Shown here piece after piece: positions 1-64,000 of a stretch of DNA of 64,000 nucleotides; position 1 is the first letter of the stretch; each line of letters starts with the position of its first letter. The stretch covers positions 5,430 through 69,429 of the forward strand of contig JAUMZL010000007.1 of assembly GCA_030528155.1 (NCBI GenBank), given 5' to 3'. A program made the translations under genes and the position numbers. This DNA comes from Aerococcus sp. GTDB lineage: Bacteria; Bacillota; Bacilli; Lactobacillales; Aerococcaceae. The notes under the pieces were generated by a model. The model saw nothing but the letters and a program-made list of their open reading frames with translations, searched no databases and had not been told where the DNA came from.

Positions 1-1020
1 TGTCCGTCAAGTCTACCTTGCCGCCGAAGTCAACCGTTTCATCTTCCACTTCTGGCGTGTACTTGTCAGCGTCTTTACGGTTGTCCACAACGTGTACTGG
101 GACGTCGACGGTTTCTTTAGACCCATCTGGGTATTCCACTTCGATCTTACCGGTGTAATCCCCTGGTTTTGTGGTGTCAATCGTGCCTTCTGGCGTCACG
201 TCTGTTACCGTGGTACCTTCTGGTAATTTATCCAAGTTCGTTACGTTGTCCGTCAAGTCTACCTTGCCGCCGAAGTCAACCGTTTCATCTTCCACTTCTG
301 GATCATATTTTTCAGCGTCTTGACGATTGTCAGTGATGTTCACTTTAATTGCGACTTCATCCTTCGTACCGTCTGCGTAGGTAACAACAACTGTTGCGTC
401 TTGTTCCCCAACTTTTGTCATGTCCGGATCTGCTTTCCAGCTGTACTTAGCGTCTGCTGGTAAGTCTGCGCTGTTCTTGATCCCATCTTTGGCATTTGGT
501 ACAGCATCTCCGTAGTTAGCATCGATGTTTTGTCCTTCTGGATCGTATTTTTCAGCATCTTGACGGTTGTCGGTGATGTTCACTTTAATTGCAACTTCAT
601 CCTTCGTACCGTCTGCGTAGGTAACAACAACTGTTGCGTCTTGTTCCCCAACTTTTGTCATGTCTGGTTCAGCTTTCCAGCTGTACTTAGCGTCCGCTGG
701 TAAGTCTGCGCTGTTCTTGATCCCATCTTTGGCGTTTGGTACGGCATCTCCGTAGTTGGCGTCGATGTTTTGTCCTTCTGGATCATATTTCTCGGCGTCT
801 TGACGATTGTCAGTGATGTTCACTTTAATTGCGACTTCATCCTTCGTACCGTCTGCATAGGTAACAACAACTGTTGCGTCTTGTTCCCCTACTTTTGTCA
901 TGTCTGGTTCAGCTTTCCAGCTGTACTTAGCGTCTGCTGGTAAGTCTGCGCTGTTCTTGATTCCATCTTTGGCATTTGGTACAGCATCTCCGTAGTTGGC
1001 ATCGATGTCTTGTCCTTCTG
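1..1020 (-). repeat. Tandem Rib-like coding repeats (246-bp and 240-bp periods)
   Basis: Three consecutive units of exactly 240 bp (301-540, 541-780, 781-1020) differ only at scattered bases. Left of them a second repeat type with a 246-bp period starts: the string TGTCCGTCAAGTC occurs at 1 and again at 247. The units encode immunoglobulin-like Rib/alpha-type domains that extend the protein away from the wall. The near identity makes copy-number change by recombination likely. Confidence 0.9.
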
Positions 1021-3289
1021 GATCATATTTCTCAGCGTCTTTGCGGTTGTCCACCACTGCATACTCTACCTCAACATCGAAAGTACGGTTCCCGATCGTT
1101 ACGGTAACAATGCCTTTTGTGCTGTCAGTGACTTGGGAGGTGTCTGGCGCTTGTTTCCATGCGTACGTTGCATCTACTGGCAAGCTATCAGCATTCTTGA
1201 TAGCTTCTTTAGCGTCAGGCGTACTGTTCAAATCAACCGTTTGTTTATCTTGAGGTTTTGGTGCTTCCTTGATGACAGTGGTACCTTCTTCAGGTGTATC
1301 GTACCCTGGAGAGACTACGCGAATAACGAGGTCTTGACCAGCTGTTAATTTAGAAGCATCTACACCCGTAAAGGTAAAGTCTACTTCACCAGAAACTGGC
1401 GTACCATCTTTTACGGCAACATCGATGTTTTGTTGAGCAAGAACGGTCCCATCTTGGGTCACTAATTGTACCGTATGACCGTTACCAGCAAGTTCGTCCA
1501 TATACACGCTGCCGTGGATGGTGGTGTCTGTGTCATAGACGTCATCTAATGCCGGTTCACCGACGTATGGGTTGGTCTTATTATCTGATTCGTTATCATC
1601 AGCATCTCCATCGCCATCTAAGTCTTGGAGGTAGTAAAACCCAGTTCCGTAGGTATTTTTGATCAATTTATCGTTAGTATCTGTTAACCAAGCATTGAAC
1701 TTGAAGTCTTGACCATAATAATCATGCCCTTCAACTCCTGCTTTTCCCTTCAATTCCTCCAAAATTTCATTCAAAGGTTTATTCAATTTGAAGACGTAGC
1801 GGATGGTTGCTGGACGTGGCGAACCATTATTAAAGTCAACCAAGTTTTGTGCTAAATCGTTGTCAGAAATGGTTCCATAGCCATAAGTAGCTTTGTTTGG
1901 ATCACGTTCAATCGAGAGATCCGCTACTTTTGAACCAGACTCATAGCTAACATCGTAGGTCGTTCCCCCACCGTTAACCATATGTAATTCAATTCCATTG
2001 ATGTATGGAATCAGACGATCATCAATCTTGAAGTTCAAGTTCCATGGCGTTCCTTTTGCACTCGCGTCATAAGAGAAGTTCTTGTCCTTGGTCAATTTGT
2101 GGTCAATCACCAAGGCGCCGTACGTTCCGGTTGTCCCAGTGTTGTCGCTGGTATTAACATTTGGTTTGGCAAAGTCTGCATTGATTGATCCATGCTTGAA
2201 TTGATCTGGGTTGTTCGGCGATTCTTCCAATTTTTCATAGTTTTCATCCGTACCTGTTTGGAAATACCCCGTGCTCTCCAAACCAGGAATTATCCCATCG
2301 TTATCTTTATGAGAAATCAGGTAGATGCGATAGGTCAACGGATGAGCAGCAAGTTGGTCATCGCCAATTTCCTTCAAAATATCTTCTAAATTCTTTTCAA
2401 ATGTTATGATTCCATTTGGTGCCACTTGGGTGTCAGTCGTTTCAGCACCAGCAAAGAGTCCGCTGCTGGCACGAATATAGTTTACTTTCCAAACACTGGT
2501 TGGGCGCCCGAGAGAATCATTGACACGAACGAGCACACGGCGGCTTCCGCCAATTCCGCTCTTAGGATCTACTTCAATCTTGGTAATGTATTGGGCTAAG
2601 CGTTCATCAATTTGAAGACGGATTTCCCAGTTACTGGTACTTGCCGCAATGTTATGCTTCCCATACATTTCGAAACTTAAGGTATTATCCTTAATCGTTT
2701 CACCTACAGCTTCTTCTGGTTTAAACTGAATATCAGAGAAGCTATATTTATCGTTTGGTGCATAATGGTTCTTGTCAAAGTGCGTATTTCCAGAAGCATC
2801 CTTATCTCCAGTCGCATAGGTCGTTGCTTCTTTTTTGTCATCTTTGGCTGTTTCTGCTTTGTCGTCAGCCTGCTTGTCCTCTTCAACAGCAGTTTCTGTT
2901 TTGTCCATTTTATCATTGGCTGTGTCTTCAGCTAGCTTATCGTCTGTAGCAGCCTTATCATCGGCTTGATCTGCATCTGCTGCAAGGGCATCATCTGCTT
3001 TATCTGCTGCTTGACGAACAACTGAAGCTGGAGTTTCTTCTTCTGCAGGAATTTCTTCTTCAGCATCAACGCTGGAAACTTCTGCCTCGTCCTTCACTGT
3101 TTCAACGGTCGTCGTAGCGTCAAGAGTTGCTGCCTTTGCAACTGGCGTAGCATCGACGCCGCCCATCAAAAAGAACCCAGAAGCGATCGCTACAGAAACC
3201 ACACCGACATTGAGACGACGCAGTGACCACTTCGTAAAGTTCTGGCCTGCTTTTTGATCCAGCAAGCGCTTGTTGTTTTTACCAACCAT
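1..3289 (-). CDS. YSIRK-signal wall protein with Rib-like repeats, 3' part missing
   Basis: The gene runs off the left edge; about 1096 residues are visible. The start is an ATG at 3289 preceded by AAGGAG. Residues 20-36 carry a YSIRK-type signal (KWSLRRLNVGV), followed by a hydrophobic stretch and a likely cleavage near residue 52 (VAKAA). An acidic, Ala/Glu/Asp-rich stretch follows to about residue 180. Residues about 180-600 are beta-rich modules of unknown function and include a Ca-binding-like DLDGDGDADDNE segment near residue 560. From about residue 675 there are tandem Rib/alpha-like repeats of 80-82 residues with conserved DNRxDAEKYDP and ADxxYxWK. YSIRK signals direct secretion to the septum and normally pair with a C-terminal LPXTG anchor, which must lie outside the window. 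An adhesin role is an inference; no ligand can be named. Confidence 0.9.
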   Translation of the reverse strand, partial: MVGKNNKRLLDQKAGQNFTKWSLRRLNVGVVSVAIASGFFLMGGVDATPVAKAATLDATTTVETVKDEAEVSSVDAEEEIPAEEETPASVVRQAADKADDALAADADQADDKAATDDKLAEDTANDKMDKTETAVEEDKQADDKAETAKDDKKEATTYATGDKDASGNTHFDKNHYAPNDKYSFSDIQFKPEEAVGETIKDNTLSFEMYGKHNIAASTSNWEIRLQIDERLAQYITKIEVDPKSGIGGSRRVLVRVNDSLGRPTSVWKVNYIRASSGLFAGAETTDTQVAPNGIITFEKNLEDILKEIGDDQLAAHPLTYRIYLISHKDNDGIIPGLESTGYFQTGTDENYEKLEESPNNPDQFKHGSINADFAKPNVNTSDNTGTTGTYGALVIDHKLTKDKNFSYDASAKGTPWNLNFKIDDRLIPYINGIELHMVNGGGTTYDVSYESGSKVADLSIERDPNKATYGYGTISDNDLAQNLVDFNNGSPRPATIRYVFKLNKPLNEILEELKGKAGVEGHDYYGQDFKFNAWLTDTNDKLIKNTYGTGFYYLQDLDGDGDADDNESDNKTNPYVGEPALDDVYDTDTTIHGSVYMDELAGNGHTVQLVTQDGTVLAQQNIDVAVKDGTPVSGEVDFTFTGVDASKLTAGQDLVIRVVSPGYDTPEEGTTVIKEAPKPQDKQTVDLNSTPDAKEAIKNADSLPVDATYAWKQAPDTSQVTDSTKGIVTVTIGNRTFDVEVEYAVVDNRKDAEKYDPEGQDIDANYGDAVPNAKDGIKNSADLPADAKYSWKAEPDMTKVGEQDATVVVTYADGTKDEVAIKVNITDNRQDAEKYDPEGQNIDANYGDAVPNAKDGIKNSADLPADAKYSWKAEPDMTKVGEQDATVVVTYADGTKDEVAIKVNITDNRQDAEKYDPEGQNIDANYGDAVPNAKDGIKNSADLPADAKYSWKADPDMTKVGEQDATVVVTYADGTKDEVAIKVNITDNRQDAEKYDPEVEDETVDFGGKVDLTDNVTNLDKLPEGTTVTDVTPEGTIDTTKPGDYTGKIEVEYPDGSKETVDVPVHVVDNRKDADKYTPEVEDETVDFGGKVDLTD

Positions 3290-3812
3290 GTCCTTCACTC
3301 CTTGTTTAAAATCCCAATCCAAAAGTTAATCCAATACTAAATTATCTGTTCGGGTCGCAATCAGAATAGTACTTTTTTTTTTTTTAGTAAACTAAATTAT
3401 GTCTATTTGTGAAGAAATCTTAAACAATATCATTTAAACATCAATATTAGTCCTTATTTCATATATTTCAAATACAAAAATGTATTTTCCGGTTTTCTTC
3501 ATGCCTCTAACTGGATCTTTTATGAACTTTTTGTGTACATATACTTTTTATAGGTAAGCGCTATGGAAAGAGGTATTATCCGCCTTTTGCCTCAATTTCC
3601 CACCAACAGTTGAGGGCTTTCTTATTGTGATTGGACTATTGGTAGGCATTAAGCCATGAAAGTATAGAACAAAGAATGTTCTCTATCATTTTTCTAAGTC
3701 AAATAAACTTCATGCTTTTCTCGCTTATTCTTATTCGTGATAGTTGACTTCTCATCTATATTTTCTAATCCTTTCCGTTCTTCTATTTCAGCACCCGACT
3801 GTTCATGGCAAC
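3290..3812. other. Intergenic, A+T-rich, no gene seen
   Basis: This stretch of about 520 bases upstream of the wall-protein gene is A+T-rich and holds a run of twelve T at about 3370-3381. I see no convincing open reading frame or RNA gene. It should contain the wall-protein promoter on the minus strand, but no clean -35/-10 pair stands out. Confidence 0.5.
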
Positions 3813-3842
3813 AAAAAAAGCTGAGTGTCGCCACCCAGCTTT
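3813..3842 (-). terminator. Rho-independent terminator of the GNAT gene
   Basis: AAAGCTG-GTG pairs with CAC-CAGCTTT around a TCGC loop, with one mismatch. On the minus strand a run of seven T follows. It lies just after the stop codon of the acetyltransferase gene. Confidence 0.85.
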
Positions 3843-3853
3843 CCTTGCCATTT

Positions 3854-4318
3854 TTATTCGTCAATTAAACTTTTCTTCAAAATACGAATTTGTCGTTGGA
3901 ATCGGTCCATATCTTCACCCACTTGTACATAGCCACGTTTCTCATAAAGTCCGACATGGCGTGTCAATATATACACAGGGGAGAATCCCAATTCTAACGC
4001 TGTGTGCTCAATGGTTTTTACAACCTGCAAGCTGATGCCTTGTTTGCGATAATCGGGATTAACGTAAACGCTGCTGACGAACGGGGTATATTCTGTTTTC
4101 ATCAGCGGATCCTGACGCAAGAAAGCGCCAAACGCCACCAAGGTTTGATTAGGTGTTTCGTTATCAGTCACGTAAATGATGCGTTCCCAATCTTCCCAGT
4201 TTTCTTGCTCCATTAGTTTTTGAATCGCACCGCCAGCCGGCCATTCTACGGCACCAATTTTTTTCGCAGCCGTTAACCATACTTCGTCTTGCGGGGTAAT
4301 GACTTGATACTGAATCAT
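3854..4318 (-). CDS. GNAT-family N-acetyltransferase
   Basis: A 154-residue single-domain GNAT protein. The core FVSSVYVNPDYRKQGISLQVV (about residues 80-100) is the beta4/acetyl-CoA binding motif A (consensus V.P.yRg.GiG), with Q-G-I-S-L rather than the usual Q-G-I-G; GLYEKRGY near residue 125 is motif B. The start is the ATG at 4318: an upstream in-frame ATG is itself part of the GAGGAG ribosome binding site. The gene stands alone, with its own extended -10 promoter and terminator. The substrate cannot be told from sequence. Confidence 0.85.
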   Translation of the reverse strand: MIQYQVITPQDEVWLTAAKKIGAVEWPAGGAIQKLMEQENWEDWERIIYVTDNETPNQTLVAFGAFLRQDPLMKTEYTPFVSSVYVNPDYRKQGISLQVVKTIEHTALELGFSPVYILTRHVGLYEKRGYVQVGEDMDRFQRQIRILKKSLIDE

Positions 4319-4381
4319 CTTTCTACTCCTCATCTTTTCTTAGTAGGTACGCGCCGTAATCACGTCCCTGGAATATCTCTC

Positions 4382-4390
4382 ATTATAACA
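4382..4390 (-). promoter_or_regulatory. Extended -10 promoter of the GNAT gene
   Basis: On the minus strand the sequence reads TGTTATAAT, a perfect extended -10 (TGNTATAAT), 64 bases upstream of the acetyltransferase start. No good -35 is visible; the inverted repeat at 4391-4435 occupies that place. Confidence 0.65.
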
Positions 4391-4435
4391 ATTCCCATGG
4401 CTGGATCCTAACCATCAGAATCAGGCCATGGGAAT
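4391..4435. repeat. Perfect 11-bp inverted repeat at the GNAT promoter
   Basis: ATTCCCATGGC and GCCATGGGAAT flank a 23-base, partly self-complementary centre. No T run follows on either strand, so it is not a standard terminator. It abuts the extended -10 of the acetyltransferase gene and covers its -35 position, so it may be an operator; it could also be a processing hairpin at the 3' end of the flavoprotein transcript. Confidence 0.6.
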
Positions 4436-4497
4436 AAAGGGGATGAGGTCGCACATGACGATTCACGATTCTCCGCATATCTCACGTTTTTTTACCG

Positions 4498-6111
4498 TTA
4501 CTCTTTAATTAATTTTGCTTCGATGCCATTCCCAGCCAAGATACGGGCCGCATTATATGGTGTGATCCCCTTTCTGAAGGTAATATACACCGGACGATCA
4601 GTTGGAATTTCTCCGATGCGATCACGTAGTTCTGAGAATGGAATATTAGCACTTGGCGTAATGGTGCCCTGTTGCGGTCTGCCAGCTTCTCTGATATCGA
4701 GGAAGTAACCATTCTTGCGGTCATCAGCGCTTAATTCTGCTACAGGTACATTTTCCACGCGGTTTTGGATATGGTTAATGGCCACATAGCCTGCCACATT
4801 CAAAATATCGCGCGTTGCTGAATATGGTGGGGAGTATGGCAATTCCAGTTGCGGGAGATCCCACACCGTCAAATTACCGCTGATAGCTACAGATAATTCG
4901 GCAATCCGTTTATCCACGCCTTCCTTCCCATAAGCTTGTCCTCCGTAAATTTTACCGGTTTTGGGATCAAACAAGAGTTTGAAGTTCAAACGCGCTGCTC
5001 CGGGATAGAAGTAAGCGTGATCGAATGGCGTAATAAATACGGTATCGTAATCAGTGATCCCTTCCTGTTGAAGCATCATTTCGGTGTAACCGACAAAACT
5101 AGCCGTATAATCAAACACTTTTGCGACACTTGCCCAGATAAACCCAGGATAATGCAGATCTTCTCCTTCGATAATATCCGCTAAAAGGTGGCCTTGACGG
5201 TTCGCTGCGCTAGATAAGACACTATTAATGGGTTTTCCAGTAATAATGCTCTTGGTTTGAATGATGTCACCAATGGCAAAAATATCCGGAATGTTGGTGC
5301 GCAATTGATCGTCCACAGGTACATGGCCATCTGCGGTTGTTTCTACCCCAGCCGCTTTGAGCACTTCATTATTTGGCGTGACACCGGTCATAAATAGCAA
5401 CATATCAGTGTGCAGAATTTCGCCGTTATCGAGCTCTAATTCATGACCGTGATCACGAATTTCAACCACACTGGTGCCCAACTTCATATGAGCGCCTTCA
5501 TCCTGCATCGTTTGCGCCATCAGTTCAGCCACTTCTTCATCATATGGTGCCGCTACAGTATCTGCACTATCTACAATGGTCAGGTCAATCCCGCGGTGGA
5601 TCAGGTTTTCCCCCACTTCGATCCCCTGCAAACCAGCACCGATGATCACGGCCGATTGGGGATTTTCCTTCGCCAAATAGTCGAGGATTTCATCCAAGTG
5701 CATCGTGTTGCGCAAAGACAATGCAATATCTGCTTCTTCGGCACCAGGGATATTCGGCAACGCTGGACGGGCCCCAGTTGCCAGGATCAACCGGTCGTAT
5801 GGCTGCGTCAATGTCTCACCTGTTTCCAGATTCGTCACCGTTACCGTTTTTTCTTCGGTATCGATTTTTTCTACTTCATGGCGCACTTTGACATCGATAT
5901 TATTCTTTGCTTTCAATTGTTCTGGCGTCCGTTCCACAATGCTTTGGCGATCTTCAACCAAACCACCAATCACGTATGGCATCGCGCAGGTCGCAATAGA
6001 AATTTCCTTGCTTCGCTCATAGATGGTAATATGATGCTTCTCATTTAAACGGCGGAGACGTGTCGCAAATGAAGGCCCAGCAGCAATCCCACCAATAACT
6101 ACGATTTCCAC
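4498..6111 (-). CDS. cdr: CoA-disulfide-reductase-like flavoprotein with degenerate rhodanese domain
   Basis: A 537-residue pyridine nucleotide-disulfide oxidoreductase. Residues 1-20 form the FAD Rossmann fold (VVIGGIAAG). Cys42 in ATCAMPYVIGG matches the single active-site Cys of CoA disulfide reductase/NADH peroxidase-type enzymes. A second Rossmann motif (IIGAGLQGIEVGE) lies near residue 157, and FAIGDI near 275. Residues about 450-537 are a rhodanese-like domain, as in CoADR-RHD fusions. However, the site that normally carries the catalytic Cys reads TFRKGITPYNAARIL, without Cys, so sulfurtransferase activity is unlikely. The start is a GTG with AAGGGAG seven bases upstream. The family reduces CoA disulfide or polysulfide/persulfide with NAD(P)H; which substrate applies here is open. 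A TTCAC-NN-GTGAA palindrome follows its -10. Confidence 0.85.
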   Translation of the reverse strand: MEIVVIGGIAAGPSFATRLRRLNEKHHITIYERSKEISIATCAMPYVIGGLVEDRQSIVERTPEQLKAKNNIDVKVRHEVEKIDTEEKTVTVTNLETGETLTQPYDRLILATGARPALPNIPGAEEADIALSLRNTMHLDEILDYLAKENPQSAVIIGAGLQGIEVGENLIHRGIDLTIVDSADTVAAPYDEEVAELMAQTMQDEGAHMKLGTSVVEIRDHGHELELDNGEILHTDMLLFMTGVTPNNEVLKAAGVETTADGHVPVDDQLRTNIPDIFAIGDIIQTKSIITGKPINSVLSSAANRQGHLLADIIEGEDLHYPGFIWASVAKVFDYTASFVGYTEMMLQQEGITDYDTVFITPFDHAYFYPGAARLNFKLLFDPKTGKIYGGQAYGKEGVDKRIAELSVAISGNLTVWDLPQLELPYSPPYSATRDILNVAGYVAINHIQNRVENVPVAELSADDRKNGYFLDIREAGRPQQGTITPSANIPFSELRDRIGEIPTDRPVYITFRKGITPYNAARILAGNGIEAKLIKE

Positions 6112-6134
6112 AATGGCACTCCCTTTCTTAATAT

Positions 6135-6146
6135 TTCACTTGTGAA
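6135..6146. promoter_or_regulatory. Palindromic operator (5-2-5) at the cdr promoter
   Basis: TTCAC-TT-GTGAA is a perfect 5-2-5 inverted repeat. On the minus strand it lies two bases downstream of the cdr -10 box, over the expected transcription start. The same palindrome in the same position occurs at the MarR-family gene (35119-35130). Confidence 0.7.
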
Positions 6147-6148
6147 TT

Positions 6149-6154
6149 ATTATA
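6149..6154 (-). promoter_or_regulatory. -10 box of cdr
   Basis: The minus strand reads TATAAT about 40 bases upstream of the GTG start. The -35 region is weak. The palindrome immediately downstream suggests repression by steric block. Confidence 0.6.
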
Positions 6155-6258
6155 AACCTTTCACCATAAGAATACTAGTGAAGCGTTTTCCAATTAAAAT
6201 GGCGATTATTCTGGCCTAAAAAGTACGTACTGAAGGTTTATTTGTCGGTTTATTCACA

Positions 6259-6273
6259 TTATAACGCTTACAT
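6259..6273 (-). promoter_or_regulatory. cre-like site between cdr and gpmA
   Basis: The minus strand reads ATGTAAGCGTTATAA, one mismatch from the Gram-positive catabolite-responsive element WTGNAANCGNWNNCW. It lies just upstream of the gpmA -35 box and could serve either divergent gene. CcpA is encoded in this window. Confidence 0.5.
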
Positions 6274-6285
6274 CGTTTTTATGAG

Positions 6286-6314
6286 TTGCCGACATCGATC
6301 AATTCAAGTAAAAT
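6286..6314 (+). promoter_or_regulatory. Sigma-A-type promoter of gpmA
   Basis: TTGCCG (6286-6291) and TAAAAT (6309-6314) are separated by exactly 17 bp. The ribosome binding site AAGGAGG and the gpmA ATG follow about 30 and 40 bases later. Confidence 0.75.
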
Positions 6315-6354
6315 ATGTTTGTAACTGGATAGTTGAATTTAAGGAGGAATTTTA

Positions 6355-7029
6355 ATGAAATTAGTATTTGTTCGCCACGGACAAAGCGAATTGAACCTCG
6401 CCAACGTGTTCACTGGCTGGATGGATCCAAAGCTGAGTGAAAAAGGGATCGAAGAAGCTAAAAACGCTGGTCGCGCCCTCAAAGAAGCTGGTCTCGAATT
6501 TGACCAAGTGCACACTTCTGTTTTGACTCGTGCCGTTGAAACAGCTTTCTACGTATTGGACGAATTAGGTGAATTATACTTACCAATCGAAAAGAGCTGG
6601 CGCTTAAATGAACGTCATTACGGTGGTTTACAAGGTTTGAACAAAAAAGAAACCGCTGAAAAACACGGTGACGAACAAGTTCACATTTGGCGTCGTAGCT
6701 ATGATGTCCGTCCTCCACGTGGTGAAAACGACTTCGACCGTCGTTACCAATTATTGGACACCGAACGTTTATTGCCAGGTGAATCCTTGAAAGACACCTT
6801 GGGACGTACTTTACCATACTGGGAAGACCATATTGCCCCAGACCTCAAAGCTGGTAAGAACGTGCTCGTTGTTGCTCACGGTAACAGCTTGCGTTCCCTC
6901 ACCAAATACTTGGAAAAAATCTCTGATGAAGAGATTCCAAACCACGAATTAGCAACGGGTGAACCAATCGTTTACGACATTGATGAAAACTTGAATGTCG
7001 TAAGTAAAGAAGTCCTCAAAAAAGCCTAA
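6355..7029 (+). CDS. gpmA: 2,3-bisphosphoglycerate-dependent phosphoglycerate mutase
   Basis: A 224-residue cytoplasmic glycolytic enzyme that interconverts 3- and 2-phosphoglycerate. The phosphohistidine motif VRHGQSE (His8) is at the N terminus, NERHYGGLQGLNK lies at about residues 84-96, and the second active-site His is in VVAHGNSLR near residue 180. Length and motifs are those of the dPGM family. An AAGGAGG site lies eight bases before the ATG. The codon use is that of a highly expressed gene. The gene is monocistronic, with its own promoter and terminator. Confidence 0.97.
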   Translation: MKLVFVRHGQSELNLANVFTGWMDPKLSEKGIEEAKNAGRALKEAGLEFDQVHTSVLTRAVETAFYVLDELGELYLPIEKSWRLNERHYGGLQGLNKKETAEKHGDEQVHIWRRSYDVRPPRGENDFDRRYQLLDTERLLPGESLKDTLGRTLPYWEDHIAPDLKAGKNVLVVAHGNSLRSLTKYLEKISDEEIPNHELATGEPIVYDIDENLNVVSKEVLKKA

Positions 7030-7084
7030 TTATTCAATGCAAAAACCGCCTGCAGATTGAACTGCGGGCGGTTTTTTGTGTGGT
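7030..7084. repeat. Left direct repeat bounding the peptide island
   Basis: From TTATTCA through the terminator to GTGTGGT, this segment matches 11321-11376 in direct orientation, with only a few substitutions and a small indel ahead of the stem. The pair exactly brackets the A+T-rich block containing the MFS, ThiF, Rgg and peptide genes. Confidence 0.8.
7041..7076. terminator. Bidirectional terminator after gpmA (copy 1 of a flanking repeat)
   Basis: A CCGCCTGCAG / CTGCGGGCGG stem with an ATTGAA loop is flanked by A5 on the left and T6 on the right, so it can stop transcripts from both strands. An almost identical copy lies at 11335-11369, on the other side of the ThiF/MFS/Rgg island. Confidence 0.9.
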
Positions 7085-7092
7085 AAAAAGCT

Positions 7093-8331
7093 TTATTGGA
7101 CTGATGTATTGTGGTTATATTCTTTTTTCTTTGACATGAAGAAGGTCCCCATGTAAACAATGCCCGCCAACCCTAAGACTGACCACAAAGCAAAAGGTAC
7201 CGATACGCTTGCAGCAATAAAGCTCCCTAAAATGGTTAGTAACGGTTGTAAAATTCCTGTCATACTTCCGAGTAATCCCATCACCATAGGAATATCCTCT
7301 GCCTCAACAGACACCATCACATAAGTTGTAAATAATGGTGAAACCGCACCAACTATTGAACTAAACAACACATTAATAATCAAAAATAAAAAATGAAGGT
7401 TAAAAATCAGAGCAATCGTTTCGGCGATAAGTATTGGGAAACCAACAACTATCAGTAGCTTTATTCGATCATTATCTGGCTTCATTTGATTAGTAATAAT
7501 AACTCCTAATAAATAACCGATGATTGTACCCGCGGAATACAAGGATAGCGAGAAAGCGTAGTTTCCTATAAGCAAATGCCCATGCTCAGCTAGCCACATT
7601 TGAAATAATGGGAGTAACAGTGCCGGAAATAACATGAGCAAGGAGGACTCCACTATTATCCGTAACATACCAGGACGAGCACCAATAAGTCTAAGCACTC
7701 CTGTGATACTTGTGGTTAAATTCTTTGTGTTTGCTGGTCTACTTGAAATCTTTATCTCTTTCCTATAATAGAAAATAAAACTTGCCGATATCAAAAAAGT
7801 AAACGCATTAATCCAAGCAAATTGACTGAAATCAATAAATAGAATGAGAAAACTCGTTGCTACCATAATGATGATATTGACTAGCTGAAATACAAAATTT
7901 TCAAAGATATTGACTGCTTGATACAGCGTCTTAGGAACAATCTCCACTAATAATGTCAGTGTTAAGCTACTACGGTACTGCCCCAAATTGTCAGAAATAA
8001 AATTGATAAGTACGATGACCAATAAGAATGAATAAGCCTGCCCACTTAAAAATAATCCACCGACTATCAAATAAAGTAACGCCCGTATAATATCTAAAGC
8101 CAGCAATCCTTCGTATTTTTTGCTGGTTAATACCGCCAAACGACTTCCCACCACTTGTAACATTTTTGGAATCATTTCAGAAGCTGTGACAGCCGCGATC
8201 GCCAACTTAGCGTGTGGTGCATTGGCTGCAAAAGTAGCCATGGCAATGTAAAACATATTGTCGCCAATAAATGAAATTAATGTTGAAAGCAAGAGACTAA
8301 CAGTCATTCGGCTTTTAAATAGTTCACGCAT
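7093..8331 (-). CDS. MFS transporter, putative peptide exporter of the island
   Basis: A 412-residue integral membrane protein with about twelve hydrophobic segments and the overall plan of an MFS drug/H+ antiporter-like permease. The start is taken as the ATG at 8331, which overlaps the end of the upstream ThiF-like gene by 8 bases (ATGCGTGA), so the two are translationally coupled. An earlier ATG at 8391 lies inside that gene and is less likely. In microcin C7-type clusters an MFS protein (MccC) exports the product made by a ThiF-like enzyme (MccB), and the arrangement here is the same. Export of the modified peptide and producer immunity are inferred, not shown. Confidence 0.85.
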   Translation of the reverse strand: MRELFKSRMTVSLLLSTLISFIGDNMFYIAMATFAANAPHAKLAIAAVTASEMIPKMLQVVGSRLAVLTSKKYEGLLALDIIRALLYLIVGGLFLSGQAYSFLLVIVLINFISDNLGQYRSSLTLTLLVEIVPKTLYQAVNIFENFVFQLVNIIIMVATSFLILFIDFSQFAWINAFTFLISASFIFYYRKEIKISSRPANTKNLTTSITGVLRLIGARPGMLRIIVESSLLMLFPALLLPLFQMWLAEHGHLLIGNYAFSLSLYSAGTIIGYLLGVIITNQMKPDNDRIKLLIVVGFPILIAETIALIFNLHFLFLIINVLFSSIVGAVSPLFTTYVMVSVEAEDIPMVMGLLGSMTGILQPLLTILGSFIAASVSVPFALWSVLGLAGIVYMGTFFMSKKKEYNHNTSVQ

Positions 8332-10144
8332 GGGTAGCACCTTGCCCTTCTTCAAGGATGGCGAAAAGTGGTGCTGTCTCTGCAATAGCATGATAATATT
8401 TCAATGTTTTTAATGGTCTATCATGGCAAATATGATCAGCAATAATTTCTTTAATCTCGTTATCATTTTTTGTATAAGATTTAATCCTATCAAGAAATTT
8501 TGATTGATGGCCTCCCAATACACTAATCTCATAACCTAGCGCAACGTGGTAAAGAACAAACGAAGAATAGGTTTCAAATAACATATAATCAATTAACGGA
8601 GAAATTTTATCATTGTCTTTATTTTTGATTAAAAAATTTAGGTGGTGATATCTAACAAAAGACTCATGGACATAATCATTACTGGACATAGTGTAGCAAA
8701 AATAATGTAACAATTCGTGTATTAATAAATGCGTAAGCTTGTCTTGTGGATAATCTCCTGCAATATAAATTAAGCGATCTTGTCCTAGTCGCTTTGTATA
8801 AGCTCTTTGCTTATGTAGTCTTCCTGAACTGATATAAATTCTACCTTCTTTAATTATTTTATTGATATCTTTTGTTGTTAGAGTATATAAATATTGATCT
8901 GCGTAGTCACCAAATAACTTTAAGATACTGGAATCATCAACCTCTTTATTTTTAAATCTAAAATGCCGTTTCTTAGAATAATATTGATCAAATAAGCTCC
9001 AATTAATATCTTTTTTAATATAATTTTGAGATAGCGCGTCTATTTTCAGATGAGGAATTAACAAGTGTTTATCTATATTTCGAGATTCTATCTGCTTATA
9101 TTTAAAGTCTCTGTCCGCACAATTTATATATTTATAATTATGTTTTATATCGTTTTTAAATTCATTAAATATGTGCGCATTAAATATATTTCCTATATAA
9201 TAAGTATTTAAATAATAATCCGAAGCTGCATATTCCGTATCTTCAATGTCAAATATGTCATCAAAGATCATTTTTATAACACTAAATGTGTGGAATAAAC
9301 TATTTAGTATTGATCCAGAATTAACATTAATCATATCAGGTGTTTCTTTATTTTCAGAAAGATTGTCTAGAATCATCTTATAGTTTTTAGAAGTTACTTT
9401 AAACACTGTTTGTTGCAGAGTTGAGTAACCTCCTGCTATAAGCACTATATTAGTATAATCCGTAAACAAGTGATTGATGATATCTATATTCAGATTTTGA
9501 TCATCAGCACAATTAACAATATAATCGATATTCGATAAATTAACTACATTTATTAACGAACGATAAGAATCAACATACATATTGATAGCTGTAATATCAC
9601 ATGGCGTTTTCGCATACCTTTCTGATAAACTTTTAGCTTTAAACTCCCCCACCTCATCTTTTGTATATATCTGTGACTCTATATTTCCTTGTTCTACTCT
9701 GTCTCCATCTATTAAAACAATAGCATTTATTCCTAATTTTATTAGGTATTCTGTTAAATAGCTTCCGCCCGTCCCTAATCCGATGATTAATATATTAGAA
9801 TTAAGTAATTCGCTTTTAAATAACTCATAGTCTGTATAAGGAAATGATGATACAAAGCGATTCAATCTAGAATCATCACCAGCTTTTTTAACATATTGCT
9901 CCTTTTCTAGCAGAGTAATGATGCTCTCTTTATCTTTTTTATTGATATCTTTGTACTCTGCGAGTTCTCTTTTACTCCTTGGCTCTTTTAAAAATAATAA
10001 AAAATTAAAGATATCATCTACTGATAAAGAATCATTTTGGATAATATTCTTTTGTAACAATCGATTATCAGAATACACTGAAATATAATCTTTACATTTT
10101 TTCCAAGAAAGTTCTGATTTTAATTGAATTTTATTTTCACACAT
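8324..10144 (-). CDS. E1-like (ThiF/MccB-type) peptide-activating enzyme fused to a zinc-peptidase-like domain
   Basis: A 606-residue protein with three parts. (1) Residues about 40-90 resemble a small winged helix of the RiPP-recognition-element kind (FNFLLFLKEPRSKRELAEY..., ending LLEKEQYVKKAG). (2) Residues about 112-345 are a ThiF/E1 adenylation domain: GLGTGG at 122-127, LIDGDRVEQGNIESQ at 145-158, and NCADDQN at 211-217 with the usual acidic residue. No CxxC zinc knuckle like that of MoeB is seen. (3) The C-terminal half carries HELLH at 476-480 with Glu494 downstream, a gluzincin-like zinc site. The start is the ATG at 10144 behind AAGGAAGGTGAG. The gene is far richer in A+T than its neighbours (9 G/C in 9121-9180). 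Role inferred: ATP-dependent activation of a peptide carboxylate and perhaps leader cleavage. I do not know this fusion from any characterised pathway. Confidence 0.8.
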   Translation of the reverse strand: MCENKIQLKSELSWKKCKDYISVYSDNRLLQKNIIQNDSLSVDDIFNFLLFLKEPRSKRELAEYKDINKKDKESIITLLEKEQYVKKAGDDSRLNRFVSSFPYTDYELFKSELLNSNILIIGLGTGGSYLTEYLIKLGINAIVLIDGDRVEQGNIESQIYTKDEVGEFKAKSLSERYAKTPCDITAINMYVDSYRSLINVVNLSNIDYIVNCADDQNLNIDIINHLFTDYTNIVLIAGGYSTLQQTVFKVTSKNYKMILDNLSENKETPDMINVNSGSILNSLFHTFSVIKMIFDDIFDIEDTEYAASDYYLNTYYIGNIFNAHIFNEFKNDIKHNYKYINCADRDFKYKQIESRNIDKHLLIPHLKIDALSQNYIKKDINWSLFDQYYSKKRHFRFKNKEVDDSSILKLFGDYADQYLYTLTTKDINKIIKEGRIYISSGRLHKQRAYTKRLGQDRLIYIAGDYPQDKLTHLLIHELLHYFCYTMSSNDYVHESFVRYHHLNFLIKNKDNDKISPLIDYMLFETYSSFVLYHVALGYEISVLGGHQSKFLDRIKSYTKNDNEIKEIIADHICHDRPLKTLKYYHAIAETAPLFAILEEGQGATHA

Positions 10145-10195
10145 TATTCTCACCTTCCTTATTGAAGTTGGAATAATTCTATAATTTTACTGCCC

Positions 10196-10220
10196 ATTCA
10201 TTTGTTTTCTGTCGTATACT
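10196..10220 (+). promoter_or_regulatory. Putative promoter/regulator site of the Rgg gene
   Basis: ATTCATTT (10196-10203) precedes a -10 box TATACT (10215-10220) in the context GTCGTATACTT. The same two elements, spaced 3 bases further apart, lie before the small peptide gene (ATTCATTT at 11129, GTCTTATACTT at 11148). There is no good -35, as is usual for activator-dependent promoters. The resemblance is short and could be chance. Confidence 0.35.
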
Positions 10221-10253
10221 TAAACAAATACTTTTTAAAAAGGAGAGACAATA

Positions 10254-11111
10254 ATGGCTTCATTGGGATACTACGCACGACTAATACGGAAAAGTAGGCA
10301 ACTCACTCTCAAACAAGCAGCTAATGGGATTGTCTCGGAAGCTTTTTTATCTAAGTTTGAACGTGGTGAAAATGACATGAGTGCTGAAAAATTCTTACAG
10401 TTGCTTGACCGCCTAAATGCTACCTTCTGGGAATTAGCACGACTAATTGATCAAAACGATCAATGTTCTCAAACTTATTTTTATACTCAGCTTAAGCAGG
10501 CAGTAGTTAGTGATAATATTTATCAACTCAATGTTCTTATCAACAAAGAAGAAGAACTTTATCAAGAGGATCACAACTACCGCCATAAGCACAACAGCAT
10601 CTTGTTGGGTCAGTTTATTAATAAAATTTCTCAACTCCCTTTCGACACCAAGAAGACAAATCAATTAATACAATATTTACTCTCTGTTGAAGAGTGGGGG
10701 GACTATGAAGTTTCACTATTCTCCAATAGTTTGTTTTTCTTCCCTATTAATAAGATAGAGCTATTGTCGCGTACTGCCATGAAGCGCATTAAGATGGATT
10801 ATCAGGATTCCTATCAGCACGTTATGGCTTTAGTGATGTTAAATTCTATTTATGCTTTTCTACAAGCAGATGAACTGATTAAAGCTCAAAGTTTGATCAA
10901 TCAGGTGCAGAATTTATTAAAAAACTCTCGGTTTTACTATGAAAACAATAAATTGAATTTCTATAAGGGATACTTATTAATTAAGCAGGGAAAAATAGAA
11001 AAAGGTAAAAAAATAATTCAATCATCTATCCTTATTATGAATCAACTGGGTGATTATGAGAATGCTAAAGCCCATGAACAAGAACTCGGATATATTTTGA
11101 AAATAAATTAA
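10254..11111 (+). CDS. Rgg/GadR/MutR-family transcriptional regulator
   Basis: A 285-residue cytoplasmic regulator. Residues about 5-65 are an XRE-type helix-turn-helix (LRxSRQLTLKQAANGIVSEAFLSKFERGEN...). The remainder is an all-helical, TPR-like Rgg C-terminal domain that in relatives binds a short peptide pheromone. An AAGGAGAG site precedes the ATG. It is transcribed divergently from the ThiF/MFS operon and precedes the small peptide gene by 90 bases. Rgg proteins often control adjacent peptide-modification operons, so regulation of both flanking transcription units is the likely role. The effector could be the local peptide or another peptide; this is not resolvable here. Confidence 0.85.
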   Translation: MASLGYYARLIRKSRQLTLKQAANGIVSEAFLSKFERGENDMSAEKFLQLLDRLNATFWELARLIDQNDQCSQTYFYTQLKQAVVSDNIYQLNVLINKEEELYQEDHNYRHKHNSILLGQFINKISQLPFDTKKTNQLIQYLLSVEEWGDYEVSLFSNSLFFFPINKIELLSRTAMKRIKMDYQDSYQHVMALVMLNSIYAFLQADELIKAQSLINQVQNLLKNSRFYYENNKLNFYKGYLLIKQGKIEKGKKIIQSSILIMNQLGDYENAKAHEQELGYILKIN

Positions 11112-11150
11112 CTATTTGACTGTATTTAATTCATTTCCCCATACCGGTCT

Positions 11151-11156
11151 TATACT
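11151..11156 (+). promoter_or_regulatory. Putative -10 box of the small peptide gene
   Basis: TATACT in the context GTCTTATACTT, with TTGACT further upstream (11116-11121) at a spacing too long for a normal sigma-A promoter. The element ATTCATTT at 11129-11136 is shared with the Rgg promoter region. The expected 5' leader before the peptide start is about 40 bases. Confidence 0.35.
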
Positions 11157-11201
11157 TCTTTTCAAGAGTTTAGCTCTAAATAGTCATGAGGAGGCATAAC
11201 C

Positions 11202-11297
11202 ATGGAAAATGAACCATTAATTTTGCAATTGGAAGAACCTATCAATAGTGATGAACAAGATGGTGTTATCGAAATTAAGAATTGCCTATTCTTATAG
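11202..11297 (+). CDS. 31-residue peptide, putative RiPP precursor
   Basis: A short gene with a strong ribosome binding site (GAGGAGG, seven bases before the ATG). The peptide starts MENEPLILQLEEP, has an acidic middle (NSDEQDG) and ends IKNCLFL. It has eight acidic residues and one Lys, a single Cys (residue 28) and a hydrophobic tail; there is no secretion signal. It lies between the Rgg gene and a strong terminator. Acidic leader-like segments with a hydrophobic core such as LILQLEEP are typical of RiPP leaders recognised by winged-helix RRE domains, and the adjacent ThiF-like enzyme has such a domain. Its modification and final structure are unknown. It might instead be only a signalling peptide, though it is unlike the basic, hydrophobic SHP pheromones. 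Confidence 0.75.
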   Translation: MENEPLILQLEEPINSDEQDGVIEIKNCLFL

Positions 11298-11320
11298 TAG
11301 ATAAGTACGCACAGAAGCTA

Positions 11321-11376
11321 TTATTCACATGAATAAAACCGCCTGCAGGTTGAATTGCGGGCGGTTTTTGTGTGGT
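11321..11376. repeat. Right direct repeat bounding the peptide island
   Basis: A second copy of the gpmA-terminator segment at 7030-7084, running from TTATTCA to GTGTGGT. The identical order of features (short A-rich lead, stem, loop, T run, GTGTGGT) shows common origin rather than convergent terminators. Confidence 0.8.
11335..11369. terminator. Bidirectional terminator between the peptide gene and the clbS-like gene
   Basis: A CCGCCTGCAG / TTGCGGGCGG stem with A4 before and T5 after. It can end both the peptide transcript (plus) and the ClbS/DfsB-like transcript (minus). Confidence 0.9.
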
Positions 11377-11397
11377 TATTCATCTACAGTGCCCTGA

Positions 11398-11916
11398 TTA
11401 CAAGGCACTTTTCTTCCATTTTCTGATTTTCGTCCGAAATGTCCCGAATGGTGCTACCGTATTGACATGAATAAACTTGTAGACTTCCCATACAGCTGTT
11501 TTCGTAGCTTCATCTGCCCATTTCCGCTGATGAGGTTGGAATAACTCCTCCTCGCTCAATGTATCAATCATAACGTAGATGGCATCCACATTCTCACTTA
11601 GCATAGACTTCAGCGTTTGGAGTGATTGGTGGGCATAGGTATCCGTAAACCATTGATAGAGTTCTCCCAGTTGATTCCACTTAAAGTCTTCAGTGGGGGT
11701 CTTGACATTCAAACCCTTGCGTTCATCTGATTCCCATTTGAGGACTAAGGTCGTCCAGCCTACCTGATAAGCAAGATTTTCAGCCGGCGTTCGGTCCACT
11801 GTAGCCACCCGTGTATCCTTCAATGCTTCTGGAATATCATCAAACTCTGCTAGATATTTTCCAAATGTTTTCTTTATTTCAGCCTTGAGCGCCTCTTTAC
11901 TTTCATATGTGCGCAT
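11398..11916 (-). CDS. ClbS/DfsB-family four-helix-bundle protein
   Basis: A 172-residue protein of the ClbS/DfsB (DUF1706) family in the DinB-like superfamily. Recognisable features are the N-terminal YESKEALKAEI, the central WESDERKGLNVKTP and the C-terminal VNTVAPFGTFRTKIRKWKK. The start is the ATG at 11916 behind AAGGAGGTG. The best-known member, ClbS, protects a colibactin producer; most Firmicutes members have no known substrate. It lies just outside the right terminator repeat, so it was probably the convergent neighbour of gpmA before the island arrived and need not belong to it. Confidence 0.85.
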   Translation of the reverse strand: MRTYESKEALKAEIKKTFGKYLAEFDDIPEALKDTRVATVDRTPAENLAYQVGWTTLVLKWESDERKGLNVKTPTEDFKWNQLGELYQWFTDTYAHQSLQTLKSMLSENVDAIYVMIDTLSEEELFQPHQRKWADEATKTAVWEVYKFIHVNTVAPFGTFRTKIRKWKKSAL

Positions 11917-12079
11917 AAAAAGCACCTCCTTATCATCACTGTGATTTAACAGATGATTATAGCATGTCTATGCCGTTTATTTACCGAAATCTCGTTTCTT
12001 TGCTGTCTTTATCTTTTGGATATTGGCTAGCATCCTCAATCTAGCCAGACTGACTTAAACTTATTTTACCGTTTCTAAC

Positions 12080-12127
12080 AAAAAATCGCCCAGAGAATTT
12101 TCTCATTCTCCGGACGATTTCTTTTTT
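12080..12127 (-). terminator. Terminator of the wall-anchored glycosidase gene
   Basis: Arms AAATCG-CC-GAGAAT and ATTCTC-GG-CGATTT form a long stem flanked by A-rich and T-rich tracts on both strands. It lies 71 bases beyond the glycosidase stop. Confidence 0.88.
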
Positions 12128-12197
12128 AGCGTGTCACATCACCCATCATGAAAATTTTATACAACACATGCTCTATGTTGTTCTTTCCATTATCCGA

Positions 12198-15100
12198 TTA
12201 GTTTTGTTTACGCCGTTTTGTTTTGGCTAAACCGAAACCACCAGCTACTGTAAGTACACCTGCCAACAGCGACATACTGCTGGTTGCACCGGTTTGTGGC
12301 AAACGTTCTGCTGATGCTTTCGCTGCTGCTTGTGGATCTTTCACTGCTGAAGTGTGATCTGCTTTGTCGGTAGCATCCGCATGATGAGGTTGATCGACCG
12401 TCTCACTATTATCTGGTTTTTGGCCAGGTTTATTATCCGGTTGGTCTGGTTTTTGACTCGGTTGATCTGGTTTTTGACTAGGATCGATTGGTTTGTCATC
12501 AGGATCGGTTGGCGTTTCACCAGATAAAACATGGACCGTAACGGTGAGTGTTGTCATTGACCCATCAGGATAGGTAACAACGACTTCACCCTTAACCTCA
12601 CCCACAAGCAAAGTATTAACTGGCGTCTTCCAGGCCACCTTGGTGTCTTCTGGTAAATCCGCCTTGTTCATAATAGCGCTCATGGCATCTGGCGTTTCGC
12701 CTTGATGAACGGTAACATCTTGACCCATTGCAGTGTATTTTTCATTGTCTTGGCGGTCATCTTGGATCGTCAAGGTAACAGCCACTTCATCGCTAGAGCC
12801 GTCCGCATAGGTCACCACGATCGTCAGCGCTTGATCCCCGACTTTATCCATCACTGGCGCTTGTTTCCAAGCGTAGGTCGCGTCTTTCGGCAAGCTGATG
12901 ATGTTTCCGATCATTGACTCCACTTCTGGGGCTTTATCACCAAGGTTGAAGGTGCGATCTTTTCCGGTTGGTGTGTACTTGTCGGCATCTGTGCGGTTGT
13001 CTTGGATCGTCAAGGTAACGGCCACTTCATCGCTAGAGCCGTCCGCATAGGTCACCACAATCGTCAGCGCTTGATCCCCAACTTTATCCATCACTGGCGC
13101 TTGTTTCCAAGCGTAGGTCGCGTCTTGTGGCAAGCTGATGATGTTTCCAACCATCGATTCCACTTCTGGGGCTTTATCGCCAAGGTTGAAGGTGCGATCT
13201 TTCCCAGTTGGCGTGTACTTGTCAGCATCTGTACGGTCGTCTTGGATCGTCAAGGTGACAGCCACTTCATCGCTGGAGCCGTCCGCATAGGTCACCACAA
13301 TCGTCAGCGCTTGATCCCCAACTTTATCCATCACTGGGGCTTGCTTCCAAGCGTAGGTGGCGTCTTCTGGCAAGCTGATGATGTTTCCAACCATCGATTC
13401 CACTTCTGGGGCTTTTGCTCCTAGTGGCAACGTACGGTCTTTTCCAGTTGGCGTGTACTTATCGGCCTCTGTGCGGTTGTCTTGGATCGTCAAGGTAACG
13501 GCCACTTCATCGCTGGAGCCGTCCGCGTAGGTCACCACAATCGTTAGCGCTTGATTCCCGACTTTATCCATCACTGGTGCTTGTTTCCAAGCGTAGGTCG
13601 CGTCCTCTGGCAGGCTGATGATGTTTCCGATCATTGACTCCACTTCTGGGGCTTTATCACCAAGATTGAAGGTGCGATCTTTTCCAGTTGGCGTGTACTT
13701 ATCGGCATCTGTGCGGTTGTCTTGGATCGTCAAGATAACGACCACTTCATCGCTGGAGCCGTCCGCGTAGGTCACCACAATCGTTAGCGCTTGATCCCCG
13801 ACTTTATCCATCACTGGTGCTTGTTTCCAAGCGTAGGTCGCGTCCTCTGGCAGGCTGATGATGTTTCCCACCATCGATTCCACTTCTGGGGCTTTATCAC
13901 CAAGGTTGAAGGTGCGATCTTTTCCGGTTGGTGTGTACTTGTCGGCATCTGTGCGGTTGTCTTGGATCGTCAAGGTAACGGCCACTTCATCGCTAGAGCC
14001 GTCCGCATAGGTCACCACAATCGTCAGCGCTTGATCCCCAACTTTATCCATCACTGGTGCTTGTTTCCAAGCGTAGGTGGCGTCCTCTGGCAGGCTGATG
14101 ATGTTTCCAACCATTGATGCTGCTTCTGGGGCTTTATCACCAAGATTGAAGGTGCGGTCTTTTCCGGTTGGCGTGTATTTATCGGCTTCCGATTGTGTCG
14201 CTTTGGCTTTAATCGTCAGGGTCGCGGTGACTTCATCCTTCGTACCATCGCCATAGCTCACTTCGATCGTTACTGTCTGTGCACCGACTGTATTCATGTC
14301 TGGGGCTTGTTTCCAAGCATAGGTCACGTCTTGCGGTAAGTCAGTCACGTTACCGATCATGGATTCTGGCAACGGTGCAGCGTCTCCTTGCGTCATTTCT
14401 TTGGCACTACCCACTGGCGTATATTTATCTGCTTCCGATTGTGTCGCTTTTGCTTTAATCGTCAAGGTTGCGGTGACTTCATCCTTCGTGCCATCGCCAT
14501 AGCTCACTTCGATCGTTACTGTCTGTGCACCGACCGCATTCATGTCTGGGGCTTGTTTCCAGGCATAGGTCACGTCTTGTGGTAAGTCAGTCACGTTACC
14601 GATCATGGATTCTGGCAACGGTGCAGCGTCCCCTTGCATCATTTCTTTAGGAGTGCCCACTGGCGTGTATTTGTCGGCTTCCGATTGTGTCGCTTTTGCT
14701 TTAATCGTCAAGGTCGCGATGACTTCGTCCTTCGTGCCATCGCCATAGCTCACTTCGATCGTTACTGTCTGTGCACCGACCGCATTCATGTCTGGGGCTT
14801 GTTTCCAGGCATAGGTCACGTCTTGCGGTAAGTCAGTCGCGTTACCGATCATGGATTCTGGTAATGGGGCGTTGTCCCCTTGCATCATTTCTTTAGGACT
14901 ACCCACTGGTGTGTATTTGTCGGCTTGAGTTTGTTTACCCATCACATGAACGGTCACCGTAATGGTTTCTGTACTGTCGTCTTTATAGGTAATAACGATG
15001 ACGCCCTGTTGATCGCCAGCATTAGCAGTATCAATTGGCTTCTGCCATTCATAAGTGGTTCCTTCAACGATATCTTTGGCATTCTTAACCCCTTCTATCG

Positions 15101-18100
15101 CTTCTGGAGCCTTATCACCAACCATGACCGTAATATCTTGTCCTTGTGGTGCCGTTTGGAAGGTCTCATTGATCTGGTCTATCATGTCAAAAGCATCATC
15201 AACCGTCTTTTGATCCTTCGCTTCAAGCGCTAGCACGGCTTGTTCTAATGCAGAGATGACCACTTGTGAGGAGGAGAAGGTTGGACGTTCTTTCAATAGC
15301 GTTGCAAATTTCTCCAAGGCATTGCGCAAGTAGCTAACGGTCACTTTTGGCGTGAGATCCGCTTTTTTCTCTACGATTGGCGTAAATTCCGCCACTGCCA
15401 CCACGCTGTTTTCCTTGTCTTGACTCCAGTGGTGCGTTTCTAGTGCTTGTAGGCGGAAGAATTTCGCTTCGACTGGATTAAAGCCAATATTGGTGGAATC
15501 AGTGGTTTCTGGGAAGGTAAAGACATCTGTGCCGTTCGTAAATTGAACGTCTTGCCAGGTCTTACCATCCAAGCTGTATTGAATCTTCGCTTTTTTCACA
15601 TTCCCTACCGCTGTTGCTGATGCTTGGCGTGGGGTGTAGATAATATGGCCAACCGTTTGTTTTTCTGGCAATTCAACCACGAGGTATTGTGGGTCTTGAG
15701 CATTATTCTTCGTTGGATCACTTGCCCAATAGGTATCGACATTGCCGTCTGTCGCATCACCTGCTGGACGAGCACCGTTATCATTTGGATCGAAGGAAGT
15801 AGCCGTAGTCCCCTTGATTGGTACATTTTCCCAAGTATCCTGCGGTGAAACGGTATGTACCCAATTCATGGCTTCGACATAGTCTGTGTCACCGTTCGCA
15901 AGGATAAAGCGGTCAATCTTGCCAGCGAAATCTTTGGTTCCTACTGTCACATTAGTGAGATCAAGCGGGAGATTTTGCTGTTTGTTGTTGTAGAAGGTAT
16001 CCCGTAATTCGCCATTGATGTAAAGCTTGAGACTCCCATTCTTCATGCGACTAGCCGTAATAACCACGGTTTCTCCGAGTGGTAGTTTCGTATCTGGTAG
16101 GTCTTTATCATCGGCTTTAAGTTGGGTATAAACCATTGACCCTACTTTGTCATCTTTCACTTGGAAGAAGACTTCGCCCTTGTCGTCGACATAGAGTTTC
16201 CATTGTCCGTCTTGTTCTGCCAACGTTTGACCATATTTATCAAGCGATGCTTTAACCGTTACGGAGAATTCACCAGTCCCCTCTACCCCATCTTGTTGTA
16301 AGGTTTGACCTGGTTTTACTGCTGAAATATCTTCGATGACGTTATCGGTGTAAGCCTTCAGATCTACGGAGCCATTTGCTTGGTTTGGTTGTCCAGCCAA
16401 GTCTAAAACATTCGCGTAGTCAACTGTTACTTCATCATGATCATCGAGCGTATCGTTCAATTCGATCGTTACCGTACGTAAATCCGCTGCTAGCGTCACA
16501 TTTTTGACGGTGTGGTTGGCTACCGTAAACGTTGCCTTATCGATGTTAATTGTTTCATCAAAAGCTAATACGATCTTATTATTGCCTGGAGTTTGGGTTG
16601 TCTGTACTTGAGCCGGTGTCGTATCTGCTTCTGTACTATATTCAAATACCAAGGTTTCGTATGGTTTGAGGGTGAGAACCAAGGTATCTCCGTATTTCGT
16701 CAATTCTGTTGTGTTGTGCGTTCCATCACCGAGAATGGTTTTGCGGTAAAGGCCTTTAATGCCTTCTGGTACCCCAACCAAACGATCTAGCTTCAATTTA
16801 TAGGTTTGTTCCTTGTTGATTGGGTTGCGGACAGACACAATGCCTTTGTTGCCATCCCATGCGGAGTAGCCGTACACTTCGCCATGCCCTGGAACACCAC
16901 CGTGGAACTGCGAGTGTTTGAGGACCTCGTAGTTATCTTCCATCCAATTGACAGCTTCCCCATTGACGAGCCATTTATCATCGTCCATCATGCTTGGGCT
17001 GTAATAGAATTCCCAAAAACCATTTCCACGTGTCCCTAACATGTAGAGATAGTTACGGAAGTCTTCGGTAGAGAAGTTAATCTTGTCACGACCTGGCCCA
17101 CCTGGATATTCGTGTTTACCAGAGTTTGCTTTTTCACCATAGACAGGGTCATGGTTGTAGATATTCGCAAATGGTAATTGCCATTGCCGATCGTTGGCTA
17201 AGGCTTGGTAGGAATTGTCACGATAGGTGATGGCTTCATTAGCATCATTACCGAAATCCAAGTTCTTGTAGGCGTCTTCCTTCACACCGTCCATGTAATC
17301 CACGTCACCGGAGTTTTGCATCCAGATGGAGTTCACCCATTGCATGAACCATGGAGAAGGCGGAATGTAAGAAGTTAAGTTAATCCACATATTATCGGGA
17401 TCACTGGAGTTTTCCCGAATCACTTTGAAGAGGTTGATCCAACGTTCGAAGGTTTCGGTCATGGAGTACATGTTCTTGTACCCGCCACCGATAAAGTTCC
17501 CATTTGGATCGGTATCTGGACGTGGGCTGAGCAGTAAGCCATCGAGTTTCCAGTAGTTAATATCGAATTTCTTCTCGTAATCTGCAAAGACTTTGGCTAA
17601 ACCGTCCGTATAGCGTTTGTCCCCAACATAAACGACGCCATTGTATTTCGAACCCAGGTTTTGGTTAACGAGGTTATCCGCTAATTTACCCGGTTCAGAA
17701 TAGCCCCCTTGTGGCCCAAGCCATACCCCGAAGTTGCCATCGAAGCGCCCCACTTGTTTATAGGCACTGTAGAATTTATTCGGGAATTTATCATTGAAGT
17801 CCCACAAAGTCGTCATGTCCTGCCAACCATCGTCGACAACATAAGCATCAAGCGGACGGGTTCCCCCGAGGTCGAACCCACGATCGATTTCGTTGAAGCT
17901 CTCTTGGATATTGTCAGACGTAATGTCCTTCATATGGTCAAACCAGGAGTTGAACTGTTTTCTGAAGTAGGTCTTCTGACCAATTTTGGCAATATAGTCG
18001 TAGAAGTCCTGTTGAATGACACGGTAGTCATCCGAACGAGCAGCCCCGAAGACGGTACGCCAGGTTTGATATTTACCACTAGCGTCAACACCCATTTGGT

Positions 18101-19871
18101 TCAATGTTTTACCCACGTAGTAGCGTGAATAGAGCACATCATTGCCACTCACCGTGTTCAAGGCAACTGGGAATTCCGATCCGGTGTAGAAGCTATCCAC
18201 ATAAACCGGTTGCCCTAATCCCGCGTAGAAGCCATCATACCCAGCCATTTCTTTGATTGGTTTTTGATGGGAGAAATCATGCAAGGAGTGTACATTATTC
18301 AACTGGAAGTTTTGCAGGTCGATACTATCGATGACTAATTGGTCACGTCCCGCTTCGCTACTGCTCAGTTCCAAATAGGAAGTCGTGAACTTGTCTTCTT
18401 TGCCTAATTCCACCACATACTGAATGTTTACTGGTTGACCGTGGTATTCCACTGGGTTAAAGGTGAAGACGTATTGATCCACATCTCCTGTTGTGGTGTG
18501 CTTGATGCCATTGGCTTGGAGCGTCAAATCACTGATCGAGATGGCATTGGCACTCAGCTGGTCATCAATGATTTTTTTCAATTCTGTGGTAGATTTATCG
18601 GAAACATCAAATTCCGCTGCACTGGCAAGAGGCTGGCCATTTTGTGAGGAGAGGACTTCCAATTTCAAATCTGTGATCCCCGTGAGGTTCCCTAAATCAA
18701 TAAAGATAGGGTCACCACTCACTGAAGCCAACGAACCGTGTTTGACTTCTTGATAGGTAGCATTTGCCCCCTTCGCATAGAATTTGTACTCCTTGATATT
18801 CCCATTATCCCCATTTTGACGTGGGACATACACGAAAGACTTGATGTCTTTAGCTTTCGGGAAGTGGAATTCAACGCTGACTGGCATTTGGTTCACTGTT
18901 CCCGTCCCATTGCCATAGTTACTGTGGTAGATGGTATTCATATCGCCATCCAGGGCAAAGCGGATTGGACCTTCATTGGTGGTATTGGCTTCTGATGAAG
19001 ATGTCACTGTCCATTGGTTGCGGTCTGAACTTAATGGGAGTGTCACTCCTTGATCCGTCTTAAAGTGAATCGTAAATTCCTTGGAATTTGATAAGTCCAA
19101 CACATCGTGACTTAATTTATTTTCAAGACTGGTAGTGTGGAGATGCCCGTCTTTAATTTCAAATTCTCGATTCACATAGGCATTTTCGAGCGCAATCTTT
19201 TGATCTTCAACTGTAGCCTTCAGATCGTTGGACATTGTTGGTGCCGCTAGCGTTGTTGTTGGCTGCGCTTGGTCTTTGAGATCTACTCGTAAGTCGAGCA
19301 TTTTTTCATCGGCTACAGTCATGTCTGTGGTGGCTGTTTCTGCTACCACCTTTTCAGCAGCTGCTGGCGTGGTACGCGTCATTTTGAGCGTTGGTTCTTC
19401 CTTAACAACCGCTTCTTCGGCTTTAGTGTCTTTTTCTGCTGGGGCAGTTGCGACATTCTTTGTCGTCTTTTCGGATTTAGCGTCTTTTTCCTCAGCCTTG
19501 ACTACCTGATCGTCTTTTTCATCCTTCGCTTCTTTCTTGGCATCTGCTTGTTCTTTTTCCGGTGCAGATTGGTCCCCTGCTGTGACGTCAGTTTCAGCTG
19601 TAACTTGGTCATCTTCTGTTTTTTCATCAATGGCCGTTACGTCATTACCTATCGTGTCTTCGGCTGTATCGATTGCTTCTACTGTCGTTGCTGCCATTCC
19701 TTCGTGGTCGATCGTATCTGCCTTCGCTACGGCACTAATACCACCTGATAATAGAAAAGCAGAGGCAATCGCAACAGAAGCCACCCCAATATTAAGACGA
19801 CGAATTGACCATTGTGTGACTTGTTTGGCCATACGCCGTTGAATTAATTGTTTATTGTGTTTTCCAACCAT
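12198..19871 (-). CDS. LPQTG wall-anchored GH36-like alpha-glycosidase with Rib-like repeats
   Basis: A 2557-residue secreted protein. YSIRK-type signal (QWSIRRLNIGVASVAIAS) with cleavage near residue 52; acidic Ala/Glu/Lys linker to about 190; F5/8C (carbohydrate-binding-like) domain at about 290-430; GH-D-clan (GH36-like) catalytic barrel at about 600-1010 with VVDDGWQD, GVWLGPQGGY and NYWKLDGLL, whose Asp is the likely nucleophile; LamG-like domain at about 1215-1370; a second F5/8C at about 1375-1520; a short FIVAR-like helical region; eleven Rib-like repeats; a Pro-rich DKP/SQKPDQP wall-spanning part; and LPQTG, a membrane segment and an RRKQN tail. The family points to alpha-galactosidase or alpha-N-acetylgalactosaminidase action on host glycans or plant oligosaccharides, but the exact activity is uncertain. 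A GAGGAG site lies 12 bases before the start. Two cre-like sites lie upstream, as expected for a CcpA-controlled glycosidase. Confidence 0.88.
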   Translation of the reverse strand: MVGKHNKQLIQRRMAKQVTQWSIRRLNIGVASVAIASAFLLSGGISAVAKADTIDHEGMAATTVEAIDTAEDTIGNDVTAIDEKTEDDQVTAETDVTAGDQSAPEKEQADAKKEAKDEKDDQVVKAEEKDAKSEKTTKNVATAPAEKDTKAEEAVVKEEPTLKMTRTTPAAAEKVVAETATTDMTVADEKMLDLRVDLKDQAQPTTTLAAPTMSNDLKATVEDQKIALENAYVNREFEIKDGHLHTTSLENKLSHDVLDLSNSKEFTIHFKTDQGVTLPLSSDRNQWTVTSSSEANTTNEGPIRFALDGDMNTIYHSNYGNGTGTVNQMPVSVEFHFPKAKDIKSFVYVPRQNGDNGNIKEYKFYAKGANATYQEVKHGSLASVSGDPIFIDLGNLTGITDLKLEVLSSQNGQPLASAAEFDVSDKSTTELKKIIDDQLSANAISISDLTLQANGIKHTTTGDVDQYVFTFNPVEYHGQPVNIQYVVELGKEDKFTTSYLELSSSEAGRDQLVIDSIDLQNFQLNNVHSLHDFSHQKPIKEMAGYDGFYAGLGQPVYVDSFYTGSEFPVALNTVSGNDVLYSRYYVGKTLNQMGVDASGKYQTWRTVFGAARSDDYRVIQQDFYDYIAKIGQKTYFRKQFNSWFDHMKDITSDNIQESFNEIDRGFDLGGTRPLDAYVVDDGWQDMTTLWDFNDKFPNKFYSAYKQVGRFDGNFGVWLGPQGGYSEPGKLADNLVNQNLGSKYNGVVYVGDKRYTDGLAKVFADYEKKFDINYWKLDGLLLSPRPDTDPNGNFIGGGYKNMYSMTETFERWINLFKVIRENSSDPDNMWINLTSYIPPSPWFMQWVNSIWMQNSGDVDYMDGVKEDAYKNLDFGNDANEAITYRDNSYQALANDRQWQLPFANIYNHDPVYGEKANSGKHEYPGGPGRDKINFSTEDFRNYLYMLGTRGNGFWEFYYSPSMMDDDKWLVNGEAVNWMEDNYEVLKHSQFHGGVPGHGEVYGYSAWDGNKGIVSVRNPINKEQTYKLKLDRLVGVPEGIKGLYRKTILGDGTHNTTELTKYGDTLVLTLKPYETLVFEYSTEADTTPAQVQTTQTPGNNKIVLAFDETINIDKATFTVANHTVKNVTLAADLRTVTIELNDTLDDHDEVTVDYANVLDLAGQPNQANGSVDLKAYTDNVIEDISAVKPGQTLQQDGVEGTGEFSVTVKASLDKYGQTLAEQDGQWKLYVDDKGEVFFQVKDDKVGSMVYTQLKADDKDLPDTKLPLGETVVITASRMKNGSLKLYINGELRDTFYNNKQQNLPLDLTNVTVGTKDFAGKIDRFILANGDTDYVEAMNWVHTVSPQDTWENVPIKGTTATSFDPNDNGARPAGDATDGNVDTYWASDPTKNNAQDPQYLVVELPEKQTVGHIIYTPRQASATAVGNVKKAKIQYSLDGKTWQDVQFTNGTDVFTFPETTDSTNIGFNPVEAKFFRLQALETHHWSQDKENSVVAVAEFTPIVEKKADLTPKVTVSYLRNALEKFATLLKERPTFSSSQVVISALEQAVLALEAKDQKTVDDAFDMIDQINETFQTAPQGQDITVMVGDKAPEAIEGVKNAKDIVEGTTYEWQKPIDTANAGDQQGVIVITYKDDSTETITVTVHVMGKQTQADKYTPVGSPKEMMQGDNAPLPESMIGNATDLPQDVTYAWKQAPDMNAVGAQTVTIEVSYGDGTKDEVIATLTIKAKATQSEADKYTPVGTPKEMMQGDAAPLPESMIGNVTDLPQDVTYAWKQAPDMNAVGAQTVTIEVSYGDGTKDEVTATLTIKAKATQSEADKYTPVGSAKEMTQGDAAPLPESMIGNVTDLPQDVTYAWKQAPDMNTVGAQTVTIEVSYGDGTKDEVTATLTIKAKATQSEADKYTPTGKDRTFNLGDKAPEAASMVGNIISLPEDATYAWKQAPVMDKVGDQALTIVVTYADGSSDEVAVTLTIQDNRTDADKYTPTGKDRTFNLGDKAPEVESMVGNIISLPEDATYAWKQAPVMDKVGDQALTIVVTYADGSSDEVVVILTIQDNRTDADKYTPTGKDRTFNLGDKAPEVESMIGNIISLPEDATYAWKQAPVMDKVGNQALTIVVTYADGSSDEVAVTLTIQDNRTEADKYTPTGKDRTLPLGAKAPEVESMVGNIISLPEDATYAWKQAPVMDKVGDQALTIVVTYADGSSDEVAVTLTIQDDRTDADKYTPTGKDRTFNLGDKAPEVESMVGNIISLPQDATYAWKQAPVMDKVGDQALTIVVTYADGSSDEVAVTLTIQDNRTDADKYTPTGKDRTFNLGDKAPEVESMIGNIISLPKDATYAWKQAPVMDKVGDQALTIVVTYADGSSDEVAVTLTIQDDRQDNEKYTAMGQDVTVHQGETPDAMSAIMNKADLPEDTKVAWKTPVNTLLVGEVKGEVVVTYPDGSMTTLTVTVHVLSGETPTDPDDKPIDPSQKPDQPSQKPDQPDNKPGQKPDNSETVDQPHHADATDKADHTSAVKDPQAAAKASAERLPQTGATSSMSLLAGVLTVAGGFGLAKTKRRKQN
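12745..14184 (-). repeat. Six 240-bp tandem repeats in the glycosidase gene
   Basis: The phrase GCCACTTCATCGCT (ACCACTTC in one copy) starts at 12781, 13021, 13261, 13501, 13741 and 13981, so the period is exactly 240 bp. The encoded 80-residue units (TPTGKDRT...YAWKQAP...ADGSSDEV) are nearly identical. Confidence 0.95.
14185..14925 (-). repeat. Three 246-bp tandem repeats in the glycosidase gene
   Basis: A second repeat type with GTGACTTC-like marks at 14227, 14473 and 14719 (246-bp period). The 82-residue units read TPVG.(A/P)KEM...YAWKQAPDMN...YGDGTKDEV. They adjoin the 240-bp block and share the YAWKQAP core with it. Confidence 0.92.
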
Positions 19872-20242
19872 GAGAATTCATCACTCCTCTTAAAACAAAC
19901 CTACTCTGCTGGCTCGAACGAGTCAGTCTGACAATACAATAATGATTCGCTCCTCCCTTTGAATAAACCGCTTACATTCAAATGAATGCTCTCCCTTCCT
20001 TTATTCTACTGGAGGGCACCATCGCATTCTGCGTTTTCTTCAGTAAATTATTATACTATTATATTGATTATAAACGCTTACACGCAACTTGTCATCAGGC
20101 AATCAGCACTTATTTCGCTTTAATGTTTACGCTGAGAGTGTTTATCCGCACCACTATCGTTAAAATACGAAAATTGTTTTTTATCGGCTTATGATAGCTG
20201 ATAAATGCTCCTTTTCGCGATAATGAATGGTTATTGGGAAGC
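19872..20242. promoter_or_regulatory. Upstream region of the glycosidase gene with two cre-like sites
   Basis: No gene is seen. The minus strand holds ATGTAAGCGGTTTAT (19963-19977), one mismatch from the CcpA cre consensus, and GTGTAAGCGTTTATA (20069-20083), two mismatches. An inverted repeat CTGGCTCG-AA-CGAGTCAG lies at about 19911-19928, in the likely 5' leader. The -10/-35 pair is not clear. Confidence 0.5.
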
Positions 20243-20282
20243 AAAAAAGCTCAGCTTCTCCTAAAAAAAGAACCTGAGCTTG
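20243..20282 (-). terminator. Terminator of the ABC exporter operon
   Basis: AAGCTCAG and CTGAGCTT form the base of the hairpin and T6 follows on the minus strand, shortly after the stop codon of the second ABC gene. Confidence 0.85.
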
Positions 20283-20299
20283 CGTGCTTTGATCTTGTG

Positions 20300-22036
20300 T
20301 TACGCTTCCACCTGATCGAATTGGCTGTTATAGAGGCGGTAGTAGAACCCATGTTGAGCGAGCAGCTGCTCGTGATTTCCCTGCTCAACCACATGTCCAT
20401 GATCCATCACGAGAATGTTCTGAGCGTTCTGGATCGTTGAGAGGCGATGCGCAACGACAAAAGTTGTGCGCCCCTGCATTAATTTATCGAAAGAACGCTG
20501 CACGATCTGTTCCGTCAGCGTATCGATCGAACTGGTTGCCTCATCGAGAATCAGCATTTCTGGGTCACTCAGCATAATTCGGGTAATACAGATTAATTGC
20601 TTCTGTCCCGCTGAAATGTTACTCCCATTTTCTTCCAACATCGTGTCATAGCCGTCATCCATCTGCTCAATCAAACGATGAACACTGGCCTTTTTTGCCG
20701 CACTCATGGCTTCCTCGCGCGTAGCATTGGGAGACCCGTAACAGATATTCTCCAGCACTGTCCCCTTAAAAATCCAAGGATCTTGTAACACCATCCCAAA
20801 TGACTTTCTCAAGGCATTGCGCGCTAAACATTGCGTATCCTTCCCGTCAATGAAAATCTGTCCTTGATCCGGCTCATAAAATCGCATCAGAAGATTGATC
20901 AATGTTGTTTTGCCGGCACCGGTTGGCCCGACAATAGCCACAGTATCGCCGGCATGAACCTTAATGGTGAGTCCTTCAATCAATGGTCGTTGGGGTTGAT
21001 ATTGGAAATAGAGATCCTTGATCAGTACCTCTCCTTCCACCTCCGTCAATTTTCCTTGTGCTTTAGATGGTTGTTCGCTCGGTTGTTTGAGAAATTCAAA
21101 TAATCGCCCGGCTGAAGCTATCGCTGTCTGCATTTCATTGATCACGGTGGAAATTTCATTGAATGGTTTCATATATTGGTTGGCATACGTCAAGAAGCTC
21201 GCCAATAATCCCACGGTCAAGCTTCCTCCTAACACGGCAAAACCGCCGAATATCCCCACTGCCGCATAAACGATACTATTGAGCACGCGAGTTGTAGGAT
21301 TGATCAATGCCCCGGCAAATTGGGAACGCACGCCACTCTCATGCACGCGCTGATTGATGTCACGGAACTGCTGGAAGCTCGACTTTTCATAGTTGAAGGC
21401 TTTGACTAAGGCTTGATTTTCAGCCATTTCATCGATATGCGCCCCGAGCTCACCGCGCAATTGCATTTGTTCCTGGAAATAACGATACGTCCGGCGCGCA
21501 ATGATGCCGGAAGCAATCACCGATAGCGGTGTCAACAGGATCACGATCAAGCCGATTTTGATATTCAAGACCAGCATGATCACCAAAATCCCGATAATCA
21601 TGCCGACCCCAGTAAAGAAGCTCAGAAAGGCCTGCAGTAACCCATTGCCCGTTAATTCCACATCATTGATGGCACGGCTCACAATGTCGCCGTATGAATG
21701 ATTATCAATCGCACTGAGTGGGAGTGATTGAATCTTGTGGAAGAAATCACGCCGTAAATGCTCCGTCATCTGGTAAGTTAAACGATTGGTCAACTCATTT
21801 TGGATGAATTGGCTTACCGCTGCCCCCGACGCACACCCTATCAGAATCAGAAGTTGTTGGTTGACGACAGTAAAAGTCACATGATGGATCCCCACAATCG
21901 CATTCACTGCTTGTCCAATTTGAATCGGAATGAGAATTTGAAACAGCACCGTGAGAAAAGAAAAAATCACGACCCCAAAGAAAAGGCCACGACGCGGGCG
22001 AATATAGGTCGCCAGTTGTTTAAATGTTGATGACAT
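20300..22036 (-). CDS. ABC exporter half-transporter with catalytic Walker B (heterodimer partner)
   Basis: A 578-residue type IV ABC half-transporter: six membrane helices over residues 1-320, then the nucleotide-binding domain. Walker A is GPTGAGKTT, Walker B is LILDEATSSID with the catalytic Glu, and the signature is NISAGQ rather than LSGGQ. It starts two bases after the stop of the partner gene, behind AGGAGGAGG. The pair resembles LmrCD/BmrCD-type heterodimeric multidrug exporters. The intact ATP site would combine this Walker B with the partner's SGGQ motif. The substrate is not known; lipid, drug or peptide are all possible. Confidence 0.9.
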   Translation of the reverse strand: MSSTFKQLATYIRPRRGLFFGVVIFSFLTVLFQILIPIQIGQAVNAIVGIHHVTFTVVNQQLLILIGCASGAAVSQFIQNELTNRLTYQMTEHLRRDFFHKIQSLPLSAIDNHSYGDIVSRAINDVELTGNGLLQAFLSFFTGVGMIIGILVIMLVLNIKIGLIVILLTPLSVIASGIIARRTYRYFQEQMQLRGELGAHIDEMAENQALVKAFNYEKSSFQQFRDINQRVHESGVRSQFAGALINPTTRVLNSIVYAAVGIFGGFAVLGGSLTVGLLASFLTYANQYMKPFNEISTVINEMQTAIASAGRLFEFLKQPSEQPSKAQGKLTEVEGEVLIKDLYFQYQPQRPLIEGLTIKVHAGDTVAIVGPTGAGKTTLINLLMRFYEPDQGQIFIDGKDTQCLARNALRKSFGMVLQDPWIFKGTVLENICYGSPNATREEAMSAAKKASVHRLIEQMDDGYDTMLEENGSNISAGQKQLICITRIMLSDPEMLILDEATSSIDTLTEQIVQRSFDKLMQGRTTFVVAHRLSTIQNAQNILVMDHGHVVEQGNHEQLLAQHGFYYRLYNSQFDQVEA

Positions 22037-22038
22037 CT

Positions 22039-23760
22039 TTACGCCTCCTCCTGTGGGTATTGTGAATAGTAAATTTCACGGTAACGCTCACTCGTTTGTA
22101 ATAATTGATCATGATCGCCCACTCCGGCTACCTGCCCATGGTCGAGCACGAGAATTTGATCAGCTGAACGCAATGAAGACACGCGCTGTGACACCATAAT
22201 GATGGTGCTATTGAGCGCCTTGAGTGCCGTGCGCAAGCGTCGTTCGGTTTGAAAATCGAGCGCACTCACAGAATCATCGAGAATAATCAGTGGGGCTTTG
22301 CGGATAACAGCGCGTGCAATGGTTAGGCGCTGACGCTGGCCACCGGAGAAGTTCATTCCCCCTTGTTCTACCGCTAAATCGAGACCATCCTTCTTTTCAC
22401 GAACAAAATCAGCGGCCTGAGCGACCTCAAGAGCCTCCCACATCGCGTCTTCATCGGCCTCGGGATTGGCCATCAACAAATTAGTACGCACGCTCCCTGT
22501 GAAAAGCGTGGCTTTTTGCGGAACAAGTGCCATCTGATTACGCAACGCATGAAGTGGCCACTGTTCAATAGGACGTCCATTCACCAATAACTCACCACTG
22601 GAGCGATCATAGAATCGCGGCAATAAATGGATTAATGTCGTTTTGCCAGCACCTGTTCCGCCAATAATGCCAATAAACTCTCCCGGAGCAACCGTGATCG
22701 TCACATCATGGAGCACGTCTTTCTTCCCATAGCGAGCAGAAACATGCGTCAAGGTGAGCGCCGTCCCTTTTGCCATAGATTCTGCTGGTTTAGCGCTAGG
22801 CGTTGATTCTGTAACGATGGTGGGTTCAAGCGCCAGAAATTCATCCACCCGGTGCATTCCAGCGATCCCGCGGCTGAAGATCACAATGATATTCACCAAA
22901 ATTTGGAGCGCCTGGAGGATCGTATTCATGTAGTTCACCAAGGCCACAATTTCCCCTTGCATGAAGAGCCCATTGTTGACCAAGCGCGCCCCAAAGTACA
23001 AAATCAGGGCAATGGCGATATTCACAATCATCAAGCTTGAAGGCATTGCTATGGCTTGAATCCGTCCCACCTGCGTTTGACGGGTAATCAATTTATGATT
23101 CGCTGCATCAAAACGATTAATTTCATTTTTTTGATTGGCAAAAGCGCGAATATCCCGAATACCGTGGAGATTTTCTCGGACAATGCGGGCCAAGCGATCG
23201 AGGCGGCGCTGAATCCAGCTATAACGGCGGTTGGCTAGTACTGTAATAACAGCCAGGAGAATCCCAATCAATAGCCCCCCGCCAATAAAAATCGGTGCTA
23301 AGCGTGCACTCACCCAGGTAGCCATCACAATAGCGCCAATCAGAAGAATCGGTGCCCGACTCGCCAACCGTAAGAGTCGGGCGATCGCATCTTGGATATT
23401 CACGGTGTCATTGGTCACACGGGTCACCAATGAGGAGGGCGAAACCGTCTCAATCTGTTTCAAGTCAAGTGTCAGCATCTTTTGATAGAGCCCTTCGCGC
23501 AGTTCCGTACCAACCGTTTGTGAAATTAGCGAGGCGTACCACTGGCAAATGAGTGCGCAGAGATACCCGAGCACCGGCAGAATGATCAGCCACATTCCAT
23601 GTTGCCACACATACTGCCCATTTCCTCGGTTCAGCCCGGAATTGATAATATCCGCCATCACTAACGGCACCAGCAACTCAAACACGGCCTCCATCGTTTT
23701 TGCCAAAAAAGCGAGGAGCGCTTTCCCCCAATTCTTCTTAAATACGCCTAAAACTGTCAT
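22039..23760 (-). CDS. ABC exporter half-transporter with degenerate Walker B (heterodimer partner)
   Basis: A 573-residue half-transporter with an N-terminal six-helix domain and a C-terminal ATPase. Walker A is GGTGAGKTT, the signature is NFSGGQRQRL (canonical), and Walker B is LIILDDSVSALD, where the catalytic Glu is replaced by Asp. That makes one degenerate and one working ATP site per dimer, the hallmark of heterodimeric exporters such as BmrCD and TM287/288. GGGAGGAAGAG precedes the ATG. It is the first gene of a two-gene operon. Confidence 0.9.
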   Translation of the reverse strand: MTVLGVFKKNWGKALLAFLAKTMEAVFELLVPLVMADIINSGLNRGNGQYVWQHGMWLIILPVLGYLCALICQWYASLISQTVGTELREGLYQKMLTLDLKQIETVSPSSLVTRVTNDTVNIQDAIARLLRLASRAPILLIGAIVMATWVSARLAPIFIGGGLLIGILLAVITVLANRRYSWIQRRLDRLARIVRENLHGIRDIRAFANQKNEINRFDAANHKLITRQTQVGRIQAIAMPSSLMIVNIAIALILYFGARLVNNGLFMQGEIVALVNYMNTILQALQILVNIIVIFSRGIAGMHRVDEFLALEPTIVTESTPSAKPAESMAKGTALTLTHVSARYGKKDVLHDVTITVAPGEFIGIIGGTGAGKTTLIHLLPRFYDRSSGELLVNGRPIEQWPLHALRNQMALVPQKATLFTGSVRTNLLMANPEADEDAMWEALEVAQAADFVREKKDGLDLAVEQGGMNFSGGQRQRLTIARAVIRKAPLIILDDSVSALDFQTERRLRTALKALNSTIIMVSQRVSSLRSADQILVLDHGQVAGVGDHDQLLQTSERYREIYYSQYPQEEA

Positions 23761-23890
23761 CTCTTCCTCCCAATCTCACCCGTATATTTCATCGCCAATT
23801 AGAGTCCATCTTACCGCTTATCGGCTTTTCATGAAAGCTAAAAAGACGTATTCTGATCGATTTTTCTTTCATTATAGTGTCCCACTCCAC

Positions 23891-23929
23891 AAAAAAACCA
23901 CTGCAGGCATTTGACAGCGCTGCAGTGGC
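23891..23929 (-). terminator. Terminator of the M18 aminopeptidase gene
   Basis: CCACTGCAG and CTGCAGTGG arms with T7 on the minus strand, a few bases beyond the stop codon. Confidence 0.88.
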
Positions 23930-23941
23930 TGGGTTTTGTGA

Positions 23942-25258
23942 TTAGTGAATGATGTACGTGCCATTTCCGCTCTTGGTCACGTGGTGATTGAAGAAGTTTT
24001 CAATGACACGCACCATGTATTCAGGATCTTTCACCCCAGCGGTTTCATAGGCCGAGTGCATCGCCAATTGTGGGCAACCAACGTCCACCGTATTGAGAGA
24101 CGCTTGTGCCATCATTAAGTTCCCCAATGTGGATCCCCCGCGTTTATCGGAACGGTTGGAGAAGAATTGCAGTGGCACACCGGCTTCTTCTGCGAAGTAT
24201 TTGAAGAGCGCGACACTCTGTGCATCTGAAGTATAACGTTGTTCCGCGTGTGCCTTGATAACTACCCCTTGATTCATGTAGGTATGGTTGGTGTCATCCA
24301 TCAATTCGACATGATTTGGATGAACGGCATGGGCGTTATCTGCGCTCACCATGAACCCTTGTGCTAAGGCACGGTAGTAGGTCGATTCATTGCCTCCCAG
24401 TGCAAAGACAATCCGGTGCGTGACATCAGCGGAGAAGGTGGACAAAGCCCCTTGTTTTGTTCCGGATCCAACCTCTTCGTTGTCGAAACAGAAGTAGAGT
24501 TCAACAGACTCTTCATTATGGCCGGCTAAGAACCCTTCAAAAGTCGTATAGGCTGACATCAAGTTATCTAACTGACGGCTGGAGAAGAATTCATTGTTCA
24601 ACCCCCAAATGCCTGGCTTGGTGCGATTGTACAATTGCACATCTAACCCGTAAATATCTTCTGCCTTCACGTCCAATTCAGAAGCAATAAGATCATACAA
24701 TTGCCCCGCATGTGCGCCCTCGCCAGCTAGGAGTGGCAACAAATCGATCTGTTTATTCAACACTTTCCCTTCGTTAATGTCACGAATCAGATGAATCGCT
24801 ACATTAGGAATCTGTAAGAGGTCGCGATCGATATTCAACAGGCGTGTCTCAATCTGGTTACCATTCTTCACCATCACCCGTCCTGCCAAAGACAATGGTC
24901 GGTCAAACCAGCTCGTTAAAATCATGCCACCATAACCTTCTGTATTCAACTTGAGGTAGTGGTTGTCCATGAGCATTTCTGCTTTTTCTTTTAAGCGGAA
25001 GGTCGGAGAGTCCGAATGACTAGCAACAATTTGGAAATTATAGTCGCTAATCTCTTTCCCAACGCGAAACGCTGCAATACTCGAGCTATTCCGTGTCACA
25101 AAATACTTTCCGCCTTTTTCAATCGTCCACTCTTCCCCTTCAAAGAGCTCCGTGTAGCCCGCTTGACGCAGACGTTTTGCTAAGTTTTCGGTAGCATGGA
25201 ACGCACTAGGACTTTGGTCGATAAATTCAATTAACTTTTCAGCAACGGTGGTGTTCAT
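23942..25258 (-). CDS. M18-family metalloaminopeptidase
   Basis: A 438-residue cytoplasmic zinc aminopeptidase of family M18 (aspartyl aminopeptidase/ApeA-like). Metal-binding motifs are visible: VASHSDSPTFRLK near residue 81, CFDNEEVGSGTKQG near 257, and GGSTLGNLMMAQ followed by VDVGCPQLAMHSAYETAG near 385-410. It releases N-terminal, often acidic, residues from peptides. GGAGGGAAAAGT precedes the ATG. It sits beside two C1B peptidases, so this is a peptide-utilisation neighbourhood, though each gene has its own spacing and terminator signals. Confidence 0.92.
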   Translation of the reverse strand: MNTTVAEKLIEFIDQSPSAFHATENLAKRLRQAGYTELFEGEEWTIEKGGKYFVTRNSSSIAAFRVGKEISDYNFQIVASHSDSPTFRLKEKAEMLMDNHYLKLNTEGYGGMILTSWFDRPLSLAGRVMVKNGNQIETRLLNIDRDLLQIPNVAIHLIRDINEGKVLNKQIDLLPLLAGEGAHAGQLYDLIASELDVKAEDIYGLDVQLYNRTKPGIWGLNNEFFSSRQLDNLMSAYTTFEGFLAGHNEESVELYFCFDNEEVGSGTKQGALSTFSADVTHRIVFALGGNESTYYRALAQGFMVSADNAHAVHPNHVELMDDTNHTYMNQGVVIKAHAEQRYTSDAQSVALFKYFAEEAGVPLQFFSNRSDKRGGSTLGNLMMAQASLNTVDVGCPQLAMHSAYETAGVKDPEYMVRVIENFFNHHVTKSGNGTYIIH

Positions 25259-25316
25259 ACTTTTCCCTCCATGATTTTTTCAAGGCATACTGGTCTCACA
25301 CAATGCAAAACACACA

Positions 25317-25349
25317 AGAAGCGCCAATCGTCAGACGACTGGCGCTTCT
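25317..25349 (-). terminator. Hairpin after the first C1B peptidase gene
   Basis: AGAAGCGCCA-TCGTC / GACGA-TGGCGCTTCT is a strong 15-bp stem. The T run after it on the minus strand is poor (TTGTGTGTTTTG), so it may be a weak terminator or a 3'-end stabiliser. Confidence 0.6.
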
Positions 25350-25364
25350 CCGCTTATTAACGGC

Positions 25365-26702
25365 TTATTTGTTCCAAGCTAGGGCGCCCATTGGATCCCA
25401 AGGTTTTAATTGAATAGGTTCTTGTCCATATTCTTTTAATTCTTCTTCGGTCACATATTTTTCTGGCACGGTAATTTGGTAAGTATATTCGTCAAACCAT
25501 TCATCAGACATCGAGTAGAATCCTTTATGTCCCACCTTATCTCCCCAGCTGTTTTCAACTTTCCAGGTCAATGGTTGGCCATTTTCATCCAAATCAACCC
25601 CAGATAATACCATCGCATGGGTCAACATGCTGACAGAGTAGTCCAAGCGTTCTGCTTTGGTCATTTCGAAGGTTTCGCCTAACGTGTCTTTGTAGGCAAA
25701 GATGTTCATGTCCATTATCCCAGAGTCACGTTCCGTCAACTTCGTCACATCGCAACCGAACCATACCGGTTTACCATCTTTGATAGCGCGAATGGCTGCT
25801 TGTTTGATTTCATCAATCTCAACGTTCAAGTATTTCACTGGGCGTTCTTCTGCCGCAGATCCTAAATACTGAACAGTGTAGGTCTTATGGTATGGTTTGT
25901 CAGCGGTTGGTGCATTGATCAAGCTCACCATATGTTCGACATCAATTCCTCCATATTGTTGGAAGAATTCTTGTGGTGTGATCCCTTCGATCTTGTGGAA
26001 GTTATCATCTTTGTCACGGTAAGCGTAGTCAAATTTTTCTGGAACAGGCCCTAAGGTTTTTACCAGATATTGGTAAACGAAGTAGAGCTGTTCATCACGT
26101 TTAGCTTCCAATTCTTCCGTAGTCGCGCCATTTTGATACATCTTACGCAACACACTCGCAAACTCACGCAGTTTGTCGGTCAGGATGTTATTCATTTCTG
26201 AAATGGTATTAGAAGAATGGAAGGTTTCTGGCATGATGCTCTTTGGCACAGCACCGTATTTATGTAACAACCCAGCGAACATTTCCCATTGTCCCCCATC
26301 TTCAATTGGCGCTTGCAATAAGTGCCAGATTAAGCGAGAGTCTTGTGGTTCTTCCACGGTTTCGATGATGCTAGTGAGGAAGTAGTTGGATTTCTCCAGT
26401 TTATCCCAGAACAGTGGGTAGTTTTGAGAGAACTCAAAGTTTTCCACGTTCATTTCACTCATCGTGTGCACACGAGCGGTGTTCAAGGCTGAGAACATCC
26501 AGCAACGCCCGCTCCGTTTTTGGTTGGTGATTTCGCCATGTTTGGTTTCTTCTGAGAAGGAGAACGTGTGTTGGCGTTTCACTTCCAGGTCAATGCTCGA
26601 TTTATTGATCCCATTTTCAGCAATCGCATGTGCAGAAGCCAAATTCGCAGGGTTCGCATTAAATTGATCTTTGTATTTCTTCAACAATTCTTTCGTAAGC
26701 AT
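25365..26702 (-). CDS. pepC: C1B cysteine aminopeptidase (PepC/bleomycin hydrolase family), paralog 1
   Basis: A 445-residue papain-like peptidase of family C1B. The catalytic Cys67 is in RSGRCWMFSALN, the His in SMLTHAMVLSGVD near residue 370, and the Asn in WKVENSWGDK near 392. Members form hexameric rings in the cytosol and remove N-terminal residues. AAAGGAGG precedes the ATG. It follows its paralog by 99 bases, across a perfect inverted repeat. The C terminus ends GALAWNK, as in PepC, where the last residues reach into the active site. Confidence 0.93.
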   Translation of the reverse strand: MLTKELLKKYKDQFNANPANLASAHAIAENGINKSSIDLEVKRQHTFSFSEETKHGEITNQKRSGRCWMFSALNTARVHTMSEMNVENFEFSQNYPLFWDKLEKSNYFLTSIIETVEEPQDSRLIWHLLQAPIEDGGQWEMFAGLLHKYGAVPKSIMPETFHSSNTISEMNNILTDKLREFASVLRKMYQNGATTEELEAKRDEQLYFVYQYLVKTLGPVPEKFDYAYRDKDDNFHKIEGITPQEFFQQYGGIDVEHMVSLINAPTADKPYHKTYTVQYLGSAAEERPVKYLNVEIDEIKQAAIRAIKDGKPVWFGCDVTKLTERDSGIMDMNIFAYKDTLGETFEMTKAERLDYSVSMLTHAMVLSGVDLDENGQPLTWKVENSWGDKVGHKGFYSMSDEWFDEYTYQITVPEKYVTEEELKEYGQEPIQLKPWDPMGALAWNK

Positions 26703-26747
26703 TATTGAAAACCTCCTTTAAAACCATTAAGCCTCATTTTTGGTTAT

Positions 26748-26780
26748 TTGCGATCCTTTAGGGCCTCAAAGGATCGCAAA
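26748..26780. repeat. 13-bp inverted repeat between the pepC paralogs
   Basis: TTTGCGATCCTTT and AAAGGATCGCAAA flank a GGGCCTC-like loop. No T run follows on the minus strand, so it may reduce read-through, serve as an RNA processing site, or act as an operator for the downstream paralog. Confidence 0.7.
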
Positions 26781-26801
26781 TTCATGCCTCAAGGGGACGT
26801 T

Positions 26802-28118
26802 CTACATGAACGGATCCCACATTTCCAATTCGATTGGGTCTTGTTTTGCCTGTTCAATGATTTCACTATCGAGATAGCGGTTTGGTACGGCTAATTCATA
26901 AACAAATTGGTCAAACCATTCATCACTCATCGAGAAGACACCATCTTTACCATTCTTTTCACCCCAGGAGTTTTCAATCTTCCAGGTTAATGGTTTACCA
27001 TTTTGGTCAAGATCCACCCCTACTAAGTTCATGGCATGCGTAATCGCCGCCACATGGTATTCCAGCATTTGTCCTTTGTCGAGCGTGACTTTGCGGCCAA
27101 GCGTTTCATCGTAAGCATAAATGTCGCTATCCAGAATTCCCAATTCACGTGCTGCTAATGTTGTCACGTCGCAAGCAAACCACAATGGCGTATTATCTTT
27201 AATTGCCTTGATCGCGGCTTCTTTGAGCACTTCGATTGGTTTATGTAAGAATTTCAATCCCCCTGCTTCATAAACGGAATAGAGATTCTTCAAAGTGTAG
27301 GTCTTGTCATATGGCCGACCTTCCATTGGTGCATTGATCAAGTTCGTCATATCATCGAAATCAACCCCCACATACTCGTTAAAGAAGTCTTGTGGTGTGA
27401 TATTCTCAATTTTATGGAACTTGTCGTCATCATCACGGTAACTATATGTGAAGGTTTTTGGCACTTGTCCAAACGCTTTTACCAACAAGGTGTAAACAAA
27501 GTAAAGTTGCTCATCCTTCTTCGCCTGGATGGTGGCATCATCCGCACCGTCTTTCACTAGTGTGCGTAATTCAAAGGCAAATTGACGCAAGAAGGCATTG
27601 AGAATCTTATTGAATTCAGTGGTATCTTCTGAGTTATGCGTCTCTGGCATGATTGCTGCCGGTACATTACCATATTTCTTAAGCAGGCCGGTCGCAAATT
27701 CCCAATATCCGCCATCATCGGCACCTGAGGTAAGGATAGCCATCACTTCACGATCGCTGGTTGGTTTATCCGCTGTTTTAAGGATATTTTCCAGGAAAGT
27801 ATTACTCTTCTCCAACTTGTCATAGAAGATGGTGTAGGTTTTAGAAAAATCAAATTTTTTATCTTTTAATTTTTCCATGGTTTGGATGCGTGAAGAATTC
27901 AGCGCAGCAAACATCCAGCACCGTCCGCTGTGTTTTTGGTTGGTGATAGGGCCTTGTTTCGTCTCGTCTGAGAACATGAACGAGTGACGACGTTTGGTCT
28001 CTAAATTCAAGCTGGCTTTTTTGAAGCCTACTGCTTGGATAGCGTGTTCAACCGCTGCATTAGCAGGTTCTTGGTTATAGCGCTGCTCAAATTGAGCCAA
28101 CAATTCTTCCTTAATCAT
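26802..28118 (-). CDS. C1B cysteine aminopeptidase (PepC/bleomycin hydrolase family), paralog 2
   Basis: A 438-residue homolog of the neighbouring gene, with Cys67 in HSGRCWMFAALN, His in AAITHAMNLVGVD and Asn in WKIENSWGEKNGK. The two are collinear throughout but differ in many surface positions, so this is an old tandem duplication. The C terminus ends MWDPFM and lacks the tail seen in paralog 1. In bleomycin-hydrolase-like enzymes the C-terminal arm limits cleavage to one residue at a time, so a changed arm could mean a different (PepE/PepG-like endopeptidase) specificity. That last point is inference. Confidence 0.9.
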   Translation of the reverse strand: MIKEELLAQFEQRYNQEPANAAVEHAIQAVGFKKASLNLETKRRHSFMFSDETKQGPITNQKHSGRCWMFAALNSSRIQTMEKLKDKKFDFSKTYTIFYDKLEKSNTFLENILKTADKPTSDREVMAILTSGADDGGYWEFATGLLKKYGNVPAAIMPETHNSEDTTEFNKILNAFLRQFAFELRTLVKDGADDATIQAKKDEQLYFVYTLLVKAFGQVPKTFTYSYRDDDDKFHKIENITPQDFFNEYVGVDFDDMTNLINAPMEGRPYDKTYTLKNLYSVYEAGGLKFLHKPIEVLKEAAIKAIKDNTPLWFACDVTTLAARELGILDSDIYAYDETLGRKVTLDKGQMLEYHVAAITHAMNLVGVDLDQNGKPLTWKIENSWGEKNGKDGVFSMSDEWFDQFVYELAVPNRYLDSEIIEQAKQDPIELEMWDPFM

Positions 28119-28282
28119 TCAATCACCTTTCCTTCATACCATATTAACGGCAATAATGTTACCTAACTTAATGCGTGGACATTGAATTTTCTGAAAAATA
28201 ACTCGACAAGAAGCTCTCGCCATACACTGCTATCCGTGTACGACGAGAGGCAAACTTTTCCATCTAACTGACGCTACCGTTA

Positions 28283-29014
28283 CTACATGTCAATATCGGC
28301 TGTGTAGTAAACGTTTTGAACGTCGTCGTCATCTTCGAGGCGGTCAATCAAGTTTTGGAAAGTCGTGAGCTTGTCAGCTGGCACTTCCATCATGGTCTTA
28401 GGCACCATGGTCAATTCTGCACTTGCAAATTTGAACCCTTGCTCTTCCAAGGCATCGCGGACACTGCCGAAATCAGTGGCTTCGGTGTAGATTTCGTAAA
28501 CATCATCAGATGTTTCCATATCTTCGGCACCAGCTTCCAGAGCAGCCATCAACATGCTGTCTTCATCGATTTCATAGTTTTCCCGATCAATGGCTAAATA
28601 GCCTTTACGGTCGAACATGTAAGACACTGAACCCGATTCACCGAGGTTTCCGCCATTCTTGTTGAAGATGGTGCGGACATTGCTCAAGGTACGGTTGGTA
28701 TTATCAGTCAGCGTTTCCACATAAACTGCAATTCCATTTGGACCGTAACCTTCATAAGTCACTTCATCGTAGTTTTCAGTATCGCCATTGTTGCCACCCT
28801 TAGCAACGGCACGTTCAACATTTGATTTTGGCATGTTCGCAGATTTTGCTTTATCCATGGCCATCCGCAATGCTGGGTTAGCATCAGGGTCAGGACCACC
28901 ATTCTTCACTGCCATATAAATTTCACGCGAAATTTTTTGGAATGTCTTTGCACGTTTTGCGTCTTCTGCGCCTTTTGTGTTTTTAATCTTGCTCCATTTA
29001 TTATGTCCTGACAC
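28283..29014 (-). CDS. yebC: YebC/PmpR-family protein
   Basis: A 243-residue cytoplasmic protein with the diagnostic start MSGHNKWSKIKNTKGAEDAKRA, the KSANMPKSNVERAVAKGG motif, and the GYGPNGIAVYVETLTDNTNRT core. Members were described as transcriptional regulators; recent work links YebC-type proteins to translation of proline-rich stretches. It is monocistronic. A hairpin without a T run (CTCTCG...CGAGAG at about 28212-28248) follows the stop codon. Confidence 0.96.
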   Translation of the reverse strand: MSGHNKWSKIKNTKGAEDAKRAKTFQKISREIYMAVKNGGPDPDANPALRMAMDKAKSANMPKSNVERAVAKGGNNGDTENYDEVTYEGYGPNGIAVYVETLTDNTNRTLSNVRTIFNKNGGNLGESGSVSYMFDRKGYLAIDRENYEIDEDSMLMAALEAGAEDMETSDDVYEIYTEATDFGSVRDALEEQGFKFASAELTMVPKTMMEVPADKLTTFQNLIDRLEDDDDVQNVYYTADIDM

Positions 29015-29325
29015 GACATATACCCTCTTTCGATATATATTTCACGGTATCTATTTTATCAAAGAACGACAGGCAATGCTAGAGGAATTCACATTTCCCA
29101 CTTCCTGGCTATTAACCAAAAAACTGATGGTATCAAACCACCAGTTTTTCACTAATCTTTTTCTCCATCTTAAGAAACAAACAGCTGCCCTATACTTGTT
29201 GTGTTTATTTCATACTATTTTAACAGCAAGATGCTTTTATTGCCCATTGTTGCCAAGCAAACATTCCCCACTTTATTAGCCAATACGCACTATCAGCTAA
29301 TCTTCAAAAGCAGTCCCCCACTGAT
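29015..29325. other. Intergenic with an orphan terminator
   Basis: No gene is supported. The only clear element is the bidirectional hairpin at 29118-29149. The yebC promoter must lie at the left end. Confidence 0.5.
29118..29149. terminator. Bidirectional terminator
   Basis: AAAAACTG-TGGT and ACCA-CAGTTTTT pair around ATCAA. It most likely ends the isochorismatase-family transcript, about 180 bases after its stop codon. Confidence 0.8.
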
Positions 29326-29874
29326 CTAATCGGCTAAAACTTCAGCTGTCGTCTTGTTTTCACCCATCATTGGGAAAATCGTATTAAGCGCAAACTCATG
29401 CTGCTCAACTTTTGGTGCAGCCATCGCATCGGTAACGAAGGTCAATTCATAACCGAGCTGATAGGCGTCACGCGCGGCACTGTCGATACCTACATGCGTA
29501 GAAATCCCGACGAATACCACGCGCTTGATGTGATGACGTCGCAACTCTAGATCCAAATCTGTCCCGAAGAAGGCACTGAACCCACGCTTCGTGATCACAT
29601 AGGCATCATTAGCCATGGTCAGGCGCGGATCAAAATCAGCAAAATGCGCCTCGTCATTGGAGAGGGCACGCAGTTTTTTATCTCCCGGCAATTGATCTTT
29701 ATCGTCCAAAAAATCAGAGTGAACATACGCTAAAAACCCACCCTGTGCTTGGGCTTGCTCGATCAATTGATTAGTACGAGCAATAATCTCATCTGAGCGG
29801 TTAGGTTTCACATCGACAGACGTCACGCCTCGTTGCAAATCAATCATCACTAAGGCTGTATTTTCCCAATTCAT
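29326..29874 (-). CDS. Isochorismatase-fold hydrolase lacking the nucleophilic Cys
   Basis: A 182-residue single-domain protein of the isochorismatase/cysteine hydrolase family. The N-terminal Asp is in ALVMIDLQRGV and the central Lys in AYVITKRGFSAFFGTDL. The loop that carries the nucleophilic Cys in nicotinamidase-like enzymes reads VGISTHVGIDSAARDAY: the Cys position is Gly, as in true isochorismatases of the EntB/PhzD type, which use Asp alone. The start is the ATG at 29874 behind AAAGGAG. It follows lactate oxidase in the same direction, separated by a terminator. The substrate is unknown. Confidence 0.88.
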   Translation of the reverse strand: MNWENTALVMIDLQRGVTSVDVKPNRSDEIIARTNQLIEQAQAQGGFLAYVHSDFLDDKDQLPGDKKLRALSNDEAHFADFDPRLTMANDAYVITKRGFSAFFGTDLDLELRRHHIKRVVFVGISTHVGIDSAARDAYQLGYELTFVTDAMAAPKVEQHEFALNTIFPMMGENKTTAEVLAD

Positions 29875-29925
29875 CGTTTCCACTCCTTTAGTTTCATTAC
29901 TAGTTATCGCAATGGTTATTTTGTT

Positions 29926-29956
29926 AAAAAAGGCCGGGATGATTCCCAGCCTTTTT
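29926..29956. terminator. Terminator of the lactate oxidase gene
   Basis: AAAAAGGC-GGGA and TCCC-GCCTTTTT stem with a short loop, flanked by A and T runs. It lies 17 bases beyond the oxidase stop codon. Confidence 0.9.
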
Positions 29957-29972
29957 CATTTATTTTACTTGA

Positions 29973-31079
29973 TTATTTTTTCAAATCACGTAAAGTTGTC
30001 TTTTTGATAGCTTCGATAGTGGTAGCTCCTGTCAATTGCATATCGATAGACAATTCCTTGTTGAAGTATTCAATGACTTCACGAACCCCTTCTGCGCCAC
30101 CATTAGCCAGTCCATACATGAATGGACGCCCAATACCAACAAAGTCTGCACCGAGCGCTAAGGCTTTGAAGACGTGAGACCCACGACGAACCCCGGAGTC
30201 CATAATCACAGGGACACGATGGTTAACCGTTTTGGCAATTTCTGGCAAAACAGTGATTGGAGCTGGCGTGCCATCTACCTGACGTCCACCATGGTTAGAG
30301 ACATAAATCCCTTTAGCCCCTGCTTGAATGGCCATTTCAGCATCTTCACTAGACATAACGCCCTTAACGATAACTGGCAAATCAGCCATTTCACTCAAGC
30401 GTTGAATGTCTTCTGGGGTGATTTCTTGTGCTGCTTCGTTGTAGAGGTCAAATACGGTCTTCCCTGACCCATCTTGTGAGTATTTTTCCAAGATTTTCAT
30501 TGGCACCGGATAAGAGAACCCAGCGCGCATGTCACGTTCGCGGTAGCCTCCAACCGTGGCATCAGCAGTCAGCATAATGGCGCTAACCCCATTATCGTGG
30601 GCTTCTTCCAACATCCGTTTGTTCAAATCCCAGTCTTTGTTGAGGTAGAGACCGAATACTTGTGGGAACCCTTTGTTTTCAGCAGCCACTTCACTAAAGT
30701 CGCTGTTCCCGTACGTACTGAATCCCATGACGGCACCGGCCATCGCTGCCCCGCGCGCAGTTGCCACCTCAGCACCGGAATTAGCGAGTCCGTGCGCCGC
30801 TAATGGTGGCAAAATGATAGGGGTATTTACTTCCTTACCGAAGAAAGTGGTATGCAAGTCTGGGTTACTCTTACCGGTCAAGACATGAGAAATAATCCCA
30901 TAGTCGTAGAAGGCACGCGTGTTTTCCTTAAGAGACCATTCTTCTTCTGCCCCTGCTTCAATATAAGCAAATCCACCGCGCGGTAAGATCTGTTCGGTTT
31001 GTTTTCTCAAATCGTCCACATTAAAGAAATGCAATTCGCCTTCACGATCACTTTGTTGATAGCCATTTACTGTCGTCAC
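29973..31079 (-). CDS. lox: L-lactate oxidase (FMN alpha-hydroxy acid oxidase)
   Basis: A 368-residue cytoplasmic flavoenzyme: L-lactate + O2 gives pyruvate + H2O2. Family residues seen: the Tyr in GGFAYIEAGA, PLAAHGLA with the Ala typical of lactate rather than glycolate oxidase, the Tyr in FGLYLNKD, the Arg in TADATVGGYRERD, the Lys in VIVKGV, the His/Arg pair in SNHGGRQ, and the FMN phosphate loop DSGVRRGSHV...GIGRPFMYGL. The start is best read as the GTG at 31079, ten bases after GGAGG. It follows pyruvate oxidase, which consumes its product. A long inverted repeat lies in its 5' region. Confidence 0.9.
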   Translation of the reverse strand: MTTVNGYQQSDREGELHFFNVDDLRKQTEQILPRGGFAYIEAGAEEEWSLKENTRAFYDYGIISHVLTGKSNPDLHTTFFGKEVNTPIILPPLAAHGLANSGAEVATARGAAMAGAVMGFSTYGNSDFSEVAAENKGFPQVFGLYLNKDWDLNKRMLEEAHDNGVSAIMLTADATVGGYRERDMRAGFSYPVPMKILEKYSQDGSGKTVFDLYNEAAQEITPEDIQRLSEMADLPVIVKGVMSSEDAEMAIQAGAKGIYVSNHGGRQVDGTPAPITVLPEIAKTVNHRVPVIMDSGVRRGSHVFKALALGADFVGIGRPFMYGLANGGAEGVREVIEYFNKELSIDMQLTGATTIEAIKKTTLRDLKK

Positions 31080-31088
31080 TGATATCAA

Positions 31089-31404
31089 TCCTCCATATCT
31101 ATCAATTTTTCACGGTGTTGAATAGCATTGGTGGAACCAAAAGGCACCTTACCATTTTGGCTCCACCATGCTCTTAAAAACACGTGATCAACGTCTGCGA
31201 CGTTGAAACGATATTACCTTTTAAAATCTATGCGTTCCGTCTATTTTATAGAGCGACGGCCTCTATTACGTTTAAATGGGTGCATTGCTCATGGATAAGT
31301 GAATGAAAAATGCCCTATCCTTCACTCCCAATTAGAACCTCTTTCACACTGAAATCTGTCTACGATTTCGTCATTCACATACAGAAGCCACTTAAGCTTC
31401 TTGC
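31089..31404. other. Gap between spxB and lox holding a long inverted repeat
   Basis: No gene is seen in these 316 bases. The inverted repeat at 31129-31168 is the main structure. A small AAGAAGC/GCTTCT hairpin lies just after the spxB stop (about 31383-31402) without a T run. Confidence 0.5.
31129..31168. repeat. 14-bp inverted repeat upstream of lactate oxidase
   Basis: TGGTGGAACCAAAA and TTTTGGCTCCACCA pair over 14 positions with one mismatch around a 12-base loop. It lies 50-90 bases upstream of the lox start. There is no T run on either strand, so an operator or a 5'-leader hairpin is more likely than a terminator. Confidence 0.7.
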
Positions 31405-33138
31405 CTATTCTTCACCTTTTAAGAAGTCGGTTAACGGAATGAGTCCTTCTGTTTGATAGGTTTCAGCAAATTCACGAACCGCTTCTTCACCATGAACGGC
31501 TGGGTCTAATTTCAACTGTTCTACTGGCAATGGACGATCATCGGTAATCTTCGCATTAATCACAACTGGTCCGTCGACTTCTTGTGCTTGCTTGAAGGCT
31601 GCCTTCAAATCAGCCACGTTATCCACGTCAAAACCGGTAGCCCCTAGTGCGGTTGCTGCTGCCCCAAATTCGGCGTCAATCAAATCAACACCAGAATGTG
31701 GTTGTTTCGTATCGTCTTGTTCTGCTTCGATGAATCCAAGTGATTTATTGGTTAAAACCACATTGATGACGTGGTGGTTGTATTTCACTTGAGTGAGCAC
31801 ATCTGGGAAGACCATTGCCCAACCCCCGTCACCAGAGATTGACCAGACTTGACGATCTGGGTAGTAGGATTTTGCTCCAATAGCCGCTGGTAGGCCATAA
31901 CCCATCGTGGCATACCAACCACTCGTGGTGAATTGTTGGTTTTTGGAGATGTCTAGCAGACGAACCCCATCAATGGTGACATTGCCGACATCCGTTTGGA
32001 AGATCGCATCATCGGTAGCAATGGCATTAATTTCTTTGAAGACGGATTCAACGGCTAATGGTGTGGATTCAATGTCTGCACGTTTAGCTAGCCATTCTAC
32101 CCAGTTTTGTTTGTTCTTCAAGGTAGCTTCATACCATGGGGTTGCTGGCAATTCTTCGCCAATGGCTAATAACGCTTTAACCGTTGCTTTCGCATCCGCT
32201 TGAATAGCTAAATCAACAAAGTGACGACGACCAAATTTTGAACCATCAATATCTACTTGGATGTATTTAGCCTCTTTTGGAATAAAGAAACCTTGGAATG
32301 GCATGTCAGAACCTAAGAAAATAACAGCATCCGTATTTTGAGCGGTTTCTACCCCAGGTTTGGTTGCCACACGGCCAGCTGGTCCCATGTATTCTGGTGC
32401 ATTGTCAGGAACGATGCCTTTACCAAGCGCAGAACTCATGATTGGAGCCTTCAGCATTTTGGCTAAGTCCAAAATTTCTTGACGAGCGCCCCGTGCCCCT
32501 TGCCCAATGTAGATCAATGGACGCTTAGCTGCTTTCAAGATATTCCAAGCCTTTTGGATGGATTCTGGGTTTGGCTGGATTGGCATTGGTTTTTGGAACA
32601 AGTTGGCGCTGGAGACATAATTATCCTCAATCTCTGCCCAACCGAGATCTTTAGGAATCGTGACAACAGCGACGCCTTTCTTCGCATAAGCTTCACGAAT
32701 GGCTTCGTCCACAACTGCTGGCAATTGTTCAGCTGTCATTGCGGTCCGGTTGTACACACTCACATCAGCGAACATTGGGTTTTCATTCATTTCTTGGAAG
32801 AAACTCGTGTTCATGTTAAAGGTCGGTACCTGGCCAATCAACGCCAGTACTGGCACGTGGTCATATTGGGCATCGTACAAGCCGTTCAATAAATGCACAG
32901 CGCCCGGGCCGGCAGATCCGAAGGTAACCCCAATTTTACCGGTGACTTTAGCTTCCCCAACAGCTGCCAAAGCGCCCACTTCTTCATGACGCACTTGGAC
33001 ATAGTTAAGGGTTTCTCTGCGATTATGGATTGCATTCATTGTTGAGTCAAAAGAACCACCTGGTAAGCCGTAAATATTCTTAACTCCCCATGATTCGATG
33101 ACTTTAAGCATCGCATCGGACGCATTAATCTTTGCCAT
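31405..33138 (-). CDS. spxB: Pyruvate oxidase (acetyl-phosphate- and H2O2-forming)
   Basis: A 577-residue ThDP/FAD enzyme: pyruvate + phosphate + O2 gives acetyl phosphate, CO2 and H2O2. The N-terminal ThDP-binding domain has YGLPGGSFDS and the catalytic Glu in RHEEVGALAA (residues 52-53). A central FAD domain follows. The C-terminal ThDP/Mg motif is GDGGWAMVFPDVLTQV...NVVLTNKS (GDG...N spacing). Its resemblance to Lactobacillus Pox/streptococcal SpxB is stronger than to acetolactate synthase, as shown by FGSAGPGAVHLLNGLYDA and SFFQEMNE. GAGGAGG precedes the ATG. It lies in one direction with the MarR, beta-helix and lactate oxidase genes. Confidence 0.95.
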   Translation of the reverse strand: MAKINASDAMLKVIESWGVKNIYGLPGGSFDSTMNAIHNRRETLNYVQVRHEEVGALAAVGEAKVTGKIGVTFGSAGPGAVHLLNGLYDAQYDHVPVLALIGQVPTFNMNTSFFQEMNENPMFADVSVYNRTAMTAEQLPAVVDEAIREAYAKKGVAVVTIPKDLGWAEIEDNYVSSANLFQKPMPIQPNPESIQKAWNILKAAKRPLIYIGQGARGARQEILDLAKMLKAPIMSSALGKGIVPDNAPEYMGPAGRVATKPGVETAQNTDAVIFLGSDMPFQGFFIPKEAKYIQVDIDGSKFGRRHFVDLAIQADAKATVKALLAIGEELPATPWYEATLKNKQNWVEWLAKRADIESTPLAVESVFKEINAIATDDAIFQTDVGNVTIDGVRLLDISKNQQFTTSGWYATMGYGLPAAIGAKSYYPDRQVWSISGDGGWAMVFPDVLTQVKYNHHVINVVLTNKSLGFIEAEQDDTKQPHSGVDLIDAEFGAAATALGATGFDVDNVADLKAAFKQAQEVDGPVVINAKITDDRPLPVEQLKLDPAVHGEEAVREFAETYQTEGLIPLTDFLKGEE

Positions 33139-33204
33139 TCTAATTAATCCTCCTCAAGATTTTTCTCACTATATTAAATATCGCTAGCTACTGACGATTA
33201 GTTC

Positions 33205-34509
33205 TTAGTCTAAATCGAAATGATGTTCCCCTAAGCGACCACCGTCAGCCATTTCATAGTTCTTGCTGTCTTTACCTTTGGAAGTAATCTTGCCATCGAC
33301 CACCATACGATCGATCTCACCACCATCATCAATGATGAAAGTGGTGACTTCATCGCCAGACGTCTTGATGTCGCCAGTCACCTTCAGATCTTCAACGTAG
33401 CCACCTTCTTTAATGCTCAACGCATAAGCAGGCAATTCCACGTTCACTCCTTTAACAAGAGAGTTCCCAAGGCCTCCTTGTGTTTCGATATTGCCGTTGA
33501 TGGTGATTTTTCCAACTTTCTTGGAAACTTGAACCCCAACAGATCCATCGCCATAGGTACGGATGTCTGAGAACGAACCGTTTTCCAGCGTGCCGTCATA
33601 TTGGTTGTACCCTCGTGCACCAAGACCGTATGTTTCAATTGGTGCTGTGGCTACAAAGTTCTTCACGGTACCAAAGTTGACAAAGCCAACACCGGATGGG
33701 CCGTAAGAAATTACGGGAGCATTAATCTTCCAGTCATCAACCGTCCCCCAAGCATCGAGAACCATGTCGTTCACACCAAATGTCACGGTTTCACCATCAT
33801 GCTGAACCAATTTCGCATGAACCCCATTCACAATGAAGATCGCTGCGGTGATGATGTCAGCCACACCAAATGGAATCCGACCGGTACTGTAAACCTTATC
33901 TGTTTGTAAGAGCTCTAATTCGACACGGCCGCCCTTGTCACCAAAACCAGCAACATAAACACCGGAACCAGTGACGGGATGCGCCATCGAACCAATGGAG
34001 ATGTGGGTGGCTTTCAAGGTAATCAGGCTATCAGGATCTGGGTTGAAGTTGTACACGGTCAAAGCCCCTTGTAACACATTCACTCCATATTTTTGTGGTT
34101 GTTCTAAGTAACCACGCGTATCGCTGGTCAAAACATGAATGTCATCCATTACCACGTCTGCTGACATTGAGCCTTTGCGCATAATGAATGAGAATTGCCC
34201 ACTCACGGTCAAGTGATGGAATTCAAAATGGCCCAAGGCTTCATCCAGACCGGTCGTAAATACGGCTTTTTGTTGTTCTGGTGCTTGGATGTTTAAATCG
34301 CTAATCTGATTATCACGCGTCAGTCCAACCCCATCGGAGTGTTCAAACATTAAGGAAGGTAAAACACCATTTTCTTGTGCTTTCCCCTTCAGCGTGGTTT
34401 CTGGTGGCAAAATAATTGCGTGCGTCGCCATAAAGCTCCGCGTGATCTCAATCGTTTTTTCTTGGTTGATTAATGCTTTTTCTAATTCGACAAAACTCTG
34501 AACTTCCAT
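33205..34509 (-). CDS. Cytoplasmic right-handed beta-helix-like protein, function unknown
   Basis: A 434-residue protein without signal peptide or membrane segment. From about residue 70 onward it is built of short beta-strand turns with repeated small or Asn/Gly-rich corners (GVYVAGFGDKGGRVELELLQT, GVGFVNFGTVKNFVATAPIETYGLGARGYNQYDGTLENGSF), the look of a pectate-lyase-like parallel beta-helix. I do not recognise the family or any catalytic site. GAGAGGAAG precedes the ATG. It lies between the MarR gene and pyruvate oxidase, all in one direction with short gaps, so it is probably co-regulated with H2O2-forming metabolism. Confidence 0.7.
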   Translation of the reverse strand: MEVQSFVELEKALINQEKTIEITRSFMATHAIILPPETTLKGKAQENGVLPSLMFEHSDGVGLTRDNQISDLNIQAPEQQKAVFTTGLDEALGHFEFHHLTVSGQFSFIMRKGSMSADVVMDDIHVLTSDTRGYLEQPQKYGVNVLQGALTVYNFNPDPDSLITLKATHISIGSMAHPVTGSGVYVAGFGDKGGRVELELLQTDKVYSTGRIPFGVADIITAAIFIVNGVHAKLVQHDGETVTFGVNDMVLDAWGTVDDWKINAPVISYGPSGVGFVNFGTVKNFVATAPIETYGLGARGYNQYDGTLENGSFSDIRTYGDGSVGVQVSKKVGKITINGNIETQGGLGNSLVKGVNVELPAYALSIKEGGYVEDLKVTGDIKTSGDEVTTFIIDDGGEIDRMVVDGKITSKGKDSKNYEMADGGRLGEHHFDLD

Positions 34510-34606
34510 CCCAAAAAACTTCCTCTCTAACTAAATCCTGGCAAACATGCTGGCTTTAACTAGGCATCCTTTACGATGTCATGGTTCAATCGCCTTTTAG
34601 ATCTAT

Positions 34607-35062
34607 CTACTCCTCATTTTGATTAACAGTAACAAGATGACGATAGAGCACCTGTAATTGATCGCTAAACTTCGGGGCATTTGCCCATTCCGTTTCACAT
34701 TCAGATAATTGTGTGCGCCACCATTCATCCATAATTCCTTGCAATTTACGAACCACCGTCACGCCATCGTCGGTCAGTGATACTAACCGCCCTCTAGAGT
34801 CTTCAGGGTTCACTTCTCGTTTAATGAGGCCCTGTTCTTCCAAAATACGCAGGTCCTTGGTAATTAAACCTGGCGATGTGGCCATATGCTTAGCAATCGA
34901 TGATTGATCAATGCCACAATGCTCGCTAACAAATAGCAAAACATCACTCTGAGTCGCGCGAATGTCTAATTGTTTATCTTGTATTTCGCGATTAAACGCA
35001 TTCTTAGATAAGCGATAGATCCCGGCAATATAACGACTCAATGGATATAACTCATCCACCAT
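34607..35062 (-). CDS. MarR-family transcriptional regulator
   Basis: A 151-residue winged-helix regulator. The recognition part reads DQSSIAKHMATSPGLITKDLRILEEQGLIKREVNPEDSRGRLVSLTDDG, the canonical MarR helix-turn-helix plus wing (DxRxR-like). The start is the ATG at 35062 behind GGAGGGG. No Cys is present in the visible sequence of the DNA-binding domain, and only one (SECETEW) near the C terminus, so it is not a classic two-Cys OhrR; a one-Cys sensor or a ligand-binding type remains possible. It heads a same-strand block with the beta-helix protein, pyruvate oxidase and lactate oxidase. The palindrome at its own start site suggests autoregulation. Confidence 0.9.
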   Translation of the reverse strand: MVDELYPLSRYIAGIYRLSKNAFNREIQDKQLDIRATQSDVLLFVSEHCGIDQSSIAKHMATSPGLITKDLRILEEQGLIKREVNPEDSRGRLVSLTDDGVTVVRKLQGIMDEWWRTQLSECETEWANAPKFSDQLQVLYRHLVTVNQNEE

Positions 35063-35118
35063 TATCCCCTCCAATCTCTTTTGGTTTATCGAAAGGTGCA
35101 TAACTAACTTTAAAATAG

Positions 35119-35130
35119 TTCACAAGTGAA
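35119..35130. promoter_or_regulatory. Palindromic operator at the MarR gene promoter
   Basis: TTCAC-AA-GTGAA, a perfect 5-2-5 inverted repeat, directly follows the -10 box (TATAAT on the minus strand, 35130-35135) of the MarR gene. It is the same palindrome and position as at the cdr promoter about 29 kb away. Confidence 0.72.
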
Positions 35131-35135
35131 TTATA
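35130..35135 (-). promoter_or_regulatory. -10 box of the MarR gene
   Basis: The minus strand reads AGTTATAATTCAC, so TATAAT directly abuts the operator. The -35 is not obvious. Confidence 0.6.
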
Positions 35136-35532
35136 ACTACAAACAAAAAGAAAGTAAAGTGTTTTGACTCATTTTTTTGAGATTTTTTCACTTTCTTTGT
35201 TTTGCTCTAAAAAGGTAATAATAAAGCATTAGTAAGTACTTATTATTTCCATTTGTGAAAAATATTTCTCTAGCAACGCCTTCAGGTTTTATCCCCTTTA
35301 ACCATAAAAGAGACTAAAAATGAGCACACGTAATGAAAGCTATCTCAGCCATCCCTCAGTTATCAAGGTGGCGTTATCCCGCCCTCATTTAATAAAATCA
35401 CCTCAGATCATTTCCTAACCATAGAAAAAATGACTGCTTCCTTTCTGAGCACTACTTCAGCTGGTATGCCTCCTTTTTGAGACAAAAATCGATTATTTTT
35501 AGGGGAAAGGTCTGGTTCAGCGCCATTTTTGT
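35136..35532. other. Divergent intergenic region between MarR and PBP genes
   Basis: About 400 bases, A+T-rich on the MarR side. No gene or RNA is supported. A further half-like site, CCATTTGTGAAAAAT, occurs near 35249 but is not a full palindrome. Confidence 0.4.
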
Positions 35533-35538
35533 TATAAT
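35531..35538 (+). promoter_or_regulatory. Extended -10 promoter of the PBP gene
   Basis: TTTTTGTTATAAT gives a TGTTATAAT extended -10, 36 bases upstream of the ATG. AGGAGGG serves as ribosome binding site (35561-35567). The -35 is weak. Confidence 0.65.
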
Positions 35539-35573
35539 GGGATAAATAACGGTTCCAAAAAGGAGGGAACGCC

Positions 35574-38033
35574 ATGACGCAGCGCGATTCCAATCACGAG
35601 CGTCCCGTTCGAACGGACGAGCAGTCGCATAACACTGCAAATAAAACACGTAAACGTACTGATCAACGCGCACTCTATCAATCCATGCTACGCTGGAGCG
35701 GTCGCTTAGGCACGCGACTGCGGCGTTTATTCTGGGGATTAGTGCTACTGCTACTTGCTGGGGGAACACTTGGTTTAGGACTCGCTGGCGGCTATTTCAT
35801 CGGTTTAGTTGAAACTCTGCCCCAACCGAACGCCCAGGAAATCCGCCAAACGCTGACAGAGGTGAGTGAAACTTCCGAATTTCTCGATCGCGATGGCAAA
35901 CACTTGAGCGATATTCACAGCGATCTCGATCGGCGCACCCTAAAAAATGAAGATCTGCCTAAAATTGTCAAGGAAGGTTTGATCGCCACCGAAGATGAAA
36001 ACTTCCCCACCCATCCTGGCGTGGTACCTAGCGCCTTGATTCGCGCGGCTCTTTCTCAAATATTTAAAGGGAACAATCCCTCTGGTGGCTCGACCATCAC
36101 TCAGCAACTGATCAAGCAACAGCTATTGACTAACGAGCGCTCCCTTGATCGTAAAGCCAGAGAGATGCTGCTCGCTTTGCATGCGGAAAAATACCTCTCT
36201 AAGGATGATATTATTACAGCCTATCTCAATGTCTCACCATTTGGTCGCAACTATCAGGGGAAAAATATTGCGGGAATTGAAACGGCAGCCCAGGGGATTT
36301 TCGGGGTGAGTGCGAAAGACCTCACCCTCTCGCAAGCCAGTTATCTCGTAGGCATGCCACAAAATCCTTACAATTATTCGCCGTACACCCCGGAAGGTAC
36401 CCTTAAGGACAAAGCTGACCTTAAGCCCGGCTTAGAGCGCCAGCAATACGTACTTGAGCGAATGTACATTGAAGGTTACATCACTGCCATTGAGTATGAC
36501 AAAGCCAAAAATGAAGATGTCACCCAATCGTTCCGCCAACCAGTAGGCAAAGTCGAAGATGAAGAGACAACGATTGATCCTTATCTCTATCAAGCGCTCG
36601 AACAGGAAGCTATTCAGATTCTAGCTAAGCAAATCGCTGAGAGTGAACAAATTAATTGGGATACCGTCGATAAAGACACTCTGAATCGCCTCTACCAACA
36701 GGCCCAGACCAAACTCTCAACGGGTGGCCTTCAAGTGGAAAGTAGCATTGACCCAATCCTCTATCAACAGCTCAATCAGCAAATGCAAAATACCGTGTCT
36801 GGATTGGGGACAACCTATACGGATGAGGTCACCGATGAAAATGGCAAAAAAACTACCATTACGGAAGGCGTTCAAAATGGTGCCGTCTTGATGGATAATG
36901 CCACCGGTGAGGTCTTAGCATTTGTTGCCGGTCGTGATTTCAATAAAAACCAGGTTGATCACGCCTTTGCCTCTAGACGCCAACCCGGATCTGCTCTGAA
37001 GCCTATATTGACGTATGGGCCTGCGCTCGAGGAAGGAATTGCCGGTCCAAGTTCCATCCTGCCTGATACAACGATTCGCTGGCAACAGGAAGATGGCAGT
37101 TACTACGAACCGAAAAACTTCGGTGCGACCGTCTCTAATCAGCTACTCACTTATCGCTACGCCCTCGCTCATTCGTTGAATAACCCAACGATCTATCTGT
37201 ACCGTGAGTTGCTCGATCGTCACGTAGACATCAAGCACTACGCCGAAGCAATGGGACTCAAGCAAGCCATCGATCCGAGCGAATACAAAAACATGGCTTT
37301 GCCGATCGGTGGGCTGGCAACTGGCCCCACCGTTGCAGAAGTCACGGGAGCCTTCGCTGTGTTTGCCAATGGTGGGACCTACCACCAGCCACATTTGATT
37401 AAGAAAATCACCACCAAGCAAGGCGATACGCTCTATAGCGCACCGAGTGAGGCAACGCGCGTGTTCTCTGAAGATACGGCCTATGTCGTCGGAGATGTCC
37501 TGCGCGAAGTATGGAAAACAGGAACGTTTGCGCCTGTGAAAGATCAACTACCAGCGCATACAGATTGGTACATTAAGACCGGTACCTCAGAAGACTTCAA
37601 TGACCTCTGGGTGGCTGGAAGTACACCAACAATCACCCTAGTCAGCTGGGGCGGGTATGACAATCAAAAAACGAAGCATACCTTTATCGATAGCGCAGCC
37701 AATTTGGATGAACCTGGGACGCGCCACGACCGCTACTGGGCAGGCCTACTCAATGCCTTGTATAGCAGTAACCCTTCCCTATTCGGCGTCAATCAATCGT
37801 TTTATCGACCAAAGAGTGTCACTGAAAAACAGATCATCCCACAAACGGGAACCCTGCCTGGTAAAATCACAACTCCTAATGGCACAATGACCCTTCCAGA
37901 CAACCGCGCTACCCAGAAGGAACTGTTCACGAAGAACTTCCAACCTCCAAAAGCCAGCTTTGATTTTGCTATTCAGGCCACAGACGAAGACAAAATGCGT
38001 CAGTTGCAATCGCTTGGTCTATCTAACCGTTAA
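35574..38033 (+). CDS. Class A penicillin-binding protein (PBP2a/1a-like)
   Basis: An 819-residue bifunctional cell-wall synthase. A basic cytoplasmic tail (residues 1-55) precedes one membrane helix at about 58-82. The GT51 glycosyltransferase domain shows ATEDENFPTHPGV with the catalytic Glu, and GGSTITQQLIKQ. The transpeptidase domain has the SxxK motif in RRQPGSALKPIL (about residue 475), SLN in AHSLNNPTIY, and KTGTSEDFNDLW near 665. Length and order are those of Gram-positive PBP2a/PBP1a. It has its own promoter and a terminator shared with ccpA. Confidence 0.95.
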   Translation: MTQRDSNHERPVRTDEQSHNTANKTRKRTDQRALYQSMLRWSGRLGTRLRRLFWGLVLLLLAGGTLGLGLAGGYFIGLVETLPQPNAQEIRQTLTEVSETSEFLDRDGKHLSDIHSDLDRRTLKNEDLPKIVKEGLIATEDENFPTHPGVVPSALIRAALSQIFKGNNPSGGSTITQQLIKQQLLTNERSLDRKAREMLLALHAEKYLSKDDIITAYLNVSPFGRNYQGKNIAGIETAAQGIFGVSAKDLTLSQASYLVGMPQNPYNYSPYTPEGTLKDKADLKPGLERQQYVLERMYIEGYITAIEYDKAKNEDVTQSFRQPVGKVEDEETTIDPYLYQALEQEAIQILAKQIAESEQINWDTVDKDTLNRLYQQAQTKLSTGGLQVESSIDPILYQQLNQQMQNTVSGLGTTYTDEVTDENGKKTTITEGVQNGAVLMDNATGEVLAFVAGRDFNKNQVDHAFASRRQPGSALKPILTYGPALEEGIAGPSSILPDTTIRWQQEDGSYYEPKNFGATVSNQLLTYRYALAHSLNNPTIYLYRELLDRHVDIKHYAEAMGLKQAIDPSEYKNMALPIGGLATGPTVAEVTGAFAVFANGGTYHQPHLIKKITTKQGDTLYSAPSEATRVFSEDTAYVVGDVLREVWKTGTFAPVKDQLPAHTDWYIKTGTSEDFNDLWVAGSTPTITLVSWGGYDNQKTKHTFIDSAANLDEPGTRHDRYWAGLLNALYSSNPSLFGVNQSFYRPKSVTEKQIIPQTGTLPGKITTPNGTMTLPDNRATQKELFTKNFQPPKASFDFAIQATDEDKMRQLQSLGLSNR

Positions 38034-38076
38034 GCACCAGCTCTACTGAGTCTCATTAATCAGCTATTAAAAAAGC

Positions 38077-38112
38077 AAAAACCCGTAGCCAATGACTGAC
38101 TACGGGTTTTAC
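38077..38112. terminator. Bidirectional terminator between PBP and ccpA
   Basis: AAAACCCGTAG and CTACGGGTTTT pair around CCAATGACTGA. Both convergent genes end here. Confidence 0.9.
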
Positions 38113-39120
38113 TTATGATTTTGTTGTTTCGCGGTAAATCATGCGATACGGGAGATAAACAGTTTCCGTTGTTTCTTCATCATTATCCATAAGTTTCGTT
38201 AATACGCGCATGGCAACAGCACCAATATCATAGATTGGTGGCTCAATGGATGAAATCTCGGGACGAGACATCCCAACCAGTTTGGTGTTATTGGCCGTAA
38301 TCAATGAAAAGGCCTCTGGAATGGCGATGCCTTGGTCTTGGAAAGCATTGAGAATCCCCAACGCTAATTCATCATCGACAACAACAGCCGCATCAACGTT
38401 GTTTTCCATTAATTGTTGCGCAATTTCATAACCATTGTCATAGTTCAAACGTTCCGCTTCATAGCACAGCGTATCATCTGTCGTTAAGTTATGATTCTTG
38501 AGTGCTTTGAGATAACCAGCATAACGAGGATTATCTTCATTTGCCATCTGTTCCTTCATGCCAACAAAAGCTATGCGTTGACGGCCTTCTTCAATCAGGT
38601 GTTCAACAGCTTCAGCAAAGGCGGCTTCATTATCAATGGAAACGACTGGGAAACTACCAGCAGGGTCCGCATCGTCTGCTAAAACCATCGGTGTCCGTGA
38701 ACGTTTCACTTCTTCGGCGACTCGCTCTGGTAAAGCATGTCCGATAAAAATTAATCCATCCACTTGTCGCGACAAAATGCTGGAAACGACACCGCGCGTA
38801 CTATCTTCATTGGCTTCTGAAGTAGATAAGACGATATTATATTTGTACATTGCCGCAATATCGTTGATCCCCTGCGCTAAACCTGAATAATAAGCGTTCG
38901 TAATATCAGGGATTAATACCCCCACCGAGCGCGTCCGCTTGCTAGCGAGACCACGTGCAACAGCATTGGGATGATAATCCAAGCGTTTGATGACTTCCAT
39001 CACTTTCTCGCGGGTTGCTGGTTTAACGTTCATATTTCCGTTCACCACGCGGGAAACGGTCGCCATCGATACGCCAGCTTCACGAGCGACATCATAAATG
39101 GTGACATTCTGTTTTTTCAT
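38113..39120 (-). CDS. ccpA: Catabolite control protein A
   Basis: A 335-residue LacI/GalR-family regulator. The N-terminal helix-turn-helix and hinge helix read TIYDVAREAGVSMATVSRVVNGN and NAVARGLASKRTRSVGVLIPDITNAYYSGLAQGI, the CcpA form of the hinge and first strand. The C-terminal core carries ...DELALGILNAFQDQGIAIPE... and ends MIYRETTKS, typical of CcpA. With Ser46-phosphorylated HPr it binds cre sites to repress or activate carbon genes. A perfect cre match upstream suggests autoregulation. GAGAGGGG precedes the ATG. Confidence 0.95.
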   Translation of the reverse strand: MKKQNVTIYDVAREAGVSMATVSRVVNGNMNVKPATREKVMEVIKRLDYHPNAVARGLASKRTRSVGVLIPDITNAYYSGLAQGINDIAAMYKYNIVLSTSEANEDSTRGVVSSILSRQVDGLIFIGHALPERVAEEVKRSRTPMVLADDADPAGSFPVVSIDNEAAFAEAVEHLIEEGRQRIAFVGMKEQMANEDNPRYAGYLKALKNHNLTTDDTLCYEAERLNYDNGYEIAQQLMENNVDAAVVVDDELALGILNAFQDQGIAIPEAFSLITANNTKLVGMSRPEISSIEPPIYDIGAVAMRVLTKLMDNDEETTETVYLPYRMIYRETTKS

Positions 39121-39136
39121 AATGTTCCCCTCTCTG

Positions 39137-39142
39137 ATTATA
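39137..39142 (-). promoter_or_regulatory. -10 box of ccpA
   Basis: The minus strand reads CTATAATC, so TATAAT lies 17 bases before the start codon region. A TTGAAT -35 candidate sits 19 bases further up. Confidence 0.5.
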
Positions 39143-39176
39143 GATTCAAGAGAAATATAGCATTCAATAAATAAAA

Positions 39177-39191
39177 TTGCAAACGTTTACT
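39177..39191 (+). promoter_or_regulatory. cre site upstream of ccpA
   Basis: TTGCAAACGTTTACT matches every defined position of WTGNAANCGNWNNCW. It lies upstream of the ccpA promoter. Confidence 0.75.
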
Positions 39192-39289
39192 CCCTTGAAG
39201 GCATATGTTTTCATTGATTTTCAAAAACGCAATCCCTACTCTACCATAATTTCCTTCAGATGCAAAATAAAAATGGATAATTGGACAAC

Positions 39290-39328
39290 AAAAAAGCGAT
39301 GTCCCCCTGCTTCAAGGAGGCATCGCTC
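39290..39328 (-). terminator. Terminator of the ytxH-like gene
   Basis: AGCGATG-CC-CC and GG-GG-CATCGCT form the stem; the minus strand ends in T6. Confidence 0.85.
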
Positions 39329-39373
39329 ACATTTACTCACTCTTTGGAGTAGCTTTCACTAAATAGTGGTCGC

Positions 39374-40030
39374 TTATTTTTTAGCTTTTTGTTTCGCTTT
39401 AGAAGCGGTTTCTTTCGCCGCATCTTTCGCGTCATCTGCTGTTTTTTCTGCTTTCTTGCCTACTTTTTCAGCGCTGTCTTTGGCTTCTTCTTTAGCCGTT
39501 TTAGCGGTTTCTTTAACGTCTTCTTTGACATCTTTAGCTGCGGATTTAGCATCCTCTTTAACGTCTTTGGCTTTGTCGCTAACTTTTTCAGCGGTTTCTT
39601 TCACTTCTTTTTTGGCCGTTTCAACAGTCTCTTTTGCACTGTCTTTCGCTGCTTCTACCTTGTTTTTAGCTTCTTCTTTGGTGCCGTCATAGGCTTCCTT
39701 GATGCCTTCTTTAACATCTTGGAATTTTTGGTTCATTTCGTCACCCTTAGCGGCTAATTCCTTACGCAAGTCATCGGTACCTTCTTGTAAGTTAACACGG
39801 ATGTCATTGGCAGAATCCATGGCTTGATCATACAAAGCGCTTCCCTTTTCAACAGCGATGTCTGCATAGTCCAAAGCGGTTTCTTTCACTTCATCGGCTT
39901 TTTTGCTGATGTCTTTACGTAATTCTTCCCCAGATTTTGGTGCGAGGAGTAAAGCGGTAACAGATGCAGCAGCTGCCCCGATAGTTGCCCCTAATAAGAA
40001 TGCGCCGAAGTTATTGTCTTTGTTTGACAT
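39374..40030 (-). CDS. YtxH-domain protein with LEA-like Lys/Glu/Ala-rich tail
   Basis: A 218-residue protein. The N-terminal YtxH part has a Gly/Ala-rich membrane segment (residues 8-30, FLLGATIGAAAASVTALLLAPKSGEELR). The long tail is a low-complexity amphipathic helix with repeated KEDAK, KETA and KDAKE units, like late-embryogenesis-abundant proteins. YtxH-type proteins are general-stress proteins of unknown mechanism in Bacillus and staphylococci. It is the second gene of a pair, 18 bases after the DUF948 gene. Confidence 0.85.
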   Translation of the reverse strand: MSNKDNNFGAFLLGATIGAAAASVTALLLAPKSGEELRKDISKKADEVKETALDYADIAVEKGSALYDQAMDSANDIRVNLQEGTDDLRKELAAKGDEMNQKFQDVKEGIKEAYDGTKEEAKNKVEAAKDSAKETVETAKKEVKETAEKVSDKAKDVKEDAKSAAKDVKEDVKETAKTAKEEAKDSAEKVGKKAEKTADDAKDAAKETASKAKQKAKK

Positions 40031-40048
40031 ATTGATTTCCTACCTTTC

Positions 40049-40588
40049 TTACTCGAACGTCTTAACCTTGGATTTTTCTTCGGTTTGACGCACTTTCCAT
40101 TTCTTCATTAAACCTTCTGCTGTTGATGCGGCTTGACCAAAGCGTTCCTTGATTGTAGGACTGCTTGGTCGTTCGGTATCAACAACAACACCGCCCTTAT
40201 CACTTGTTGTGATTGGGGCATCTGTTTGGCTAGCTTCTTTGTTTGCCACCCTGTCTTTAATGTTGCCGACCAAGTCACGGGCCCCTTCATTAACATCGGA
40301 AACGGAGGTGCCGACTTCGCCAACTGCACTAAACAATGGATCGAGGTGACTGAGCTTACCATTCACATCATCCATTAACTGATTCGTTTTATTCAACAGT
40401 CCCTGTGTCTCCACAGACAGGCCATCCACATCACGTCTCAGAATCGCAATGGTTTGATTGGCCTCATCGACCGTTTTGGTGACTTCTTTGATGGTCTGGG
40501 TCACTTGACGGATCAACATGATCAACGCCACTACCAGCGCAGCAAATGCCACCGCAGCAATGATTCCGGCAATCTCACCCCAAGTCAT
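40049..40588 (-). CDS. DUF948-domain membrane protein
   Basis: A 179-residue protein with one N-terminal membrane helix (residues 5-25), then a coiled-coil of heptad-like form (QVTQTIKEVTKTVDEANQTIAIL...) characteristic of DUF948, and a hydrophilic tail. DUF948 and YtxH genes are a common pair in Firmicutes and the family is linked to general stress. AAGGGAG precedes the start. Confidence 0.87.
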   Translation of the reverse strand: MTWGEIAGIIAAVAFAALVVALIMLIRQVTQTIKEVTKTVDEANQTIAILRRDVDGLSVETQGLLNKTNQLMDDVNGKLSHLDPLFSAVGEVGTSVSDVNEGARDLVGNIKDRVANKEASQTDAPITTSDKGGVVVDTERPSSPTIKERFGQAASTAEGLMKKWKVRQTEEKSKVKTFE

Positions 40589-40987
40589 AATGTTATCACT
40601 CCCTTAAATTTCTTAATACTATATTAACATTGTTTTATGAGTAATTACTAGCAGAAATTATCCAAATTCCCGAGATGACAATCTTTTCGCTTCTTCTTTC
40701 TAGTAACCCCTCCTGCTTGTGCCCTTAGTATAGCATATGCTCCCTGTTTCAACGGAATGATGTTCTCTTATTTCTTTTGAAATACTGCTCATTCGTCATT
40801 AAAAAACTTCCGCTTCACCCGCTGATTATTCTCTCGATGAAGCGAGAGCCTTTAGCTATATTTTTCAACGTCTGCTTGACAAGGTGCAGGTCAAGCCACC
40901 TTATTTTTATTATTTTGACGTCTACTCGACAGAGTACCGTTCAGAAAGGCTAACCTTTTATTTTTCGCTAAGAATGGGCTATTATCA
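40589..40987. other. Intergenic with a run of hairpins and a degenerate tandem duplication
   Basis: No gene is seen. Hairpins: CTCTCG/CGAGAG (40831-40848), AAGGTG/CACCTT followed by ATTTTTATT (about 40881-40908), and AAAGG/CCTTT followed by TATTTTT (40945-40965). The phrase ACGTCT.CT.GACA occurs at 40868 and 40918, giving a 50-base repeat. This could be a structured leader of mscS or remains of tandem terminators. Confidence 0.45.
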
Positions 40988-42010
40988 ATGAAATTGGGAC
41001 GTTTTAGTAGGACATTACTTAAAATTTTTGCTAGGCTAGAAGTATCAACACACATCTTAGGAGTGTTTATTAAGAAAGAGGGATGTCTTCTGAACTGGCT
41101 ATTACGTTATTTCCAATCGATTGACTGGGAAGCGATTGGCATGAGTGTGATCAATCGTGGCTTTCAAATCATCGCTTCCATTGTTCTATTAACCTTGATC
41201 TACCGCTTAACGGTCCATTTCACACATTTGTATTTTGATCGTATGATCCAGCGAGCGAATGATCCCGGCCGTCAAAAGACATTGCGCGATCTGATCAAGA
41301 ATATCGCCACTTATATCTATTATTTCATGCTAGGTTACAGCTTGTTGGCCATCATGGGGGTTCCCGTAGCGACGCTGGTTGCTGGGGCTGGGGTAGCCAG
41401 TTTAGCCATTGGTATTGGCGCGCAAGGGCTGGTTAATGATACAGTGAATGGCTTCTTCATTCTGCTAGAGCACCAGTACGATGTGGGGGATAACGTCACC
41501 ATCAGTAACATCAATGGCCAAATTAAGCAAATTGGGATTAAAACCACTGTGATTCAGGGATGGGATGGTTCGGTGAACTATATTCCTAACCGCAATATTG
41601 ATATTGTCATCAATCACTCTCGTGAACCGATTCGTGTTGACATCGACCTCCCCTACTACGCGGATACCGACATTGAACAGCTCACCTACGTATTAAAAGC
41701 CCGTATGGCGAAAGTCGGCAAGAATGATCCCCTCCTGGTGAGAAAAACGCAATACCTCGGGCCGACACGCGATGCAAACGGCCAATTTATCTACCGTGTC
41801 CGTATGTGGTCAGATAATATGCAAGAAGTTGCCGTCCAAAGCAAATACTATCGCCAATTTACAGATGCTATCAAGCAGGCGGGGATTCCGTTGCCAGAGG
41901 GTAATGTTTATCGAATCATCGAGCGTGAAGCCTCTCATGATACAAAAGAAAAAGCTGTGGCGACGCACGCCGTAAAAAAAGACGAACCAAAAGACAACTT
42001 ACCCGAATAA
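40988..42010 (+). CDS. Small-conductance mechanosensitive channel, MscS family
   Basis: Up to 340 residues. Membrane helices lie at about residues 55-80 and 105-150. The pore helix is rich in Gly and Ala (VATLVAGAGVASLAIGIGAQGLVNDTVNGFFILLE), followed by the MscS beta domain (QYDVGDNVTISNINGQIKQIGIKTTVIQGWDGSVNYIPNRNI). It opens on membrane tension to release solutes. The start is unsure: the first ATG has no ribosome binding site. A later start near residue 35 (ahead of NWLLRYFQSIDW, after AAAGAGGG) would fit the family N terminus better but would need a CTG codon. Confidence 0.85.
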   Translation: MKLGRFSRTLLKIFARLEVSTHILGVFIKKEGCLLNWLLRYFQSIDWEAIGMSVINRGFQIIASIVLLTLIYRLTVHFTHLYFDRMIQRANDPGRQKTLRDLIKNIATYIYYFMLGYSLLAIMGVPVATLVAGAGVASLAIGIGAQGLVNDTVNGFFILLEHQYDVGDNVTISNINGQIKQIGIKTTVIQGWDGSVNYIPNRNIDIVINHSREPIRVDIDLPYYADTDIEQLTYVLKARMAKVGKNDPLLVRKTQYLGPTRDANGQFIYRVRMWSDNMQEVAVQSKYYRQFTDAIKQAGIPLPEGNVYRIIEREASHDTKEKAVATHAVKKDEPKDNLPE

Positions 42011-42038
42011 AAAAGACAGGCCGCGTGCCTGTCTTTTT
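42009..42038. terminator. Bidirectional terminator between mscS and rfbB
   Basis: AAAGACAGGC and GCCTGTCTTT pair around CGCGT, with A and T runs on either side. Confidence 0.92.
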
Positions 42039-42062
42039 GTATGTTAAGAATTCTAACTAGCA

Positions 42063-43043
42063 TTAGCGATACTCAGGATGATCAACATACCAACGAACAG
42101 TTTGTTTAATGCCCTCATCAAAGGGAACCTGCGCCGACCAACCGAGCGCCATTATGCGATCATTGGTGATGGCGTATTTTCCATCATGACCCAGGCGATC
42201 AGACACATGCTCGATGCGATCAAGCGGTTTTCCCAATAGTGCCAGTATTTGCTGCGTCAGAGCAAAATTCGTCAGAGCATGCTGCGCGGATACATTATAA
42301 ATACTCCCTAATTTTCCTCGCTTTAATACGGTTAAAACAGCGCGGCAATGATCCCACACATGGATCCAGTCCCGCTCCTGTTGCCCATTGCCATAAATAG
42401 GCACAGCTTCATCAGCCAAGGCGTGGCGGATAATGACTGGAATAAATTTTTCCTTGTATTGATTGGGACCATAGTTGTTGGTGCAACGGGTAATCATGGC
42501 GGGAAACTGGTATGTTCGCTGATACGCGCCGACTACCAAATCTGCGCTTGCTTTTGAAGCGGCATAAGGAGAACTCGGTTGGAGCGCCTCCTGTTCACTA
42601 AAAGGTTTTGTGCTACCTGAGGCGTCGCCGTACACTTCATCCGTTGAAATCTGTAAAAAGCGCACATGATTGGGATAGGTTTGCGGAGCTATTTTCCAGT
42701 AGTCTTTGGCCGCCAGGAGGAGATTTTCAGTACCTAAGATGTTGGTTTCCATGAACAGACGTGGCGCTGTGATACTGCGATCGACATGCGATTCTGCCGC
42801 GAAATTCACCACTTGATCAATCCTATAGGTGGAAAAAATCCGGCGCACGAACGCTAAGTCACGAATATCTCCTTTGACGAAAGTGTAATTTTTAGCCTGT
42901 GCTACCTCGGAAACATTCGCCAAATTACCGGCATAAGTAAGGGCATCGAAATTAATGATATGGTCATTAGGATGTGTTTTCATCAACAGACGCACAAAAT
43001 GACTCCCGATGAAACCAGCTCCCCCAGTCACTAATATATTCAT
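42063..43043 (-). CDS. rfbB: dTDP-glucose 4,6-dehydratase
   Basis: A 326-residue extended SDR enzyme that makes dTDP-4-keto-6-deoxyglucose, the second step towards dTDP-L-rhamnose. The NAD motif is GGAGFIGSHF (residues 7-16), FAAESHVDRSI lies near 80, the catalytic triad is in ISTDEVYGD and PYAASKASADLVV, and RCTNNYGPNQYKEKFIPVII follows. The other three rhamnose genes (rfbA, C, D) are not nearby, so it is either an orphan or a second copy. A similar UDP-sugar substrate cannot be excluded. Confidence 0.9.
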   Translation of the reverse strand: MNILVTGGAGFIGSHFVRLLMKTHPNDHIINFDALTYAGNLANVSEVAQAKNYTFVKGDIRDLAFVRRIFSTYRIDQVVNFAAESHVDRSITAPRLFMETNILGTENLLLAAKDYWKIAPQTYPNHVRFLQISTDEVYGDASGSTKPFSEQEALQPSSPYAASKASADLVVGAYQRTYQFPAMITRCTNNYGPNQYKEKFIPVIIRHALADEAVPIYGNGQQERDWIHVWDHCRAVLTVLKRGKLGSIYNVSAQHALTNFALTQQILALLGKPLDRIEHVSDRLGHDGKYAITNDRIMALGWSAQVPFDEGIKQTVRWYVDHPEYR

Positions 43044-43085
43044 TATCCTCCACCTCTCTAGTCATCGTTTTATGACTATCGTACT

Positions 43086-43124
43086 AAAAAAAGCACGCAA
43101 AAGAATCACTTTTACGCGCTTTTC
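43086..43124 (-). terminator. Terminator of the pfkA-pyk operon
   Basis: AGCGCGTAAAAG and CTTTTGCGTGCT pair over 12 bp with T7 following on the minus strand. Confidence 0.92.
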
Positions 43125-43160
43125 CCTTATTTTAAGGTCTTAGGATCACTTATTTTTTTA

Positions 43161-44924
43161 TTACAGAGAAGCACCGTTGTAAACGAAACCACGGTTGGTG
43201 TCTAAGGTTACCAATTGGCCGTCATGAAGAACGTTCATGGCATTTTCTGCGCCAACGATCACTGGGACACCGGTATTAACGCTCAATACTGCAGCATGGC
43301 TGGTCAATCCACCATGTTCGGTGATAACAGCTGCTGCTTTAGTGAAGACGTCGTTCCATGTTTGGTCTGTTTCGCTAGTCACAACGATAGAGTTATCGCT
43401 CATGCGGCTTAATGCATCTTCAGCGGTTTTGGCAGTGATGATGCGACCAACAACAGTACGGTCACCTACACCAGAACCACGCAAGATTTCTTCACCTACT
43501 AATTGAATCTTCATGATGTTGGTGGTGCCGGTTTCGCCAACAGGAACACCAGCAGTCACAACAATGTGGTCACCATCTTTTGCGTAACCTTCTTCTTTAG
43601 CTACTTGCGTTGCTAAAGCCATCATTTCGTCAGTGTTTTCTGGACGAGCAACCACATAAGGACGAACCCCACGTGAAAGTACCAATTTGTGGGCGGTGCT
43701 TTCAGAGAAGGTTAATGCCAAAATGTCAGCATTTGGACGGTATTTAGAAATCAAACGAGCGGTGTAGCCAGATTCAGATGCTGCAACGATGGTCTTGATG
43801 TTCAAGTTGCTTGCGGTGTGCCCAACAGATTGAGCCACAGCTTCAGACACATCCGTTTGACGGTATTCTTTCAACGTCTTGATGTCTAATCCGTGAGCTT
43901 CTGCTTCGTTTTCAACTGCCAATGCAATGTTGGTCATGGTTTGAACCGCATTTACTGGGTAGTCCCCGGCTGCAGTTTCACCAGATAACATGATCGCATC
44001 GGTACCATCGAAGATCGCGTTAGCAACGTCGGAAGCTTCCGCACGCGTTGGGCGTGGGTTACGTTCCATGGAGTCTAACATTTGGGTAGCAGTGATCACT
44101 GGTTTACCTAATTCATTACATTTGCGGATCATTTCTTTTTGGTAGATTGGCACCATTTCAGCTGGTACTTCTACCCCTAAGTCCCCACGAGCAACCATTA
44201 AACCGTCAGCTGCTGCAATGATGCCGTCGAGGTTTTCGATCCCTTCTTGGCTTTCGATCTTAGGAATGATCATAACGTCGAGGTTACCGGTTTCTTCTAA
44301 GATTTCGCGAATTTCCATTACGTCTTCTGGTTTACGGATGAAGGAAGCAGCGATGAAGTCGATGCCGTTTTCCAAACCAAAGCGAATGTCTTCTGCGTCT
44401 TTTTCCGTGATCCCTGGCAAGTTGATAGAAACGTTAGGTACGTTAACACCTTTCTTGTCTTTGATCTTCCCACTGTTTTCTACGGTTGTTACGATGCAGT
44501 TGTTGGTGCTGTCGATTTCGGTAACGAGTAAGTCAATCAAACCGTCGTCAACCAAAATATGGCTACCTACTGTGACATCATTGATCAATTCAGGATAAGT
44601 AATGGAGAATTGTGTCGCATCCCCTTCTACTTCATGCATGTATACACGAACAGTAGAGCCTTTTTCTAAGAGGACAGGTTGGTGATTCTTCATGTTGTGG
44701 GTACGGATTTCTGGTCCTTTGGTATCCAACATCACACCAATGCGTTCACCCAATTGTTTTTCCACTTCGCGAATGTTTTTGAAGCGTTGGAGGTGTTCTT
44801 CATGGCTACCATGAGAGAAGTTCAAACGCGCCACATTCATCCCAGCTTTTTTCAGCTCTGTTAAAGTTTCTACGCTTTCTGAAGCTGGTCCAATGGTACA
44901 AACAATCTTCGTTTTCTTTTGCAT
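43161..44924 (-). CDS. pyk: Pyruvate kinase with C-terminal PEP-utiliser domain
   Basis: 587 residues from the ATG at 44924 (behind AAGGAG); upstream in-frame ATGs lack a ribosome binding site. The core enzyme has TKIVCTIGPASES, RLNFSHGSHEEH, the MIIPKIESQEGIENLDGI loop with the catalytic Lys, and MVARGDLGVEVP. Residues about 480-587 are the extra C-terminal domain of Bacillus/lactobacillus enzymes, with ITEHGGLTSHAAV where the phosphohistidine of PEP-utilising enzymes would be; its His is kept. It makes ATP and pyruvate at the end of glycolysis. It follows pfkA by 126 bases. Confidence 0.97.
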   Translation of the reverse strand: MQKKTKIVCTIGPASESVETLTELKKAGMNVARLNFSHGSHEEHLQRFKNIREVEKQLGERIGVMLDTKGPEIRTHNMKNHQPVLLEKGSTVRVYMHEVEGDATQFSITYPELINDVTVGSHILVDDGLIDLLVTEIDSTNNCIVTTVENSGKIKDKKGVNVPNVSINLPGITEKDAEDIRFGLENGIDFIAASFIRKPEDVMEIREILEETGNLDVMIIPKIESQEGIENLDGIIAAADGLMVARGDLGVEVPAEMVPIYQKEMIRKCNELGKPVITATQMLDSMERNPRPTRAEASDVANAIFDGTDAIMLSGETAAGDYPVNAVQTMTNIALAVENEAEAHGLDIKTLKEYRQTDVSEAVAQSVGHTASNLNIKTIVAASESGYTARLISKYRPNADILALTFSESTAHKLVLSRGVRPYVVARPENTDEMMALATQVAKEEGYAKDGDHIVVTAGVPVGETGTTNIMKIQLVGEEILRGSGVGDRTVVGRIITAKTAEDALSRMSDNSIVVTSETDQTWNDVFTKAAAVITEHGGLTSHAAVLSVNTGVPVIVGAENAMNVLHDGQLVTLDTNRGFVYNGASL

Positions 44925-45050
44925 ATTGAGACTCCTTTTCTTTACTTGGATGCCCCGTCTCACGAAATTTCCGTGCCGAGAAGGCGAGACACCTTTTTGT
45001 TTGATCCTGTTTTATTCTACACGTTTTGTGACTGAATGAAAAATGTCAAC

Positions 45051-46067
45051 CTATTCTTCGACACTATTTTCTTCTTCAGCACCGCTACCTGCCCAGAATG
45101 AGATCTCATTATTCATGCGATCCAACCAAGCATTGGCTTCTTTATCGGTAGAAGATTCGTTGAGGGCTTCTTCGATTGGGGTATAGGTCGGTTGGTTGTT
45201 GCGAATACCGAAGCACACGCCACCTTTACCAGATTGAACGTATTCAGCAGCGCTATAACCTAAAACACTTGCCAAGACACGGTCTTTCGCGCTTGGTGCG
45301 CCCCCACGTTGAACGTGACCCAGTACCACCGTACGCACGTGGTAGTTACGTGGATAAGCATTCATTTTTTCTTCGAATTCAGCCGCACTCATTGCCCCTT
45401 CAGCTAAAACGATCATGTGGTGTTTTTTACCGTTCGCATAACCTTGGTCGATCAATGAGGTCACTTCATCCATGTCAAAATTAGATTCCGGAACGATAAT
45501 TTGGTCAGCACCAATCCCGATTCCGGACCATAAAGCGATATCTCCTGCATTGCGTCCCATCACTTCAACAACGAAGGTACGGGCATGGCTACGTGCGGTA
45601 TCGCGCAATTTATCGAGTGATTCCAATGCCGTGTTGCAGGCAGTATCGAAACCAATCGTATAGTCTGTTCCAGCAATATCGTTATCAATCGTTCCTGGTA
45701 AACCTACTGTTGGGAAGCCTAATTTCGTCAAGGCCAAAGCCCCATGATAAGACCCGTCCCCACCGATCACCACTAAGCCATCGATCTTGTTCTTCTTCAA
45801 CTGTTCGATCGCTTTTTGTTGACCTTCTGCTTCAGCAAATTCTGGGTAGCGAGCAGTGTAGAGCATCGTCCCACCACGCGAAGAAATATTGGACACTTCG
45901 CTGGCTTTCAGTGGGCGCATATTGCCATGTGCTAACCCTCTGAAACCATACCAAACGCCCCACGCCTCGTTGCCGTCGTGAATCACCTTACGAACGACTG
46001 CGCGGATAGCCGCGTTCATACCAGGCGCATCCCCACCACTAGTGAGAATGGCAATTCGTTTTGACAT
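45051..46067 (-). CDS. pfkA: ATP-dependent 6-phosphofructokinase
   Basis: A 338-residue glycolytic enzyme with the ATP-binding [12 protein letters not shown] and [11 protein letters not shown], the catalytic [20 protein letters not shown] loop, and [12 protein letters not shown]. It is slightly longer than the usual 319-320 residues because of an acidic tail. Its position between dnaE and pyk is the conserved Firmicutes order. An extended -10 promoter (TGTTATAAT, minus strand) lies 38 bases upstream of the start. Confidence 0.97.
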
Positions 46068-46104
46068 GTCGTTTCACCAAACCTTTCATTTTTGTAACAG
46101 CGAC

Positions 46105-46113
46105 ATTATAACA
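46105..46113 (-). promoter_or_regulatory. Extended -10 promoter of the pfkA-pyk operon
   Basis: The minus strand reads TGTTATAAT in the dnaE-pfkA gap. A weak CAGACA lies 17 bases upstream. No cre match is visible close by. Confidence 0.65.
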
Positions 46114-46149
46114 TTTTCAATTGCATTTGTCTGGACTTTGAGAAAACAT

Positions 46150-49100
46150 TCACCACTTGCGAACGTTTTCATTTCCATAAATCGTTTTCAATTTTGTTAA
46201 AACGGTTTCGTCAGTGGAAAAACAGAAGCGTTTAGGTAACCAATCCCCCTCGTGTTCCTGCACCATTTCAAAATAAACGGGCAAATCACCTGGAAACTGA
46301 GCTAAAGTTGCTAATAACTCTGCCTTTTTCTCAGAAGCGACTGAGCGCGAGGCAACACGAATATGATAGCCATGAGGGACCTGGTTCAAGGGCGCTGTTT
46401 TTTTATTCTTTTCATGAGCCATGGTCTCATTCTTCTCAGCGCGTTCATCAAGATGGACTCCCTCAGCTGAAAGATCGTGCTGATTTATTTTCTCTGCATT
46501 TTTGGCGGATTGCTTAAACGAATGAGAGGCTTGCCTTTCCTCGGTGACCTGTTGCTGCGTCAAGGCGCGTTCCAATGTGCGTTCAACGTCTTCTCCCAGC
46601 GGTTTGACGAGGCTAGCAATCAGCTGTAAGCGCTGATGACGAACTTGAGGACGGCCTACCAAATAGACGGATTCTCCCTCATGCACCACCCCCGCAAAAC
46701 GAATATAGTCTCCGGAAAATAATGTCACTTCGATTTCTCCGCTCTCGTCACGCAGTGTGAGGAAAGCCATTGGCGTATTTTTCTTTGTAGTAATGCGTTT
46801 GAGCATAGCAATCTCGCCAATCACCTGTACCATTTTTTGATCTGGCACGACATCTTCTAAATAGGTCAACTGACCACTTCGATAGTAAGGCGTGAAGGCT
46901 TGATAACGCTTGGTTTTGACGGCTTGGCCGAGGGTTTCTACTTCCCCTTGAACTAATTGTGCGGGTGAGTATTCTGCTCTATCTGGAATCACCGGCTGAT
47001 ATTCCATGGCGTAATTGGCATAGCTATCAGACAGTGGCAAGGTCGTCTGATCTGACGTTGCTGGTCGAAACATGGTGACATATTCACAAATATTTGCTAA
47101 CCCTTCCTCAGCTAATGACCGACGCGTATATCCAAATGTATCTAGCGCCCCTGCTTTGACCAGTGGCAATAATAACTCGGACTTAACGTAGCGCTTTGGT
47201 AGCCGCCAAACGAAATCTAATAAGTCCTTGTACTGTCCTTCCTGTTCGCGTTCGGTAACAATCGCATAACTCAAAGCTCGCGCTACCCCACGGATATTGC
47301 CAATGCCTAATTGCAAGGTCCATTCATCCTTAATCGTTAAACGATCGAAACTTCTCCTGACATCTGGAGCCTTTAACTTCACCTTCCTTAATTCTGCCTC
47401 TTTCAGCAAACGAACCCCTCGCTTGTCGAAGGTCTGCACGTTCTTGGCGTTGCCGTAGTAAAAGGCTGTTGGATAGTGGACTTTGAGCCAGGCTAATTGA
47501 TACGCCAAATAAGCATACGCATAAGCGTGTGATTTATTGAATCCATAGTCGGCAAACTCCGCAATATAGTTAAAAATGGTCTGCGCTGTTTCTGTTTTAT
47601 ATCCGCGCTGATTAGCACCAGAAATAAATAGCGTGTTTAAGCGTGTCATTTCTGCTTGATCCTTATTGCTCATGGCACGACGCAAAATGTCCGCCTGAGC
47701 GAGTGAAAAGCCCGCTACCACCTGAGCGACTTGCATAACCTGTTCCTGGTAAAGCATAATGCCATACGTTTCTTTTAAAATGGGTGCCAAGCTATCATCT
47801 AGATAAGTAATCGGTTCTAGCCCATGTTTCCTACGAACGAAGTGATCAATCTGTTTCATCGGGCCCGGGCGATACAAGGCGTTGACAGCGGCCACATCCT
47901 CGATACTCGTCGGCTGCACCCGCCTCAGGACGTTTCTGATGCCTGCCGATTCAAATTGGAAAATCCCCAGTGTATCAGCATTAGCAAACACCTCATAAAC
48001 AGCCGGATCATGGCGATCAAATTGCAACGGCTCAAGCGCATGATGGGCAATTTTTTCGGCAGCCAATACCGCATCGTCGAGAATAGTCAAGTTGCTCAAG
48101 CTGAGGAAGTCCATCTTCAGCAGTCCCACGCCCTCAACGTCTTTCTTCGTCATTTGTGATTGAAAAATATCAAAGTGGTTGCTGCGCTGCAGAGGCACAT
48201 AATCTGTCAATGGCGCATCACTGATAATGACCCCCGCGGCATGCGTTGACACATGGCGTGGCAGTCCCTCAAGCTGCTGAGCCGTTTCCAACCACAGACG
48301 CCCGTATGGCACTTGATTGACCAGCTCTTTCAAACGGCTTGATTCCTTGAAAGCATCTGCTAGCGTCTGATGCGATGAGGGGATCGCTTGACTCCACTGT
48401 TTTAGTAGCGTTTGATCTGCCCCTAGAACACTGCCAACGTCGCGGATCGCCTGCTTGGCTTGGAATGTCCCAAATGTACTAATCTGCGCCACATGATCGC
48501 TTCCATAACGATGATAGACATAATCCACAATCTGATTGCGTTTGTTATCGGGAAAGTCGAGGTCAATATCTGGCATATTTTGACGCTCAGGATTCAAGAA
48601 GCGCTCAAACAGCAAATGATTGGTTATAGGGTCCACATCTGTGATCGATAACGCATAAGAAACCAATGATCCTGCTGCAGAGCCCCGCCCCGGACCAGTT
48701 CTAATCTTTGCTTCATGGGCATAACGCATGACATCCCAAACAATTAAGAAATAATCATCAAATCCCATCTTATGAATAATGGCTAGTTCGTCATCCAAGC
48801 GTGTTTGATAGGCACTCGGTAACTCCTCTTGGTGAAGTCGCTTTTTCAAGCCAACGCTCGCCTGCTCGGTGAGGTAGGTAAAAGGATCTTTTGCATCGGA
48901 TAGCGGAAAACGGGGTAAGAGACGACGTTTTTCAGGCATAGCAAACGTTAAGCGCTCTGCCAACATTTCCATGGCATCAAACGCCTGCTGGAATTGCAGG
49001 GCTTGACTTCTCGAAACATAAACGTCTTCCCGTTCCAAAGCCGCTTTCCCGACTTGCTGTTGGATAGAGGCCGGATTGTCAATCACTGCCCCCTGATCGA

Positions 49101-49743
49101 TCGCATGCATCACCTGATCAGAAAAATAGTCCTTTGTATCCGCATATTCCACATAGGGGGTTGCTAATAGAGGAACCCCTGTTTTTTCGCTGATCGCAAG
49201 TAACTGCGCCTTATGAAACTCTTCTTCCTCCACATCGAGATTGACCCCGAGATAGAACTGATCTGCAGGAAAAATCTGGCGAAGTTGTTCTACGCTTGTT
49301 AGCGCCTGAGTCGCATTCCCCTGCTTCAAATGGTTCATCGCCACGCCAAATTGGGCCCCAAGGATGACTACCCAATCTTGATGATGCGCAGGATCTAAAA
49401 TAAAGGCACGTGCCGTCTCATAATCCACACTCTCTGCGGTTTTAAGGTAAGTGCTCAGCTGCATTAACTGCTGATAGCCCCTGTAAGAACACGCATAGAT
49501 CACCCATTCTTCCACTGTTTGGCCGAGAATTGGACTGGGAATGGCTACCGTCATCCCGATATGTGGTGTCAGCCCTGACGCCTTAGCTTTGCGGTAAAAT
49601 TCCAATGCCCCATAGAGAACGTTCGTGTCGGCTAAACCGATGTGCGTATAGCCCTTTGCTTTAGCAGATGCGACATAATTATCAATCGACATTGGACTCG
49701 TCAATAGGGAATAGGTGGAATGAACATGTAAAGGAATGAGCAT
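46150..49743 (-). CDS. dnaE: DNA polymerase III subunit alpha (DnaE type)
   Basis: A 1197-residue C-family replicative polymerase, somewhat longer than the usual 1100-1120. The N-terminal PHP domain is MLIPLHVHSTYSLLTSPMSI...; the palm has GPGRGSAAGSLVSYAL and MPDIDLDFPDNKR with the catalytic Asp pair (about residues 395-400). DFADYGFNKSHAYAYAYLAYQLAWLK lies near 740. The OB fold (VQVIGEIAMLKRITTKKNTPMAFLTLRDESGEIEVTLF) is near 975. The last 150 residues contain a charged, Glu/Lys-rich linker that accounts for the extra length. It is the first gene before pfkA-pyk. Confidence 0.96.
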   Translation of the reverse strand: MLIPLHVHSTYSLLTSPMSIDNYVASAKAKGYTHIGLADTNVLYGALEFYRKAKASGLTPHIGMTVAIPSPILGQTVEEWVIYACSYRGYQQLMQLSTYLKTAESVDYETARAFILDPAHHQDWVVILGAQFGVAMNHLKQGNATQALTSVEQLRQIFPADQFYLGVNLDVEEEEFHKAQLLAISEKTGVPLLATPYVEYADTKDYFSDQVMHAIDQGAVIDNPASIQQQVGKAALEREDVYVSRSQALQFQQAFDAMEMLAERLTFAMPEKRRLLPRFPLSDAKDPFTYLTEQASVGLKKRLHQEELPSAYQTRLDDELAIIHKMGFDDYFLIVWDVMRYAHEAKIRTGPGRGSAAGSLVSYALSITDVDPITNHLLFERFLNPERQNMPDIDLDFPDNKRNQIVDYVYHRYGSDHVAQISTFGTFQAKQAIRDVGSVLGADQTLLKQWSQAIPSSHQTLADAFKESSRLKELVNQVPYGRLWLETAQQLEGLPRHVSTHAAGVIISDAPLTDYVPLQRSNHFDIFQSQMTKKDVEGVGLLKMDFLSLSNLTILDDAVLAAEKIAHHALEPLQFDRHDPAVYEVFANADTLGIFQFESAGIRNVLRRVQPTSIEDVAAVNALYRPGPMKQIDHFVRRKHGLEPITYLDDSLAPILKETYGIMLYQEQVMQVAQVVAGFSLAQADILRRAMSNKDQAEMTRLNTLFISGANQRGYKTETAQTIFNYIAEFADYGFNKSHAYAYAYLAYQLAWLKVHYPTAFYYGNAKNVQTFDKRGVRLLKEAELRKVKLKAPDVRRSFDRLTIKDEWTLQLGIGNIRGVARALSYAIVTEREQEGQYKDLLDFVWRLPKRYVKSELLLPLVKAGALDTFGYTRRSLAEEGLANICEYVTMFRPATSDQTTLPLSDSYANYAMEYQPVIPDRAEYSPAQLVQGEVETLGQAVKTKRYQAFTPYYRSGQLTYLEDVVPDQKMVQVIGEIAMLKRITTKKNTPMAFLTLRDESGEIEVTLFSGDYIRFAGVVHEGESVYLVGRPQVRHQRLQLIASLVKPLGEDVERTLERALTQQQVTEERQASHSFKQSAKNAEKINQHDLSAEGVHLDERAEKNETMAHEKNKKTAPLNQVPHGYHIRVASRSVASEKKAELLATLAQFPGDLPVYFEMVQEHEGDWLPKRFCFSTDETVLTKLKTIYGNENVRKW

Positions 49744-49863
49744 CTGATCACCTCCTCGTACTTACCATTAGAGCGGTTCTTTTTACCGCCTTTCCTTCAT
49801 TATTTTAAGTGATTTGCCAGTAAAACCCGAATGTTTATTCCTAATGTTCAATGCCCTTTTATT

Positions 49864-49892
49864 AAAAAAGCTGAGAAGGTCAAGTTCTCAGC
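49864..49892 (-). terminator. Terminator of the ruvA-ruvB-queA operon
   Basis: AGCTGAGAA and TTCTCAGCT stem with T6 on the minus strand, close after the queA stop codon. Confidence 0.9.
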
Positions 49893-49900
49893 TGTTCGTG

Positions 49901-50983
49901 CTAGTCGGTTGTCACGTCATGAAATTCTGGATCAAAATATTGCGGGCCGCGGAAGAACATCGCATCGCCAAAACTAAAGAAATGATACCCTTCTTGAACA
50001 GCATGACGATACGCATTCAAGACGTGATCACGTCCCGCAAAAGCACTCACCATCATCACCAAGGTGGATTCTGGCAAATGGAAATTCGTCACGAAAGCGT
50101 CAGTCGCGCGATAAGTAAACCCAGGATAGATGAAAATGGTCGTCCATCCATTGGCGGCTTGAATCTGACCGTCGAAACGTTCCGCAATCGTCTCTAACGT
50201 CCGGATAACGGTCGTCCCCACGGCTACCACGCGATGCCCGGTGGCTCTAGCGCGTCGAATCTTTTCAGCATTTTCCTCATCCAAACGATAGAACTCAGAA
50301 TGCATCTCGTGATCCGTCACATTTTCTTCATGCACTGGTCGGAATGTTCCCAGCCCCACATGAAGTGTGAGGTAGGCAATATCCACTCCCATGTCTTTTA
50401 ATTCATCCAAAAAGGCGGTGGTGAAATGTAATCCTGCTGTTGGCGCCGCCGCAGAGCCATTTTCCTTGGCATACACCGTTTGATAGCGTTCCGGGTCACT
50501 CAGTTTTTCCTTGATGTACGGGGGCAGAGGCATTTCCCCAAGTGCTTCTAGGTTTTCAATGAACAAACCCTCATATTCAAATTCTACCAGCTTCCCACCA
50601 GCATAATCTAAATCTTTTAAGACCTTAGCCTTCAAACGTCCATCCCCAAAAGAAATGGTGCTGCCGATCTTCGCCCGCCGAGCCGGTTGCGTCAAAGTTT
50701 CCCATTGATCACCTTCCGTGTTCTTAAGCAGTAACACTTCCATGTGAGCACCGGTATCTTCCTTCACGCCAAGCAAGCGAGCCGGCAAAACACGCGTATT
50801 GTTCAATACCAATACATCACCCGGTTCTAACTCTTCCTTGAAGTCAACGAACATGCCGTCTTTGTACTCCCCTGTTTGCGTGTCGAGGCGCAATAACCGG
50901 GTATCGAGGCGATCTTTAGGCGGATGCTGAGCAATCAATTCTTCTGGTAAATCATAATAAAAGTCACTTGTTTTTAATGTCAT
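49901..50983 (-). CDS. queA: S-adenosylmethionine:tRNA ribosyltransferase-isomerase
   Basis: 360 residues from the ATG at 50983, one base after the ruvB stop and behind GGGAGAG. It transfers the ribosyl part of SAM to 7-aminomethyl-deazaguanine in tRNA during queuosine synthesis. Family marks are [49 protein letters not shown] and the C-terminal [21 protein letters not shown]. The reading frame continues open upstream inside ruvB, but that extension has no ribosome binding site and a composition foreign to the family. Confidence 0.97.
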
Positions 50984-50984
50984 C

Positions 50985-51995
50985 TTACTCTCCCTGCATT
51001 TTGATGCCGAGATGCTGATAGGCTTTCTGAGTAACCATGCGCCCGCGTGGCGTCCGCAACAAGAAGCCATTCTGCAGCAAATACGGTTCATACATATCTT
51101 CTAAGGTTTCACGATCTTCGCTCACATTGGCTGCCAAGGTTTGAATCCCCACTGGCCCACCGGCGTAATTCTCAATGATGGTCTGCAACAACCGCCGATC
51201 CAAAGCATCCAGTCCCTCCTGATCAATCTGGAGGATGTCTAAAGCGCGCATCGCAATCTCAGTGCTGATTGCTTCATTGGGGGCGAACACTTCCTGAAAA
51301 TCGCGCACGCGTTTCAAGATGCGGTTAGCAATCCGCGGCGTCCCGCGCGATCGGCGACCTATTTCAAGAGCGGCTGTTGGGGTAATTGGAGCACTCAACA
51401 CTTGACTCGAACGGTTCACAATCTCGACCAATTCTTCTGTAGTATAGTAGCGCATATGCGAAACAATCCCGAACCGATCTCGCAATGGCGCAGACAAGGA
51501 GCCAGCGCGCGTGGTTGCCCCAATCAATGTAAATGGCGGGAGATCAAATTGAACAGCATGTGCCCCATTATCCTGACCCACAATAATATCCACACGAAAG
51601 TCTTCCATCGCACTGTATAACATCTCCTCTACCGTGCGAGGCAAGCGATGAATCTCATCGATAAACAGCACATCACCTGGTTTCAACTCATTGAGGAGCA
51701 CCAACAGATCGCCATTCTTCTCAATGGCTGGTCCACTCGTGATCCGCATGCCTACCCCCATCTCATGGGCAATAACATTAGCGAGCGTCGTTTTCCCCAA
51801 CCCCGGTGGCCCATACAACAACACATGATCCAAAGATTCTTCCCGTTGTTTGGCAGCAGTGATGTAAACACTGAGTTCTTCTTTGATTTCAGGTTGCCCG
51901 ATATAGTCCTTGAGCCACTGCGGTCGCAGCGTGACTTCATAATCTTGTTCGGAGGGCATGGCTTCTGGGGATTGACTACGATATTCTTCTGTCAT
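50985..51995 (-). CDS. ruvB: Holliday junction branch-migration ATPase RuvB
   Basis: A 336-residue AAA+ protein. Walker A is [14 protein letters not shown], Walker B is [10 protein letters not shown], sensor 1 GATTRAG, and the C-terminal winged helix ends [19 protein letters not shown]. The ATG at 51995 is preferred because an ATG 18 bases upstream forms part of the GGAGAGGAGG ribosome binding site. RuvB hexamers drive branch migration with RuvA, encoded just upstream. Confidence 0.97.
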
Positions 51996-52033
51996 TTTGC
52001 GCCTCCTCTCCATCTTGATTTCAATTGAAATTT

Positions 52034-52639
52034 CTAATTAGCTGTCATAAAACGCAAAGCCACCCGAATGGCAGCAGCGGTAGTGTCTACCCCGCTGAAA
52101 TCTGCTTTGGCTTTGACCCGCTCAATCTGGCGAGCCGTATACCCCAAGCTAGTGAGCGCATCCGTCAATTCGCTAAGGTACACTGGCTCATTAGTCTTAA
52201 CTTCTGGTGTTTTAGGCAGTGGCTGGGAATCGACATCCGCGCTCACTAACTTATCCTGCAAATCCAAAATCATCTGTTGAGCGGTTTTTTTACCCACACC
52301 AGGAAACTTCGTCAGGAATTTAACATCACCAGTATTGATTGCTCGAATCAGTCCACTGTGGTCATCCAAGGCGAGAATAGACAAGGCACTGCGCGGGCCG
52401 ATTCCGCTCACACTGATTAATTCCAAGAAAAGTTGTTTTTCTTCTTTGGACTTGAAGCCATACAAGCGCACATTATCCTGCGCAACAGCGAGATACAACC
52501 ACACCGTTAATTCTTGTCGGATGAGTGGGGTAAACCGATACGGATTTGCCGTAATCACACGGTACCCGACCCCATTGACTAGAATAATGAGCGCATCACT
52601 TTCAATACTGACGAGTTGCCCTTGAAAAAATTCATACAT
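52034..52639 (-). CDS. ruvA: Holliday junction DNA-binding subunit RuvA
   Basis: A 201-residue RuvA. The N-terminal OB fold starts [28 protein letters not shown]. Two helix-hairpin-helix motifs follow ([16 protein letters not shown] and [17 protein letters not shown]). A C-terminal UBA-like domain ([22 protein letters not shown]) contacts RuvB. It lies nine bases after msrB and before ruvB in one operon. Its own ribosome binding site is weak, so translational coupling to msrB is plausible. Confidence 0.97.
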
Positions 52640-52648
52640 TGGCGTTGC

Positions 52649-53092
52649 CTACTCTACATATTTCTTGTAATCGCCGTAGCCACGCTCGTCCATTTCTTCT
52701 AAGGGAATGAAGTCCAACGCCGCTGAGTTGATGCAGTAACGTAACCCACCCATTTCTTCGGGGCCATCGTTAAATACATGACCTAAATGGGAATCTGCGC
52801 CCTCACTGCGCACTTCAGTTCTCACCATACCAAACGATGTATCCGTATTTTCATGAATATCTTCTGGAATGATTGGTTTACTGAAAGCAGGCCAACCACA
52901 GCCTGAATCATATTTTGCGCTTGAGCTGAACAGGGGTTTGCCATCAACAATGTCGACATAGATGCCTTTTTCAAAATGCTCGTCATACTTATTCGCGAAT
53001 GGTCGCTCGGTAGCGCCATTCTGGGTTACTTCATACTGTAATTCAGACAGTTCTTCTAAGCGTTTTGCTTTTTCTTCTTTGTTAAGTGCCAT
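52649..53092 (-). CDS. msrB: Peptide-methionine (R)-S-oxide reductase
   Basis: A 147-residue MsrB, which repairs methionine-R-sulfoxide in proteins. The fold marks are [39 protein letters not shown] and [13 protein letters not shown], with the catalytic Cys in RYCINS. The two CxxC pairs of zinc-binding MsrB enzymes are absent. The recycling Cys is likely that in SGCGWP. Oxidative repair fits a cell with two H2O2-forming oxidases. It is placed ahead of ruvA in the repair gene run. Confidence 0.96.
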
Positions 53093-53313
53093 GGTGCGTT
53101 CTTCCTTTCACACTGAATATATTCGATAGCTATTAGCATAGCATTGCCCACCAGTATTCGTAAACGGTTTGTCTCATTACTGCTCCTATCCAAGGATCAA
53201 CTAATATATCGCTCATACATATTAGACAAAACAACCACCAATCCCTAAACAACAGAGTCGATCTGATTGGCCAGTATGAGCATCGTCACTGGCGTAACGC
53301 TAGGCGAATAGAT

Positions 53314-55338
53314 TTAATGCAAGTTCTGGTTAAATTTCGAGACATGAGGATCTTGAATGCGTTTAAACATCCGCTCAATTTCATAATTGGTAAAGCGAAT
53401 CAGTACCGGCCGCCCGTGAGGACAGTTATAGGGATTTTCGCAGAAGGCTAAATCATGTAATAACTGCTTGGCTTGCTGATCATTTAAATAGTGGTTGGCC
53501 TTGATTGAAAGCCGACAGCTCATCATAATTGCCGTGGACTCACGGTAAGAAGCAACGGTAGCTTGGGGATCATGAATGGCTAGTTCCACCAAGTCTTCAA
53601 TATCTTGTTCAATATGTCCACTTGCCATCCACGCGGGGTGTTGATGTACCGCAAAGCTGGTTGGTCCAAATGGTTCTAGCTCAATCCCCATTTCCAATAA
53701 TTTTTCACGCGCCTGATTGACTTGAGCCAATTCGGACTGAGGATAATCAAGAATCAAGGGAACCAAAAGTCCCTGACTCTCTACCCCATACTCGCCGATA
53801 ATTTCACGGAAATATTCATATTTGATCCGCTCTTGCGCCGCATGCTGATCGACCATGTACATATTTTCACCATCTGAGGTAATTAGATAAGTCCCCTGTA
53901 GCTGCCCCACATAATCCAAAGTCGGAAATGAGGGATTACGTTCGGTCTGCTTTGGATTGAAGCTGGAGTGGTCTCCCACTGCTTCATCCTTATTCTCTGT
54001 TGCCCCTTCTCTTGCTGAATGCTCCCCACTTGCTGCAACAGCTGGTGCCTCTTGTTCTGGCGTTGGTGAAAGTAACATTCGATCAGATGAGGAGCTGTCT
54101 GTTTCCTCGTAAACAGGCGTGCGGTATGAGGAGTTATCTGTCACCTCTTCTGAAGTTTGAGCCTCTGTGCTTCCTGAGATGGCATTCGTTTCCGATTTCG
54201 TATCATGATGGTCCGCTCTGTTTGAGGGGTCATCTACTGCTGATTCAGCGACAGTGAAGCCTTTTGCTTTAAAATCAAATGTGGTTTGTTCTGTCTCCTC
54301 ATCTACCGCTAACTGATCTAAGGCGAATTTCGTATTGGCCAAGGCACTCGGAATCCGCTGCATTGGCGCTAAAACGGCCTTAATGGCAGCGATCACACTT
54401 TGGTAGAGGTCTGGTTCCTTACTAATGCGAACTTCCTGCTTAGTGGGGTGGACATTCACGTCCAATAATTGTGCATCGAGCGTGATGGCAATGACCGCAA
54501 TCGGATAGCGACCCACCATCAATTTCGATTGATAGCCCTTAATAACCGCTTGATTGAGCGTGTAATTTTTGATGTAACGACCATTCAAAAAGATCGAAAT
54601 ATAATTGCGCGAAGCCCGCGTCACATCCGGTGAAGACACATAACCAGTAATGTCAAAGTCTGGCGTTTCCTTATGAATCTTTTGCATGCTTTTCGCCGCT
54701 TTGAAGCCGTAAACGGCCGCCAGTACCTCCTGCAACTGCCCTTTCCCATTCGTTTCTAACAGGGTTTTTCCTTCATGTTGATAGTGAAACGCAATATCTG
54801 GGTGTCCCAAAGCCTCACGAGTCACAATATCCGTGATATGCGATAACTCGGTACTTAGGCTCTTCACATATTTGAGGCGCGCGGGGGTATTGTAGAACAA
54901 ATTTTCAACTAACACACTCGTTCCCTGTCTCAGAATGGTGGGGTGATCATCCACAATCACGCCATCTACCAAAGACAGGAAAGTACCATCTGATCCATCA
55001 CTCGTCTCAATCGTCACCTCAGCCACAGAGGCAATACTCGGCAAAGCTTCACCGCGAAAACCGAGCGTTTTAATCTTGAATAGATCGCGACTCGTCATAA
55101 TTTTACTGGTCGCGTGGCGTTTGAGAGCTAAAACAGCATCATCATGTGCCATGCCAATCCCATCATCGATCACTTGGATGCTCTTTAAGCCAGCTTCCTC
55201 CACTTGAATGGTAATAGTTGTGGCTTGAGCGTCAATGGCGTTTTCCAGCAACTCTTTGACGACAGATGCTGGGCGCTCCACGACTTCCCCGGCCGCAATC
55301 TGATTGGCCACTTGGGCGGGTAGTTCATGAACACGCAT
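53314..55338 (-). CDS. mutL: DNA mismatch repair protein MutL
   Basis: 674 residues. The GHKL ATPase domain has ERPASVVKELLENAIDAQ, DDGIGM, GFRGEALPSI and KQEVR. A long acidic, Ser/Thr/Glu-rich linker covers about residues 340-480. The C-terminal dimer domain has the endonuclease motif DQHAAQERIKYE (DQHAx2Ex4E) and the partner motif CPHGRPVLI, so this MutL should nick DNA itself, as expected where MutH is absent. Its ATG shares one base with the mutS stop codon (TAATG). Confidence 0.96.
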   Translation of the reverse strand: MRVHELPAQVANQIAAGEVVERPASVVKELLENAIDAQATTITIQVEEAGLKSIQVIDDGIGMAHDDAVLALKRHATSKIMTSRDLFKIKTLGFRGEALPSIASVAEVTIETSDGSDGTFLSLVDGVIVDDHPTILRQGTSVLVENLFYNTPARLKYVKSLSTELSHITDIVTREALGHPDIAFHYQHEGKTLLETNGKGQLQEVLAAVYGFKAAKSMQKIHKETPDFDITGYVSSPDVTRASRNYISIFLNGRYIKNYTLNQAVIKGYQSKLMVGRYPIAVIAITLDAQLLDVNVHPTKQEVRISKEPDLYQSVIAAIKAVLAPMQRIPSALANTKFALDQLAVDEETEQTTFDFKAKGFTVAESAVDDPSNRADHHDTKSETNAISGSTEAQTSEEVTDNSSYRTPVYEETDSSSSDRMLLSPTPEQEAPAVAASGEHSAREGATENKDEAVGDHSSFNPKQTERNPSFPTLDYVGQLQGTYLITSDGENMYMVDQHAAQERIKYEYFREIIGEYGVESQGLLVPLILDYPQSELAQVNQAREKLLEMGIELEPFGPTSFAVHQHPAWMASGHIEQDIEDLVELAIHDPQATVASYRESTAIMMSCRLSIKANHYLNDQQAKQLLHDLAFCENPYNCPHGRPVLIRFTNYEIERMFKRIQDPHVSKFNQNLH

Positions 55339-57932
55339 TATTTATCCTCCTTCATTATTTCCTGCCAACGATGCAAAGTCTCCATCGCTTGATAGGGCGT
55401 CAGGCTATTCAGATCCAAGCTATCGAGAGCATCGAGAACTTCTTCCTCTTCTGGTGTTTTACTTAACGATGAAGCATTCACAGAGTCTTCCTCCACAAAT
55501 AGGGACATTTGTTGGTAAGGGTCTGCGGATTGATTTTCTGCCTCAAGACGTTTAAGAATTTGAGCAGCATTGGTGAGCAGACTCTTCGGAATGCCTGCGA
55601 GTTTTGCCACATGAATTCCATAGCTCTTATCCGCTGGTCCTGGGAAAACCTTATGGAGGAAGATCACCTCACCGTCTTCCTCGCGCGCACCCACATGCAC
55701 ATTCTTTAGCCCCGTTAAGGTTTCTTCCAGTTGCGTGAGCTCATGATAATGCGTCGAAAACAGCACTTTGGCTTTGAAATGGTGGTCCAAATATTCCAAG
55801 ATGGCTTGAGCTAAGGCGATCCCATCGTACGTCGAGGTTCCCCGCCCAATTTCATCAAACAGTAATAAACTGCGGTCGGTCGCATTTTGGATGGCTTGGT
55901 TCGTCTCCATCATCTCCACCATAAAGGTACTCTGCCCAGCTTGTAGGTCATCGGTTGCCCCAATGCGAGTGAAAATCTGGTCGAACAGTGGCAATTGCGC
56001 CGACTTCGCTGGAACAAAACAGCCGATCTGTGCCAAAATCACAATTAGTCCGAGCTGACGCATGTAGGTGGATTTACCAGACATGTTGGGTCCAGTAATC
56101 AGAAGAATATGGGTGTCTTCATCCATTTCGATATTGTTGGGTACAAATTGATCTCGTCCAATGGTCTCTTCGACCACGGGATGGCGACTATCAATAACTT
56201 TTAACTCGCGCATAGTTGCGGTAAATTCTGGTTTAACAAAATGATGCGTTTCACTGACCTGTGCTAATCCTTGTAAGACATCAACGGCAGCGATGGCCTT
56301 GGCGAGTGTTTGCAGAGCCGTTTGATACTGCTTGATGCTATCGCGCACTTTGACGAAGAGTTCATACTCTAGCTGTGTGGATTTCTCCTCTGCTTCCAAA
56401 ATTCGCTGTTCCATTTCTTTCAATTCTGGCGTAATAAACCGCTCTGCATTGGCTAAGGTCTGTTTGCGTTCGTAGCGGCCTTCCGGCAATAACGACAGAT
56501 TGGCTCGGGTCACTTCAATATAGTAACCAAACACCTTGTTGTAGCCGATCTTCAGCGACTTAATCCCTGTTTCTTCCCGTTCCTTGGCTTGAAGATTAGC
56601 TAACCATTCCTGGCCGTTATGCATGGCTTCGCGATAATGATCCAATGTATCATCAAATCCATCATTGATCACATTGCCCTCTGTCACCACAGTCCCTGCC
56701 TCTGGATTAATCGCACGTTCAATTAATTGCACGACTTCTGGGAGGGGCGCCATGCTGTTAAGAAGCGAATGCCACGGTTGATTATCCTCCGCTTCATCAA
56801 TGGTTTCCAGCTGCGTAAAAATCGCAGGAATTTGTTCGAGCGAATGCTTCAACTGTAACAACTCGCGCGCATTCACCTGGCCCATTGAGATCCGGGCCAC
56901 CAAACGTTCGAGGTCATATACACCACTCAATTGTTCTTGAATGGTCATTCGTTCGAAGAAATGCGCGATCAGTGAGGTAATCTGGGCTTGACGCGCTTCG
57001 ATATCTGATTGAATAATCAGCGGTCGATCCAACCACTGTTTCAATAAACGCCCTCCCATCGCCGTTTTTGTTTGATCGATAAAGTGTAACAAACTTCCTG
57101 AGCGCCGTTCAGTGCGGATCGATGCCGTCAATTCCAAGTTCTTCTTGGCAAAATAGTCCATATGCAAGTAATGATCGACTTCATAATGTTCCGCTTCCTG
57201 CCAATGTCCCACCGTTTGGAACTGCGTGTGATAAATATACCCGAGCAATAAATGCAGCACTCGGCGTTCATCCGGCACATTGATCTGTTTTAATAAGGTT
57301 TCGGTTTGCTGTTGTTGTTCCTGATTCTCATCACTCAATTGGTAGTGAGACAAGGTAAAAGGACGAATATTTTTTAAGCGTGTGAGTTGAGCAGTAGGAA
57401 GCTCCTGGCTCATAACCACTTCTTTGGTCTGTAGTTGCGCAAACTCTGTCTCCAACGCCCCAAAACTCTCTAATGCAGTGACCTTCAATTCACCGGTAGA
57501 GATATCCGCATAGCCGAGCGCATAATGCCCATTGCCCAGTGATAAAATAGCACTGAGGTAGTTATTGCTGTGGTCACTGCCACTTGCCATGTACGTCCCC
57601 GGGGTAATCACGCGAATGACTTCACGCGCTACCATGCCCTTGGTGAGTTTAGGATCCTCCATCTGTTCGGCAATGGCCACCTTGTACCCCTGATTGATCA
57701 AGACTTTCACATAGTCATCCACCGCATGATGTGGCACGCCGCACATTGGAATTGGATCCTCTGAGTTTTTATTGCGACTGGTCAAAGTAATTTCTAAAAT
57801 CTGCGCTGCTTTTCTGGCATCGTCATTGAATAGCTCATAAAAATCGCCGAGTCGGAAAAAAAGAAAAGCATCTGGATACTTCTCTTTCATCGCTTCATAT
57901 TGTTCCATCATTGGTGTGGCTTTCTTTGCCAA
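55338..57932 (-). CDS. mutS: DNA mismatch recognition ATPase MutS
   Basis: 864 residues, normal for MutS1. The mismatch-reading domain begins TPMMEQYEAMKEKYPDAFLFFRLGDFYELFNDDA with the Phe-x-Glu-like FYE motif. The C-terminal ABC-type ATPase has the Walker A LITGPNMSGKSTYMRQ, STFMVEMMET, the Walker B LLLFDEIGRGTSTYDG, and LFSTHYHELTQLE. It heads the mutS-mutL pair and overlaps mutL by one base. Confidence 0.97.
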   Translation of the reverse strand: MAKKATPMMEQYEAMKEKYPDAFLFFRLGDFYELFNDDARKAAQILEITLTSRNKNSEDPIPMCGVPHHAVDDYVKVLINQGYKVAIAEQMEDPKLTKGMVAREVIRVITPGTYMASGSDHSNNYLSAILSLGNGHYALGYADISTGELKVTALESFGALETEFAQLQTKEVVMSQELPTAQLTRLKNIRPFTLSHYQLSDENQEQQQQTETLLKQINVPDERRVLHLLLGYIYHTQFQTVGHWQEAEHYEVDHYLHMDYFAKKNLELTASIRTERRSGSLLHFIDQTKTAMGGRLLKQWLDRPLIIQSDIEARQAQITSLIAHFFERMTIQEQLSGVYDLERLVARISMGQVNARELLQLKHSLEQIPAIFTQLETIDEAEDNQPWHSLLNSMAPLPEVVQLIERAINPEAGTVVTEGNVINDGFDDTLDHYREAMHNGQEWLANLQAKEREETGIKSLKIGYNKVFGYYIEVTRANLSLLPEGRYERKQTLANAERFITPELKEMEQRILEAEEKSTQLEYELFVKVRDSIKQYQTALQTLAKAIAAVDVLQGLAQVSETHHFVKPEFTATMRELKVIDSRHPVVEETIGRDQFVPNNIEMDEDTHILLITGPNMSGKSTYMRQLGLIVILAQIGCFVPAKSAQLPLFDQIFTRIGATDDLQAGQSTFMVEMMETNQAIQNATDRSLLLFDEIGRGTSTYDGIALAQAILEYLDHHFKAKVLFSTHYHELTQLEETLTGLKNVHVGAREEDGEVIFLHKVFPGPADKSYGIHVAKLAGIPKSLLTNAAQILKRLEAENQSADPYQQMSLFVEEDSVNASSLSKTPEEEEVLDALDSLDLNSLTPYQAMETLHRWQEIMKEDK

Positions 57933-58119
57933 AGAATCACCCTCTCTCGTTAATTATTGATGTAGTGTGCCCTTTTTTATCATGGGCCTATGATGATTAA
58001 TTAATGACTTCCTACTTCTTTGGCTCATTCCCCATTTTACCATAATTCTTCTGATCCCGAATTGAATCCGCCCACTCCAACTGACGCCAATTGATTTCAT
58101 CGCTTATTTGCTGTATTTT

Positions 58120-58128
58120 TGCTAGAAT
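58120..58128 (+). promoter_or_regulatory. Extended -10 promoter of the eetA-like gene
   Basis: TTGCTAGAAT contains TGC-TAGAAT, an extended -10. The AGGAGG ribosome binding site and ATG follow. The -35 is weak. Confidence 0.55.
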
Positions 58129-58166
58129 AGGGGATACGTTTAATCAATAGAGGAGGGCCACATCCC

Positions 58167-58580
58167 ATGAAACAAATTCTCAAGAAGATGAAAATTTTCG
58201 ATTTCATCCTGATTGGGCTGGTCATTGTATTTTCATTCGCCCCTAATGTCTATACTTACCTCACCTACAGCGCACAGGGCGAGGAAAATGCCCCTGAAGC
58301 TTTGGTGAAGGTCAATGGCGAAGTTGTCGCTCACTATACCTTGGAGAAGAATGGACAACACATTATCAAGACCTACTACCCTCATGATGGCCAATACAAT
58401 ATCATCGAGCTCGATAACGATCGCATTCGCATCAAAGAAGATAATTCTCCCGACCAGATTGGCGTACGTACCGGCTGGATTTCTCGCCCCGGTCAAACGG
58501 CCGTCTGCTTGCCACATAATGTGGTGATCGAAGTCACCGGTTCTTATCAAGATGATGAACTAATCCTACCATTATCCTAA
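58167..58580 (+). CDS. eetA: NusG domain II membrane protein, EetA-like
   Basis: A 137-residue protein with one N-terminal membrane helix (residues 12-32) and an extracytoplasmic NusG-domain-II beta fold (VKVNGEVVAHYTL...CLPHNVVIEVTGS). This is the architecture of EetA in the Listeria flavin-based EET locus. It faces the dmkA-fmnB-pplA-dmkB-ndh2 block and ends at a shared terminator. The usual partner EetB (ECF-type membrane protein) is not next to it. The role of EetA in electron transfer is still poorly defined. Confidence 0.85.
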   Translation: MKQILKKMKIFDFILIGLVIVFSFAPNVYTYLTYSAQGEENAPEALVKVNGEVVAHYTLEKNGQHIIKTYYPHDGQYNIIELDNDRIRIKEDNSPDQIGVRTGWISRPGQTAVCLPHNVVIEVTGSYQDDELILPLS

Positions 58581-58599
58581 GCTCGCGGTTTCACGCCAT

Positions 58600-58645
58600 A
58601 AAAAAAGCCAATGGATCCTGAAAAAATCAGGAACATTGGCTTTTT
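58600..58645. terminator. Bidirectional terminator between eetA and dmkA
   Basis: AAAGCCAATG-TCCTGA and TCAGGA-CATTGGCTTT form a long stem with A and T tracts on both sides. Confidence 0.92.
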
Positions 58646-58667
58646 GCTTTATGACAAACTTTTAAGT

Positions 58668-59645
58668 TTATTGGAAGATCACCGCTAAAATAAGTGTCAC
58701 TAGATATACGGCACAGAAGAGCGTAAAGGCTTTGGTTGACTCTGGAAAGGCGCGACGTTCTCCCACATATTGCGTATAACGCCGAACGATAAAGTAATGC
58801 GGAATGGCCGCCAACAGCATAATCAATGACCAGCGAGGCAGTACCCCACTAATGCCAAAACCTATCCAGAAGAGCCAAGGAATGATACTGAAGATCTGGT
58901 AAACCAACAGCGCGTTGCTCCGCCCGATATAGTAAACAATCGTATAGCGTTCATTCTTCACATCGGCGTCCAAATCGCGCGTATTGTTGGCAAGCATGAT
59001 CGTTGACATTAAGATCACTTCTGGCAATGCCATGATGAAAATTTTCAGGGTTTCTAACCAATCAAAGGTCACTAAAACTTGATCCAAACTCCACTGACTA
59101 GAAAGTAAGCTCGGGTAGCGGGTCATAAATACCGCGGTATAAAAAATCCCAAATCCCATCGTTAAGCTCGCAAAAACTTCCCCAAATGGTGTTCTGGAAA
59201 TAGGGAATGGCCCAAACGTGTAGGAAATTCCAATCACATACATGATGCCACCCAAGAGCAGTAACATTGGGTCCGTACGCCAAACGAGCACTAATGACAG
59301 AATGAAGGCTAAGGCAAACAGGATGAATACAATCTTCACCATCTGTTTGAAATTGAGGTTTTCACGGCCAATCACATTTTCATCATTACGATACGATTCA
59401 TCGAGTGCCTTGTGATAGTCCATGGTGTTATTGATGGCCGTCACGCACATATCGAAAATTGTGGCTGCGACGAAGAAAATGATGGCGTTACCCCAATTAA
59501 ATTCATGGTAATGGTAAGCCGTCCAAAAGAATCCCAGCATCATTGGGAAGAAACTGGCAATTTTCGTGCGTAGCTCCACAAATTCCAGAAAAATACTAAT
59601 TTCGCGTTTGGTTGGCCAATGTAGATTAGTTGTTTTCATTTGCAA
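58668..59645 (-). CDS. menA: 1,4-dihydroxy-2-naphthoate polyprenyltransferase (UbiA family)
   Basis: A 325-residue membrane prenyltransferase with eight or nine helices. The first Asp-rich motif is AINNTMDYHKALDES (residues about 66-80) and the second LANNTRDLDADVKNERYT near 205. It joins DHNA to a polyprenyl chain to give demethylmenaquinone; in the Listeria EET locus this role is called DmkA. Its start overlaps the end of the fmnB gene by 20 bases. No methyltransferase (MenG) is seen nearby, so demethylmenaquinone is the likely product. Confidence 0.92.
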   Translation of the reverse strand: MQMKTTNLHWPTKREISIFLEFVELRTKIASFFPMMLGFFWTAYHYHEFNWGNAIIFFVAATIFDMCVTAINNTMDYHKALDESYRNDENVIGRENLNFKQMVKIVFILFALAFILSLVLVWRTDPMLLLLGGIMYVIGISYTFGPFPISRTPFGEVFASLTMGFGIFYTAVFMTRYPSLLSSQWSLDQVLVTFDWLETLKIFIMALPEVILMSTIMLANNTRDLDADVKNERYTIVYYIGRSNALLVYQIFSIIPWLFWIGFGISGVLPRWSLIMLLAAIPHYFIVRRYTQYVGERRAFPESTKAFTLFCAVYLVTLILAVIFQ

Positions 59646-60723
59646 TGGTGTACTCCTTATTCGTTAATTTAAAGGTTTGTTTCAGACCATCCGAAAGATA
59701 GATATGATGTGCCTTATCGATATAAACGACTTCATAGCCCGGCTTTTGATTGATAAATTTCAAACCATCGTCGATTCCCATCATGAAGAGCGCGGTGGAA
59801 TAGGAATCCCCAGCAAAAGAATTAGGGGCAAAGACCGTCACACTCGCAACATTATTATCGAGCGGGTAGCCTGTGCGCGGATCAATAATATGATGATAGG
59901 TTTTGCCATCCTTTTCAATATATTGCTCATAAATGCCGGATGTCACTACCGCTGTGTCTCCCTTAACCACCTGGGAGCCGACCACTTGATTGCGTTCTTT
60001 ATCGGGATCTTGAATGCCGATTGTCCAACCTTCTTTATTGGTGGGGTGGTTACCGAGTAAAGCGACATTGCCTCCGAGATTGGCGATAGCACTGGTCACG
60101 CCATTTTGTTTCAATAGGTCAACCACCTTACCACCGATGTAGCCTTTTGATAATCCACCAAGTTCCAGACGCATGCCCTTCCGTTTCAAAAAAACGGTCT
60201 TGTTCGTTTCATCGAGCACAATATCTTTGTAGTTCACCAGTGGCAACGCCTGTTGAATTTCTTCGTTGCTCGGCACACGGGCCTGATCAGAGCCAATTTG
60301 CCAAAGATTAGTGATAGCACCAATAGTTATGTCAAATAACCCATGGCTCTCATTGCCAATTTCAATCCCGCGCTTTACCAACTGAATGGTATCATCCGAT
60401 ACTTGCACGGGATGATCACCAGCTGCATCATTGATTTTCTTTACATCCGATCCTTCTTTATTGGTTGTGAAGACATCCTGCACCTGCTCCATGTAATCGA
60501 AGGCTTTATCCATCGCTTCCGTCTTATTTTTATTAAAGACTTGTAATTGCACACTAGTATAAAGCACTTGTTCTGTCCGTGAATCTGGTGTTGTCGTGAG
60601 ATCCCCACTTACCGTTTCAGCACTTTCCTCCTGTCCTTTGGGTTCTTCCTGCTTTTGACAGCCCGTCATCAGCAAGATCATCACTGTGGATATAAGGAAT
60701 AGCCCCCAACTTTTTCTCTTCAT
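59626..60723 (-). CDS. fmnB: FMN transferase lipoprotein (ApbE/FmnB)
   Basis: 365 residues from the ATG at 60723; an ATG 24 bases upstream includes the AAGGAAAG ribosome binding site and is rejected. A lipoprotein signal (LLMTGCQKQ) anchors it outside. The ApbE domain shows ELGGLSKGYIGGKVVDLL, ANLGGNVALLG, HHIIDPRTGYPLDN and a metal-binding FAGDSYSTALFMMG. ApbE enzymes move FMN from FAD to Thr/Ser in partner proteins; the partner here is almost surely the PplA-like lipoprotein encoded just upstream. Confidence 0.93.
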   Translation of the reverse strand: MKRKSWGLFLISTVMILLMTGCQKQEEPKGQEESAETVSGDLTTTPDSRTEQVLYTSVQLQVFNKNKTEAMDKAFDYMEQVQDVFTTNKEGSDVKKINDAAGDHPVQVSDDTIQLVKRGIEIGNESHGLFDITIGAITNLWQIGSDQARVPSNEEIQQALPLVNYKDIVLDETNKTVFLKRKGMRLELGGLSKGYIGGKVVDLLKQNGVTSAIANLGGNVALLGNHPTNKEGWTIGIQDPDKERNQVVGSQVVKGDTAVVTSGIYEQYIEKDGKTYHHIIDPRTGYPLDNNVASVTVFAPNSFAGDSYSTALFMMGIDDGLKFINQKPGYEVVYIDKAHHIYLSDGLKQTFKLTNKEYTIANENN

Positions 60724-60755
60724 CCCATCACTTCTTTCCTTCTTCATCTGCCAAA

Positions 60756-60784
60756 TAAAAAGGGGTGGCGTTTAACCTCCCCTT
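60756..60784 (-). terminator. Hairpin terminator between pplA and fmnB
   Basis: AAAGGGG-GG and CC-CCCCTTT arms with TTTTTATTT on the minus strand. A partial terminator here would let the lipoprotein be made in excess over the FMN transferase. Confidence 0.7.
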
Positions 60785-60811
60785 TGTTTGCCCATATTAT
60801 AACTGAAAGGC

Positions 60812-61375
60812 TTAGTCTTCTTCCTTGGTCATAATCTTAGTGGTGTCACCCTTCTTCGCTGCTTCGATCAATTGACGCATTTGTCCCTTGAAAGCTTCAG
60901 ACGTGTGGGAGGCACCGGAAACGGTATCTACTTTTTCTGGTACTTGTTTTTCTAGCAATTGGTCAACTAATTGTTTGATCGCTTCGTTAGAGGAAGTCCC
61001 CGATTTATCTTTCATTTTTGTTTGATACTCTTCGTCTTCGCTCTTCTTATGGCCATCTTTGTCGTAGCCTTCGTAGTCTACGCTGTCAATTTTACCATCT
61101 TTAACCACCATTTTGATGGCTGTTTTCCAACCGTTATCGGACATTGGGGTTTCCAATTCATAGGTGCCGTCTTTCAATTCTTCAGCTGAAGCTTGAGTAT
61201 CAGCATCTGTTTTGGAAGAAGTTTCTGCTTTAGATTCACTCGCCACACTTGATGACACTTCGCTTTGTGCAGAACTGGTGCTGGTTGCTTCTTTGTCATC
61301 TGCTTGGTTGCCACAAGCTGCCAAAGCAAAAACAGAACCAAACAATACAGTAGCTTTCAATAACTTACTCTTCAT
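60812..61375 (-). CDS. pplA: FMN-binding-domain lipoprotein, PplA-like electron carrier
   Basis: A 187-residue lipoprotein. The lipobox is LAAC (Cys21), followed by a Ser/Thr/Glu-rich spacer (residues 25-65) that would reach through the wall, and one FMN_bind domain at about 70-170. The flavinylation motif is DTVSGAS (150-156), in which the last Ser would carry FMN; many relatives have Thr there. Listeria PplA has two such domains, this one has one. It is the surface electron carrier of EET. Confidence 0.92.
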   Translation of the reverse strand: MKSKLLKATVLFGSVFALAACGNQADDKEATSTSSAQSEVSSSVASESKAETSSKTDADTQASAEELKDGTYELETPMSDNGWKTAIKMVVKDGKIDSVDYEGYDKDGHKKSEDEEYQTKMKDKSGTSSNEAIKQLVDQLLEKQVPEKVDTVSGASHTSEAFKGQMRQLIEAAKKGDTTKIMTKEED

Positions 61376-61431
61376 TGCAATATCCTCCTATGACAAAAAC
61401 TTATTAATAAAATTTAACAACCTTGTTAAGA

Positions 61432-62406
61432 CTAAGGGAGCAAGTGAAGTTCGCGAAATAAAGTTTCAATCTCCATCTTGATGGTTTCTCCCCCCGCGAG
61501 ACGATTCAAATGATGCAGTGACTTATTAGCAAACCGATACATGAGCATTTCCGTTTGTTGGAATCCCGCTGCTGCTTCGATGGCTTTCAATAACGCTGTT
61601 TCCTGCAAGTTGCCATGCTTAGCATCAACCACAAACTGTTGAAACACCTCAGGATTCGCTGACTTGAGGTAATGCATGGGTGCGGTGTAGATACCATTTT
61701 GAATATCCTGTAGATGCGGTTTGCCTGAACTCACCCGCTCACTTTGATAATCGAGCAGGTCATCAGCCAGCTGGAATGCCATCCCTAAATGTTCCCCCAT
61801 TGCGAAAGCATGCGCAAAATCACGAGAAGTCCCCTCAGGATCGTAATACCCTGCATATGTACTGATAGCAAATAATAGAGCCGTTTTGCGCCGAATCTGT
61901 TTGAGATAGCGATTGAACGTCATGGTTTGATCAAACTGATTCATCAGCTGACTGATTTCTCCATTTAGAATAGCCGCCACCGTGTGATCATAGCGTTCCG
62001 TAATCGATTGGGGAGCGCCACTGTCCTTCAACAATTGTCCAGCCATTGTTAGCAGATAGTCCCCCGCATAAACGGCAATACGATTGTTATAGGTATGCTG
62101 CATCGCTTCAATACCCCGCCGTTCATCTGCCTCATCGATCACATCATCGTGAATCAATGTCGCCAGATGTAAGACCTCAATCGCTGCAGCCAGCGCATAT
62201 TTATCAGTGGGGATGTCCCCATCATGCGCCACTTCTGCCATCAACAGCACCAACCCTGAACGCAAGTACTTTCCCGGTGCGGTCATATAATCTAAAATTT
62301 TCTGTTTCACATCAGGATGGGCAATTTTTACCTGAGATTGCATCAATGCCTCAACCTGAGTGAGTCCCGCTTGAACGGTGGGATGATCCTGCCAAATCTT
62401 ATGCAT
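61432..62406 (-). CDS. dmkB: Polyprenyl diphosphate synthase for demethylmenaquinone
   Basis: A 324-residue trans-isoprenyl diphosphate synthase with the first Asp-rich motif LIHDDVIDEADERRG (Asp87, 88, 91) and the second QLADDLLDYQSE near residue 214. KYLRSGLVLLMAEV near 47 is the substrate Lys/Arg motif. It makes the quinone side chain used by MenA. The gene starts 42 bases after ndh2 and belongs to the same operon. Confidence 0.92.
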   Translation of the reverse strand: MHKIWQDHPTVQAGLTQVEALMQSQVKIAHPDVKQKILDYMTAPGKYLRSGLVLLMAEVAHDGDIPTDKYALAAAIEVLHLATLIHDDVIDEADERRGIEAMQHTYNNRIAVYAGDYLLTMAGQLLKDSGAPQSITERYDHTVAAILNGEISQLMNQFDQTMTFNRYLKQIRRKTALLFAISTYAGYYDPEGTSRDFAHAFAMGEHLGMAFQLADDLLDYQSERVSSGKPHLQDIQNGIYTAPMHYLKSANPEVFQQFVVDAKHGNLQETALLKAIEAAAGFQQTEMLMYRFANKSLHHLNRLAGGETIKMEIETLFRELHLLP

Positions 62407-62448
62407 GTTGATAATTCCCTCCGTTTGCTAGTTTTCTAATCTTAGCGC

Positions 62449-64000
62449 TCACGATTGTCTGGCGCCGTAAATATGATTCGGTTTACCGAACCACCAACGA
62501 TCCAAATGACGAGCGATCCATGGAATCACGTAGTAGTCTAATCCAAACGCACGGCCTGCCCCCGACATCAGCGCAATGGCTGCCGGAATGAACCACATGT
62601 TGGCCCAAACAAACATCCCAGACAAGCAGAACATGCTGACCAGAACCACCGTGATACCGCTGAATAACCAGGTGAACAACCCGATGATTAAGCAAGCACC
62701 GATGACCAATTCAAAGATCGCCATGAAGTGTTGCATGAAGAATGCCACGTCGCGGTTAGGTAACATCACCTTCATGATCGCCTCGAACCAGTGTGGCATG
62801 TGTTGGAACACCAACATTGGCTGTTCGCCATATACATAGTTCAAACTAAAGATCTGCTGTACGGATTCAGCCGCGCCAGATCCACTTGCGGCACTAACCG
62901 CTTGACTCGCTCCAGAAACGGCTTCAGAAGCACCAGATGTCGCCGCCTGGCTAGCACCAGAAACGGCTTCTTGCAACCATGGGAATGGGAAGGCTAGCGT
63001 ATCACCAAACCACGATTCGCCACCAAACATACCGAAGCACTTGGTTAATCCTTCAACAAACCACATACTTCCGTAGAACAAACGCAGCGGTAATGTCCAT
63101 AACAGATTGCCATGGAAAGATAATGCGCCTCCGAAGATATTTCGTTTATGTTTGATGTAGAAGAACTCATCAGCAATATATTTCCAAGTGTAGTAAGGAT
63201 TGAAAATACTTATTAAGAAATAGCGGATATTGACAACATGTTTCACTAACATTGCCCAGAAGCCTTGAACGGAATATTTATCAAATAAGCGCGCTACCCC
63301 GTAATGTGAGCCGATGGAGACCATGTTTCCATCATACTTCCCTTTGAAGGCTTCGAGCGGTTCACCTTTGATCGTACGATAAATATTTTCGCCGGCTGTT
63401 AACCCCGTCTGTTCAGCGGCTTGAACAATTTGCGGTGCGGGTGCGTTGTCTTTGTCTGGTTCTTCGTAGTAAACGACATCCCCAGCAATAAAGACATTAT
63501 CAAAGCCTTTTGCTTGCATGTGTTCATCAGCAACAAGGCGTCCTGCCCGTGCTTGTTCCATATTGAAGGCGTCGACTTCGCGGTTAGCTTGAACCCCAGC
63601 TGTCCAAATACAGGTCTGAGTAGGAATCACTTTCCCAGAAGCCAGTTCTACTTGCTTAGGATCCACCGCTTTAATCGCATCACCCAAGGAGACTTGGATA
63701 CCTACTTTTTCCATGTATTTTAATGCCCGTTTTTGTTCAACTTCCGTAACGGTGTTGAGAATGCTTGGCGCTGCTTCCACCAAGTGACAGGACATTTCAT
63801 CTGGGTTCAATTGATGTTCTTCGGCGAGGATTGGCAACCATTCTGCCAATTCACCAATCATTTCCACTCCGGTAAATCCTGCACCAGAGACAACAAAGGA
63901 TAATAATTCGCGCCGTTTCATTTCATCATGTTCGCGCGCGGCTTTATAGACCATATCGATGATGTGCTCACGTACCCGTTCGGCATCTTCCATAGACCAG
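62449..64000 (-). CDS. ndh2: Type II NADH dehydrogenase with C-terminal membrane domain, N-terminal part missing
   Basis: The gene runs off the right edge; 516 residues are visible and the frame stays open through base 64000 (reading WSMEDAERVREHI), so the first FAD-binding segment is outside. Seen are the NADH Rossmann motif FVVSGAGFTGVEMIGELAE, the second FAD motif NVFIAGDVVYYEE and an AEQTG quinone-site-like helix. After about 290 visible residues there is an added membrane region: a DoxX-like set of helices (FMQHFMAIFELVIGACLIIGLF...) interrupted by a low-complexity Ser/Gly/Ala insert with SGASxAV units. EET-type Ndh2 proteins have such an extra membrane domain, unlike respiratory NDH-2. 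It feeds NADH electrons into demethylmenaquinone. Confidence 0.9.
   Translation of the reverse strand, partial: WSMEDAERVREHIIDMVYKAAREHDEMKRRELLSFVVSGAGFTGVEMIGELAEWLPILAEEHQLNPDEMSCHLVEAAPSILNTVTEVEQKRALKYMEKVGIQVSLGDAIKAVDPKQVELASGKVIPTQTCIWTAGVQANREVDAFNMEQARAGRLVADEHMQAKGFDNVFIAGDVVYYEEPDKDNAPAPQIVQAAEQTGLTAGENIYRTIKGEPLEAFKGKYDGNMVSIGSHYGVARLFDKYSVQGFWAMLVKHVVNIRYFLISIFNPYYTWKYIADEFFYIKHKRNIFGGALSFHGNLLWTLPLRLFYGSMWFVEGLTKCFGMFGGESWFGDTLAFPFPWLQEAVSGASQAATSGASEAVSGASQAVSAASGSGAAESVQQIFSLNYVYGEQPMLVFQHMPHWFEAIMKVMLPNRDVAFFMQHFMAIFELVIGACLIIGLFTWLFSGITVVLVSMFCLSGMFVWANMWFIPAAIALMSGAGRAFGLDYYVIPWIARHLDRWWFGKPNHIYGARQS

What the first reader, a model, noticed from the sequence alone, without database searches (positions are those of the whole stretch)
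7085..11334. Possible new ribosomally made peptide system: 31-residue precursor, ThiF-peptidase fusion, MFS exporter, Rgg regulator
Directly seen: an unlisted small gene (11202-11297) with a strong ribosome binding site, a divergent two-gene operon in which an E1-like enzyme overlaps an MFS exporter by 8 bases, and an Rgg-type regulator between them. From known families: microcin C7 uses a ThiF-like enzyme (MccB) and an MFS exporter (MccC); pantocin uses a ThiF-like enzyme (PaaA) on a precursor of about 30 residues; Rgg proteins often run such operons in lactic acid bacteria. Inference: the peptide is activated by adenylation, trimmed and exported. Neither a C-terminal Asn (microcin C) nor the pantocin Glu-Glu-Asn core is present (Glu-Glu-Pro-Ile-Asn occurs instead), so the chemistry would be new.
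Basis: partly seen in the sequence, partly recalled or inferred. Interest (0 to 1): 0.93.

Follow-up and report, generated by a model that had tools for sequence, protein, structure and literature searches.

The report
Cyclic peptide gene cassette using ThiF
A small, probably horizontally acquired bacterial gene cassette very likely makes a short ribosomal peptide whose tail is closed into a tiny ring by a ubiquitin-activating-like enzyme; it looks like a new branch of a recently recognised family of peptide-making systems, with a predicted ring like that of staphylococcal signal peptides.

Summary
A 31-codon gene (11202-11297) with AGGAGG follows rgg (10254-11111); a divergent thiF-MFS pair (8324-10144, 7093-8331) overlaps by 8 nt; near-identical terminators bound the AT-rich block. 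The ThiF-HEXXH fusion recurs in 6 other distinct loci (HEXXH in 7 of 7); ThiF-only relatives in 9 more. Precursor cores were found in 14 of these 16 loci (two lack a normal start codon; one locus has none, one is uncertain). All 14 carry Cys or Ser at the fourth or fifth residue from the end, with natural Cys/Ser swaps (CIFG/SIFG, CIIA/SIIA, NICVINK/NISGIYK). Best reading: ThiF adenylates the C-terminal carboxylate and the Cys thiol attacks it, giving a four-residue Cys-Leu-Phe-Leu thiolactone, as published IndF closes Trp(-4) onto Ile, but in the orientation of Agr peptides. The HEXXH part probably trims the leader, MFS exports, Rgg regulates. ThiF-made macrocyclic peptides are already known (IndF, GrcB, EnfB): a new variant of a known kind. 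The chemistry is inferred, not shown; an enterofaecin-like backbone imide remains possible.

The parts
11202..11297 (+). precursor peptide gene, 31 aa, MENEPLILQLEEPINSDEQDGVIEIKNCLFL
   Evidence: cognate cores in 13 other loci
11283..11294 (+). predicted ring: Cys(-4)-Leu-Phe-Leu-COOH
   Evidence: Cys/Ser at -4 or -5 in 14 of 14 precursor cores; ring closure inferred
11189..11194 (+). Shine-Dalgarno site AGGAGG of the precursor
10254..11111 (+). rgg, Rgg/GadR/MutR-family regulator, 285 aa
   Evidence: 32-38% identical to Rgg of the L005, L135, L161, L191 cassettes
8324..10144 (-). ThiF-like adenylyltransferase with C-terminal HEXXH region, 606 aa
9887..10114 (-). N-terminal RRE-like (winged-helix) region of the ThiF protein
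   Evidence: weak AlphaFold model: two strands then helices, pLDDT 61-71 over residues 11-80; Foldseek alignments to MccB of 304-325 columns
9335..9814 (-). ThiF adenylation domain
   Evidence: PF00899; conserved Asn, Gln, Lys and Asp-Asp
8705..8719 (-). HELLH zinc-site motif
   Evidence: HEXXH in 7 of 7 full-length relatives
8663..8668 (-). His-Glu 13-14 residues after HEXXH, possible third zinc ligand
   Evidence: HE in 6 of 7, QE in L161; ligand role inferred
7093..8331 (-). MFS exporter, 412 aa, start overlaps thiF by 8 nt
10145..10253 (.). divergent regulatory region between thiF and rgg
   Evidence: no sigma-70-like site reported there and no SHP gene found
7040..7076 (-). hairpin terminator at the end of thiF-MFS (and of gpmA from the other side), copy 1 of the flanking repeat
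   Evidence: 35 nt, 94% repeat; -22.1 kcal/mol, z -5.8
11335..11370 (+). hairpin terminator behind the precursor gene, copy 2 of the flanking repeat
   Evidence: -22.5 kcal/mol, z -4.5

Best explanation
A probably imported ThiF-type RiPP cassette. The 31-aa precursor binds the N-terminal RRE-like domain of the ThiF protein through its leader; the E1 domain adenylates the C-terminal Leu carboxylate; the thiol of the Cys four residues from the end attacks it, releasing AMP and closing a Cys-Leu-Phe-Leu thiolactone (a lactone where relatives carry Ser). The fused HEXXH domain removes the leader, the MFS protein exports the product, and Rgg controls the divergent thiF-MFS operon, possibly in response to the re-imported product. 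Shown: gene set, recurrence of the precursor tail and of catalytic motifs. Inferred: leader binding, ring chemistry, cleavage, export, signalling.
For: Same Rgg/precursor/ThiF/exporter set in L. plantarum plasmids, G1018 and G1347. C-terminal tails CLFL, CIFG, CGNI, CGNL, SIFG, CIIS, CIFG, CIIA, SIIA (nucleophile at -4) and SGIIK, SNIWK, CVINK, CVVNK, CIVCK (-5): Cys or Ser in 14 of 14, against 56 of 236 background Shine-Dalgarno ORFs with Cys or Ser at either place. Orthologues L194/L196 (Cys) and L200 (Ser) swap at the same codon. Top Foldseek hits of the model are MccB, then PaaA. Gln/Lys/Asp of the ATP site present. Published IndF closes Trp(-4) onto the C-terminal Ile of ...NWYFI (PMC12150305). 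ThiF-only relative L137 overlaps a GHKL kinase gene followed by a LytTR regulator, as in agr.
Against: No chemistry was measured. L135, the closest ThiF relative, has Rgg and MFS but no precursor found. L191 and L196 cores lack an ATG/GTG/TTG start. L064 has four tandem cores, of which only the last has a free C-terminus. The -4/-5 rule was drawn from the same sequences, and these fall into about seven lineages, not 14 independent cases. CGNI/CGNL lack the aliphatic-aromatic pattern of some other tails. EnfB is reported to close onto a backbone amide behind a Trp pair, and the L136 core has a Trp-Trp as well. The C-terminal domain gave no PDB sequence match and no usable model. The Foldseek match to MccB has low TM-scores (0.27 by query, 0.47 by target, rmsd 10) over its length.
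Confidence: 0.6

Rival explanations
1. Same RiPP cassette, but the adenylated C-terminus is attacked by a backbone amide or an external amine (enterofaecin-like imide or C-terminal amide), and Cys/Ser is kept for another reason.
For: EnfB is reported to do both on ...WIVI (review PMC12250964, section 5); tails here are mostly hydrophobic, and L136 (WWSIFG) has a Trp pair.
Against: Cys/Ser at -4/-5 in 14 of 14 cores with natural swaps; the window peptide has no Trp.
Confidence: 0.15
2. Microcin C-like Trojan horse: the peptide's C-terminus is joined to a nucleotide and the product poisons an aminoacyl-tRNA synthetase.
For: ThiF plus MFS pair; MccB is the best match by sequence in the PDB and by Foldseek.
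Against: No C-terminal Asn in any of 14 cores; no self-immunity gene seen in the cassette (by eye).
Confidence: 0.06
3. The peptide is a linear Rgg pheromone (like ComS or SHP) and ThiF modifies something else.
For: The precursor lies directly behind rgg on the same strand, as comS behind comR (recalled); radical SAM or ThiF genes lie near 11 of 21 rgg regions of S. thermophilus (PMC12445099, passages).
Against: The same tails occur in loci where I saw no Rgg neighbour (L084, L136, L192, L193, L197; by phmmer with the window, L005 and L064 Rgg); the window peptide lacks the hydrophobic SHP look; in L005 a separate SHP-like ORF exists (7883-7954).
Confidence: 0.1
4. The cassette is a remnant without function.
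For: Some relatives are broken (frames of L136 and L200, start of L196; L135 without precursor).
Against: All four window genes are open and keep their motifs; the precursor has a strong ribosome site and a terminator.
Confidence: 0.07

Closest known systems
IndF/IndA (ind cluster, Streptococcus pneumoniae; PMC12150305, parts 1 and 2 of 3 read)
   Same: RRE-ThiF enzyme, short precursor, adenylation of the C-terminal residue, side-chain nucleophile at -4 giving a four-residue ring; peptidase and transporter; in L073, which holds an IndA-like ...NWYFI gene, an Rgg gene lies beside it; leader looks similar by eye (MEDFNILELEFEE / MENEPLILQLEEP).
   Different: Nucleophile is Trp indole; IndP is a separate M16 protease; the L073 ThiF has CxxC pairs in its C-terminal half and falls outside the window clade in the tree, on a long branch.
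GrcB/GrcA (GRC-type thiolactone; review PMC12250964 sections 4.1 and 4.2 read)
   Same: ThiF-like enzyme making a thiolactone; quorum-sensing neighbourhood.
   Different: Reported link is from an internal Glu to the C-terminal Cys, the reverse orientation; works with radical SAM partners; the window precursor does not end in Cys.
EnfB/EnfA enterofaecin (review PMC12250964 section 5 read)
   Same: Lactic acid bacteria, RRE-ThiF, adenylated C-terminus, short precursor.
   Different: WWIVI core, backbone imide; no fused peptidase mentioned in the section read.
MccB/MccA (microcin C7) and PaaA (pantocin A)
   Same: ThiF domain with an N-terminal leader-binding domain; MFS export for microcin C (recalled).
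   Different: No C-terminal Asn, no Glu-Glu-Asn core.
Agr autoinducing peptides (AgrD/AgrB)
   Same: Predicted product: small C-terminal Cys thiolactone with a hydrophobic ring; the L137 ThiF gene overlaps an AgrC-like kinase gene followed by an AgrA-like regulator.
   Different: Made by a soluble E1-like enzyme with ATP instead of the membrane protease AgrB (recalled); ring of 4 instead of the usual 5 residues.

Membership tests
ThiF-like adenylyltransferase RiPPs | ThiF/E1 adenylation domain | tested here: met
   PF00899 74.8 bits, cut-off 28.1; conserved Gln/Lys/Asp. No NCBIfam model reached its cut-off
ThiF-like adenylyltransferase RiPPs | N-terminal RRE | tested here: inconclusive
   RRE-like topology at pLDDT 61-71; Foldseek alignments to MccB of 304-325 columns but low TM-score; RRE-Finder not available
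ThiF-like adenylyltransferase RiPPs | adjacent conserved precursor peptide | tested here: met
   14 of 16 loci of the clade
ThiF-like adenylyltransferase RiPPs | ATP-dependent modification of the precursor | not testable with these tools
   needs biochemistry
Microcin C (MccA/MccB) | precursor ends in Asn | tested here: not met
   window ends in Leu; 0 of 14 cores end in Asn
Pantocin | Glu-Glu-Asn core | tested here: not met
   EEPIN in the window leader only, absent from the other precursors
Ind-type indolylamide | Trp at -4 | tested here: not met
   Cys at -4
GRC-type thiolactone | C-terminal Cys linked to an upstream Glu | tested here: not met
   window ends in Leu, Cys at -4
GRC-type thiolactone | radical SAM partners | not tested
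   none noticed by eye among ORFs 4000-16000, no profile search
Agr autoinducing peptide | AgrB processing protease | not tested
   no AgrB search was run
Rgg regulators | Rgg C-terminal domain | tested here: met
   PF21259 110.6 bits, cut-off 27
Rgg/SHP pair | SHP gene beside rgg | tested here: inconclusive
   none found in the window; SHP-like ORF in L005 7883-7954
zinc metallopeptidase (C-terminal domain) | HEXXH plus downstream acidic residue | tested here: met
   7 of 7
zinc metallopeptidase (C-terminal domain) | zincin fold | tested here: inconclusive
   best Pfam hit SprT-like, 14.4 bits against cut-off 25.6; no PDB sequence match; model pLDDT 34

The most novel reading that the evidence does not exclude
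A second, independent route to agr-type thiolactone/lactone signals: an E1-like enzyme fused to its own leader peptidase makes AIP-like cyclic peptides that are sensed by the adjacent Rgg (or, in L137, an AgrC/AgrA-like pair), spreading as mobile cassettes among lactic acid bacteria.
Probability: 0.3. Interest if true: 0.82.

Novelty: new variant of a known kind. Interest (0 to 1): 0.62.

Why it matters
It gives a testable, one-enzyme, one-peptide system for ATP-driven thiolactone formation in the orientation of agr signal peptides, with natural Cys/Ser variants already in hand. If the product is a signal, it would mean that thiolactone signalling arose more than once and that Rgg can read cyclic peptides. 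It also points to precursor genes missing from the gene tables beside ThiF genes, for example on three L. plantarum plasmids.

Tried and rejected
A single-sequence scan of the 84,980 species genomes found no relative; the alignment scan found 32 loci: one long relative, Apilactobacillus timberlakei (L084), and 31 with shorter matches around the ThiF core, which were not examined for precursors. Phage records: no match. Viral contigs: 11 short ThiF-core matches, not followed. Plasmids: of 3 and 5 records matched, three L. plantarum records cover the whole protein. Microcin C and pantocin membership rejected on the core. Promoter scan: fewer sigma-70-like sites (19) than in shuffles (mean 25.5), so no promoter is claimed; the terminator scan missed both flanking hairpins, probably because the T run is part of the stem; one search shows them. 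The C-terminal domain had no PDB sequence match and an unusable model (pLDDT 34), so it was not searched by fold. The full-length model is weak outside the ThiF domain (mean pLDDT 55.5); VIA-align rows span 88-313 only, so other parts are untested. Tree: 28 rows; L136 and L200, with broken frames, were left out; the branch holding the window is starred (95/80) but also holds L198, a 762-aa protein, its forks are open, L005 and L198 are long branches, and the -4 and -5 tails do not form one clade each. L198 was kept out of the 16 loci because its profile E-value (1.8e-31) and size set it with the larger type; its candidate peptide ends CYCVILC (Cys at -5 and at the end). L135 was searched for a precursor by motif, by Shine-Dalgarno site and with the window peptide over the whole genome: none found. 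The L137 small ORF (ends NKCECCT) was left out of the 14 as uncertain. Wang et al. 2024 (ACS Omega, PMC11256085), the survey of ThiF systems in lactic acid bacteria, is not held and I know it only from the review; whether it lists this subgroup is unknown. Statements that I found nothing in print rest on searches of open-licence papers only.
Full report
What is there. On the plus strand lie rgg (10254-11111) and, 90 nt on, a 31-codon gene (11202-11297) with AGGAGG seven bases before its ATG; on the minus strand a 606-codon ThiF gene (8324-10144) and an MFS gene (7093-8331) that overlap by 8 nt. The block is AT-rich (26-38% G+C in the 500-nt steps from 7250 to 11250, against 39-53% on either side) and is bounded by a 35-nt repeat, 94% identical, at 7042-7076 and 11335-11369, each copy folding into a strong hairpin (-22 kcal/mol, z -5.8 and -4.5). 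In the two held species of the genus with the closest gpmA (97% and 90% identical as protein) an ABC-transporter-like gene lies next to gpmA instead. None of the 14 other held genomes of the genus and 75 others of the family gave a full-length match to the enzyme; partial ThiF matches were found in 2 of the 14 and 22 of the 75. The cassette is therefore probably imported; the empty site itself was not seen base for base.

Is the peptide gene real? Three loci of the Rgg branch (window, L. plantarum plasmid L005, G1018 L161) have a Shine-Dalgarno ORF behind rgg. In shuffles of the same 300 nt such an ORF arose in 54, 12 and 18 of 4000, and with Cys at -4 in 6, 0 and 2 of a further 4000. The two L. 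plantarum variants (L005, L007) differ at 15 of 1854 thiF bases (7 synonymous, 7 non-synonymous codons) and at 1 of 78 precursor bases, with the same peptide; too few changes to show selection. The precursor is not listed in the plasmid gene tables (those tables are incomplete).

Relatives. I take as the clade the loci with profile E-values of 1e-36 or better in the whole-genome searches, plus the plasmid and Apilactobacillus hits. ThiF proteins that keep the C-terminal HEXXH part: the window, L005-L007 (one locus in three plasmid records), L064, L084 (apparently the same contig as L134), L135, L161, L191, i.e. seven distinct loci. They are rare: 2 of 395 genomes of the order, 3 of 301 and 5 of 397 of the Lactobacillaceae-like family (overlapping draws; the family name rests on the Apilactobacillus contig), 1 of 398 of the class (the window's own), 0 of 304 of the streptococcal-like family at E 1e-25. 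HEXXH is present in 7 of 7, followed 13-14 residues on by His-Glu in 6 and Gln-Glu in 1. Shorter relatives without that part: L136, L137, L192-L197 and L200, nine loci, L136 and L200 with broken frames. Sixteen loci in all. A tree of 28 ThiF domains, without L136 and L200, puts the other 14 together with L198 (762 aa) on a starred branch (95/80), apart from the IndF-like L073 and from other ThiF groups. Rgg of L135, L161, L005 and L191 is 32-38% identical to the window's, more than the Rgg beside the L073 IndF (26%). The exporter changes: MFS by Pfam in the window, L005, L135 and L191; MFS-like only by similarity to the window protein (phmmer about 1e-8 to 1e-17), without a Pfam match, in L194, L195 (split), L196 and L200; ABC by Pfam in L064, L084, L161, L192, L193 and L197. 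That fits a job of merely moving a small product.

The precursors. Fourteen of 16 loci have a core: window KNCLFL; L005 IGCIFG; L161 VLCGNI; L191 VICGNL; L136 WWSIFG; L194 TICIIS; L195 LICIFG; L196 TICIIA; L200 MISIIA (nucleophile at -4); L064 NISGIYK three times then NISGIIK; L084 YISNIWK; L192 NICVINK; L193 NICVVNK; L197 NICIVCK (nucleophile at -5). L191 and L196 have no ATG, GTG or TTG in front of the core. L135 has none that I could find; L137 has an uncertain candidate. Cys or Ser stands at -4 or -5 in 14 of 14: Cys at -4 in seven, Ser at -4 in two, Cys at -5 in three, Ser at -5 in two. Among 236 Shine-Dalgarno small ORFs of the same loci the figure is 56, and 20 for Cys alone. The loci are not independent (about seven lineages) and the rule was read from them, so the figure is a guide only. 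The swaps are the strongest hint: L195 and L005 CIFG against L136 SIFG, and the orthologues L196 CIIA against L200 SIIA, codons TGC and TCT.

How it most likely works. The model of the enzyme is confident only in the ThiF domain (pLDDT 82-95 in blocks over residues 111-230), plausible for an N-terminal RRE-like part (61-71) and poor behind residue 300 (25-47, with 51-63 around HEXXH). Foldseek ranks MccB first (3h5n_D, E 6.5e-11, 304 columns, TM-score only 0.47 by target) and PaaA high (5ff5_A, 1.1e-8). The Asn, Gln, Lys and Asp-Asp positions are kept; by eye the Gln and Lys are those of IndF, where the Lys is needed for activity and the Gln helps a little (PMC12150305, parts 1 and 2 of 3 read). 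IndF adenylates the C-terminal Ile of ...NWYFI and the Trp at -4 attacks it, so a four-residue ring closed by the -4 side chain is a published reaction of this enzyme class. Cys in the same position predicts a Cys-Leu-Phe-Leu thiolactone; Ser variants would give lactones, and the -5 group a five-residue ring of the size of Agr peptides. The HEXXH part would remove the leader. In L064 the four repeats can all be used only if the peptidase first frees each repeat's C-terminus; otherwise only the last is used; this is unexplained. Signalling is suggested by rgg upstream of the precursor on the same strand in nine loci (broken rgg in L194 and L196, with another ORF between in L196; L135 has rgg but no precursor) and by the GHKL kinase and LytTR regulator behind the L137 ThiF, but an antibacterial role is as possible.

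Known or new. ThiF-made RiPPs are a recognised kind: microcin C, pantocin, GrcB thiolactone, EnfB imide, IndF indolylamide (review PMC12250964: abstract, passages, sections 4.1, 4.2 and 5 read). Radical SAM or ThiF genes near rgg are noted in S. thermophilus (PMC12445099, passages). New here, as far as the held literature shows, are the fused HEXXH domain, the Cys/Ser tail and the AIP-like orientation; GrcB is described as the reverse orientation. The survey by Wang et al. 2024 could not be read. Verdict: new variant of a known kind.

Noticed in passing
L031 6531-6581(+) (G007, same genus as the window); L142 6824-6771(-); L143 6111-6161(+); L144 5811-5882(+); L164 5636-5689(+): A second ThiF group (321-331 aa) has candidate precursors of only 16-23 codons, four of five ending G-x-R-x-G-x-R (e.g. 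MTAEVVNRPGYRIGGR, MTVVAVQTFPGHRVGGR); L164 ends GCGLR. The five ThiF domains form one starred branch.
   Followed up: partly
L140 6966-6898(-), L162 5534-5602(+), L163 5908-5979(+), L165 5798-5872(+), L198 6232-6128(-), L199 6234-6169(-): ThiF proteins of about 760-795 aa (5 of 6 looked at have a HEXXH; the L165 gene is broken) lie next to short ORFs ending in Cys, four of them with PNTC-C---C; some start with TTG or GTG.
   Followed up: partly
L064 6283-6456(+): Precursor with four tandem copies of a 10-residue core, NDVNISGIYK three times and then NDVNISGIIK.
   Followed up: partly
L137 3756-7127(-) (G439): ThiF gene overlapping a GHKL histidine kinase gene followed by a LytTR response regulator, like agrCA, with a 45-aa ORF ending NKCECCT upstream.
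   Followed up: partly
L005 7883-7954(+): SHP-like 23-aa ORF MKQSKTMIFIKTAILAFSIWILI between rgg and thiF of the L. plantarum plasmids.
   Followed up: no
L135 8515-9312: The long rgg-thiF spacer holds a short duplicate of the start of thiF, as if a rearrangement had taken place there.
   Followed up: no
window 12198-19871(-): 2557-aa LPXTG-type surface protein with long tandem repeats and an endo-alpha-N-acetylgalactosaminidase-like look (by eye).
   Followed up: no
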